The notes beneath the pieces are model-generated. The model was not told the DNA's origin, ran no database searches, and saw only the letters and a list, made by a program, of their open reading frames with translations. Below are positions 1-35,566 of a DNA stretch of 35,566 nt, piece after piece (position 1 is the first letter of the stretch; the number at the start of each line of letters is the position of its first letter). This DNA is from Eubacteriales bacterium (GTDB lineage: Bacteria > Bacillota > Clostridia > Oscillospirales > Oscillospiraceae): NCBI GenBank assembly GCA_030536515.1, contig JAUNPV010000018.1, positions 1 to 35,566 of the forward strand, given 5' to 3'. The position numbers were made by a program, and so were the translations under genes.

Positions 1-28
1 CTGATACTAATAAGCCGAAAGCTTGACC
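1..28 (+). rRNA. 23S ribosomal RNA, 3' end only
   Basis: The first 28 bases (CTGATACTAATAAGCCGAAA and then GCTTGACC) match the conserved 3' terminus of bacterial 23S rRNA, where a GATACTAAT block is followed by a short purine-rich stretch and CTTGACC. The rest of the gene lies upstream of the window. The next 90 bases are processing spacer leading to tRNA-Lys. Confidence 0.85.
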
Positions 29-118
29 AAAGCGCAGGCTCAGTGAAGTCTTTAAGTAAAGCATTAAGAAAGAACAGTGTTCAGTTTTCAAGGTATATCG
101 CCTTAAATACAAGGATCT

Positions 119-194
119 GCACCTTTAGCTCAGTTGGTAGAGCAACTGACTCTTAATCAGTGGGTCCCGGGTTCGAGTCCCTGAAGGTGCACCA
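119..194 (+). tRNA. tRNA-Lys (anticodon CTT)
   Basis: A 76-base cloverleaf. The acceptor stem GCACCTT (119-125) pairs with AAGGTGC (184-190), the anticodon loop CTCTTAA carries CTT, the T-arm reads GGGTTCGAGTCCC, and CCA is encoded (192-194). It lies in the spacer just downstream of the 23S end, so it is probably co-transcribed with the rRNA operon. Confidence 0.95.
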
Positions 195-195
195 T

Positions 196-270
196 GGCCC
201 ATTGGTCAAGTGGTTAAGACAGCGGCCTCTCACGCCGTTAACATCGGTTCGAATCCGGTATGGGTCACCA
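196..270 (+). tRNA. tRNA-Glu (anticodon CTC)
   Basis: A 75-base cloverleaf. GGCCCAT (196-202) pairs with ATGGGTC (260-266), the anticodon loop CTCTCAC carries CTC, the T-arm has GGTTCGAATCC, and CCA is encoded. One base separates it from tRNA-Lys, so the two are almost certainly processed from one transcript. CTC is the less common Glu anticodon in Firmicutes, and CTT is likewise the minor Lys anticodon. Both suit a GC-rich genome that uses GAG and AAG codons heavily. Confidence 0.95.
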
Positions 271-327
271 AATCCTTGTAAAGGAATTACCTCTTCACTA
301 TTCACTCTTAACTCTTCACTAAAAGGG

Positions 328-356
328 TTGACAGGAAGTAAGAAGCATGGTATAAT
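328..356 (+). promoter_or_regulatory. Consensus sigma-A promoter for 5S rRNA and tRNA-Asn
   Basis: TTGACA (328-333), a 17-base spacer and TATAAT (351-356): a perfect consensus vegetative promoter between tRNA-Glu and the 5S gene. It implies that 5S rRNA and tRNA-Asn can be transcribed independently of the upstream 23S. Confidence 0.85.
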
Positions 357-415
357 CCCCGAGGTTAATCCGCAAAGCGGTTTAACATAACGATGGTGAA
401 GAGCCATCCACAAAA

Positions 416-530
416 GTTGGTATTGATTGCTGTGAGGGTCCACCTGTTCCCATCCCGAACACAGAAGTTAAGCTCACACGCGCCGACAATACTTGGCGGG
501 CGACTGCCCGGGAAGATAGGTAATGCCAAC
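416..530 (+). rRNA. rrf: 5S ribosomal RNA
   Basis: About 115 bases. Conserved 5S blocks are visible: the CACCTGTTCCCATCCCGAAC region and GAAGTTAAG. The terminal helix forms from GTTGGTAT (416-423) and ATGCCAAC (523-530). Instead of directly following the 23S, it is separated from it by two tRNAs and its own promoter. Confidence 0.93.
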
Positions 531-538
531 ACAAATAT

Positions 539-614
539 TCCCCCTTAGCTCAGTCGGTAGAGCGACGGACTGTTAATCCGTGTGTCGTTGGTTCGAGTCC
601 AACAGGGGGAGCCA
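539..614 (+). tRNA. tRNA-Asn (anticodon GTT)
   Basis: A 76-base cloverleaf. TCCCCCT (539-545) pairs with AGGGGGA (604-610), the anticodon loop is CTGTTAA, and CCA is encoded (612-614). It follows 5S by 8 bases and should share its promoter. The AT-rich accessory island begins just downstream, but I found no repeat of the tRNA 3' end that would mark an attachment site. Confidence 0.95.
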
Positions 615-615
615 G

Positions 616-676
616 ATGAAAGACGTCTTTGATTTGAACCACTTGAGTTCGATAGAGATGTCTTTCATTTTATTTT
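616..676 (+). terminator. Long-loop terminator after tRNA-Asn
   Basis: ATGAAAGAC (616-624) pairs with GTCTTTCAT (660-668), extended inward by TCT/AGA, around a 27-base loop. TTTATTTTC follows. It fits a terminator for the 5S/tRNA transcript, with an unusually long loop. Confidence 0.6.
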
Positions 677-773
677 CAGTTGTGCTGTAACAGCTTTTTG
701 GATTGTACAGTGTCTGCTATGAATCAACTCGAAATCAATAATGATCTAGTTCTTATGATGAAATCGTGAAAAT

Positions 774-1940
774 TCATTGATTCGAACCACCTGAGTCCAG
801 TTCGAATGGAAGCTTGTAGAAATCCAATTCTGCCTGGTCAGGTGTGCGATAGTTTATCATTGAATGGGGCCGCTTGCTATTGTAAAACTGGATATATTCA
901 CTCACACAATAACGAAAGTCCCTTTCGGATTTGTAATCCCTGCGGTATAGTTCTTCTCGCTGCAGACACGAGAAAAAGGATTCCGTAACAGCATTGTCGT
1001 GGGGAGCCCCTGGTCTTGAAAAAGATTGGGTAATATTCAATTCGGATGTCAGCTTAGCCATGGATTTAGAGGTGTAGTTTGCTCCTCTATCGGAGTGCAA
1101 TATCACGTGTGCCGTTGGTACTCGTGAGGCATATGCAGCTCGCACAGTCATATTGGTGAGTTTTGAGCTGTTGCTTTTTGAGATCGAATGGGCGATGATT
1201 TTTCTTGCATACACATCCATGATGATACAAATATAGTAGGGGACATCTTTTACTTTGAAATATGTCACATCACTTGTCCAAACCTGATTTGGCGCGTCTG
1301 CTCTGAAACGCTGCTGAATCAGGTTTTCTCTTTTCCGGGCAGTCACGGACTGGAACACCTTTTTGGAACCATTACGGACGCTGAAAAGTCCCATTTCGTG
1401 CATTAGTTTTGCAACAGTAGCTTCTGATATTCGATAGCCCATTTGCTTTAGTGTGACAGTCATCTTACCAGCACCGTAAATCTGGTTGCTGTCGTAGAAC
1501 TCTTGTAAGATAATAGGACGGAGTTCATCACATTTCTTTTTGAATTGAGTTCCCCCGTGCTTTCCACGGTGTATTCTGTTTAGAAGTGTTCCTTTATCTA
1601 TGCCTAATGAATCACAGATTACACGGAGGGGATAGTCAGATTTGCCGTACAATTTTTCTGCATATTTCAACCTGGTATCTTGTGATGCAATCATATCATC
1701 CGGCAGTGACCTGATGATGGAAAACATGGATTCAAGACGCTTAATTTTACGATTCAGGTTTTGTATGTTTCTTTGTGTGAGCTTATTTTCGTTTGCTTCC
1801 GTTGGGGTAGCCGTGTGCACCCACTTGTAGATGGTTGATTTGGAGATCCCTGTTGTCTGACTGACTTGTGAAGCTGATACGCCGTTCTTATATCTTGCGA
1901 GGATGATTTCCTTTGTTGCTGCATCATATCGTTTACTCAT
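774..1940 (-). CDS. IS3-family transposase, single fused ORF
   Basis: This 388-residue protein should be a DDE transposase that moves its own insertion sequence. Residues 1-45 form an OrfA-type helix-turn-helix (GISKSTIYKW at 31-40), followed by a short coiled-coil-like stretch (55-72). An IS150/OrfB-like HTH-21 region covers roughly 130-200. The rve integrase core has D224 (WTSDVTY), D284 (HSDRG) and E320 (NAVTESF), giving the DD(35)E spacing typical of IS3. The start at 1940 is preceded by an AGGAGG site. A 12-residue upstream extension of the frame lacks such a site. Most IS3 elements split OrfA and OrfB with a programmed frameshift, but here both halves are in one frame. The catalytic residues and length look intact. 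I could not identify convincing terminal inverted repeats or a target duplication, so the element's ends are unresolved. Confidence 0.9.
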   Translation of the reverse strand: MSKRYDAATKEIILARYKNGVSASQVSQTTGISKSTIYKWVHTATPTEANENKLTQRNIQNLNRKIKRLESMFSIIRSLPDDMIASQDTRLKYAEKLYGKSDYPLRVICDSLGIDKGTLLNRIHRGKHGGTQFKKKCDELRPIILQEFYDSNQIYGAGKMTVTLKQMGYRISEATVAKLMHEMGLFSVRNGSKKVFQSVTARKRENLIQQRFRADAPNQVWTSDVTYFKVKDVPYYICIIMDVYARKIIAHSISKSNSSKLTNMTVRAAYASRVPTAHVILHSDRGANYTSKSMAKLTSELNITQSFSRPGAPHDNAVTESFFSCLQREELYRRDYKSERDFRYCVSEYIQFYNSKRPHSMINYRTPDQAELDFYKLPFELDSGGSNQ

Positions 1941-2543
1941 GTTAAGCCTCCTAAGTGCTTGAAAGTATGTTACCATCGTTATTTTAGTATGGCGGTATAT
2001 TTCACGGCTGGACTAAGAATGATTATAATATAAAATATTAGGGGGAATTTAATAAAGTTGCACGATTGTGTGCAACTAGAACGTTATTTGAGCATACTTA
2101 TGGAAGAAGCTTATACAATACTGATAAGAGATGTAAGGGATAGTCCCAATTGGTCTATTGTATTTTGATATGGGTGAATATTTGTTGTACTTTGTGATAA
2201 AAAAACATGGAAAGAAAATGATGTGATTAAAAAGTGGAGTTTTTGACATCAAAAACGGGACTTTCTCGTATACAGTAGAGTATGATAAAGCAAGGGCTAG
2301 AATGTGATAACAGAAATAGCACTCGCAGAATTTGTCGCGCACAAGGCACATATGGAAGACGTACTTAGGGATTTTCCCAAATTAGTTGCCGGACTAATTT
2401 TGGCAATCTATAGTTTTTGCCGAATATTGTAAGTATTATCTGTATGGATAAAAAGTTTTGTTTATTATTGTACAATGAGTCAATTGACGAATTGCACAAT
2501 TAATGGTATAAATTTATATAGAAATAGAAAGGAGGTTTGACAA
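1941..2543. other. AT-rich spacer between transposase and Panacea gene
   Basis: About 600 bases of low GC. It should contain the promoter-proximal end of the IS. Visible structures are a hairpin with arms GTTGCAC/GTGCAAC (2057-2076) and a second with arms CCAAATTAGT/ACTAATTTTGG (2377-2403). A 91-codon minus-strand frame (2076-2351) has no ribosome-binding site and no recognisable features, so I do not call a gene. Confidence 0.5.
2484..2512 (+). promoter_or_regulatory. Promoter of the Panacea operon
   Basis: TTGACG (2484-2489), a 17-base spacer and TATAAA (2507-2512). It lies 31 bases upstream of the ATG at 2544, which has AAAGGAGG as its ribosome-binding site (2529-2536). Confidence 0.75.
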
Positions 2544-2990
2544 ATGTATGATGCTCTGTCTGTTGCTCACTACATTATAGATTACTGTAATGAACATGGG
2601 AGAGGCATATCGAACTTGAAGCTACAAAAGCTTATGTACTTTGTGCAAGCGGAGTTCCTTGTGTCAACTCCTAATAATACTCCGTGTTTTAAGGATAGAA
2701 TTGAGGCTTGGGACTTTGGTCCTGTTGTTCCCAATGTATATCACCAATATAAGCTATTTGGAAGCTCAATTATTCCGGCGAAAATGAATGATGTATTAGT
2801 ACCTTACTATGAAAATATTGCATTTGAAGATCAATTACTGATTGATTCGATTGTCGATGATGCTTCCAAGTATACGGCTTCTCAACTGGTTCAAATAACG
2901 CATAATCAGGCACCTTGGAAAAATGCTTATCGCAGAGGATATAATAATGAAATTACTAACATATCTATTTTAGATTATTTTAGGGAGTGA
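2544..2990 (+). CDS. Panacea-domain (DUF4065/SocA-like) protein, probable antitoxin
   Basis: A 148-residue soluble protein. Residues 3-70 show the Panacea (DUF4065) signature: NLKLQKLMYFVQ at 24-35, where a KLQKL(L/M)YF block is typical, and AWDFGPVVPNVYHQY at 55-69. The family is known from SocA and from PanAT toxin-antitoxin systems, in which this domain neutralises very diverse toxins, including membrane-active ones. The gene has its own consensus-like promoter and a strong ribosome-binding site. It ends 4 bases before the next start codon, whose ribosome-binding site (GGGAG) lies inside this gene's last codons, so the two are translationally linked. Its low-GC codon use, like that of its neighbours in the island, contrasts with the GC-rich genes beyond 8.8 kb and suggests acquisition by transfer. 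The antitoxin role is inferred from family and context. Confidence 0.8.
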   Translation: MYDALSVAHYIIDYCNEHGRGISNLKLQKLMYFVQAEFLVSTPNNTPCFKDRIEAWDFGPVVPNVYHQYKLFGSSIIPAKMNDVLVPYYENIAFEDQLLIDSIVDDASKYTASQLVQITHNQAPWKNAYRRGYNNEITNISILDYFRE

Positions 2991-2994
2991 AAGA

Positions 2995-3996
2995 ATGGAA
3001 AAACGCCCTGGAATTAATATGGCAAAGCAAGATGGAAACGAAGCTAATATGCCTGCCAAAGACATTCAAGTTCGGGATCTGCAAGCTTGGACTGATGATA
3101 TTAAATCGATTTGTAAGCAATTAGCGGTATCGTCAGATTGTTTTAACGCAGAAAAGACATATAAATCTGTAGAGGCATTTATTTTGAAACACAAAAGATG
3201 GCTATACAGTGCGGTTAGTTCTTTTTTGTTTGATTGTAGCGAACAGGATGTAAGTACATTTATTTCTAATCTTGACGGCTTGCGGGATTATGCATATCTA
3301 CAGGTAGCCAGCTGTGCCTAGGATGACAAATCACAAATAGGTCAACGAAAGGAATTTGCTACCGCAATCGATAAGCTCTGGGATCATTCCAATCTAGCAC
3401 AAACACAGAATCAATCGTTGCATGATAGTGATGCAACATTTAAGGCTCGATTTGATAAAAATCTGATTCCATTTAAATCTGAGTTTACTCATGAAATGAA
3501 TATGCAGTTTATTTCACTGATAGCAATTTTTACGGCACTTTCATTTCTAGTGTTCGGAGGAATTTCCTCACTTGATAATGTGTTTACAGATGTTGGACAT
3601 GTACCGGTTTTGGAACTAATGATTATTGGAAGCATATGGAGCTTGTGTATAACCAATTTGGTGTTTGTTTTCATCTTCTTGATCGCTAAGATGACTAAAC
3701 TGAATATAAAATCTTCGGAGCGAGAGGGGGCAACATTGAGTCAGCGGTATCCTTTCTTTGTCTGGGGTAATTTTGTGTTGTTACTGATTCTTGCTGCGGC
3801 ATCTTGGCTGTATTTTATTGATTATGCAAATGCGGGAGGTTGGCTGTTAATTTTTTCCCGGGATAATGGAGTCTTTACTACACTTTCTGGAGTTATCATT
3901 ATTTGTATTGGGTTTGGATCGTTGGCAGCGTTACTCTTACGAAATCCGAAAGATAAAAAGAATCAACCTGTCGATGATCAGACAACGAAACGCTAG
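2995..3996 (+). pseudogene. Four-helix membrane protein with in-frame amber stop, candidate PanT-like toxin
   Basis: One reading frame runs from ATG 2995 to the stop at 3996, interrupted only by TAG at 3319-3321 (codon 109). No other stop occurs between the halves. Read through, it gives 333 codons. Residues 1-165 form a soluble, mostly helical, partly charged region. Four hydrophobic segments follow near 171-190, 206-231, 253-275 and 296-315, then a short charged tail. The second half could start only at a TTG (3418), with no good ribosome-binding site. The partnership with a Panacea antitoxin 4 bases upstream suggests a membrane-targeting toxin of a PanAT pair, but I do not recognise a named family. 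A single nonsense mutation in a toxin is a plausible way to lose toxicity. Alternatives are amber readthrough, a sequencing error, or a short 108-residue functional product. Confidence 0.6.
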
Positions 3997-4106
3997 ATGG
4001 AGTTGTTTTCAGAAATAGATATTGGTAGGTATGATGACGGCTTTTTGATGCCCGAAAAGCAATATCTAGGATGAACACAGAACACAATAAAAACATCATG
4101 CGTTTT

Positions 4107-4147
4107 AACCGCCCCAGATTGTGCGGACAGCACAATCTGGGGCGGTT
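4107..4147. repeat. Perfect 18-bp hairpin without a U-tract
   Basis: AACCGCCCCAGATTGTGC (4107-4124) is exactly complementary to 4130-4147 around a 5-base loop, GGACA. It is GC-rich within an AT-rich island. Neither strand has a T-run after the stem, so a simple Rho-independent terminator is unlikely. It may be a Rho-type end structure, a repeat element or a remnant of mobile DNA. Confidence 0.7.
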
Positions 4148-4202
4148 CAGTAAGTGGGGGCGCTTGTTTTCAATAAATCAACTGTGTTTCTATTTATGTA
4201 TT

Positions 4203-4285
4203 GTCGACTGTAAGATGTCCGTCGCATAACTGATCCTCGAGACTGACTCTTCCTTTCTGCATCTTACAGCGACGATTTTTTATTT
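4203..4285 (+). terminator. Stem with 42-base loop followed by T-tract
   Basis: GTCG plus CTGTAAGATG (4203-4217, one bulged A) pairs with CATCTTACAG plus CGAC (4260-4273). GATTTTTTATTT follows. It could terminate the Panacea operon transcript, or be the 3' end of a small RNA. The loop length resembles the terminator after tRNA-Asn (616-676). Confidence 0.5.
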
Positions 4286-4395
4286 CTGTTGTAAATCAAT
4301 CATTGGAAATGCTCTATATCGCTGCCCATATATGTATCACATACAATGAGAATTAATTTTTGATTGCTTAACTTGCCATTCTATTCAATCTAGTG

Positions 4396-4423
4396 TTGCA
4401 TTTTTATGCTGTTGCGATATAAT
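4396..4423 (+). promoter_or_regulatory. Promoter of the GHKL ATPase/nuclease gene
   Basis: TTGCAT (4396-4401), a 16-base spacer and TATAAT (4418-4423), located 45 bases before the ATG at 4469. The gene therefore appears to be monocistronic. Confidence 0.7.
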
Positions 4424-4468
4424 ATAAACAAATGTTCACATATCCACAAAGATAGGAGCGTATGTGAT

Positions 4469-6385
4469 ATGGCGGAGACGATTAGAAAATCGACATTTGA
4501 AAAGGATTTTATCGAGAGAACATACTCTAGCGTTGTGTCCGATGTAACAATTGCCTTTTCGGAACTTGTTGCCAATTCATGGGATGCTGGTGCAACTTCA
4601 GTTTATATTTCGTTACCAACAAAGGCTAACGGAAAAATAATTATTGAGGACAATGGTTCCGGCATGACCGACGATGAGTTCCAGAAGCGATGGATGGTTA
4701 TTGCCTATAACCGTGTGGCTCACCAAGGGCAGTATATTGAATATGCATCGTCGCAGGGAAAGGCGAAACGTTTGGCATACGGTAGAAATGGTGTTGGCCG
4801 TCACTCAATGTTATGTTTCAATGATCAATATGAAATTGAAACATGGCGTGACGGCATATGTAATAAATACCTGATAAGTGTTGACGGTGGAGATTCTGCC
4901 TTTTCTGTGATGGAACGCAGTACTTTCCCAAAAGAAGGCCATGGTACAAAGCTGAGCGTAAAAGCTGTAAAGAAAATTCCTCAAAAAAGAGAAGTCAAGC
5001 AGACGCTTGAATATCGTTTCCTGTTTGACCCGGAGTTTGCTGTCTATGTTAATGATGAGAAGATTGAATTCCAAAATAATCTTAAGCCTTTAGTCAGCAA
5101 AGACATAGGCACCAAGGCGAAAAACAATTTCAAAATATCCATATATGCGATTCCAGAGGGCGAGAAGACTACCGCAACCAATGGAATTGCGTTTTGGGCA
5201 AGTGGACGACTTGTGGGGAATCCTTCTTGGTATGTTGGTAATACTCGTGTCGAAGATGCACGCAGAAAATTTGCATTACGACATCTTATTGTTGTTCAAG
5301 CGGACTGCCTTATTGATGATATTCAGTACGATTGGGCGAAGTTTTTGAAAACAGAAAAGGTCAATGATGTATTTTCTGCGGTAATTCAATATGTACGGGA
5401 ATACCGTATCGAATACTACAGAGGAAAGGTTTCTGAAGTTCGAAGTGATGCGATTCGTCGTAATTTAGATAGAATTGAAACTCTTTCGATTCCTGCGTTG
5501 TATGATCTCAAAGGCTTTTTTGAATATTATCTCGAACAGAGACCTGAGGTAGATAACGATGAGTTGAGTGTTATTATCGATGCGCTTGTGTCGGTTCTAC
5601 AAGCTAGAAATGGTGTGTCCTTGTTGCAGAAATTAGCCAACATGGATAGTGAAGATATTGATACCCTTAATGGCATTCTAGATGAATGGTCGATAAGCGA
5701 TATCAAAGATGTATTGGAAGAGATTGATCATAGACTCAAGGTTATCAATGCAATAGAACAACTTTGCAGTGATCCAACCACCGACGAGCTTCATGTGCTT
5801 CATCCGTTGGTAAGCCAAGCAAAGTGGCTCTTTGGCATTGAGTACGATAATCTGAACTATACTTTCAATCGCCAGCTAACTACAGTTATGCACACGCTGC
5901 TTAAATCCCAGCGCAAGGAAGATGTGGATATTAACTGGAAAAAGCGTCCGGACTTGGTTATCGGAAGTGAGTTTTCAGTGAGCTCGACATGTATTGAAGA
6001 GGTCGATGCAAACGATATGTTCTGCATCAGTAAAGTTCTGATCATTGAGCTAAAGAAGGGCGGCTTTACAATTGGACGTGGTGAAGTTGGGCAGGCAGAA
6101 GAATACATTGATTCGATTTACCATGGGAATAAACTGAATTGCAAACCGAAAATAAAAGCGTATGTGGTGGGCGATTCTGTATCTACTACTATTGGTAAAC
6201 ACAAAATACTGGAATCGTATGGAGAGGTGTATGTCTATACATATGCTCAGCTTGTCCAGACTGCCTCAAAGCGACTGTTTAATCTAAAAAACAAACTTAC
6301 AGAACGATACCATGAAATGAATGTCAAAGACTATATTTCTGAAATTCTGGACGAACCTCAGCAAACGAAAATTTTGTTAACCTGA
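4469..6385 (+). CDS. GHKL ATPase fused to PD-(D/E)xK nuclease, candidate single-gene defence protein
   Basis: A 638-residue cytoplasmic protein. The N-terminus is a GHKL (Hsp90/MutL/gyrase B-type) ATP-binding fold: ELVANSWDAGA at 32-42 (E32 and N36 for Mg-ATP), EDNGSGM at 60-66, and the glycine lid GRNGVGRHS at 105-113. A transducer-like region follows (to about 300), then a long helical linker (about 310-480). The C-terminus has a PD-(D/E)xK nuclease pattern: RPDLVIGSE with D495, IIELKKG with E527 and K529, and a Q542-x-x-x-Y motif (GQAEEY). All expected catalytic residues are visible. The start at 4469 is chosen because AGGAG (4454-4458) precedes it. An upstream ATG at 4406 lies before the -10 box. 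The gene is low-GC and next to a toxin-antitoxin-like pair and a transposase, which fits a defence island. Phage defence is inference. A DNA repair role is possible but less likely from context. Confidence 0.75.
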   Translation: MAETIRKSTFEKDFIERTYSSVVSDVTIAFSELVANSWDAGATSVYISLPTKANGKIIIEDNGSGMTDDEFQKRWMVIAYNRVAHQGQYIEYASSQGKAKRLAYGRNGVGRHSMLCFNDQYEIETWRDGICNKYLISVDGGDSAFSVMERSTFPKEGHGTKLSVKAVKKIPQKREVKQTLEYRFLFDPEFAVYVNDEKIEFQNNLKPLVSKDIGTKAKNNFKISIYAIPEGEKTTATNGIAFWASGRLVGNPSWYVGNTRVEDARRKFALRHLIVVQADCLIDDIQYDWAKFLKTEKVNDVFSAVIQYVREYRIEYYRGKVSEVRSDAIRRNLDRIETLSIPALYDLKGFFEYYLEQRPEVDNDELSVIIDALVSVLQARNGVSLLQKLANMDSEDIDTLNGILDEWSISDIKDVLEEIDHRLKVINAIEQLCSDPTTDELHVLHPLVSQAKWLFGIEYDNLNYTFNRQLTTVMHTLLKSQRKEDVDINWKKRPDLVIGSEFSVSSTCIEEVDANDMFCISKVLIIELKKGGFTIGRGEVGQAEEYIDSIYHGNKLNCKPKIKAYVVGDSVSTTIGKHKILESYGEVYVYTYAQLVQTASKRLFNLKNKLTERYHEMNVKDYISEILDEPQQTKILLT

Positions 6386-6487
6386 TTATTTATCTACCGT
6401 GAAAAACTGTTTTGCATGAGGAAAGTGGAAAGGTGAGTCCAACGAAAGGCCAGAGCTGTGAATCTTTTTCACCCAACCCTTCCAATA

Positions 6488-6521
6488 AAAAACACCATGC
6501 TTTTTGCATGGTGTTTTTTAT
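6488..6521 (+). terminator. Rho-independent terminator, target of the intron insertion
   Basis: AACACCATGC (6491-6500) and GCATGGTGTT (6506-6515) form a perfect stem around TTTTT, followed by TTTTATT. A-rich sequence on the left also makes it usable in the other direction. The group II intron starts 6 bases after the T-tract. Class C introns are known to insert just downstream of such hairpins. Confidence 0.85.
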
Positions 6522-6952
6522 TGGCCGTGCGCCCGGCGGGCGCACGTTCTAACGGGTGCAAGTCCCGAATCCGCCCGGTAGCGGGAAGGATACAGCCAAG
6601 GCCAAGGGTGTCCGTCGTGAGGCGGGATCTGAAGGAAGGCGGCGGCAAATTTCTGGCCTGACGAACAGAAATCGCATATAAGGCCCCAAGCGAGGGCAAG
6701 GCTCCGGCAAAAGTTAAAGCCCAATAGCTACACGGAATCGCTTGCGGTAAATGCGGCAGGTATATGGAGAGAAAGAATGTGCGAGTACCCGGGGAGGTCT
6801 TGCAGGCGCATGAAGTAGACGTATTCGAAAAAAAATGCGTAGTAACAACGAACTGCAAGAAGTCAGCCGAGGCCATAGTACCGGGGGGAAAAAAACCTCC
6901 GGGAAGGGCCGAACAATCGTTAGTCCTAAGTACAGGACGGAAGGAGGTCAAC

Positions 6953-8344
6953 ATGAAGACAGCAGAATATTTCTCAAAGGAAAGCTGCCCGCAAAAGAAT
7001 AGTGCGGAACATGAAGGATATGTGGGAGCGCAGAGTGTTGGCGTGCAGGAAGTCAAAGAACAGGACGGTGCAGACCTGCTGGAACGGATTCTAAACAGGG
7101 ACAACCTGAACAGAGCCTACAAGCGGGTGAGGGCCAACAAGGGAGCGCCCGGAATCGATGGAATGACCGTTGAGGACGCACTTACCTGGTTGAGAGAACA
7201 TCGGGAGGAGCTTCTGGAAAGCATCAGGAAGGGGAAATATAAGCCCCAGCCGGTGCGCCGGAAGGAAATTCCAAAGCCGGATGGAGGAACGCGGCAGTTG
7301 GGCATTCCAACTGTCATTGACCGCATCATCCAGCAAGCCATAGCACAGCAGCTAACCCCCATCTACGAGCCGCTCTTCTCAGAGGACAGCTACGGCTACC
7401 GTCCGGGAAGAAGTGCCCAACAAGCCATTGGCAAGGTAAAGGAGTACGCAGAGAGAGGCTATACCCAAGCGGTTTTGGTTGACCTGAGCAAATACTTCGA
7501 CACCCTGAACCACGAACTGCTGATGAATCTGCTGCGAAAGAACGTAAAGGACAGGCGGGTCATTGACCTCATAAAGAAGTACCTGAAAGCCGGGGTCATG
7601 GAAAACGGCTTGCTTGTTAAGACACGGGAAGGTTCTCCCCAGGGAGGCCCATTATCTCCGCTTCTCGCAAACATCTACCTGAACGAATACGACCAGGAGA
7701 TGGCAAGACGGGGCGTTCCGGTCATTCGCTATGCAGATGATATCGTGGTTCTTGCCAAGAGTGCCAGGGCGGCGCAGAGACTGCTGGAAAGTACACAAAA
7801 GTATCTTGAGGGAAAACTGAAACTCAGGATGAATGTGGAAAAGAGCAAGGTCGTGAGTGTGTACAGCATCCGGGATTTTAAGTTTCTGGGCTTTGCATTC
7901 GGGAAGGGGAAGAATGGCGTGTACATTCGAGCCCATGCGAAGTCCTTGAAGAAAGCCAAGGCCAAGCTGAAAGAGCTGACTTCCCGCAGCCAGGGCAGAA
8001 ATGTCCGGGTCGTGATGCAGAAGGCAAAGGTCTACATCCGAGGCTGGCTGGGCTACTTCGGGGTTGCGAGCATGAAGACCACGATGAAAAGATGGGATGA
8101 ATGGCTGCGCCGCCGCTTCCGGGTGTATATCTGGAAACAGTGGAAGGTTCCAAAAGCAAGAATCGCCAATCTCATGAAGCTGGGCATCCCAAGGTATTAT
8201 GCCTACAAGTGGGGTTGGATAAAAGCCTATTGGAACGTGGCAGGAAGCCCGGTGCTAACTCGCTCAATAACAAACGAACGACTCGCACGGGCCGGATATT
8301 ACAGCATCCTGGCCCGATACGAGTCGCTGCACTCATGCGATTGA
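6953..8344 (+). CDS. ltrA: Group II intron-encoded reverse transcriptase/maturase
   Basis: A 463-residue intron-encoded protein needed for intron RNA splicing and target-primed reverse transcription. RT blocks are visible: KPQPVRRKEIPKPDGGTRQLGIPT (RT1/2 region, about 97-120), SYGYRPGRSAQQA (about 145-157), FDTLNHE (RT4), EGSPQGGPLSPLLANIYL (RT5 region) and the catalytic RYADD near 258-262. The C-terminal third has the maturase-specific domain (RGWLGYFG). No HNH motif follows, as expected for class C. The start at 6953 follows AAGGAGGT (6941-6948). An open frame upstream to 6764 lies within the ribozyme structure and is not a likely start. Codon use is moderately GC-rich, unlike the preceding island. 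Confidence 0.93.
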   Translation: MKTAEYFSKESCPQKNSAEHEGYVGAQSVGVQEVKEQDGADLLERILNRDNLNRAYKRVRANKGAPGIDGMTVEDALTWLREHREELLESIRKGKYKPQPVRRKEIPKPDGGTRQLGIPTVIDRIIQQAIAQQLTPIYEPLFSEDSYGYRPGRSAQQAIGKVKEYAERGYTQAVLVDLSKYFDTLNHELLMNLLRKNVKDRRVIDLIKKYLKAGVMENGLLVKTREGSPQGGPLSPLLANIYLNEYDQEMARRGVPVIRYADDIVVLAKSARAAQRLLESTQKYLEGKLKLRMNVEKSKVVSVYSIRDFKFLGFAFGKGKNGVYIRAHAKSLKKAKAKLKELTSRSQGRNVRVVMQKAKVYIRGWLGYFGVASMKTTMKRWDEWLRRRFRVYIWKQWKVPKARIANLMKLGIPRYYAYKWGWIKAYWNVAGSPVLTRSITNERLARAGYYSILARYESLHSCD

Positions 8345-8412
8345 ACCGCCGTGTACGGAACCGTACGCACGGTGGTGTGAGAGGACGGGGTGAATTGCCC
8401 CTCCTACTCGAT
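8345..8412 (+). ncRNA. Intron domains V and VI
   Basis: Domain V is a 32-base hairpin (8345-8376) with arms ACCGCCGTGTACG and CGTACGCACGGTGGT. Domain VI follows, with a GGGG/CCCC stem and a candidate branch-point A in CTCCTACTCG. These are the catalytic core and branch site of the group II ribozyme. Confidence 0.75.
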
Positions 8413-8413
8413 T

Positions 8414-8497
8414 TTTGGACTTGAAAGGCGGCTCTTGGCAAGGTGCCGGTGGCACCTTGCAACCGCCGTGGCTTTTCCGCAGAAAAGCGAGTCCAAA
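8414..8497. repeat. Three-way-junction palindromic element next to the intron
   Basis: The outer arms TTTGGACT (8414-8421) and AGTCCAAA (8490-8497) enclose two stacked inner structures. One is GGCGG/CCGCC closing over a 10-bp hairpin, GCAAGGTGCC/GGCACCTTGC. The other is GCTTTTC/GAAAAGC. The whole folds as a cloverleaf-like 84-base unit. It starts one or two bases after the intron 3' end, so it may be part of the original 3' exon. No open reading frame is associated with it. Confidence 0.7.
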
Positions 8498-8536
8498 CTG
8501 ATGATAGAGCGGTGCATTTTTTACCCAACCTTTGCA

Positions 8537-8572
8537 AAAAAAGAGACTTGCTTGGGCAAGTCTCTTTTTTTA
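8537..8572 (+). terminator. Rho-independent terminator
   Basis: AAAAAGAGACTTG and CAAGTCTCTTTTTT form a long stem around a short loop, with T-runs on both strands, so it can act bidirectionally. The preceding sequence TTTTTTACCCAACC resembles the one before the terminator at 6488 (TTTTTCACCCAACC). Confidence 0.75.
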
Positions 8573-8574
8573 AC

Positions 8575-8738
8575 GAAATAAATCCTCCGGATTTGTGAAA
8601 TGTGCTGACGCACGTGAAATACTGCTGCGCAGTGTGAAATGCCTGCGGGCGTGAGGGATTTATTTCATTTCACATGACGAAGTCATATTTCACAATGGCG
8701 AAGCCGTTATTTCACATCGGCGCGAGCCGATATTTCAC
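8575..8738. repeat. GTGAAAT/ATTTCAC hairpin array
   Basis: Three direct GTGAAAT units (8595, 8614, 8634) and four ATTTCAC units (8667, 8687, 8709, 8732) are separated by six small, mutually different palindromes: 8602-8613, 8621-8633, 8641-8650, 8674-8686, 8694-8708 and 8716-8731. The two halves are inverted relative to each other. The left half sits inside a further stem, GAAATAAATCC (8575-8585) with GGATTTATTTC (8656-8666). The result is a branched multi-hairpin structure. It holds no gene. It lies between the intron/terminator block and the gntR gene. Confidence 0.85.
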
Positions 8739-8784
8739 TAAAGATTATGCAGTGCATCATTTTGACACAACAATTGCAGTAAGA

Positions 8785-8812
8785 AACACTATGCGTTTGC
8801 ATGGCGTTTTTT
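8785..8812. terminator. Terminator hairpin downstream of the GntR gene
   Basis: AACACTATGC and GCATGGCGTT pair with one mismatch around GTTT, followed on the plus strand by TTTTCTCTC. On the minus strand only a weak T-tract follows. It could end the minus-strand regulator transcript. Its sequence is strikingly similar to the terminator at 6488-6521. Confidence 0.5.
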
Positions 8813-8823
8813 CTCTCTCGGCC

Positions 8824-9534
8824 TCAGGCGTCGTAGATTTGCTGGCTTCCGCTGATGGCTTCTTCCAGGTAGGTGTCGATCCAGGCGGAGGCGGCGGGTT
8901 TGTTGCGGGTTAGGATGTATTCGTAGAGCTTGGCCATGTTGGTGTAGAGGGCCTGGGTGCCGTATTTGCGGCAGAAGCGGACCCACAGGGCGGTGCAGGG
9001 GACCTGGAAGGAGGTGTAGATCAGCGGGAGAATGGTGTTGCCTCCCAGCATGGTCATTTCGTGCTGGAACTGGAAGGCAATCTCTGCGGCCCGGGCCGGG
9101 GGCAGGGTGGGGTCCTCCAGCCGGCGGAGAATCTGGCCCAGCTGGGCAATGCCCTCCCGGGAGCCATAGTCGATGGCCCGGCGGACCGCCATGTATTCCA
9201 GGCCCTGGCGGACCTCCAGAATGGAGCGGATTTCCTCCCGGCCCAGAATGCCGCCGTTGTAGTGCATGATGGCAAGCAGGGTGTCCAGATTGCCGTTGCG
9301 GCGGTAGTCGGCCACATAGGTGCCCTGGCGGGGGCGGACCTCCAGGAAGCCCTGGCGGGACAGCTCGGCGATGCCGCCGTTGACCACCGCCCGACTGATG
9401 TGCATTTTCTGGCACAGCTCCCGCTCGGGCGGCAGCCGGGAGCCAAGGGGCAGCTCTCCGGACAGAATCATCCCCTGGAGCTGCTGGACAAAGAGGTCTT
9501 TCAGGCTGGGGGCGTACAGCTTTTCAAATGACAT
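8824..9534 (-). CDS. GntR-family transcriptional regulator, FadR subfamily
   Basis: A 236-residue regulator. Residues 11-75 form the GntR winged helix (GSRLPPERELCQKMHISRAV, then a wing with RPRQGTYV). Residues about 98-225 form an all-helical FCD-type effector-binding domain (EEIRSILEVRQGLEYMAVRRA). FadR-subfamily proteins bind palindromic operators as dimers and release them on binding small carboxylate-like ligands. The gene is divergent from hypB, and the shared 235-base region contains both promoters and a palindrome, ATTTCATGGTGAAAT. It is therefore the likely local repressor of the hypB operon and of itself. The true ligand cannot be read from the sequence. Confidence 0.9.
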   Translation of the reverse strand: MSFEKLYAPSLKDLFVQQLQGMILSGELPLGSRLPPERELCQKMHISRAVVNGGIAELSRQGFLEVRPRQGTYVADYRRNGNLDTLLAIMHYNGGILGREEIRSILEVRQGLEYMAVRRAIDYGSREGIAQLGQILRRLEDPTLPPARAAEIAFQFQHEMTMLGGNTILPLIYTSFQVPCTALWVRFCRKYGTQALYTNMAKLYEYILTRNKPAASAWIDTYLEEAISGSQQIYDA

Positions 9535-9582
9535 GGAAAATCACCCTTTCTGGTGCGTGGTCATACCACGAGCCACAGACTT

Positions 9583-9611
9583 ATTTTACTATCTATTTCA
9601 CCAAAATGCAA
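9583..9611 (-). promoter_or_regulatory. Promoter of the gntR gene
   Basis: On the minus strand, TTGCAT (9611-9606), a 17-base spacer and TAAAAT (9588-9583). The spacer contains GGTGAAATAG, a half-site like those in the adjacent palindrome, which suggests autorepression. A small hairpin, CGTGGT/ACCACG (9556-9570), lies in the leader. Confidence 0.65.
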
Positions 9612-9616
9612 GGGCT

Positions 9617-9631
9617 ATTTCATGGTGAAAT
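9617..9631. promoter_or_regulatory. Candidate GntR operator
   Basis: A palindrome, ATTTCATGGTGAAAT, sits between the divergent gntR and hypB promoters, just upstream of both -35 boxes. A further half-site, ATTTCACC, lies at 9596-9603 within the gntR promoter. FadR-type regulators bind short palindromes of this kind. The assignment is by position and symmetry only. Confidence 0.5.
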
Positions 9632-9651
9632 GCTGAAAATGCGAAGAAGTG

Positions 9652-9680
9652 TTGACTTTCGGCGAAATAACCATTAGACT
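9652..9680 (+). promoter_or_regulatory. Promoter of the hypB operon
   Basis: TTGACT (9652-9657), a 17-base spacer and TAGACT (9675-9680). It lies 20 bases downstream of the candidate operator and about 90 bases before the hypB start. Confidence 0.6.
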
Positions 9681-9721
9681 AAAACTGAAACAGTGTGTGC
9701 CGGAAACGTCTGGTACAACCA

Positions 9722-9750
9722 GGGAAGCGCGCATTTCCCCAGCGCTTCCC
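9722..9750 (+). other. Leader hairpin upstream of hypB
   Basis: GGGAAGCGC (9722-9730) pairs perfectly with GCGCTTCCC (9742-9750) around an 11-base loop, in the 5' untranslated region 5 bases before the ribosome-binding site AAGGGAG. There is no T-tract. It could stabilise the mRNA or modulate ribosome access. Confidence 0.5.
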
Positions 9751-9769
9751 CAGAAAGGGAGAGATGCCT

Positions 9770-10441
9770 ATGGAGAAGGTACGAATTTTGGAAATCAAGC
9801 AGAGCGTCTTTGCAAACAACGACCGCCAGGCGGAGCTTCTGCGCCGGGAGCTGAAGGAGCGGGGTCTGTTTCTGCTGAATCTCATGTCCTCCCCCGGCTC
9901 CGGGAAGACCACCACCCTGACCCGGCTCATTGAGGCCCTGGCCGGGGAGCTGGCCATTGGGGTGATGGAGGCGGACATCGACTCCGACGTGGATGCCCGG
10001 ACCATCGCCAAAACCGGGGTCAAGACCATTCAGCTCCACACCGGGGGGATGTGCCACCTGGACGCCGCCATGACCCGCCAGGGCCTGGAGGGGCTGGACC
10101 CCGGGGCGCTGGACTTGGTGGTGCTGGAAAATGTGGGCAATCTGGTGTGCCCGGCGGAGTTTGACACCGGGGCGGTGAAAAGCATGGCCATTTTGTCGGT
10201 GCCGGAGGGCCACGACAAGCCGCTGAAATACCCCCTGATGTTCCAGGTGGTGGATGCGGTGGTCATCAACAAGGTGGACGTGATGCCCTACTTTGACTTT
10301 GACCTGGAAAAATGCACCGAGTACATCCGTCTGCGAAACCCCAAGGCGGAAATTTTCCCCATCAGCGCCAAAACCGGCCAGGGCGTGGAGGCCCTTGCTC
10401 AGTGGCTGAAAAATCAGGTAAAAACCTGGAAGGAGACATGA
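9770..10441 (+). CDS. hypB: Nickel-insertion GTPase HypB
   Basis: A 223-residue SIMIBI-class GTPase. HypB proteins use GTP hydrolysis to load nickel, with HypA, into [NiFe]-hydrogenase and some other nickel enzymes. Visible are the P-loop SPGSGKTT (41-48), the metal-site region GGMCHLDAAM with C95 and H96, ENVGNLVCP with C127, and the guanine-specificity motif NKVD (167-170). It lacks the N-terminal CxxCGC metal motif and the His-rich stretch of some HypBs. ATG 9770 is preferred over ATG 9764 because it sits 8 bases after AAGGGAG. The stop is at 10439-10441 and the next gene starts at 10443, so they are tightly coupled. The gene is first in a hypB-flavoprotein-hypA-DUF5692 cluster without any hydrogenase subunit in the window. 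Confidence 0.93.
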   Translation: MEKVRILEIKQSVFANNDRQAELLRRELKERGLFLLNLMSSPGSGKTTTLTRLIEALAGELAIGVMEADIDSDVDARTIAKTGVKTIQLHTGGMCHLDAAMTRQGLEGLDPGALDLVVLENVGNLVCPAEFDTGAVKSMAILSVPEGHDKPLKYPLMFQVVDAVVINKVDVMPYFDFDLEKCTEYIRLRNPKAEIFPISAKTGQGVEALAQWLKNQVKTWKET

Positions 10442-10442
10442 T

Positions 10443-13205
10443 ATGTCAGATTATTTAGCGAATTTTGTTCCGGATTTTGTGGAAAACGAGGAGCCCAGGG
10501 AAATCATTCTCAAGCTGGGCAAAATGATTACCAACCGCATTCCCGTGAAGCTGGGCCTGCAGAAGCTGACCAAGTATGACCCGGAGTATTGGGGCCTTTC
10601 CATGCTGCTCACCGACGAAATGGCTGAGGTGGCGCTGAAAATGGGCCTGCGGACCCCCAGAACCCTGCCCGAAATTCAGAAGCTCACAGGCATGGACCGG
10701 GAAAAGCTGGAAAAGCTGCTGGAGGAAATGTCCTTCATCGGCATTGTGGAGTACAACTGGGAGAATCCCCGGCATGAAAAGCAGTGGATGCTTCCCATGT
10801 TCGTCCCGGGCAGCGCCGAATTTACCAACATGAACGACACTATTCTGGCCAAATACCCGGAAATGGGCCGGTTTTTTGAACGGATGAGCCGCCTGCCGCT
10901 GGAAAAGGTCACCCCCATGGTGCCCCCCGGCGGTGCCGGCATCGGAATGCACGTGATTCCCGTGGAAAAGGCCATCGAGACCAACAACGAATCCATTTCC
11001 ATCGAGCACATCTCCCACTGGCTGGACAAGTACGACGGCAAGTACGCCGCCTCCCCCTGCTCCTGCCGGAAGTCCCGGCTGACCTACGACGAGGGCTGCG
11101 CCGACGACCCGGAGGGCTGGTGCGTGGCCGTGGGCGACATGGCGGACTATGTGGTGGAAACCGGCAAGGGGGGCCGCTACATCACCCGGGAGGAGGCCCT
11201 GGATATCTTCCGCCAGGCGGAGGACAACGGCTTCGTTCACCAGATTACCAACATCGACGGCGAAAATAAGATTTTCGCCATCTGCAACTGCAACGTCAAC
11301 GTCTGCTATGCCCTGCGCACCTCCCAGCTGTTCAACACTCCCAACCTGTCCCGGAGCGCCTATGTGGCCCGGGTCAGCAAGGCCGACTGCGTGGCCTGCG
11401 GCAAGTGCGTGGAGGCCTGCCCCGCCGGTGCGGTAAAGCTGGGCCAGAAGCTGTGCACCAAGGACGGCGAAATTTCCTACCCCAAGCACCCCCTGCCCTC
11501 GGAGCAGAAGTGGGGCCCCCATATGTGGGAGGAGAACTACCGGGACAAAAACCGCATCAACTGCTACGACACCGGCACCGCCCCCTGCAAAACCGCCTGC
11601 CCCGCCCACATTGCCGTTCAGGGCTACCTGAAGCTGGCGGCCCAGGGCCGGTACACCGACGCTCTGGCCCTCATCAAGAAGGACAACCCCCTGCCCGCCA
11701 TCTGCGGCCGCATCTGCAACCGCCGTTGCGAGGAGGCCTGCACCCGGGGCACCATCGACCAGGCCATTGCCATTGACGAGGTGAAGAAATTCATCGCCCA
11801 GCAGGACCTGAACGCCGAAACCAGGTACATCCCCAAAAAGGTGGTTCCCAGTCTGGAAGGGGCCTTCCATGAGAAAATCGCCGTCATCGGCGCAGGCCCG
11901 GCGGGCCTCAGCTGTGCCTACTACCTGGCGGAGAAGGGCTACAGCCCCACGATTTTTGAGAAAAACGACCGCCCCGGCGGAATGCTCCGCTATGGCATCC
12001 CCTCCTTCAAGCTGGAAAAGAAGGTCATCGACGCTGAAATCGAGGTCATCCAGGCCATGGGCGTGGAAATCCAATGCGGCGTAGAGGTTGGCAAGGATGT
12101 GACCCTGGACCAGCTGCGCCAGCAGGGCTACAAGGCCTTCTACATCGCCATTGGCTGCCAGGGCGGCAGAAGGGCCAATGTCCCCGGGGAGGATTCTCCC
12201 GATGTTATGACCGCCGTGGACTTCCTGCGGACCGTTGGCGGCAACGAGAGCTACAAAGTCGAAGGCCGGGCTGTGGTGGTCGGCGGCGGCAACGTGGCCA
12301 TCGATGTGGCACGGACCGCCGGACGCTGCGGCGCAGAGGTGGTATCCATGTTCTGCCTGGAGCCCAGAGAAAAAATGCCCGCCTCTGAGGAGGAGATTGC
12401 GGAGGCGCTGGACGAGGAGATTACCCTGCACTGCGGCTGGGGCCCCAAGGAAATTCTCACGGAAAACGGCCGGGTCAAGGGCATTGTGTTCAAGAAATGC
12501 ACCTCCGTCTGGAACGCCGAGGGCCGGTTCAGCCCCGATTACGACGAAAATCAGACCATGACCGTGGAATGCGACCACGTGTTCCTGTCCATCGGCCAGA
12601 GCATCCTCTGGGGCGACCTGCTGGCAAATTCCAGGGTGCAGCTGGGCCGTGGCAACGGCGCTGTGGCTGGCAGCCTGACCTATCAGACCGACGAGCCGGA
12701 CATTTTCGTGGGCGGCGACGTGTACACCGGCCCCAAATTTGCCATTGATGCCATTGCCGCCGGACGGGAGGGAGCCATTTCCATCCACCGGTTTGTCCAG
12801 CCCCATTCCAGCCTCACCATCGGCCGGAACCGCCGGGACTTCATCGCCCTGGACAAGGAGAATATCGTGGTGGAAAACTACGACACTTCTTCCCGCCAGA
12901 TTCCCGGCCATGACGATTCCATCGACCGGAAGCACTCCTTCCGGGACAGCCGCCTGCCCTTTACCGAGGCCCAGGTCAAGGCCGAGACCGCCCGGTGCCT
13001 TGGCTGCGGCGCTTCCGTGGTGGACGAGAACAAGTGCATCGGCTGCGGCGTGTGCACCACCAAGTGCGAATTCGGCGCTATTTCCCTGTACCGGGAAAAT
13101 CCCGAATGCAGCACCATGGTGGTCAGCGAGAAGAAGCTGGGCAAAATCCTCTCCTACGGTGCCAAGCAGGCCATCAAGCTGAAATTTGCCAAGAAGGACA
13201 GCTGA
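10443..13205 (+). CDS. Multidomain iron-sulfur flavoprotein oxidoreductase (GltD/NfnB-like core)
   Basis: A 920-residue cytoplasmic redox protein. Residues 1-300 are an unusual N-terminal region with Cys groups (PCSCRKS near 205; ICNCNVNVC near 281) resembling a ferredoxin-associated domain. A [4Fe-4S] motif follows (C316, C319, C322, C326). Next comes the helical Fe-S domain seen in glutamate synthase small subunit and dihydropyrimidine dehydrogenase (TACPAHIAVQGYL; ICGRICNRRCEEAC). An FAD Rossmann motif has GAGPAG at 483-488, and an NAD(P) motif, VVGGGNVAIDVA, lies near 612-623. The C-terminal ferredoxin motif has C852, C855, C865, C868, C871 and C875. It probably passes electrons between NAD(P)H, FAD and ferredoxin-like partners. 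It sits exactly between hypB and hypA, 1 base from each, so it is probably made with nickel maturation factors. The substrate is unknown. Confidence 0.82.
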   Translation: MSDYLANFVPDFVENEEPREIILKLGKMITNRIPVKLGLQKLTKYDPEYWGLSMLLTDEMAEVALKMGLRTPRTLPEIQKLTGMDREKLEKLLEEMSFIGIVEYNWENPRHEKQWMLPMFVPGSAEFTNMNDTILAKYPEMGRFFERMSRLPLEKVTPMVPPGGAGIGMHVIPVEKAIETNNESISIEHISHWLDKYDGKYAASPCSCRKSRLTYDEGCADDPEGWCVAVGDMADYVVETGKGGRYITREEALDIFRQAEDNGFVHQITNIDGENKIFAICNCNVNVCYALRTSQLFNTPNLSRSAYVARVSKADCVACGKCVEACPAGAVKLGQKLCTKDGEISYPKHPLPSEQKWGPHMWEENYRDKNRINCYDTGTAPCKTACPAHIAVQGYLKLAAQGRYTDALALIKKDNPLPAICGRICNRRCEEACTRGTIDQAIAIDEVKKFIAQQDLNAETRYIPKKVVPSLEGAFHEKIAVIGAGPAGLSCAYYLAEKGYSPTIFEKNDRPGGMLRYGIPSFKLEKKVIDAEIEVIQAMGVEIQCGVEVGKDVTLDQLRQQGYKAFYIAIGCQGGRRANVPGEDSPDVMTAVDFLRTVGGNESYKVEGRAVVVGGGNVAIDVARTAGRCGAEVVSMFCLEPREKMPASEEEIAEALDEEITLHCGWGPKEILTENGRVKGIVFKKCTSVWNAEGRFSPDYDENQTMTVECDHVFLSIGQSILWGDLLANSRVQLGRGNGAVAGSLTYQTDEPDIFVGGDVYTGPKFAIDAIAAGREGAISIHRFVQPHSSLTIGRNRRDFIALDKENIVVENYDTSSRQIPGHDDSIDRKHSFRDSRLPFTEAQVKAETARCLGCGASVVDENKCIGCGVCTTKCEFGAISLYRENPECSTMVVSEKKLGKILSYGAKQAIKLKFAKKDS

Positions 13206-13206
13206 T

Positions 13207-13551
13207 ATGCACGAATTAGGCGTTGTCTATCACATCATGGACACCCTGGAGGAGGTGGCGAAGGAAAACGGCATCAGCCATGTCCTGTCCGTCACGGTGG
13301 AAATCGGGGAGGTGTCCACGGTGCTGCCCGACTACCTCACCGACTGCTGGAACTGGGCGGTGAAAAAGCGGTCTTTGCTTCAGGGCTGCCGGATGGAGGT
13401 GGAGCGGCTGAGCGCCGTGACCTTTTGCGACGGCTGCGGCCGGGAATACCCCACCGTGGCCCACGGCCGCATCTGCCCACACTGCGGCAGCGAAAAAACC
13501 TGGCTCCTCCGGGGAAATGAACTGAATATCAAAGAAGTGGAAGTAAGCTAG
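13207..13551 (+). CDS. hypA: Nickel chaperone HypA
   Basis: A 114-residue metallochaperone. It begins MHE, the N-terminal motif that binds nickel through His2, and has the structural zinc site CDGCG (C74, C77) and CPHCG (C90, C93). HypA binds HypB and the target nickel enzyme. Although the frame is open to 13186, ATG 13207 is the correct start because MHE must be N-terminal. It starts 1 base after the flavoprotein stop. Downstream, a 248-base inverted-repeat element separates it from the DUF5692 gene. Confidence 0.95.
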   Translation: MHELGVVYHIMDTLEEVAKENGISHVLSVTVEIGEVSTVLPDYLTDCWNWAVKKRSLLQGCRMEVERLSAVTFCDGCGREYPTVAHGRICPHCGSEKTWLLRGNELNIKEVEVS

Positions 13552-13558
13552 TGCGCCC

Positions 13559-13806
13559 ATACCTTCCCCCGGGGGGAAGGTGGCCGAGCGCAAGCGAGGT
13601 CGGATGAGGGATGGCGTGCACCTGGATTCATTGAATAGCGAAGAAGTAAGAAGTGTGGTATCGGCTTCGCCGATGATTTGAATAAGTGGCGAAGCCACGC
13701 CTCAACTCTTCACTATTACTTCTTCACTAACTTTCAGATATCGCCATCCCTCATCCGTCACAGTCTGCTACGCAGCCTGCGACACCTTCCCCCCGGGGGA
13801 AGGTAT
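13559..13806. repeat. MITE-like inverted-repeat element in the hyp operon
   Basis: Terminal inverted repeats of about 24 bases (ATACCTTCCCCC plus GGGGGGAAGGTG) occur at 13559-13582 and, inverted, at 13783-13806. Each is itself a palindrome. Just inside are matching inverted segments, CGGATGAGGGATGGCG (13601-13616) and CGCCATCCCTCATCCG (13742-13757). The centre has small hairpins (ATCGGCTTCGCCGAT; GTGGCGAAGCCAC) and an inverted pair rich in GAAGAAGTAA. The whole folds into one long branched stem. It occupies the 328-base gap between hypA and DUF5692. A partial relative lies at the window's end (35520-35566). Confidence 0.85.
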
Positions 13807-13879
13807 TTCTCTGGCATCCGCCTTATTCAAAAAAATGGGGAACATTCCCACAAATTACAAAAAGAAAAGAGGAAAATCT

Positions 13880-14923
13880 ATGTTATTCCAAATCTACGGC
13901 GAAACCGCCATGTATCAGCTTTTGGGCTGGGTGCTGGTATTCCTGGGGCTGATTCTCACCAACGAGCTTGCCCGCCGGACCAAGTGGGGCGGCATCGGGG
14001 CGTTTTTGATTCTGCCCGGGGCCCTGACTGTCTATTTCATCGCCATTTACGTGGGGGCGGCCAGCGGCGCTGCCTGGGCGCTGAACAATCCCACCTACCT
14101 GTACATGAACAGCTGGTTCCACTATGCCAAGCTCTACGCCGCCACCGCCGGGTGCATCGGCTTTATGATGCTGAAATACAAGTGGAGCATCGGCAAAACC
14201 CAGTGGTTCAAGTGCTTCCCCTTTGTCATTGTGGCCATCAACATTCTCATTGCCGTGGGCAGCGACTTTGAGTCCGCCATCAAGGGCGCCCAGGCTATGC
14301 GGGAATTCGGCGACCGCTGGTGGCTGTCCAGCGAAAATGTCTGGCTCTACGGCGGCTGGTGGAACTGGCTCAACGGCATTGCCGGTCTGATTAACATTCT
14401 GTGCATGACCGGCTGGTGGGGCATCTACGCCTCGAAGGACAAGAAGGATATGCTCTGGCCCGACATGATCTGGCTGTACATCCTGGCCTACGACGTGTGG
14501 AACTTCCAGTACACCTACCTGAACCTGCCCACCCACGCCTGGTACTGCGGCCTGGCCCTGCTGCTGGCTCCCACGGTGGCCAATGCCCTGTGGAACAAGG
14601 GCGGCTGGATTCAGAACCGGGCCAACACCCTGGCCCTGTGGTGTATGTTCGCCCAGGTGTTCCCCCTGTTCCAGGACGCCAGCATCTTCACCACCATCCC
14701 CGTGCTGTACGCCGACGGCTTTATGAACGCCGCCGTCCGTCCCACCCTGGTCAACCCCGTTCCCCAGGGCGTTATCTCCATTGCCTCCGTGGCCATCAAC
14801 GCCCTGGCCCTGGCCATCATCGTCAAACGTTCCCGGGAGCAGAAAAAGAACCCCTACAAGCAGGAGATTTTCACCGACACCAGAGACTTCCGGCTGGCCA
14901 TGGCCCGGGCAGAGCAGAAATAA
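13880..14923 (+). CDS. DUF5692-family multipass membrane protein
   Basis: A 347-residue hydrophobic protein with about eight or nine predicted membrane segments. These begin at LLGWVLVFLGLIL (about 11-23) and include FLILPGALTVYFIAIYVGA, FPFVIVAINILIAVG, LINILCMTGWWGIYA, MIWLYILAYDVW, GLALLLAPTVANALW and a C-terminal ISIASVAINALALAIIV. I recognise the family as DUF5692, whose function is not established as far as I know. It is rich in Trp and Tyr. ATG 13880 follows AAAGAGGAAAA, and an in-frame ATG at 13835 lies inside repeat-adjacent sequence without a site. It lies on the same strand as hypB-flavoprotein-hypA and is probably part of that unit, with the repeat element intervening. A membrane partner or permease for the redox system is a guess. 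Confidence 0.72.
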   Translation: MLFQIYGETAMYQLLGWVLVFLGLILTNELARRTKWGGIGAFLILPGALTVYFIAIYVGAASGAAWALNNPTYLYMNSWFHYAKLYAATAGCIGFMMLKYKWSIGKTQWFKCFPFVIVAINILIAVGSDFESAIKGAQAMREFGDRWWLSSENVWLYGGWWNWLNGIAGLINILCMTGWWGIYASKDKKDMLWPDMIWLYILAYDVWNFQYTYLNLPTHAWYCGLALLLAPTVANALWNKGGWIQNRANTLALWCMFAQVFPLFQDASIFTTIPVLYADGFMNAAVRPTLVNPVPQGVISIASVAINALALAIIVKRSREQKKNPYKQEIFTDTRDFRLAMARAEQK

Positions 14924-15007
14924 CCGGGTTACCTCCGTTTTTCTTTCGCTTCGTCATAAATTCGAAACAACTGGATGATATGCTGGAAGAAAACGGAGGT
15001 ATTCAGA

Positions 15008-15232
15008 ATGCTGGAACTGCTTTTGACTCTTTTCTTCATCTGGCTGCTGTTCAAGGGAATCGGACTGGCCTTTCGGGTGGCCTGGGGGACGGCCAAGATT
15101 GCGGCCTCCATCCTGTTCACCCTGGCCATCCCGCTGCTCATTGTGTGCCTGGTGTTTGCAGGCGGTGTGCTGCTGCTCCTGCCCCTGGCGCTGGTGGGCA
15201 TTGCCTTCGGACTTTTGAAGGCCTGTTGTTAA
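15008..15232 (+). CDS. Small membrane protein, function unknown
   Basis: A 74-residue protein made almost wholly of hydrophobic sequence, with one segment near 2-20 and a long one near 28-68 that may be two short helices. It ends KACC. A good ribosome-binding site, GGAGG (14995-14999), precedes ATG 15008. The gene is followed within 10 bases by a strong terminator hairpin. I do not recognise a family. It could be a small phage-shock or stress membrane peptide, but nothing here proves it. Confidence 0.6.
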   Translation: MLELLLTLFFIWLLFKGIGLAFRVAWGTAKIAASILFTLAIPLLIVCLVFAGGVLLLLPLALVGIAFGLLKACC

Positions 15233-15241
15233 GAATCATAA

Positions 15242-15502
15242 GAATCCCCCACCGGCGGTGGGGGATTCTTCAGGGCGTCGAAAAAGCCTCGCAGAGTTTG
15301 CCGCCGCAGCGGCAAATAAATTCTAAATCATTTTCGGCCGGGGCGTGTACCTGGACGAAAATACATCTCAGACTGCAAGTGTGGAATTTGTACGCCATAG
15401 GCGTACAAATTATGCACGCAGCAGGCTGCATCCCTTCTGTCGGAAAGCCCCGAAGGGGTTTTTCGACAGGCTGGAATCCCCCACCGGCGGTGGGGGATTC
15501 TT
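15242..15502 (+). repeat. Multi-hairpin element, short copy 1, with duplicated terminator hairpins
   Basis: The core (15271-15473, 203 bp) has imperfect terminal inverted repeats (GTCGAAAAAGCC near the left end; TTTTTCGACAG near the right). It is the short form of the element at 20637 and 27264, lacking two internal hairpin modules of about 45 and 63 bases. It is bracketed by a 29-bp direct repeat (15242-15270 and 15474-15502), which is a hairpin with arms GAATCCCCCACC and GGTGGGGGATTC plus TT. The left hairpin follows the small membrane protein gene. The right one keeps the T-rich tail (TTCTTGTGGTTT), so the pair looks like one terminator split and duplicated by insertion. Confidence 0.88.
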
Positions 15503-15523
15503 GTGGTTTCGGACGGTGCGCAG

Positions 15524-16360
15524 CTATACGGCCTCTATCCAGGAAAGCAGCTTATCCAGAGCCTGGCAGGCTGCCCGGGATTCCAGGAACATTCCGGCAC
15601 TGTAGCCGGAATGGGTGTTTTGGCGGTCGGCCACCTCATACAGCTCGGCGGACAGCCCCAGGGATTGGGCCTTTCGGAAAAACCGGTCTGCCATGGAAAA
15701 ATCAATCAGCCCGTCGTGCCGACTGTGAATCAGAAGCATGGGTATGCCGGTGTTCTCCATCACCGCCAGCGGCTCGGCCAGGGACCGGTCATAGCCCTTG
15801 GCAAAAAGCTGGTTCAGAAGGATTTGCACGGTTTTGGTTACGCCGGTCCGGAAGGCATAGGGGCCTGCAACCCCGATGAATCCGGCGATTTTGTCGGCCC
15901 GGACGTGATACTTGGCCTGGACCGCCCGGTCATAGCACAGAATCGAGGCCAGATGGGCTCCCGCAGAGGGGCCGGTCACAATCACCCTGCCGGTGTCCAC
16001 CCCGGCATCGTGGAGATAGTCCATGGCCCGGTTGAACCCGGCGCAGACATCCTCTATCTGGCAGGGGTACTTGTGCTTTGGGGACAGGCGGTAGCCCAGG
16101 GAGATGCAGTGGAAGCCGGCCTGGGCGAAGCACTGGCCCACAAAGGAAAAAATTCCGGGGTCCCCGGCGTTCCAGCCGCCGCCGTGAATCCAGACGACCA
16201 CCTTGCCGCTTTCGGCGCAGGAGGGGGCAAAGTGCAGAAAATACTGGTTTTTCTCAGGCCCAAAGGACACGGCTGTGGGATGGACCGTTTTCTTCACCTT
16301 GGCCATTTTCCAGTATAGGGAAGGATAGCTGAAGGCTTCTGTCCAATAGTCCTTGTTCAT
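15524..16360 (-). CDS. Alpha/beta hydrolase (acetyl-esterase/lipase-like)
   Basis: A 278-residue serine hydrolase. The oxyanion-hole motif HGGGW is at 59-63, the nucleophile elbow GPSAGA has S132, and the acid is D216 or D220 (SRHDGLID). H250 (NTHSGY) is the likely catalytic histidine, giving a complete Ser-Asp-His triad of the HSL/acetyl-esterase type. There is no signal peptide, so it acts in the cytoplasm. Its start (16360) overlaps the stop of the upstream PAP2 gene as ATGA, and AGGAG precedes it, so translation is coupled. It is the last gene of a four-gene minus-strand operon for lipid or glycolipid chemistry, where it may deacylate a lipid or sugar ester. The true substrate is unknown. 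Confidence 0.85.
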   Translation of the reverse strand: MNKDYWTEAFSYPSLYWKMAKVKKTVHPTAVSFGPEKNQYFLHFAPSCAESGKVVVWIHGGGWNAGDPGIFSFVGQCFAQAGFHCISLGYRLSPKHKYPCQIEDVCAGFNRAMDYLHDAGVDTGRVIVTGPSAGAHLASILCYDRAVQAKYHVRADKIAGFIGVAGPYAFRTGVTKTVQILLNQLFAKGYDRSLAEPLAVMENTGIPMLLIHSRHDGLIDFSMADRFFRKAQSLGLSAELYEVADRQNTHSGYSAGMFLESRAACQALDKLLSWIEAV

Positions 16361-17028
16361 CGGTTTTTCTCTCCTGTCTTGACATAGGCAAAATAATAGG
16401 CAATCAGGCACACCGGGATGGCGGCCAGCAGGTCCAGGACGGAGTGCTGGCGGAGGAACACCGTGGAAATGCTGATGAGAAAGCCGGTGATGCCGAAGGC
16501 CCACCGCCAGCCGACAGTGGACAGGCCCCGGGCGTTCCAGGCCCCCAGCACCACCGCCACGGAGCCGATGACATGGATGGAGGGGCAGACGTTGGTGTTG
16601 GTGTCGAACTGGTAAAAATGGGCCAGAAACCGGGTGAACAGATTGTCCCGGGCAAATTCCGCCGGACGCAGCTGCTGGCAGTTGGGAAAGAGAAGGTAAA
16701 CCAGCACGGCGATGGAGTAGGAAATGATGATGAATTTTTCCATCTTCACAAAGGCAGGCACGTCATAAAGCAGGGTGTACAGATGAATCCCCACCAGAAA
16801 GACGAACCAGAACAGGTACGGAATCAGGAAATATTCCATGAGGGGAATATAGTCATCCAGAGCGCAGTGGATGGGGAAGTAGCTGTCCCGGACAAAAATC
16901 CGCTCCACGGCCAGAAAGGCCAGGCCGTACACCGGCCAGAACAGCAGATAGGTAAGGTGCCGGAACTGGGGCTCCCGCAGCCGCCCCAGGCGGAAGGCGC
17001 GGTAATCAACCATATTTTCTCTGGTCAC
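16357..17028 (-). CDS. PAP2-superfamily membrane phosphatase/transferase
   Basis: A 223-residue multipass protein with about six membrane segments. PAP2 motifs are present in AUR1-like form: NCQQLRP (116-122) for motif 1, CPSIHV (148-153) instead of the usual PSGH, and FLRQHSVLD with H195 and D199 for motif 3. This variant is typical of the inositolphosphotransferase-like PAP2 branch, which cleaves or exchanges lipid phosphates at the membrane. I choose the GTG start at 17028 because GGAGG lies 8 bases upstream. ATG 17013 is an alternative. The gene overlaps the end of the glycosyltransferase gene by 23 bases, so the two are co-translated. Confidence 0.82.
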   Translation of the reverse strand: MTRENMVDYRAFRLGRLREPQFRHLTYLLFWPVYGLAFLAVERIFVRDSYFPIHCALDDYIPLMEYFLIPYLFWFVFLVGIHLYTLLYDVPAFVKMEKFIIISYSIAVLVYLLFPNCQQLRPAEFARDNLFTRFLAHFYQFDTNTNVCPSIHVIGSVAVVLGAWNARGLSTVGWRWAFGITGFLISISTVFLRQHSVLDLLAAIPVCLIAYYFAYVKTGEKNR

Positions 17029-18145
17029 AGACTCTGCCTCCCTGCAGCTGCCGGAATATTTCCATGGCTCCGTCCCGGCAGTCCCAGCGTTTCAGCGCCT
17101 GCTCCATGGCGGCCAGCTCCCCGGGGGCGGCCAGCAGGCGCAGGCTCTCCCGGGCCAGGGCAGCCGGGGACCCGGCGGTGACGGCGGCGCCCAGCTTCAA
17201 AAAGAAGTCCTGGTTGTAGCCCTCGCAGCCGCCCACGGCGCTGACAAAGGCCATGGGGACCCCCTTCACGGCGGCCTCGGTGATGCTGATGCCGCCGGGC
17301 TTGGTCACGTACAGGTCGGCGGCGTCTAAGTACAGGGACATCTGGTTGGTGTAGCCGATGATGTGGATTTGAGGATTTTTGCCGAAGTGAAGCTCCATTT
17401 TGGTGTGGAGCAGCCGGTTGGTGCCGCAGATGACGGACACCTCCGTGTCCTCGGGCAGGCCCCGGGCGATGCGGCTGAGAATCCGGACCATGGGCCCGCA
17501 GCCCATGGAGCCGCAGGCAATCAGCAGATGCTTGTGGCCTGCATCGATGCCCAGCAGCCGCTTGGCATCGGCCCGGTCCGTCCGGCGGAAGAAGGCCCGG
17601 CGGACGGGAATGCCGGACACCCGGAGGGTGCTCTCGGGAATGCCCCGGCCGGTAAAGCAGTCTTTTAGGGTCTGGGCCGGAATGAAGCAGCGGTCCGCAA
17701 GGCCGATTTCTGCCCCGGGGTGGCAGGTGTAGTCGGTGGAAACGTAGGCGGTGCCCACCTCCAGGGGGTGGTGGGCCTTCATCTGATCGACCATGATGGC
17801 GGAAAACACGTGGGTGGAGATCACCGTGTCAAACCGGTGGATGCCGATGTAGGCATAGAGCCGGTCGGCCCCGGTGGCCAGCAGCCGGTACACAGGCTGC
17901 TTTTGACCCCAAAAGCCGCTGTGGCCCTCGCTGAAGCCGTAGCCAAAGCGGAACAGCCAGGGCAGATACCGGTACATCCAGCTGTGGCCCCGGGAGATGA
18001 ACCGGGCAAACCGGGGGGAGACAAAGTCCAGAGAATCCCGAATCTGGCAGGGCACCCCCTGGGCGGTGAAGTATTCCGCAATGGCCTGGGCGCAGGAGTT
18101 ATGCCCTTGCCCCGTACTGCAGCTTAATATCAAAACCTTGTTCAT
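17006..18145 (-). CDS. MGDG-synthase/UgtP-like glycosyltransferase (GT28)
   Basis: A 379-residue peripheral-membrane glycosyltransferase. It opens with VLILSCSTGQGHNSCAQAI (about 4-22), the glycine-rich acceptor-site motif of monogalactosyldiacylglycerol synthase and UgtP. The C-terminal GT-B domain shows ICGTN, then TKPGGISITEAAVKGVP, the nucleotide-sugar-binding region typical of GT28 enzymes such as MurG. Family members transfer glucose or galactose from UDP-sugar to diacylglycerol. The start at 18145 has AAAGGAA 7 bases upstream and lies inside the 3' end of the acyltransferase gene (47-base overlap). It probably builds a membrane glycolipid that the flanking acyltransferase, PAP2 protein and hydrolase modify. 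Confidence 0.88.
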   Translation of the reverse strand: MNKVLILSCSTGQGHNSCAQAIAEYFTAQGVPCQIRDSLDFVSPRFARFISRGHSWMYRYLPWLFRFGYGFSEGHSGFWGQKQPVYRLLATGADRLYAYIGIHRFDTVISTHVFSAIMVDQMKAHHPLEVGTAYVSTDYTCHPGAEIGLADRCFIPAQTLKDCFTGRGIPESTLRVSGIPVRRAFFRRTDRADAKRLLGIDAGHKHLLIACGSMGCGPMVRILSRIARGLPEDTEVSVICGTNRLLHTKMELHFGKNPQIHIIGYTNQMSLYLDAADLYVTKPGGISITEAAVKGVPMAFVSAVGGCEGYNQDFFLKLGAAVTAGSPAALARESLRLLAAPGELAAMEQALKRWDCRDGAMEIFRQLQGGRVCDQRKYG

Positions 18146-18632
18146 ATTGTGTTCCTTTTCCAGAATGTTCTTTGGCCTGGAGCCGGGCGAGAAGCCGGGC
18201 CAGCTTGGGCCGGTTGTAGCGCTGAATCATACAGAAGGGGAGATTGCCCAGGGCGTACAGCGCCCACAAAACCCAGCCGCCGGCGCCCTTCCACAGCTTG
18301 ATGCAGCCCCAGCCCAGAATGCACAGCAGCCCATGGGTCAGCTCCGCCACGCAGGTCTCCCGCAGCATGGCCTCCACCTGCCGGGCGGAGGTGGCCTTTG
18401 GCAGGGCCTTGGAGGGAATCAGCCTGGGGAGAATGCGGCTCATGTCCGGCAGGCGGTCCTTCCATTTCCGGATGCCCAGGGCTTCGTAGATTTTCCCGCC
18501 GCGCTCAAAGGGAAAGGCCCGGAAGGGGGCTTCCCCATAGGAAAACCAGTCCTTGGGCAGGAGCCTGCCCAGGAAAAACGCCGCAAGACCAACGGCGGCC
18601 AGGTAAATCAGACATTTGATAAGAGGATGCAT
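18099..18632 (-). CDS. CrtO-like glycosyl-diaponeurosporenoate acyltransferase-family protein
   Basis: A 177-residue membrane protein. One hydrophobic segment lies at 4-24 and another stretch at about 100-130. The segment FPFERGGKIYEALGIRKWKDRLPD (about 41-64) matches the signature of the family annotated as glycosyl-4,4'-diaponeurosporenoate acyltransferase (staphyloxanthin CrtO). In Staphylococcus CrtO adds a fatty acyl chain to a glycosylated carotenoid. No carotenoid genes are visible here, and in Clostridia this family commonly sits next to glycosyltransferases. The substrate may therefore be the glycolipid made by the downstream enzyme. It is the first gene of the operon, and the next gene overlaps it by 47 bases. 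Confidence 0.75.
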   Translation of the reverse strand: MHPLIKCLIYLAAVGLAAFFLGRLLPKDWFSYGEAPFRAFPFERGGKIYEALGIRKWKDRLPDMSRILPRLIPSKALPKATSARQVEAMLRETCVAELTHGLLCILGWGCIKLWKGAGGWVLWALYALGNLPFCMIQRYNRPKLARLLARLQAKEHSGKGTQYEQGFDIKLQYGARA

Positions 18633-18662
18633 AGGCGCTTCCGTCCTTTCTCTTTTTCCCAG

Positions 18663-18694
18663 AGTATACGCCGCAACTTACAACTGTTTGTCAA
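18663..18694 (-). promoter_or_regulatory. Weak candidate promoter of the lipid operon
   Basis: On the minus strand, TTGACA (18694-18689) and TATACT (18668-18663) are separated by 20 bases, longer than the ideal 17. It lies 30 bases upstream of the acyltransferase ATG. The AT-rich block it occupies is shared with the divergent response-regulator promoter. Confidence 0.35.
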
Positions 18695-18736
18695 CTGACT
18701 TTCAATTATTGTTGAATTTCCATTTCCGCCAGGATA

Positions 18737-18745
18737 TGGTATAAT
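18737..18745 (+). promoter_or_regulatory. Extended -10 promoter of the two-component operon
   Basis: TGGTATAAT is a perfect extended -10 (TGnTATAAT). No good -35 lies 16-18 bases upstream, which is usual for extended -10 promoters. The start of transcription would fall near 18752, just before a structured repeat. Confidence 0.65.
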
Positions 18746-18758
18746 ACAAGATACGAGA

Positions 18759-18856
18759 TGCTTATCGATTGAAGCGAGCCAATCCGTTTGCCATGCTTTC
18801 CTGTGGAAAGCATGGGCGGCGGCCTGAGGTCAGGCCGCCCTACAGCCTTTGTTTAC
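18759..18856 (+). repeat. Structured leader repeat in the 5' region of the two-component operon
   Basis: It begins TGCTTATCGATTG, contains CAATCCGTTTGCC, a hairpin with arms CATGCTTTCC/GGAAAGCATG, a second hairpin with arms GGCGGCCTGA/TCAGGCCGCC, and ends near CTACAGCCTTTG. The same modules in the same order and in the same orientation relative to the gene occur upstream of the yesL-eis operon (26985 to 26836, minus strand). In both places the repeat begins about 10-13 bases after the -10 box. This copy lacks the closing right arm. Confidence 0.7.
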
Positions 18857-18877
18857 TATATTATAAGGAGGGAGCCT

Positions 18878-19549
18878 GTGTTCAAGATACTGCTTGCCGA
18901 GGACGACGGGGAGCTGCGCCAGCTGTTTGCCCGGGTGCTGACCAAAAACGGCTACAGCGTGGTGGGGGTGGAAAACGGGAAGGAGGCCCTGGACGTGCTG
19001 GACCGGGACTATATCGACCTCATTATCTCCGATATTATGATGCCGGTGATGGACGGCTATGAGCTGGTGCGGTCCCTGCGGGAGGCCAAGCTGCAAATTC
19101 CCGTGATGATGATTACCGCCCGGGATGCCTTCGACGATATGCGCCTGGGCTTTCTCTCCGGCACCGACGACTATATGGTCAAGCCCGTCAATGTCAACGA
19201 AATGGTGCTGCGGGTGGGGGCTCTGCTGCGGCGGGCCCAGATGATCAACGACCGGCGGCAGGTGGTGGGGAGCACGGAGCTGAGCATGGACTCCATGACC
19301 GTCACCACCGGGGAGGGGACCTTCTCCCTGCCGCAGAAGGAATTTATGCTGCTTTACAAGCTGCTGTCCTTCCCGGGGCGGATTTTCACCCGCCAGCAGC
19401 TGATGGACGACATCTGGGGCTACGATGCCGACACCGACACCCACACGGTGGACGTTCACATCGGCCGCCTCCGGGAGCGGTTCCGCAGCAGCCCGGACTT
19501 TCAGATTGTCACCATCCGGGGCGTGGGCTTTAAGGCGGTGAAGAAATGA
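18878..19549 (+). CDS. OmpR-family response regulator
   Basis: A 223-residue transcription factor. The receiver domain (1-115) has the acidic pocket EDD (8-10), the phosphoacceptor D52 (SDIMMPVMDG), T80 and K102 (VKP). The C-terminal winged helix (about 130-223) shows LPQKEFMLLYKLLSFPGRIFTR, with the trans-activation loop and recognition helix, then VDVHIGRLRERF and a final hairpin, IRGVGFKAV. I use GTG 18878, preceded by AAGGAGGGAG at the right spacing. A longer frame to 18788 would translate the repeat. It overlaps the histidine kinase start by 4 bases (ATGA), so the pair is co-translated. The signal and regulon cannot be read from the sequence. Confidence 0.93.
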   Translation: MFKILLAEDDGELRQLFARVLTKNGYSVVGVENGKEALDVLDRDYIDLIISDIMMPVMDGYELVRSLREAKLQIPVMMITARDAFDDMRLGFLSGTDDYMVKPVNVNEMVLRVGALLRRAQMINDRRQVVGSTELSMDSMTVTTGEGTFSLPQKEFMLLYKLLSFPGRIFTRQQLMDDIWGYDADTDTHTVDVHIGRLRERFRSSPDFQIVTIRGVGFKAVKK

Positions 19550-20571
19550 AAAAGAAATCCAAGGGGCAGATGCGGCTGTACCTGTATTTTACATCCGTGA
19601 TTTTCCTGGCGCTGGCCGTCACCTCCGGGGTGTCGGGGCTGCTGTCCTGGCTGCTGCCTATGGACATTCCGCCGGTGCTGGTTACCATTATTTTCTTCGA
19701 CATTCTGGGCATGGGGGTGGCGGTGGTCATCAGCCACAATGTCCTGCGGCCCATGACCAGGCTGTCCCAGGCCATGGAGCAGGTGGCCCGGGGGGACTTC
19801 AAGGTCCGGCTGGAGGAGAAAAGCAAGCTGGGGGAGATTCAGGAGCTTTATGACAATTTTAACCTGATGGTCACGGAGCTGTCCGCCACGGAGGTCCTCC
19901 AGTCGGACTTTGTCTCCAACGTGTCCCACGAGTTCAAAACCCCCATCAACGCCATCGAGGGCTACACCATGCTTTTGCAGGAGGACTGCACCCTGTCCCA
20001 GGAGCAGGGGGAGTACGCAAGAAAGATTCTGTTCAACACCAAGCGGCTGTCGGGGCTGGTGAGCAACATCCTGCTGCTGTCGAAAATCGACAACCAGAGC
20101 ATCCCCGCCAGGCAGGAGCAGTTCCGGCTGGACGAGCAGATTCGCCAGGCCATTGTGTTTCTGGAGCCAAAGTGGTCGGAAAAGGAGATTGACCTGGAGG
20201 CGGAGCTGGAGAAGGTCACCTTCTCGGGCAACGAGCAGCTGCTGCTGCACGTGTGGCTGAACCTCATCGACAACGCCGTGAAATTCAGCCCGCCGGAGGG
20301 CCAGGTCGAGATTCGGCTGAAGGCCTCGGAGCAGAATGTGCTGGTGTCGGTCCGGGACAGCGGCCCGGGCATCTCCCCCGGGGAGCAGAAGCGGATTTTC
20401 GACAAATTCTACCAGGCGGACAGCTCCCACAAAAACGAGGGCAACGGCCTGGGCCTGGCCCTGGTCCGCCAGGTGGTGACCCTCCACCGGGGCACCATCG
20501 ACGTGGAAAACGTCCTGGGCGGCTGCAAGTTCACGGTGGTCCTGCCCATCCTCCCGCCGGAGCAGGAATAG
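19546..20571 (+). CDS. Membrane sensor histidine kinase
   Basis: A 341-residue kinase. Two membrane helices (about 12-37 and 43-64) are joined by an extremely short outside loop, so it probably senses something within or at the membrane, as intramembrane-sensing kinases do. HAMP is at about 64-118. HisKA has the phosphorylated H128 (NVSHEFKTP). The catalytic domain has the N-box NLIDNAVKF (239-247), DSGPGI (271-276) and a G2 box, GNGLGLALV. It partners the response regulator it overlaps. Short-loop OmpR-type systems in Firmicutes often govern envelope or peptide-antibiotic stress. Here the divergent lipid operon is a possible target, by proximity only. Confidence 0.9.
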   Translation: MKKKSKGQMRLYLYFTSVIFLALAVTSGVSGLLSWLLPMDIPPVLVTIIFFDILGMGVAVVISHNVLRPMTRLSQAMEQVARGDFKVRLEEKSKLGEIQELYDNFNLMVTELSATEVLQSDFVSNVSHEFKTPINAIEGYTMLLQEDCTLSQEQGEYARKILFNTKRLSGLVSNILLLSKIDNQSIPARQEQFRLDEQIRQAIVFLEPKWSEKEIDLEAELEKVTFSGNEQLLLHVWLNLIDNAVKFSPPEGQVEIRLKASEQNVLVSVRDSGPGISPGEQKRIFDKFYQADSSHKNEGNGLGLALVRQVVTLHRGTIDVENVLGGCKFTVVLPILPPEQE

Positions 20572-20608
20572 AGTGCCTAACGACTGATAATTTTTATATG
20601 TCTTTCAC

Positions 20609-20973
20609 AAAGCCCCGGGCCGTCAGGCCCGGGGCTCATGGCGTCAAAAAAGCCTCGCAGAGTTTGCCGCCGCAGCGGCAAATAAATTCTAAATCATTTT
20701 CGGCCGGGGCGCACCCCAGGGTGGCCTCTCTTGCCCCTTCGGGGCAATTCACCTTCTGTACCTGGACGAAAATACTTCTCAGACTGCAAGTGCGGTGCGT
20801 CGCGCAGCGAATCCAAATCAAACATGATTGCCGGTGGCAATCATACAATAATTTTTGGAATTTGTACGCCATAGGCGTACAAATTATGCACGCAGCAGGC
20901 TGCAACCCCTTGTCGGAAAGCCCCGCAGGGGTTTTTCGACAGTCTAAGCCCCGGGCCTGACGGCCCGGGGCTT
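20609..20973 (+). repeat. Multi-hairpin element, full copy 2, with flanking hairpins in inverted orientation
   Basis: The core is 20637-20945 (309 bp) and is nearly identical to the copy at 27264. Internal hairpins include TTGCCGC/GCGGCAA, TTGCCCC/GGGGCAA, ATGATTGCC/GGCAATCAT, TTTGTACGCC/GGCGTACAAA and a terminal GTCGGAAAGCCCC/GGGGTTTTTCGAC. It is bracketed by palindromes with arms AGCCCCGGGCC/GGCCCGGGGCT at 20611-20636 and 20947-20972. The loop is GTCA on the left and TGAC on the right, so here the two flanks are inverted copies rather than direct ones. The right hairpin keeps the T-rich tail (CTTTGCATATTTTG), consistent with a split terminator of the kinase gene. No gene lies in this spacer. 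Confidence 0.88.
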
Positions 20974-21035
20974 TGCATATTTTGCACACAGCGGCACAAT
21001 GCACAAGTAGATGCAAGAAAAGCCAACGGGGGAAG

Positions 21036-21064
21036 ATGACATTTGAACAAAAAGAGAATACAAT
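21036..21064 (+). promoter_or_regulatory. Promoter of the LplB-type transporter operon
   Basis: ATGACA (21036-21041), a 17-base spacer and TACAAT (21059-21064), each one mismatch from consensus. It lies about 65 bases upstream of the permease start. Confidence 0.5.
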
Positions 21065-21129
21065 ATACATAAAGCAAGGGGCCAAACACCGGCCCGGTTC
21101 GTCAATTTGAATAGATACGGAAAGAGACG

Positions 21130-22116
21130 GTGAGCAAAATGAATCCCAATGCGGAAAAGACGCCGAGACTGAGCCTACACCAGTCCAGCCGATTCTCCAA
21201 ATATAAAAAGACCCTGGCGCTGCTGACCATGGTGGCCCCGGTCACCATCTGGCTGATTCTGCGCAGCTATCTGCCCATGGCGGGCATGGTCCTGGCCTTC
21301 AAGAACTACAAGGTCTACCCCAAGGACCCCACCTTCTGGAACAACCTGATTCACAGCAAGTGGGTGGGCTTCAAGAACTTTGAGTTCCTGTTCAAGACCG
21401 ATGCGGCCATGCTGGCCGTCCGCAACACGGTGCTGTATAACATTGTGTTCATCATTCTGGGCGTCATCATTCCCGTGGCCCTGGCCATTATGATGAACGA
21501 GCTGACCAAGAAGCTCGCCGCCAAGACCTACCAGACCCTGATGTTCTTCCCCTACTTCCTCAGCTGGGTTGTTGTCAGCTACTTCCTCAACGCCTTCATC
21601 GACGCTCAGTACGGTATGCTCCCGGCCATGCAGAAGGCGGCCGGAGAGATTCCCTACTCCTGGTACACCAGCACCAAGCCCTGGCCCTACATCATCGTTT
21701 TTGCAAACCTCTGGAAAAACACCGGCTACACCGTCATGCTGTACCTGGCCGCCATCACCGGCATCGACACCACCCAGTATGAGGCCTCGGCCATCGACGG
21801 CGCAACCAAGTGGCAGCAGATATGGAACATCACCATTCCGAACCTGCGCACCATGATTGCCATTTTGTTCATCCTCAACGTGGGCAAGATTTTCAACTCC
21901 GACTTTGGCCTGTTCTACAACGTTCCCATGCAGAACGGCGCCACCTTCCCGGTGACCCAGGTTATCGATACCTACATCTACCGGTCCTTCATGACCACCC
22001 ACGACGTGGGCATGAATACCGCCGCAGGCCTATTGCAGAATGTTCTTGGCTTCATCTGCATCATCACTGCAAACTCCGTCGTCAAAAAAATCGACGAAGA
22101 CAGCAGTATGTTCTAA
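21130..22116 (+). CDS. ABC carbohydrate transporter permease, LplB type
   Basis: A 328-residue inner-membrane permease with six predicted helices. The ABC-permease EAA loop is present as YEASAIDGATKWQQIWNITIP (near 217-237), which contacts the ATPase. The N-terminal sequence PVTIWLILRSYLPMAGMVLAFKNYK is typical of LplB-like permeases of the CUT1-related family that import oligosaccharides or polysaccharide fragments. The start is uncertain: GTG 21130 or ATG 21139, both near a GGAAAGAGACGG stretch. It is followed 12 bases later by the partner permease, then the binding protein. No ATP-binding subunit is encoded nearby, so a shared MsmX-like ATPase is expected. Confidence 0.9.
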   Translation: MSKMNPNAEKTPRLSLHQSSRFSKYKKTLALLTMVAPVTIWLILRSYLPMAGMVLAFKNYKVYPKDPTFWNNLIHSKWVGFKNFEFLFKTDAAMLAVRNTVLYNIVFIILGVIIPVALAIMMNELTKKLAAKTYQTLMFFPYFLSWVVVSYFLNAFIDAQYGMLPAMQKAAGEIPYSWYTSTKPWPYIIVFANLWKNTGYTVMLYLAAITGIDTTQYEASAIDGATKWQQIWNITIPNLRTMIAILFILNVGKIFNSDFGLFYNVPMQNGATFPVTQVIDTYIYRSFMTTHDVGMNTAAGLLQNVLGFICIITANSVVKKIDEDSSMF

Positions 22117-22128
22117 GGAGGTGCTGAC

Positions 22129-23043
22129 ATGGCTAAGAAAAATCACCGTTTGAATTCCATCAGTGCAGGGACCGAGGCTGTATTCCACATCATCATCGCC
22201 CTGTTTGCCCTGTGCTGCATTATCCCCTTCATCTTCGTTATCATCATTTCCTTCACGGATGAAGCCTCCCTGCGGGAAATTGGCTACTCCTTTGTTCCCC
22301 AGGCCTGGAGCACCTACACCTACCAGTTCGCCTTTGACAAGCTGCCCCAGATTTGGCGCTCCTTCTTCAACTCCATCGTCATCACCGTGGTGGGCACCGT
22401 GCTGAGCACCTTCATGTGCGCCCTGTACTCCTACGCCCTGTACCGGCCGGACTTCAGGTTCCGCAACTTCTTCAACTACCTCAGCTTCTTCACCATGATT
22501 TTCCCCGGCGCGCTGATTCCCACCTACATCATCTCCAAGCAGGTTCTGGGCCTCAGCGAGAACTACGCCGCCCTGATTGTGCCGCTGCTGGTTTCCCCCT
22601 TCAACATCATCGTCATGCGGACCTTCTTTAAAAGCTCCTGCCCCATGGAGCTGATTGAGGCGGCCACCATCGACGGGGCAGGGGAGTACAGCATCCTGTT
22701 CCGGATTGTTGCCCCCATTGCAAAGCCCGGCATCGCCACCATCGCATTGCTGAACTCTCTGGCCTACTGGAACGACTGGTTCCAGTCCATGCTCTACATC
22801 CGTCAGAATAAAATTCTACAGCCCCTGCAGGCGCTGCTGATGGAGCTGCAAAACAATGTGGAATATCTGAACCGTATGGCCGGTCAGATGGGCACCGCCG
22901 CCGTGATGGAGTCCATGAAAGCGCCCACCCAGTCCCTGCGCATGGCTCTGGTGGTGATGATTGTCCTGCCGATTGCCTGCGCCTACCCCTTCTTCCAGCG
23001 CTACATCGTCGCCGGCCTGGCCGTCGGCTCGGTGAAGGGCTAA
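22129..23043 (+). CDS. ABC carbohydrate transporter permease, LplC type
   Basis: A 304-residue partner permease with six helices. Its EAA loop is ELIEAATIDGAGEYSILFRI (about 182-201), and the C-terminus, FFQRYIVAGLAVGSVKG, is the usual ending for LplC/MalG-type subunits. AAGGAGG precedes ATG 22129. It forms a heterodimer with the LplB-type protein and receives substrate from the lipoprotein encoded next. Confidence 0.92.
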   Translation: MAKKNHRLNSISAGTEAVFHIIIALFALCCIIPFIFVIIISFTDEASLREIGYSFVPQAWSTYTYQFAFDKLPQIWRSFFNSIVITVVGTVLSTFMCALYSYALYRPDFRFRNFFNYLSFFTMIFPGALIPTYIISKQVLGLSENYAALIVPLLVSPFNIIVMRTFFKSSCPMELIEAATIDGAGEYSILFRIVAPIAKPGIATIALLNSLAYWNDWFQSMLYIRQNKILQPLQALLMELQNNVEYLNRMAGQMGTAAVMESMKAPTQSLRMALVVMIVLPIACAYPFFQRYIVAGLAVGSVKG

Positions 23044-23130
23044 GCCCGTTCCGACAGAACATACTTTTGGCTCAAACAGCACGTCGCTGTTAAGCAATAA
23101 AAAACATTTTATGATAATGGAGGAAAAAAG

Positions 23131-24738
23131 ATGAAAAAGTTCTTCGCACTGCTGCTGGCCCTTACTATGGTCCTCAGCCTGGCCGCCTGCGGCAGCAAGC
23201 CCGCAGAGCCCACCGCCGCTCCCACCGAAGCCCCCGCTGTTGATGCGCCCGCCACGGAAGCTCCCGCTACCGAGGCACCCGCTCCCGCTGAGCTGGAGCC
23301 CGTGACCCTGAAGATGTGGTTCCACGGCTCTACTGTGACCCCCGAGGCCTCCGCAAAGGTTATGGAAACTCTGAATCCCATCCTGCAGGAAAAGCTGAAC
23401 GTTACGCTGGAGCCCATCTGGGGCACCTGGGGTGACTTCGACACCTCCGTTACCACCGCTCTGGCTGGCGGCGACGATGTGGACATCTACTTCACCTGCA
23501 ACTGGTCCGGCAACGAGTACAACAGCTACGCCCGTGACGGCTACTACGTCAAGCTGGACGACCTGCTGGACACCTGCGCTCCCGAGCTGAAGGCTGCTAT
23601 CCCCGAGGGTATCTGGGACTGCGCCAAGACCAACGGCGCTGAGGGCATGGGCATCTACGCTGTCCCCGGCCTGAAGGACACCGCTACCCAGAACTGCTGG
23701 GACGTCAACGGCACCCTGCTGGCCGAGTGCGGCTACAATGTTGACGAGGTCTGCGCTGCCGGCCTGGACTACTTCTCCGCTGAGTTCGAGGAGATGCTGG
23801 CTGCCGCCAAGGCCAAAAAGGGCAACGACTTCTACCCCCTGCTGATTGAGCCCGCCGTCCTGGAGCGTATGGTTACCCATTCCGCTATCGTGACCGGCGA
23901 CCTGTCCGGCGCCAACGTCCTGTCCTACTACTACGATGCCGAGCATCCCGCTACCGACTTGGGCAACGCCATTGTCAACAAGTATGGCACCGACGAGTTC
24001 GCCGCCTTCGCCGCCAAGACCTATGAGTATGCGCAGAAGGGCTACATCTCCCCCAGCTGCCAGAACCCCAACACCGCCAACGACTACCGTACCGCCTGCC
24101 AGAGCTCCGGCGAGTACCTGTTCGGCACCCAGTCCTACGCCTTCGGCTGTGAGCTGGATTTCTCCAATGCTCGTGGCATTGATGTCCGCATGGTCCCCGA
24201 GACTGCTGCTTACATGGACTGCACCTCCGGCCAGGGCGCTATGATGGCCATTTCCGCCACCTCCAAGAACCCCGAGCGGGCCCTGATGTTCCTGAATCTG
24301 CTGAACACCGATTCCGAGATTATGACTCTGGTCAACTACGGTGTTGAGGGCTACACCTACAACAAGAACGACGACGGCACCATCACCTTCGTTGACGAGG
24401 TCCGTGCTACCTACTCTCCCTGGACCAACGGTGTCGGCAACGTCCGTATCCTGCCCCCTACCGCTCAACAGGGCACCGATTTCTGGACCCGCTTTGCTGA
24501 CTACTACAATGCAGCTGAGACTCTGCCCTACGGCGGCTTCGTCTTCGATAACTCCGTGTGCGCCACCGAGAGCGCTGCCATTGCCAATGTCTACGCTGAG
24601 TACGCCTTCAACCTGATGTCCGGCGCTGTCAACCCCGATGAGGTTCTGCCCGAATTCCTGGAGAAGCTGAACGAGGCTGGCATGGAGACCCTGGTTAACG
24701 CTGCCAACGAGCAGATGACCGCTTACCTGGCTGGCTAA
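23131..24738 (+). CDS. Extracellular solute-binding lipoprotein of the Lpl-type importer
   Basis: A 535-residue lipoprotein. A type II signal peptide has the lipobox LAAC (17-20) with acylated C20. A low-complexity linker follows, rich in Ala, Pro, Thr and Glu (about 24-55, repeated PATEAPA), then a large binding domain (VTLKMWFHG onwards) of the family 1/DUF3502-like type. It captures the oligosaccharide outside the cell for the two permeases upstream. The 87-base gap from the permease has no clear promoter. The ribosome-binding site is GGAGG before ATG 23131. Codon use shifts toward GCT, CGT, GGT and CTG relative to its neighbours, a sign of strong expression. A terminator follows 36 bases after the stop. 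Confidence 0.93.
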   Translation: MKKFFALLLALTMVLSLAACGSKPAEPTAAPTEAPAVDAPATEAPATEAPAPAELEPVTLKMWFHGSTVTPEASAKVMETLNPILQEKLNVTLEPIWGTWGDFDTSVTTALAGGDDVDIYFTCNWSGNEYNSYARDGYYVKLDDLLDTCAPELKAAIPEGIWDCAKTNGAEGMGIYAVPGLKDTATQNCWDVNGTLLAECGYNVDEVCAAGLDYFSAEFEEMLAAAKAKKGNDFYPLLIEPAVLERMVTHSAIVTGDLSGANVLSYYYDAEHPATDLGNAIVNKYGTDEFAAFAAKTYEYAQKGYISPSCQNPNTANDYRTACQSSGEYLFGTQSYAFGCELDFSNARGIDVRMVPETAAYMDCTSGQGAMMAISATSKNPERALMFLNLLNTDSEIMTLVNYGVEGYTYNKNDDGTITFVDEVRATYSPWTNGVGNVRILPPTAQQGTDFWTRFADYYNAAETLPYGGFVFDNSVCATESAAIANVYAEYAFNLMSGAVNPDEVLPEFLEKLNEAGMETLVNAANEQMTAYLAG

Positions 24739-24774
24739 TCCCCAGCTGACAAAAGCAGATACCTAACCAACAGA

Positions 24775-24804
24775 TGCCCCGCACCGAAAGGTGCGGGGCA
24801 TTTT
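24775..24804 (+). terminator. Terminator of the transporter operon
   Basis: TGCCCCGCACC and GGTGCGGGGCA form an 11-bp stem around a GAAA tetraloop, followed by TTTT. Confidence 0.9.
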
Positions 24805-24805
24805 C

Positions 24806-24954
24806 GCAATCCTGTTTGCGTAGGGACAGCCCTTGCGGCTGTCCGTGCGGTAAGACCGTAGGGCCCGGCATCCTTGACGGGCCGTTCGGAAAGAAAACGG
24901 GAGGGGAAAAAATCTTGTCACGCAAAGGGAGGCTGCCCCGGCGAAATAAGACAA
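24806..24954. other. Intergenic repeat-like segment
   Basis: A GC-rich stretch with nested palindromes: GGACAGCC/GGCTGTCC (24824-24844), then GGGCCCGGCATCC and ACGGGCCG blocks. It resembles the dispersed palindromic repeats elsewhere in the window, but no second copy is visible here. No gene. Confidence 0.45.
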
Positions 24955-24982
24955 ACCAGGGAGGGCCGAAGCCCTCCCTGGT
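24955..24982 (-). terminator. Terminator of the yesL-eis operon
   Basis: A perfect 12-bp stem with arms ACCAGGGAGGGC and GCCCTCCCTGGT around a CGAA loop (TTCG on the minus strand), followed on the minus strand by TTTGTCTTATTT. It lies 10 bases after the acetyltransferase stop. Confidence 0.88.
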
Positions 24983-24992
24983 CCATTGCGTA

Positions 24993-26177
24993 TTAGAAAT
25001 AATCCACCAGCATCAGCGGCTTCCGGTAGAAAACCTTCCTGAGGTCGGGGTTGTCCCGGTGCAGGGTCAGGCCGCCCATCCACCGGCTGCTGTCTGCAAA
25101 GTCCCACACCCCGGCAATCAGAGCGGAGAAGGTGGCAATATCCAGGGAAAGGTCTGCGTCCGCCCCGGTCCCCTCCACGCTCACCGCCTTGCCGTTTTCG
25201 AAGGACACGGCGAAGCGGCGGTTATTCTGGGCCACCTGCCGGTCCCGGACCTCCAGGGTCACGGCCCCGGAGCCAGCGTATCTGGCCTTTTGAAGAACGC
25301 TCTGCACATTCACCACCCGGACCATGCCCCCGGGCTGGAGGGCCCACAGGGCGGCCCCCAGGGACCACTCGGGGCAAAGATACTGCATGGCGGTGCAGCT
25401 GGGCAGCACGAATTTGACGTACTTGTGGTCGGCGGACAGACTCTTGAACAGGTTCATCAGGCCGTAAAACCCCTCCCGGTCGGTGAAGAACAGCCAGGTG
25501 CACACCAGATTCCGCCCGTCCCGGTGGTCGGTCTTGACGAAGGTGGTGTAGGCCTTGGGGGTGCCGTCGGCGCTGAAATAGACGTAGGTGAACTCCTGGG
25601 AGGCGGCGGGGTCGCACCGCTTGGTGAAGTCGTAGTCCTTCTCCTGGTGAATGACCATCATGTTGAACTGCTCCTCCCAGACTCTGTCGATGGCCACAAT
25701 CTCCTTGCGGAAGGGGTCCGCCGCCTCGGCCAGGCGAAAATGGCCCGCAACCTCCGGCGGGTCCAGCAGCTGCAGGTCCACGGTGGCCAGCAGCTTCTGC
25801 ACGCAGCTTTCATAGCCGAATTTCCGATAATACCCGGTGGAAAAAGGGTAGAGATAGGAAAAATCATAGCCATTTTCAAACATATCCGGCAGAGCCGCCT
25901 GGAAGCAGCCCCGGATGCCGCCCCGGCGGCGGAACTGGGGCAGGGTGGCCACGCCGCCGATGCCGCCCATTTTGCAGTGGTTCCCGTCGAACTGGATGAG
26001 AAAATCCGTGACGGAAAAGGTGCTCATCATCTGGCTGTCGTCGGTGAACGCGGCCCAGCTGCTGACATTGCCGCTTTCCTCCCGGGGCGTGCCCCGCTTC
26101 AAGGGCTGCTCAAAGGCGATGGCGAACAGCTCGTCGATTCTCGCCTGATCCTGCGGTGTTGCTTTCCGAACGATCAT
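24993..26177 (-). CDS. Eis-like GNAT N-acetyltransferase with SCP2-type C-terminal domain
   Basis: A 394-residue cytoplasmic acetyltransferase. The first GNAT domain has the acetyl-CoA-binding region GGIGGVATLPQFRRRGGIRG (about 71-90). A second GNAT-like domain follows, then a C-terminal SCP2/sterol-carrier-like domain ending FYRKPLMLVDYF, with the carboxylate placed as in Eis proteins. Mycobacterial Eis acetylates aminoglycosides and other amines, but most clostridial homologues have unknown substrates. ATG 26177 follows AGGAGGAGAG and overlaps the stop of the yesL-like gene (ATGA), so the two are translationally coupled. Confidence 0.87.
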   Translation of the reverse strand: MIVRKATPQDQARIDELFAIAFEQPLKRGTPREESGNVSSWAAFTDDSQMMSTFSVTDFLIQFDGNHCKMGGIGGVATLPQFRRRGGIRGCFQAALPDMFENGYDFSYLYPFSTGYYRKFGYESCVQKLLATVDLQLLDPPEVAGHFRLAEAADPFRKEIVAIDRVWEEQFNMMVIHQEKDYDFTKRCDPAASQEFTYVYFSADGTPKAYTTFVKTDHRDGRNLVCTWLFFTDREGFYGLMNLFKSLSADHKYVKFVLPSCTAMQYLCPEWSLGAALWALQPGGMVRVVNVQSVLQKARYAGSGAVTLEVRDRQVAQNNRRFAVSFENGKAVSVEGTGADADLSLDIATFSALIAGVWDFADSSRWMGGLTLHRDNPDLRKVFYRKPLMLVDYF

Positions 26178-26806
26178 GGGCTCTCCTCCTTTGTAAAATA
26201 TGGCTCGAATATTTTCTTCAGCAGCAATGCGTTTAAGTAGGCGATGGCAGAGAAATACAGAAACACCCACAAAAAGGCGGTTTCCAAAAACAGCACCAGG
26301 TCAAAAAGCAGAACTGCAAAGGGAAACACATTCAAAAGGGCCACCACCATGGACCGGGGCAGATACCCCAGGCTGAGGAAAATGGCGTTTTTCAGGGTCT
26401 GGCGGCCGGTGTTGCGGAACTGGCTCAGCAGCGGGAACACATACCCCCCGGCCAGCACCAGCACCACCAGCAGCACCACCGGCGGGAAGTACAGATAGTG
26501 GGCCGGGCCGCTCATCCGGTAAAAGAGCACGCTGTCAAAGCCCACGCAGGCCCCCACCGCCACAAGCAGCAGCCACAGGCCGGTGGCCTGGCCGAAATTG
26601 GCCCGGAAGGCCCGGAAATACCCCCGCAGCAGCCCGCCCTCCCGGCCGGAGGCCATTTGAAAGCAGACGGTGTACAGGGCCGTCAGGGCAGCGCCGACGG
26701 TGAAAACCGGCAGGCAGGTCAGAAGAAAAACAAAGTTCAGCACAACCAAATCTCCCAGCCGGCTCATGGCGGTCATAAATTTGGAATCCGGGGACAAAAA
26801 TTTCAT
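26174..26806 (-). CDS. DUF624/YesL-family membrane protein
   Basis: A 210-residue protein with five or six hydrophobic helices. The N-terminus, KFMTAMSRLGDLVVLNFVF, then LLTCLPVFTVGAALTALY, is the DUF624 (YesL) signature. YesL-family proteins are repeatedly encoded beside Lpl/YtcQ-type oligosaccharide importers, but their biochemical role is not known. The importer genes lie just across the convergent terminators, so a functional link is plausible. The start 26806 is chosen because AGGAGG precedes it. The open frame extends further up, through a structured repeat. Confidence 0.85.
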   Translation of the reverse strand: MKFLSPDSKFMTAMSRLGDLVVLNFVFLLTCLPVFTVGAALTALYTVCFQMASGREGGLLRGYFRAFRANFGQATGLWLLLVAVGACVGFDSVLFYRMSGPAHYLYFPPVVLLVVLVLAGGYVFPLLSQFRNTGRQTLKNAIFLSLGYLPRSMVVALLNVFPFAVLLFDLVLFLETAFLWVFLYFSAIAYLNALLLKKIFEPYFTKEESP

Positions 26807-26835
26807 GGGGCCCTCCTGAAATGAATTTTTCATTG

Positions 26836-26985
26836 TGCTTATCGGCTTTAAGCAGCAAAGACTGTAGGGCGGCCTGACCTCAGGCCGCCGTCCATGTTTT
26901 CTGATGGAAAACATGGGCAAACGGATTGCCACGCCAGGAAAGAGGACTTATCTCGCAATGACAAGCTGAGTTAAGCCGATAAGCA
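26836..26985 (-). repeat. Structured leader repeat upstream of yesL-eis, closed by a 15-bp stem
   Basis: Read on the minus strand, TGCTTATCGGCTTAA (26985-26971) pairs with TTAAAGCCGATAAGCA (26851-26836). Inside are CAATCCGTTTGCC, a hairpin with arms CATGTTTTC/GAAAACATG, and a hairpin with arms GGCGGCCTGA/TCAGGCCGCC, then CTACAGTCTTTG. The same modules are found upstream of the response regulator (18759-18856). It sits between the promoter (26996-27024) and the yesL start. Confidence 0.8.
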
Positions 26986-26995
26986 TTTTTTCTTT

Positions 26996-27024
26996 ATCAT
27001 AGCATAAAAAGGGGAAAAATGCCA
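26996..27024 (-). promoter_or_regulatory. Candidate promoter of yesL-eis
   Basis: On the minus strand, TGCTATGAT is an extended -10 (TATGAT at 27001-26996) with a weak TGGCAT -35 (27024-27019) at 17 bases. Transcription would start about 5 bases before the structured leader. Confidence 0.5.
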
Positions 27025-27235
27025 CAGGATTATCGAGTAATATTCAACAGTGTAGGGAAAACGGCCAATGGCGAACATTTTACCTTGGTTTTTCGCTGGA
27101 ATCCAACCGGGATACCGGCCCTTCCGGACCTCCCAGAGCCTCTCAGCCGCCCCCGGACCGAAAAAACCCGCCGGAGGGGGCCGCTTTTTCGTAAATCCGA
27201 CGAAACAAAAAACAGTTGTTTTTGGACAATGCAAA
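27025..27235. other. Non-coding spacer
   Basis: Several overlapping short frames occur on both strands, but none has a ribosome-binding site or recognisable protein character. A GC-rich imperfect palindrome flanked by CGAAAAA and TTTTTCG lies near 27158-27191. Nothing else is seen. Confidence 0.45.
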
Positions 27236-27600
27236 GGCCCACCGACGAATCGGTGGGCCGCAGGGCATCGACAAAGCCTCGCAGAGTTTGCCGCCGCAGC
27301 GGCAAATAAATTCTAAATCATTTTCGGCCGGGGCGCACCCCAGGGTGGCCTCTCTTGCCCCTTCGGGGCAATTCACCTTCTGTACCTGGACGAAAATACA
27401 TCTCAGACTGCAAGTGCGGTGCGTCGCGCAGCGAATCCAAATCAAATATGATTGCCGGTGGCAATCATACAATACTTTTTGGAATTTGTACGCCATAGGC
27501 GTACAAATTATGCACGCAGCAGGCTGCATCCCTTCTGTCGGAAAGCCCCGAAGGGGGTTTTCGACAGACTGCGGCCCACCGACGAATCGGTGGGCCGCAG
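27236..27600. repeat. Multi-hairpin element, full copy 3, with duplicated flanking hairpins
   Basis: The core is 27264-27572 (309 bp) and collinear with copy 2, with only scattered substitutions. It is bracketed by a 28-bp direct repeat (27236-27263 and 27573-27600), a hairpin with arms GGCCCACCGA/TCGGTGGGCC, loop CGAA, plus GCAG. The adjacent gene (27624-28457) is on the minus strand, and only the hairpin distal to it is followed by a T-rich tail on that strand (TTTGCATTG). The element therefore lies in the opposite orientation relative to its host terminator compared with copies 1 and 2. Confidence 0.9.
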
Positions 27601-27623
27601 CCTGGCAAAAGCCCAGAAGGGCG

Positions 27624-28457
27624 TCAGCAGGAGAAGGTTTGGTAGCCGGTTTCGGCGGCGTTTTTCTCGTCGCAGCCTCTGGGGGAGAACTGGCCGGTGG
27701 GGAAGGGGATGCGGCTGAACATCTCGCAGGGGTCCTCGCCGCCGGCGCCCGGGGTGTCGCAGCATTCCTTGCAGGGAATGGCGTAGTCCAGCACCGGCAC
27801 CACCAGCTGGGCGTCCCGCTCCAGCCGGACGATGGAGAACTGGCCCAGGGTCACAAACAGCCGCCGCCGCTCGCCGGAGAGCACCAGCTCCTCGTCAAAC
27901 TGGGCCCGGATGGCCCCGGGAATCTGGGACAGGCACTCGCAGGCACCGCAGTCGCAGACCTCCTTCACCCGGGAGCAGAGCACCATGGGGTCCAGCACCT
28001 CCACCACGGCGGTGGGCAGGTTGGCCTTGACCAGGCTCAAGCCGTCGGCCTCCCCCAGGCGGGTGGTGCTGCGGTAGACGTGGGCACGGCTGTCCTCGCC
28101 GCAGAGGACCGCCCGCTTGGTGAACACCGCCAGGCCGTACAGCGTGGCAGGCCGGGACACCCCCACCACCGCGTCGGCCAGAATCCGGTAGTAGAAGGTC
28201 ACGTCGATGCAGTAGTGGTTCCGGTCAAATGCCACGGGCTCCACATCGATATAGGTGTACAGCAGCTCCGCCGACCGCACCCGGGCGCTGGCGGCGGTGT
28301 CCAGAAGCTGCTGGGAGCCGCTGGCTAAGTAGACCCGCAGGTCCTCGATGCAGTCCTTATCCCGACAGGAGTCGGTGATTTTTCGGGTGTGGATGGACAT
28401 GGCCTGCTTGAGATCCGCCGGATCGCAGCGCAGGGTGTCCTGACATTGCTCTGACAT
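27624..28457 (-). CDS. Cys-rich conserved clostridial protein, function unknown
   Basis: A 277-residue soluble protein with no signal peptide or membrane segment. Conserved-looking blocks include SCRDKDCIEDLRVYL (about 30-44), a central VEPVAFDRNHYCIDVTFYYRI, then LPTAVVEVLDP and the Cys clusters VCDCGACEC (about 167-175) and IPCKECC (about 228-234). I recall a family of this form across spore-forming Clostridia, annotated only as hypothetical. The duplicated beta-rich pattern and Cys clusters would suit a spore-coat or other multimeric structural protein, but that is inference. ATG 28457 follows GGGAGGT at good spacing. It lies 73 bases downstream of the XRE regulator on the same strand and may be co-transcribed with it. 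Confidence 0.65.
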   Translation of the reverse strand: MSEQCQDTLRCDPADLKQAMSIHTRKITDSCRDKDCIEDLRVYLASGSQQLLDTAASARVRSAELLYTYIDVEPVAFDRNHYCIDVTFYYRILADAVVGVSRPATLYGLAVFTKRAVLCGEDSRAHVYRSTTRLGEADGLSLVKANLPTAVVEVLDPMVLCSRVKEVCDCGACECLSQIPGAIRAQFDEELVLSGERRRLFVTLGQFSIVRLERDAQLVVPVLDYAIPCKECCDTPGAGGEDPCEMFSRIPFPTGQFSPRGCDEKNAAETGYQTFSC

Positions 28458-28530
28458 ATGGTTACCTCCCGAATCTTCATAATGGGGCTATAACACAGCT
28501 TATGCAGAGAATTTAGAGAAGTGCATAGAA

Positions 28531-29250
28531 TTATCCGTGATTATCCACAATCAGCATATTCAGCTTCTGCCACCGGCGCAGCTCCGCCGGGGTGATGAGC
28601 AGGTGCTGCTTCAGCTCATCGTCAGGCTCCTGGGGGGTCAGGGTCACCAGGCATTTGAAGGCGCAGGGCATCAAATCGGCGCTGGAAATGCCGCACAGCA
28701 GGCCCTCGGTGAAGTCCCGCAGCTCCAGGGGGTTGAAGATGTACAACAGGTCCTCCTCCAGGGCGTTGTACTGGTTGACGAAGGAAAAGCGGATGAGCAT
28801 ATCGCTGTAGACCACCCGGCCGGCGTAGAGCACCTCGCTGCTGCGGCCGGAGGAGGAGATGGAGCTGATGGTCAGAGCGGCGTCCCCCTGGGCACCGTCC
28901 TTTTTGTGGATTTGAATCACGCCGTCCTTCAGCCGGTTGTACCGGCCGTCGAAAAAGTAGAAGTACAGGGTCTGGGCCTGGAAGAAGGGACTGCGGCTGC
29001 CGTGGCCGGGCAGCGGTGCCGGGGCCTGGGGGGCGGCGGGGGCCAGGTCCGCCAGGCGGCTGATGGGCATTTCCAGCACCTGGCTGATTTCGTACAGGGT
29101 CTGGATGTCCAGGCTGATTTCGCCGGTTTCGTATTTGCTGACGGTGGCCCGGCTTTTGTGAATCCGGTCCGCCAGCTGCTGGAGGGTCATGCCCCGGGAC
29201 CGGCGGCTGCTTCGGATGCGGCTGCCCACGTGGGCGTTGATGTTTTCCAT
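28531..29250 (-). CDS. XRE-family transcriptional regulator with unique C-terminal domain
   Basis: A 239-residue regulator. Residues 9-65 form a Cro/CI-type helix-turn-helix (IRSSRRSRGMTLQQLADRIH, then SRATVSKYETGE). A Pro/Ala linker (about 70-84) leads to a 150-residue domain of mixed strands (LYFYFFDGRYNRLKDGVIQI and so on) that I do not recognise. It may bind a ligand. It is divergent from the NSS transporter at 29463 and upstream of the Cys-rich gene, so either could be a target. The start 29250 has AAAGGAG upstream. A GC-rich hairpin, CCGGGGG/CCCCCGG (29290-29311), lies between the divergent genes. Confidence 0.85.
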   Translation of the reverse strand: MENINAHVGSRIRSSRRSRGMTLQQLADRIHKSRATVSKYETGEISLDIQTLYEISQVLEMPISRLADLAPAAPQAPAPLPGHGSRSPFFQAQTLYFYFFDGRYNRLKDGVIQIHKKDGAQGDAALTISSISSSGRSSEVLYAGRVVYSDMLIRFSFVNQYNALEEDLLYIFNPLELRDFTEGLLCGISSADLMPCAFKCLVTLTPQEPDDELKQHLLITPAELRRWQKLNMLIVDNHG

Positions 29251-29394
29251 GGGAGGCTCCTTTGTTTCCTAAGAATATACATTTGACCGCCGGGGGAGGA
29301 ATTGCCCCCGGGACCAAGCCGGATTTTGGAAGATTATTCTATCACAGAGAAACAAATTCTGTCAAGAGTTTCCTGGAGCGAAATTTTTTCCGAT

Positions 29395-29423
29395 TTGCGT
29401 TCCCGGCCCTTCTGGGCTATAAT
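29395..29423 (+). promoter_or_regulatory. Promoter of the NSS transporter gene
   Basis: TTGCGT (29395-29400), a 17-base spacer and TATAAT (29418-29423), 39 bases before the ATG. Confidence 0.75.
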
Positions 29424-29462
29424 GCACCGTGCAATTATAAAAAATATGAGAGGTAGATTCAC

Positions 29463-30854
29463 ATGGGTAAGAAAAAAAGCAGCTTTTCCGGGTCCCTGGG
29501 CTTTGTCCTGGCGGCGGCGGGAAGCGCTGTGGGCGTGGGGAACATCTGGCGGTTTCCGTATCTGGCGGCCAAGGACGGCGGCGGGGTGTTCATTCTGGTG
29601 TACCTGGCCCTGGTGCTGACCTTCGGCTTTACGCTGCTGACCACGGACATTGCCATCGGCCGCCGGACGAAGCTGAGCGCCCTGGATGCCTTCGGGGCCA
29701 TTTCCAAAAAATGGGACTTTCTGGGCAAGCTGACCTTCCTGGTGCCTGCCCTGATTATGACCTACTACAGCGTCATCGGCGGCTGGGTCACCAAATATGC
29801 GGTGGTGTTCCTGACGGGCCGGGGGGCCGATGCTGCCCGGGACGGCTATTTCACTGACTTCATCACCTCCGGGGCGGCTCCCATTGTGTTCATGCTGGTA
29901 TTCCTGGCGGTGACGGCCTTTGTGGTGTACTTCGGCGTGGAAAAGGGCATTGAGCGGTTTTCCAGGCTGGTGATGCCGGGGCTGCTGCTGTTGGTGGCGG
30001 GCATTGCGGTGTTCTCCCTGACCCTGCGCCATGAAGCCGGGGACGGCCAGGTCCGCACGGGCCTGCAAGGGCTGGGGGCCTATCTGATTCCGGATTTCAC
30101 CGGGCTGACCCTGGGGGGCTTTCTGAAAATTCTGCTGGATGCCATGAGCCAGCTGTTCTTCTCCCTCAGCGTGTCCATGGGCATTATGATTACCTACGGC
30201 TCCTACGTTAAAGACGACGTGAACCTCAGCCGGTCCATCGGCCAGATTGAGATTTTCGACACGGTTGTGGCCCTGCTGGCGGGGGCCATGATTATCCCCG
30301 CGGTCTACGTCTTCTCCGGCTCCGAGGGCATGGCCCAGGGCCCGGGGCTGATGTTCATTTCCCTGCCCAAGGTCTTTGGGGCCATGGGCGGCGTGGGCCA
30401 GGTGGTGGGGGCGCTGTTCTTCATCATGGTGATTTTTGCGGCTCTGACCTCCTGCGTCTCCATTCTGGAAACATTGGTTGCCGGGTCCATGGCCGCCTTC
30501 CGCAGCAGCCGGAGGCGGACCTGCCTGGTGCTGGGGGCCCTGTCCGCCGGTGCGGCCATTGTCATCTGCCTGGGCTACAACGTGCTCTACTTCGAGCTGC
30601 CCCTGCCCAACGGCAGCGTGGGCCAGCTGCTGGACGTGATGGACTACATCTCCAACAGCTTCCTGATGCCCCTGATTTCCTTCCTCACCTGCGTGTTCGT
30701 GGGCTGGGTGGTCAAGCCAAAATGGATTGAGGAGGAAATGGAGTCCAGCGGCCATGTCTTCACCCGGAAAAAGCTGTACTACGTGATGATTCGCTACATC
30801 ACCCCGGTGATGATGGCGGTTCTGTTCTTCCAGTCCACGGGGCTTTGGAAGTGA
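29463..30854 (+). CDS. Sodium-dependent transporter, NSS/SNF family
   Basis: A 463-residue inner-membrane symporter, most likely with 11 or 12 helices. The family signature is at the N-terminus: GSAVGVGNIWRFPYLAAKDG (about 21-40), the unwound first helix that binds Na+ and substrate in LeuT and MhsT. FFSLSVSMGIMITYGSY (about 235-251) corresponds to the helix 6 binding region. Bacterial members import amino acids, often Trp, Tyr or branched-chain ones, using the Na+ gradient. The specific substrate is not evident. It has its own promoter and ribosome-binding site (GAGAGGT). No clear terminator follows before the toxin-antitoxin promoter. Confidence 0.93.
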   Translation: MGKKKSSFSGSLGFVLAAAGSAVGVGNIWRFPYLAAKDGGGVFILVYLALVLTFGFTLLTTDIAIGRRTKLSALDAFGAISKKWDFLGKLTFLVPALIMTYYSVIGGWVTKYAVVFLTGRGADAARDGYFTDFITSGAAPIVFMLVFLAVTAFVVYFGVEKGIERFSRLVMPGLLLLVAGIAVFSLTLRHEAGDGQVRTGLQGLGAYLIPDFTGLTLGGFLKILLDAMSQLFFSLSVSMGIMITYGSYVKDDVNLSRSIGQIEIFDTVVALLAGAMIIPAVYVFSGSEGMAQGPGLMFISLPKVFGAMGGVGQVVGALFFIMVIFAALTSCVSILETLVAGSMAAFRSSRRRTCLVLGALSAGAAIVICLGYNVLYFELPLPNGSVGQLLDVMDYISNSFLMPLISFLTCVFVGWVVKPKWIEEEMESSGHVFTRKKLYYVMIRYITPVMMAVLFFQSTGLWK

Positions 30855-30918
30855 CCATAAAGTACATTTTGCGGCATGGATGGGGCAGAAAGAAGGTACT
30901 CCCCGGGAGAATCACCTG

Positions 30919-30957
30919 TTGACATGGTAGTGTGATTGAGGTATAATATGACTACCA
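30919..30957 (+). promoter_or_regulatory. Consensus promoter with overlapping operator of the toxin-antitoxin operon
   Basis: TTGACA (30919-30924), a 17-base spacer and TATAAT (30942-30947): a perfect consensus promoter. A perfect inverted repeat, TGGTAGT (30925-30931) and ACTACCA (30951-30957), brackets the -10, the expected place for autorepression by a Phd/RelE complex. Confidence 0.8.
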
Positions 30958-30974
30958 ACCAGGGAGGTGCTTTT

Positions 30975-31268
30975 ATGAGTCCCAACATTTCTATCAGACC
31001 GTCTAAGGACATTCGGACCAACTATGCGCAGATATCCGCCATGACCAGACAGAACCCGGTGGCCATTACGGTGAACGGACGGGAGGATACCGTCCTTCTC
31101 AGCCATGAGGATTTCCAGGAGCAAATGCAGTATATCGGAGAGCTGGAAGCCAAGCTGGCTGTGTACGCCCATCTGGCCCAGGCCAGGGATGACGTTCAGC
31201 TGGGAAGAATTCAAAGCGCCGAGGATGTCTTTGCAGACATCCTGAGGGAATTGGAGAGCATGGAATGA
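30975..31268 (+). CDS. Type II antitoxin, Phd/YefM family
   Basis: A 97-residue antitoxin. The N-terminal half has the Phd/YefM fold pattern: ISIRPSKDIRTNYAQISAMT, then QNPVAITVNGREDTVLLSHEDF (about 23-45), which dimerises and binds the operator. The C-terminal half is helical and charged and should wrap the toxin. ATG 30975 follows GGGAGGT. The frame could extend to 30936, but that overlaps the promoter. The stop overlaps the toxin start as ATGA. It should repress the operon through the TGGTAGT/ACTACCA repeat. Confidence 0.9.
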   Translation: MSPNISIRPSKDIRTNYAQISAMTRQNPVAITVNGREDTVLLSHEDFQEQMQYIGELEAKLAVYAHLAQARDDVQLGRIQSAEDVFADILRELESME

Positions 31269-31591
31269 GAAGCGTCCGCATTGTGTTCACCGACACCGCC
31301 AGGTCCGACCTCCGGGAAATCGCCTTCGGCCTCTCGGAGCACACCCAGGACCGGCGTTTGGCAATCCGATTCGTGGAGGAGCTTCGGGAGGCAGTAAAGC
31401 CTCTGGAAGCCTTCCCCGAGAGCGGAAGCATCCCAAGAGACAGGGTCCTGCGCAGCAGCGGCTACCGGTTCGTCGTTTACAAGGAGTATCTGCTGTTTTA
31501 CCTGTACGACAGGGAAGCACAGACAGTTTACATCATGGCCGTGTTCAACGGCAGACGAGACTATATGCGGGTTATGAAAAAGTTTCTGTGA
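31265..31591 (+). CDS. Type II toxin, RelE/ParE superfamily
   Basis: A 108-residue toxin with the RelE/ParE pattern: VRIVFTDTARSDLREIAFGLSE (4-25), the helical AIRFVEELREAVKPLEAFPESG (33-54), and C-terminal strands YRFVVYKEYLLFYLYD, then VYIMAVFNGRRDY. RelE members cleave mRNA on the ribosome and ParE members poison gyrase. The sequence alone does not settle which applies. The C-terminal FNGRRDY favours the ParE/RelE-like group with conserved arginines. It is intact, translationally coupled to the antitoxin and followed by a strong terminator. Confidence 0.9.
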   Translation: MRSVRIVFTDTARSDLREIAFGLSEHTQDRRLAIRFVEELREAVKPLEAFPESGSIPRDRVLRSSGYRFVVYKEYLLFYLYDREAQTVYIMAVFNGRRDYMRVMKKFL

Positions 31592-31593
31592 AT

Positions 31594-31639
31594 AATCCCC
31601 TTACCGCTTCAGATAGCTGAAAAGGTAAGGGGATTTTTT
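31594..31639 (+). terminator. Terminator of the toxin-antitoxin operon
   Basis: AATCCCCTTACC (31594-31605) pairs with GGTAAGGGGATT (31624-31635), with an inner TTCAG/CTGAA stem, followed by TTTTC. Confidence 0.9.
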
Positions 31640-31640
31640 C

Positions 31641-31788
31641 GGTTGGAGGGTCAGTGACCCTCCAACCACTGGTTCGTATCGGCGAAAACGATAGATTTTC
31701 ATTGCGAAACCAGCGGTGCACCCGCAGAGAATCAAAAATCTCTATACTTGCCAGTGGCAAGTATACCATAATTTAGCGCAGACTGGTT
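31641..31788. repeat. Diverged partial relative of the multi-hairpin element (copy 4)
   Basis: It starts with a strong palindrome (arms GGTTGGAGGGTC/GACCCTCCAACC, 31641-31667). The part from about 31711 aligns with the internal module of copies 2 and 3: GCGGTGC, CAG, GAATC, AAATC, then a hairpin ATACTTGCC/GGCAAGTAT followed by ATACCATA, where copies 2 and 3 have ATGATTGCC/GGCAATCAT and TACAATA. The terminal parts of the element are not recognisable and no second flanking palindrome is seen. No gene. Confidence 0.6.
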
Positions 31789-31789
31789 G

Positions 31790-31915
31790 TGGCAATCCGT
31801 TCTCTTTTTCATTTTCCCAGAGGGAAAATGAACTGGCTGGCCGAACGGCCAGCCAGAAGGGATACGGATTGCCACGCCAGTGTGCGCACTGGCTCGCAAT
31901 GACACCACAAAAGTT
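31790..31915. repeat. Palindrome-rich repeat with inverted CGGATTGCCAC ends
   Basis: GTGGCAATCCGT (31789-31800) and ACGGATTGCCAC (31864-31875) enclose hairpins TCATTTTCCC/GGGAAAATGA (31809-31831) and CTGGCTGGCC/GGCCAGCCAG (31833-31856). Another hairpin follows, CCAGTG/CACTGG (31877-31892), then CTCGCAATGACA. It shares the CAATCCGT and CGCAATGACA modules with the leader repeat at 26836-26985. It lies between the toxin and galM. Confidence 0.7.
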
Positions 31916-31948
31916 TAGGCGTTACAGGCTGCTACAGAGTGAATGAAA

Positions 31949-32965
31949 TTACCAACTGAACCGGAAAACAGTCTCGCTTTTGTACTTTTCGCCGGCCCTG
32001 GTGATGGGCTGGGGCCAGGTGGGGTGGTGGAGGGCGTCGGGGTAGAACTGGGTCTCCAGGGCTACGCCGGAGCGCCTGCCGTAGTGGACGCCGTCCTTGC
32101 CGGTTTCGTCCAGGAAGTTGCCGGCGTAGAACTGAACGCCGGGGCAGTCGGTGGTGACCGCCAGGGACCGGCCGGAGACCGGGTCCGTCAGCATGGCGCA
32201 GGGGTTGCAGAAGACCTCCCAGTTGTGGTCGTACCCGCCCTGCAAATGCAGCGGCTCGTAGTCCGCCTCAATGTCCCGGGCGATGGGCTTGGGAGTCCGG
32301 AAGTCCATGGGGGTGCCGTCCACCTTCCGCAGCTCCCCGGTGGGGATGGACTCGGCATCGTCAGGGGTGAAGAACCGGCCGGGGAGGGTCAGCAGCTGGT
32401 CCATGGCGGCGGCGGTGTGCTCATGGCCCGCCAGGTTGAAGTAGCTGTGGTTGGTCATGTTGAACACGGTGTCCCGGTCGCAGATGCCCTCGTAGCGGAT
32501 GTGCAGGGCGTTGTCCGGGGTCAGGGCGTAGGTGACCCGGATGTCCGCATTGCCGGGGAAGCCCTGGTCTTTGTGGGGGCTGCGGAGGGTCAGGGTGATG
32601 GCATCCTCAGAGTGCTCGGCCACCTGCCACAGGCGCTTGAAGTAGAGGTCGGGGCCGGAGTGGAGGTTGTTTCTGCCTTCGTTGGCCTCCATGGGGTAGG
32701 CGGTGCCGTCAAGCGCAAAGGCAGCGCCGCCGATGCGGTTGGCGTTGCGGCCCACGGTGGCCCCCAGGCAGCCGCTGCCCAGCCGGTAGCCGTCGCAGCT
32801 GTCGTGGCCCAGCACCACGTCGGCCAGGTTTCCCGCCCGGTCCGGCACCAGCAGGCGTACCAGGGTGGCGCCGTAGTCGGACACGGCGGCGGTGAGGCGG
32901 CCGCAGGATATGGTGTAGAGGCTGGCCTCCTGCCCGTCGGGCAAAACGCCGAAAGTTTTTTTCAT
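31949..32965 (-). CDS. galM: Aldose 1-epimerase (mutarotase)
   Basis: A 338-residue cytoplasmic enzyme that interconverts alpha and beta anomers of galactose, glucose and related sugars, the entry step to the Leloir pathway. Active-site residues are visible: NNLHSG with H102, FNMTNHSYFNL with the catalytic acid H173, and ALETQFYPD with the catalytic base E304. Family length and the YGA and GRNANRI blocks fit. ATG 32965 follows AAAGGAGC, and the longer frame lacks a site. It is monocistronic, with its own promoter, divergent from nrdD. It may process sugars imported by the Lpl-type transporter, but the distance makes this only a suggestion. Confidence 0.93.
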   Translation of the reverse strand: MKKTFGVLPDGQEASLYTISCGRLTAAVSDYGATLVRLLVPDRAGNLADVVLGHDSCDGYRLGSGCLGATVGRNANRIGGAAFALDGTAYPMEANEGRNNLHSGPDLYFKRLWQVAEHSEDAITLTLRSPHKDQGFPGNADIRVTYALTPDNALHIRYEGICDRDTVFNMTNHSYFNLAGHEHTAAAMDQLLTLPGRFFTPDDAESIPTGELRKVDGTPMDFRTPKPIARDIEADYEPLHLQGGYDHNWEVFCNPCAMLTDPVSGRSLAVTTDCPGVQFYAGNFLDETGKDGVHYGRRSGVALETQFYPDALHHPTWPQPITRAGEKYKSETVFRFSW

Positions 32966-33029
32966 GGAAAATGCTCCTTTCATTTTTTCCGTCGGAACGA
33001 GTCGAATTATGTAAAGAGGGCTTTTTGTG

Positions 33030-33058
33030 ATTATACTATATTCCCCGAAAAAATTCAA
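33030..33058 (-). promoter_or_regulatory. Promoter of galM
   Basis: On the minus strand, TTGAAT (33058-33053), a 17-base spacer and TATAAT (33035-33030), 64 bases before the ATG. Confidence 0.75.
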
Positions 33059-33161
33059 ACCTTTCTTTCCCGAATGCAGAAATTTAACAACTTTCCGCCG
33101 CCCACTGGCAGAGCCTTCCAGGGCTGAGAAAAGAGTATTTTTTTATCGAAAAAATGCGTGT

Positions 33162-33210
33162 ACCATATTTTGTATCTGGGTCTTGACAAAACCACAATAT
33201 GTAGTATAAT
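33162..33210 (+). promoter_or_regulatory. nrdD promoter with candidate paired NrdR boxes
   Basis: TTGACA (33183-33188), a 16-base spacer and TATAAT (33205-33210). Two similar AT-rich blocks, ACCATATTTTGTA (33162) and CCACAATATGTAG (33192), have their ATAT cores 32 bases apart, i.e. three helical turns, the geometry of paired NrdR boxes. The second block overlaps the spacer, so binding would repress. The match to the NrdR consensus is only partial. Confidence 0.55.
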
Positions 33211-33261
33211 GGGTCATGCACCGGGCAAACAAGACCCCGGACGCAGGGAGGAGCAAAGACT

Positions 33262-35439
33262 ATGAAAATCATTAAGAGAAACGGCGCCGAGGCTGTTTTT
33301 GACATTGAAAAGATTATGATGGCTGTGACCAAGGCCAATCTGGCTGTGGAGGAAAGCGTCCGCATGACCCCTCTGCAGATTCAGCGGATTTCCCAGAGCG
33401 TGTCCATCGCCTGCGAGGAAATGGGCCGCAGCCCCTCTGTGGAGGAGATTCAGGACCTGGTGGAAAAGGCCATCATGGCCCACGGTGCCTTCGAGGTGGC
33501 CAAGGAGTACATCACCTACCGCTACACCCGCAGCCTGCTGCGCCAGTCCAACACCACCGACGACCGGATTCTCAGCCTCATCGAGTGCAACAACGAGGAG
33601 GTCAAGCAGGAGAACGCCAACAAGAACCCCACCATCAACGCCGTCCAGCGGGACTATATGGCCGGTGAGGTGTCCAAGGACATCACCGCCCGGATTCTGC
33701 TGCCCCAGGACATCGTGGCCGCCCACGAGGCCGGCATCATCCACTTCCACGATTCCGACTATTACGCCCAGCATATGCACAACTGCGACCTGGTGAACCT
33801 GGAGGATATGCTGCAAAACGGCACCGTCATCTCCGGCACCATGATTGAAAAGCCCCATTCCTTCTCCACCGCCTGCAACATCGCCACCCAGATCATCGCC
33901 CAGGTGGCCTCCAACCAGTACGGCGGCCAGTCCATCTCCCTGACCCACCTGGCCCCCTTCGTCCAGATCAGTCGGGAGAAGATTCGCAAGAGCGTGGAAA
34001 AGGAGATGGAGGTCTTCGGCATCCAGGCCACCGAGGAGGCTGTTGCCAAGGTGGTGGAGGACCGGCTCCGGGACGAGGTCCGCCGGGGCGTTCAGACCAT
34101 CCAGTACCAGGTGGTGACCCTCATGACCACCAACGGACAGGCCCCCTTCATCACCGTGTTCATGTACCTGAACGAGGCCCGGAACGACCAGGAGAAGAAG
34201 GACCTGGCCATGATTATCGAGGAGACCCTCCGCCAGCGCTACGAGGGCGTGAAGAACGAGAAGGGCGTGTGGATTACCCCCGCCTTCCCCAAGCTCATCT
34301 ACGTGCTGGAGGAGGACAACGTCAAAGAGGGCACCCCCTACTTCTACCTGACGAGGCTGGCCGCCCAGTGCACCGCCAAGCGGATGGTGCCCGACTACAT
34401 CAGCGAAAAGAAGATGCTGGAGCTGAAGGTGGACAGCAACGGCGAGGGCCACTGCTACACCTGCATGGGCTGCCGGTCCTTCCTGACCCCCTATGTGGAC
34501 GAAAACGGCAAGGCCAAATACTACGGCCGGTTCAACCAGGGCGTGGTCACCATCAACCTGGTGGACGTGGCACTGTCCTCCGGCCGGGATATGGACAAGT
34601 TCTGGCAGATTTTCGACGAGCGGCTGGAGCTGTGCCACAAGGCCCTGATGTGCCGCCACGAGCGGCTGAAAGGCACCCTGTCCGACGCCGCCCCCATTCT
34701 GTGGCAGTACGGCGCTCTGGCAAGACTGCCCAAGGGCGAGCCCATTGACAAGCTGCTCTACGGCGGCTACTCCACCATCTCCCTGGGCTATGCCGGCCTT
34801 TACGAGTGCGTCAAGTACATGACCGGCAAGTCCCACACCGACAGCGAGGCCAAGCCCTTCGCTCTGCAGGTCATGCAGCACATGAACGATGCCTGCAAGG
34901 GCTGGAAGGCCAAGCACAACATGGACTTCTCCCTCTACGGCACCCCCCTGGAGTCCACCACCTACAAGTTCTCCAAGTGCCTGCAGCAGCGCTTCGGCAT
35001 TGTGCCCGGCATCACCGACAAGAACTACATCACCAACTCCTACCACGTCCACGTGTCCGAGCCCATCGATGCCTTCACCAAGCTGCGCTTTGAGGCCGAA
35101 TTCCAGCAGCTGTCCCCCGGCGGCGCCATCAGCTACGTGGAGGTGCCCAATATGCAGCAGAACATCGACGCTGTCATCGAGGTCATGCAGTTCATCTATG
35201 ACAACATCATGTACGCCGAGCTGAACACCAAGTCCGACTACTGCCAGGAGTGCGGCTACGACGGCGAGATTGAGATTAAAGAGGATGAGGACGGCAAGCT
35301 CATCTGGGTCTGCCCCCAGTGCGGCAACACCGACCAGAACAAAATGAACGTGGCCAGACGGACCTGCGGCTACATCGGCACCCAGTTCTGGAACCAGGGC
35401 CGGACTCAGGAAATCAAGGACCGGGTCCTGCACCTTTGA
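33262..35439 (+). CDS. nrdD: Anaerobic ribonucleoside-triphosphate reductase
   Basis: A 725-residue class III ribonucleotide reductase that makes deoxynucleotides from NTPs without oxygen. An N-terminal ATP-cone (1-95, KIIKRNGAEAVFDIEKI) senses ATP/dATP. The barrel has the finger-loop region with Cys residues C398, C401 and C404 (CYTCMGC). The C-terminal zinc ribbon uses C661, C664, C684 and C687 (CQECG and CPQCG). The glycyl-radical site is G703 in RTCGYIGTQFW. All key residues are present and the length is normal. It needs the activase NrdG, usually encoded next, which would lie beyond this window if adjacent. ATG 33262 follows GGGAGGAG. Confidence 0.97.
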   Translation: MKIIKRNGAEAVFDIEKIMMAVTKANLAVEESVRMTPLQIQRISQSVSIACEEMGRSPSVEEIQDLVEKAIMAHGAFEVAKEYITYRYTRSLLRQSNTTDDRILSLIECNNEEVKQENANKNPTINAVQRDYMAGEVSKDITARILLPQDIVAAHEAGIIHFHDSDYYAQHMHNCDLVNLEDMLQNGTVISGTMIEKPHSFSTACNIATQIIAQVASNQYGGQSISLTHLAPFVQISREKIRKSVEKEMEVFGIQATEEAVAKVVEDRLRDEVRRGVQTIQYQVVTLMTTNGQAPFITVFMYLNEARNDQEKKDLAMIIEETLRQRYEGVKNEKGVWITPAFPKLIYVLEEDNVKEGTPYFYLTRLAAQCTAKRMVPDYISEKKMLELKVDSNGEGHCYTCMGCRSFLTPYVDENGKAKYYGRFNQGVVTINLVDVALSSGRDMDKFWQIFDERLELCHKALMCRHERLKGTLSDAAPILWQYGALARLPKGEPIDKLLYGGYSTISLGYAGLYECVKYMTGKSHTDSEAKPFALQVMQHMNDACKGWKAKHNMDFSLYGTPLESTTYKFSKCLQQRFGIVPGITDKNYITNSYHVHVSEPIDAFTKLRFEAEFQQLSPGGAISYVEVPNMQQNIDAVIEVMQFIYDNIMYAELNTKSDYCQECGYDGEIEIKEDEDGKLIWVCPQCGNTDQNKMNVARRTCGYIGTQFWNQGRTQEIKDRVLHL

Positions 35440-35458
35440 TAGATGGAAAAGTGAAAAA

Positions 35459-35500
35459 GGACAAGGGACACTGCGGAAAGCGGTGTCCCTTGTCCCTTTT
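35459..35500 (+). terminator. Terminator after nrdD
   Basis: GGACAAGGGACAC (35459-35471) pairs with GTGTCCCTTGTCC (35483-35495), followed by CTTTT. It lies 20 bases after the stop. Confidence 0.88.
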
Positions 35501-35519
35501 ATCCAGGAAATCCCCAAAA

Positions 35520-35566
35520 CCTTCCCCCGGGGGGAAGGTGCCCCAGTGCGCACACTGGGGCGGATG
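35520..35566. repeat. Partial palindromic repeat at the window edge
   Basis: CCTTCCCCC/GGGGGGAAGG followed by a hairpin CCCCAGTG/CACTGGGG and CGGATG. The outer part matches the ends of the element at 13559-13806 (CCTTCCCCCGGGGGGAAGGTG, then a variable hairpin, then CGGATG). The unit is cut by the window end. Confidence 0.75.

What the first reader, a model, noticed from the sequence alone, without database searches (positions are those of the whole stretch)
15242..27600. Multi-hairpin element in three copies, each bracketed by two copies of a different palindrome
Near-identical cores (15271-15473, 20637-20945, 27264-27572) are each flanked on both sides by one 26-29 bp hairpin. The hairpin is GAATCCCCCACC-armed at copy 1, AGCCCCGGGCC-armed at copy 2 and GGCCCACCGA-armed at copy 3. 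Because flanks match within a locus but differ between loci, they behave like target-site duplications of a whole hairpin. In each case the hairpin farther from the upstream gene keeps the T-rich tail, so the target looks like a Rho-independent terminator. Duplicating a complete 26-29 bp terminator hairpin is unlike ordinary transposon duplications. The core encodes no protein, so it would be mobilised in trans or spread as RNA. An alternative is that the flanks belong to the element and are homogenised by gene conversion.
Basis: partly seen in the sequence, partly recalled or inferred. Interest (0 to 1): 0.85.

Follow-up and report, generated by a model that had tools for sequence, protein, structure and literature searches.

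The report
Mobile DNA that duplicates terminator hairpins
Short protein-less mobile DNAs in a gut bacterium, most likely moved by an IS1182-type transposase, land on the hairpins that end genes and usually leave a full copy of the hairpin on each side, which suggests that the enzyme reads DNA shape rather than sequence.

Summary
The three copies are non-autonomous elements (MITEs, about 200-310 bp, ends CAG...CTG). The host genome holds 32 full-length relatives; 22 are young with both ends readable, and 15 of these 22 sit between two copies of one hairpin that differs from locus to locus. Its single IS1182-family transposase gene has matching ends and is itself bracketed by a duplicated hairpin. 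Of 92 insertions analysed (own genome, congeners, 14 chosen IS copies), 52 have a direct repeat of 8-35 bp, centred on a palindrome within 1 nt in 50; 50 of 52 pass a palindrome test against 12 of 1040 control windows. One IS duplicated a 64-bp palindrome. So the duplication follows the palindrome, not a fixed stagger. Best explanation: attack at the two 5' feet of an extruded cruciform, then gap filling, drawn as a hypothetical pathway in a 2017 IS1272 paper; IS1272 itself deletes its hairpin. A new variant of IS1182 hairpin targeting. Unexpectedly, the core is a strongly covarying fold without an Rfam match, found in 12 of 85 genera sampled in the order.

The parts
15242..15270 (.). left copy of duplicated hairpin, locus 1 (GAATCCCCCACCGGCGGTGGGGGATTCTT)
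15271..15473 (+). MITE copy 1 (203 bp, CAG...CTG), short form
   Evidence: covariance-model hit 222.6 bits (this copy is one of the 49 in the model)
15474..15502 (.). right copy of duplicated hairpin, locus 1
   Evidence: 29 of 29 identical to the left copy
20610..20636 (.). left hairpin, locus 2 (loop GTCA at 20622-20625)
20637..20945 (+). MITE copy 2 (long form with two extra internal segments)
20946..20972 (.). right hairpin, locus 2 (same stem; loop TGAC at 20958-20961, i.e. inverted)
27236..27263 (.). left hairpin, locus 3
27261..27572 (+). MITE copy 3 (long form); its outer 3 nt (CAG) are shared with the direct repeat
27573..27600 (.). right hairpin, locus 3
   Evidence: 28 of 28 identical to the left copy

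Best explanation
The elements are MITEs mobilised in trans by an IS1182-family DDE transposase. The transposase takes as target a palindrome able to form a hairpin or cruciform, in practice mostly terminator-like hairpins near gene 3' ends. [quoted passage not shown] In an extruded cruciform these two feet lie together at the four-way junction whatever the stem length, so a fixed pair of active sites can reach both. Gap repair then copies the whole palindrome on both sides. The outer A- and T-runs stay at the far sides, which is why the T-tract is kept only by the hairpin farther from the upstream gene. Shown by sequence: the duplication, its dyad centring, its variable length, the matching transposase and ends. 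Inferred: the cruciform intermediate, the order of strand transfer, action in trans.
For: Own genome: 15 of 22 young copies with both ends readable lie between two copies of one hairpin, a different one at each locus (scored by eye). Sample from public MAG contigs (partly the same genomes as the congener sample): 112 motif hits, 58 with both ends callable, of which 34 same hairpin on both sides, 5 two different hairpins, 14 one, 5 none; random positions 14 of 1090. Symmetry: of 92 sites 52 have a direct repeat of at least 8 bp, found without regard to palindromes (11 of 22 own, 29 of 56 congener, 12 of 14 IS copies chosen because searches had already shown the pattern); length 8-35, median 26; centre within 1 nt of the palindrome centre in 50 of 52; score >=7 with that centring in 50 of 52 against 12 of 1040 controls. 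A congener IS duplicated a 64-bp palindrome (L107). Terminator-like targets: 40 of 52 sites have at least 4 T in the 8 nt after the repeat, against 12% of 2040 control positions; an open frame of at least 90 codons ends within 150 nt on at least one side in 74 of 80 copies against 238 of 561 random positions. Mobiliser: the only DDE_Tnp_1_6 match of the genome scores 307.8 bits against the NCBIfam IS1182 model (cut-off 270), has matching TIRs and a duplicated hairpin. Wider: 8 of 9 IS1182 copies in a single-contig genome and 3 of 3 in another are bracketed by locus-specific hairpin duplications; so are 2 of 5 plasmid elements examined. Single hairpin at sites without the element: two congeners at the L172 locus.
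Against: In the own genome 7 of 22 young copies do not show the simple pattern: L039 and L046 have 8- and 10-bp repeats inside a palindrome, L036 6 bp with no hairpin, L037 about 4 bp at the foot of a hairpin, L031 and L032 a hairpin on one side only, L040 two different hairpins. Of 9 congener IS copies with both ends called, 4 have the same palindrome on both sides and 5 do not. In one search, 24 of 58 copies lack a matching pair. At the L195 locus an unfilled congener already carries both hairpins plus a third. The own transposase copy has an in-frame stop. Transposase hits are found in only 34 of 136 genus genomes, so many MITE copies are probably relics. Many genomes are fragmented assemblies (the named ones mostly MAGs), so some mismatched flanks may be assembly errors. 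No same-species empty site was available. The correlation of duplication length with a computed palindrome length was weak (Spearman 0.22, p 0.12). One of the 52 (L413) had its end miscalled (9 bp, 21 bp). Nothing biochemical was tested.
Confidence: 0.85

Rival explanations
1. The hairpins belong to the element and are homogenised between the two sides by gene conversion.
For: The inverted loop at copy 2 and the small loop differences at several loci fit conversion or hairpin inversion after insertion; at the L170 locus the element is in opposite orientation in different congeners, so the flanking palindromes may act as inverted repeats.
Against: The hairpins are unrelated between loci while the cores are alike; at the L172 locus two congeners without the element have one hairpin; IS1182 elements on two plasmids show the same pattern.
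Confidence: 0.05
2. IS1272-like hairpin replacement: insertion among several adjacent hairpins, one of which is lost, so that two pre-existing hairpins end up as flanks.
For: L195 locus: one unfilled congener (G093) has left, middle and right hairpins and the filled ones lack the middle one; another (G057) keeps the right hairpin and a truncated left one. IS1272 deletes its target stem-loop (PMC4923244 passages; PMC5678879 abstract and sections). It could explain part of the copies with two different hairpins.
Against: It does not produce identical hairpins on both sides, the majority outcome (34 of 58; 15 of 22 in the own genome).
Confidence: 0.1
3. Insertion with a fixed long stagger (24-29 bp, as recalled for IS1202-type elements) that happens to fall on terminators.
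For: The median duplication is 26 bp.
Against: Observed duplications run from 8 to 35 bp and to 64 bp and stay centred on the dyad; the transposase belongs to IS1182.
Confidence: 0.03
4. RNA-mediated spread (retroelement or group IIC intron-like insertion behind terminators).
For: The core folds with strong covariation and lands at terminator-like sites.
Against: TIRs shared with a DDE transposase and full direct duplications argue for DNA transposition. No reverse transcriptase search was run.
Confidence: 0.02

Closest known systems
IS1272 and TnSha1 (IS1182 family, staphylococci)
   Same: Same transposase family; target is a stem-loop, often a terminator, without sequence consensus.
   Different: IS1272 removes all or part of the stem-loop and makes no target duplication; here the whole palindrome is usually kept and duplicated. 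The 2017 paper drew this outcome as pathway b of its Fig. 13; the parts I read (abstract, Discussion part 1 of 2, one Results section) give no example.
IS1182 family in general
   Same: NCBIfam IS1182 model above cut-off; palindrome targeting by some members is stated in a review that both IS1272 papers cite (the review itself not seen).
   Different: Of 40 phylum copies examined, 25 have other ends (for example GGGCTGTCTC or AGTCTGTCTAAAAA) and none of these showed a hairpin duplication, though the ends of several are uncertain. The behaviour goes with CAGnnTGTnGA-type ends.
MITEs with a conserved fold (ERIC, BOX and the like; recalled, not tested)
   Same: Short, multi-copy, intergenic, no ORF, folded.
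   Different: IS1182 ends and palindrome duplication; no Rfam match.
CRISPR spacer acquisition (Cas1-Cas2)
   Same: Integration at a palindromic repeat duplicates the whole repeat (PMC4940900, passages).
   Different: Fixed locus and repeat, different enzyme; here many different terminator-like palindromes serve.

Membership tests
IS1182 family (the mobiliser) | Transposase of the IS1182 family | tested here: met
   NF033551 307.8 bits against cut-off 270; PF13751, PF01609 and PF05598
IS1182 family (the mobiliser) | Intact transposase in the window's own genome | tested here: not met
   single copy with one in-frame TAG; hits without internal stops exist in congeners (L103, L104, L107, L108)
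IS1182 family (the mobiliser) | Catalytic DDE residues in place | not tested
   profile match only
MITE of an IS1182 element | Ends match the TIRs of an autonomous element in the same genome | tested here: met
   CAGnCTGTCGAAAAA-type ends in both; the left CAG of the own IS reads CTG
MITE of an IS1182 element | No transposase reading frame, multiple dispersed copies | tested here: met
   about 203-312 bp; 32 full-length copies
MITE of an IS1182 element | Target site duplication | tested here: met
MITE of an IS1182 element | Mobilised in trans by that transposase | not testable with these tools
   needs a transposition assay; weak support: 27 of 27 transposase-bearing genus genomes match the MITE query against 53 of 74 others (tallied by hand; chance), confounded by completeness and by internal modules that occur alone
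IS1272-type inverted-repeat replacement | Target stem-loop deleted, no duplication | tested here: not met
   stem-loop retained and duplicated in 15 of 22 own copies and 34 of 58 MAG copies; one locus is compatible with replacement
IS1202-type element with fixed long duplication (recalled) | Near-constant 24-29 bp duplication | tested here: not met
   8 to 35 bp and 64 bp
Known Rfam RNA family | Match above gathering score | tested here: not met
   0 matches in window 15000-28000; only sub-threshold hits (6; 10)

The most novel reading that the evidence does not exclude
The element is a mobile structured RNA, or a folded single strand, of an undescribed family that IS1182 ends carry from terminator to terminator. 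The transposase integrates at cruciform junctions, so palindromes of about 10 to 64 bp are duplicated exactly, and each insertion adds the folded module to a gene's 3' end without losing the terminator. The fold might even take part in choosing or opening the target hairpin.
Probability: 0.25. Interest if true: 0.85.

Novelty: new variant of a known kind. Interest (0 to 1): 0.64.

Why it matters
Most transposition systems leave a duplication of characteristic length set by the spacing of the active sites (PMC4940900, passage). Here the duplication tracks the palindrome from 8 to 64 bp, which is natural evidence for strand transfer at the feet of a cruciform, a pathway drawn in 2017 without an example in the parts of that paper I read. 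The many natural sites make the idea directly testable and show how an element can sit at gene ends while keeping the terminator. The covarying core adds a folded family, absent from Rfam, spread over several families of one order.

Tried and rejected
Group II intron or retroelement: not pursued once the TIRs and the DDE transposase were found; no reverse transcriptase search was run. IS1202-like fixed stagger: rejected by the range of duplication lengths. Phage collection: 4 records with 17-19% of the query, no full copy. 3'-UTR function by orientation: no bias; an open frame of at least 90 codons ends within 150 nt on the left only in 12, right only in 18, both in 44, neither in 6 of 80 copies (spurious antisense frames not removed). 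Strand of the fold: G.U 267 against A.C 12 is biased by having folded that strand as RNA; the fairer comparison gave energies -116.4 and -106.0 and G.U/A.C 53/37 against 43/40 in Watson-Crick-majority pairs, a weak preference only. L169 and L170 loci were not clean as empty sites. Plasmids: 1303 records match the transposase; 7 places were fetched and 5 examined: 2 show the duplication (L254, L256), L253 a weak hairpin on one side only, L258 a short repeat without hairpin, L252 no TIR found; L255 and L257 were not examined. Distant copies: of 20 fetched from other genera, 2 (L469, L472, both from one genome) showed a matching duplicated hairpin, so the folded core outlives or predates the TIR form. 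Phylum IS copies: of 5 in G156 two have the same hairpin on both sides, one had its ends miscalled, two have other ends and no hairpin pair.

Rows dropped before counts: 4 of 60 loci without a TIR pair (some of the other 56 pairs look miscalled but were kept), 41 hits with unclear ends, 12 at contig edges and 1 duplicate of 112, 40 of 92 sites without a direct repeat of at least 8 bp (W2, W3, L034, L038, L048 and L050 among them, although their hairpins match, because of edge or loop mismatches), and the L413 end miscalled, cores over 93% alike, of 104 elements only those of 185-216 bp and under 95% alike (49) went into the fold test.
Full report
OBSERVATION. The three loci are as described. 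At copy 1 the element reads inward CAGGGCGTCGAAAAAGCC at the left and CAGCCTGTCGAAAAACCCC at the right, an imperfect terminal inverted repeat; the outermost bases differ at copy 2. Hairpins at copies 1 and 3 are identical on both sides (29 of 29, 28 of 28). At copy 2 the stem is identical but the four-base loop is inverted. Copy 1 lacks two internal segments present in copies 2 and 3.

COPIES IN THE SAME GENOME. The window lies in a 2.63-Mb genome in 48 contigs. A covariance model finds 32 full-length relatives above 130 bits (the model was built partly from such copies; of the other 24 of 56 rows two are weaker hits at 68 and 54 bits and the rest, below 39 bits, lie mostly on the opposite strand of the same copies). 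Twenty-two are young with both ends readable; one more (L047) is cut by a contig end. In 15 of the 22 both sides carry the same hairpin, different at each locus (W1-W3, L033-L035, L038, L041-L045, L048-L050, scored by eye, small loop or stem differences allowed). The other seven are L031 and L032 (hairpin on one side), L036 (6-bp repeat, no hairpin), L037 (about 4 bp at the foot of a hairpin), L039 (8-bp repeat inside a palindrome), L046 (10-bp apex of a longer palindrome) and L040 (two different hairpins). The left hairpin of L040 resembles the right hairpin of L047, as expected if two copies recombined or were misjoined in assembly. In the ten older full-length copies I saw no matching pair, but their ends were not called.

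RELATIVES. Of 60 loci fetched from congeners, 56 gave a TIR pair and 29 of these had a direct repeat of 20-35 bp. In a sample of public contigs, mostly Oscillospiraceae MAGs and among them Candidatus Faecousia (it overlaps the first sample in part), 58 of 112 motif hits had both ends callable: 34 same hairpin on both sides, 5 two different hairpins, 14 one, 5 none; random positions in the same contigs gave 14 of 1090.

THE DUPLICATION FOLLOWS THE PALINDROME. Direct repeats were called without regard to symmetry. Of 92 insertions analysed, 52 had a repeat of at least 8 bp: 11 of 22 own, 29 of 56 congener, and 12 of 14 IS copies that had been picked after searches showed the pattern. Lengths ran from 8 to 35 bp (median 26), and the centre of the repeat fell within 1 nt of the centre of the best palindrome in 50 of 52. 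With score at least 7 and this centring, 50 of 52 pass against 12 of 1040 random windows of the same lengths. One entry, L413, had its end miscalled (9 bp there, 21 bp). The repeat begins with A and ends with T in 35 of 52. One full-length IS duplicated a 64-bp palindrome exactly (L107). A fixed stagger cannot give this. I do not claim a correlation with computed stem length (Spearman 0.22, p 0.12); A/T-rich flanks probably lengthen the computed stem.

TARGETS LOOK LIKE TERMINATORS. At 40 of 52 sites at least 4 of the 8 nt after the repeat are T, against 12% of 2040 random positions; means are 4.4 T after and 4.3 A before, against 1.8 and 1.9. An open frame of at least 90 codons ends within 150 nt on at least one side in 74 of 80 copies, against 238 of 561 random positions. 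No RNA data were available.

THE MOBILISER. The genome has one match to the DDE_Tnp_1_6 domain. It passes the curated cut-off of NCBI's IS1182 model (307.8 against 270 bits), its ends match the MITE ends and it is itself bracketed by a 25-bp hairpin duplication. It carries one in-frame stop, so it is probably inactive; hits without internal stops occur in congeners. Transposase matches were found in 34 of 136 genus genomes. Among the 101 genomes, all 27 with a transposase also match the MITE query, against 53 of 74 without (tallied by hand; chance 6e-4; confounded by completeness and by internal modules that occur alone). Of 9 congener IS copies with both ends called, 4 have the same palindrome on both sides (L098, L101, L105, L107) and 5 do not (L099, L100, L104, L106, L115).

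BEYOND THE GENUS. Of 40 IS1182 copies of the phylum that I examined, 8 of 9 in a single-contig genome and 3 of 3 in another are bracketed by locus-specific hairpin duplications, and 2 more copies in a third genome have the same hairpin on both sides; 25 copies with other end sequences showed none, though several of their ends are uncertain. Of 5 plasmid elements examined, 2 (Enterococcus faecium, Rhizobium leguminosarum) show the duplication. The behaviour therefore seems to belong to one part of the family.

EMPTY SITES. At one locus filled in two congeners (G019, G057), two others (G047, G135; 73-75% identical) have the same two flanks, no element, and a single hairpin with a T-run. In the closer relatives G126 and G093 the left flank is followed by one hairpin and no element, but the right flank lies elsewhere, so these are not clean empty sites. 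At another locus (L195) the filled copies have two different hairpins; one unfilled congener already has both plus a third between them, and another keeps the right one and a truncated left one; this fits replacement of a middle hairpin. At a third locus the element lies in opposite orientations in different congeners. No same-species empty site was available.

MECHANISM. Shown: whole-palindrome duplication, dyad centring, variable length, matching transposase. Inferred: the palindrome is extruded as a cruciform (or lies as a hairpin on a single strand), the two 3' ends of the element are joined at the 5' feet of the stems, and repair copies the palindrome on both sides. The IS1272 paper (PMC5678879; abstract, Discussion part 1 of 2 and Results section 24 read) drew exactly this as pathway b and contrasted it with IS1272, which it proposes to attack the 3' feet and lose the stem-loop. 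IS1272/TnSha1 hairpin deletion without duplication is also in PMC4923244 (passages). PMC4940900 (passages) describes the formal parallel in CRISPR, where the palindromic repeat is duplicated, and states that most transposition systems give a duplication of characteristic length. Literature searches were made; in their listings (titles and starts of abstracts) I saw no report of whole-hairpin duplication, but the library holds open-licence papers only and ISfinder could not be consulted.

AN UNEXPECTED FOLD. Forty-nine diverse copies align to a structure of 50 pairs in which 96.3% of cells pair and 30 pairs have changes on both sides; 192 cells show double changes against 50 +/- 6.5 in shuffles (0 of 500 as high) and 12-49 in slid controls. 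Relatedness and a structure derived from the same alignment inflate such numbers; the slid controls keep relatedness. Rfam has no match. The preference for one strand is weak, and the orientation to neighbouring genes is unbiased. The model hits 20 of 147 genomes and 12 of 85 genera sampled in the order, in seven families, some of them weakly. Of 20 distant copies fetched only 2 show a matched hairpin pair, so the folded core is wider than the IS1182-ended form. Whether it acts as RNA, as single-stranded DNA in transposition, or both is open.

VERDICT. A real and well-supported phenomenon: MITEs with IS1182 ends that usually duplicate whole terminator-like palindromes. It is a new variant of known hairpin-targeting transposition, with an undescribed folded core as cargo.

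Noticed in passing
window 18791-18851 and 26856-26916: Inverted pair of another short repeat: a small hairpin next to the palindrome GGCGGCCTGAGGTCAGGCCGCC. Elsewhere in the genome (L062, L064, L067) a palindrome of this kind is split by a module that resembles one internal segment of the long MITE form.
   Followed up: partly
window 13556-13591, 13777-13807, 35514-35549: Three copies, in both orientations, of a palindrome like ACCTTCCCCCGGGGGGAAGGT; possibly a further small repeat family.
   Followed up: no
window 20712-20756 and about 27417-27479: Two internal segments of the long MITE form occur on their own in congeners (query about 60-119 and 150-217), and the first also in two phage contigs: modular or nested repeats.
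   Followed up: partly
window 20622-20625 and 20958-20961: The hairpin loop at copy 2 is inverted between the two sides, which suggests flipping or gene conversion of the palindrome after insertion.
   Followed up: partly
L170, L250, L251: The same insertion site holds the element in opposite orientations in different congeners, so the flanking palindromes may let it invert.
   Followed up: partly
L419-L430: IS1182 members with other ends show short repeats such as CTAG or CTACATAG at some copies, perhaps a short-palindrome version of the same target choice.
   Followed up: no
L106: Partial element ends and a full IS lie in tandem between two copies of one 37-bp palindrome, as if a compound or nested insertion had duplicated it once.
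   Followed up: no
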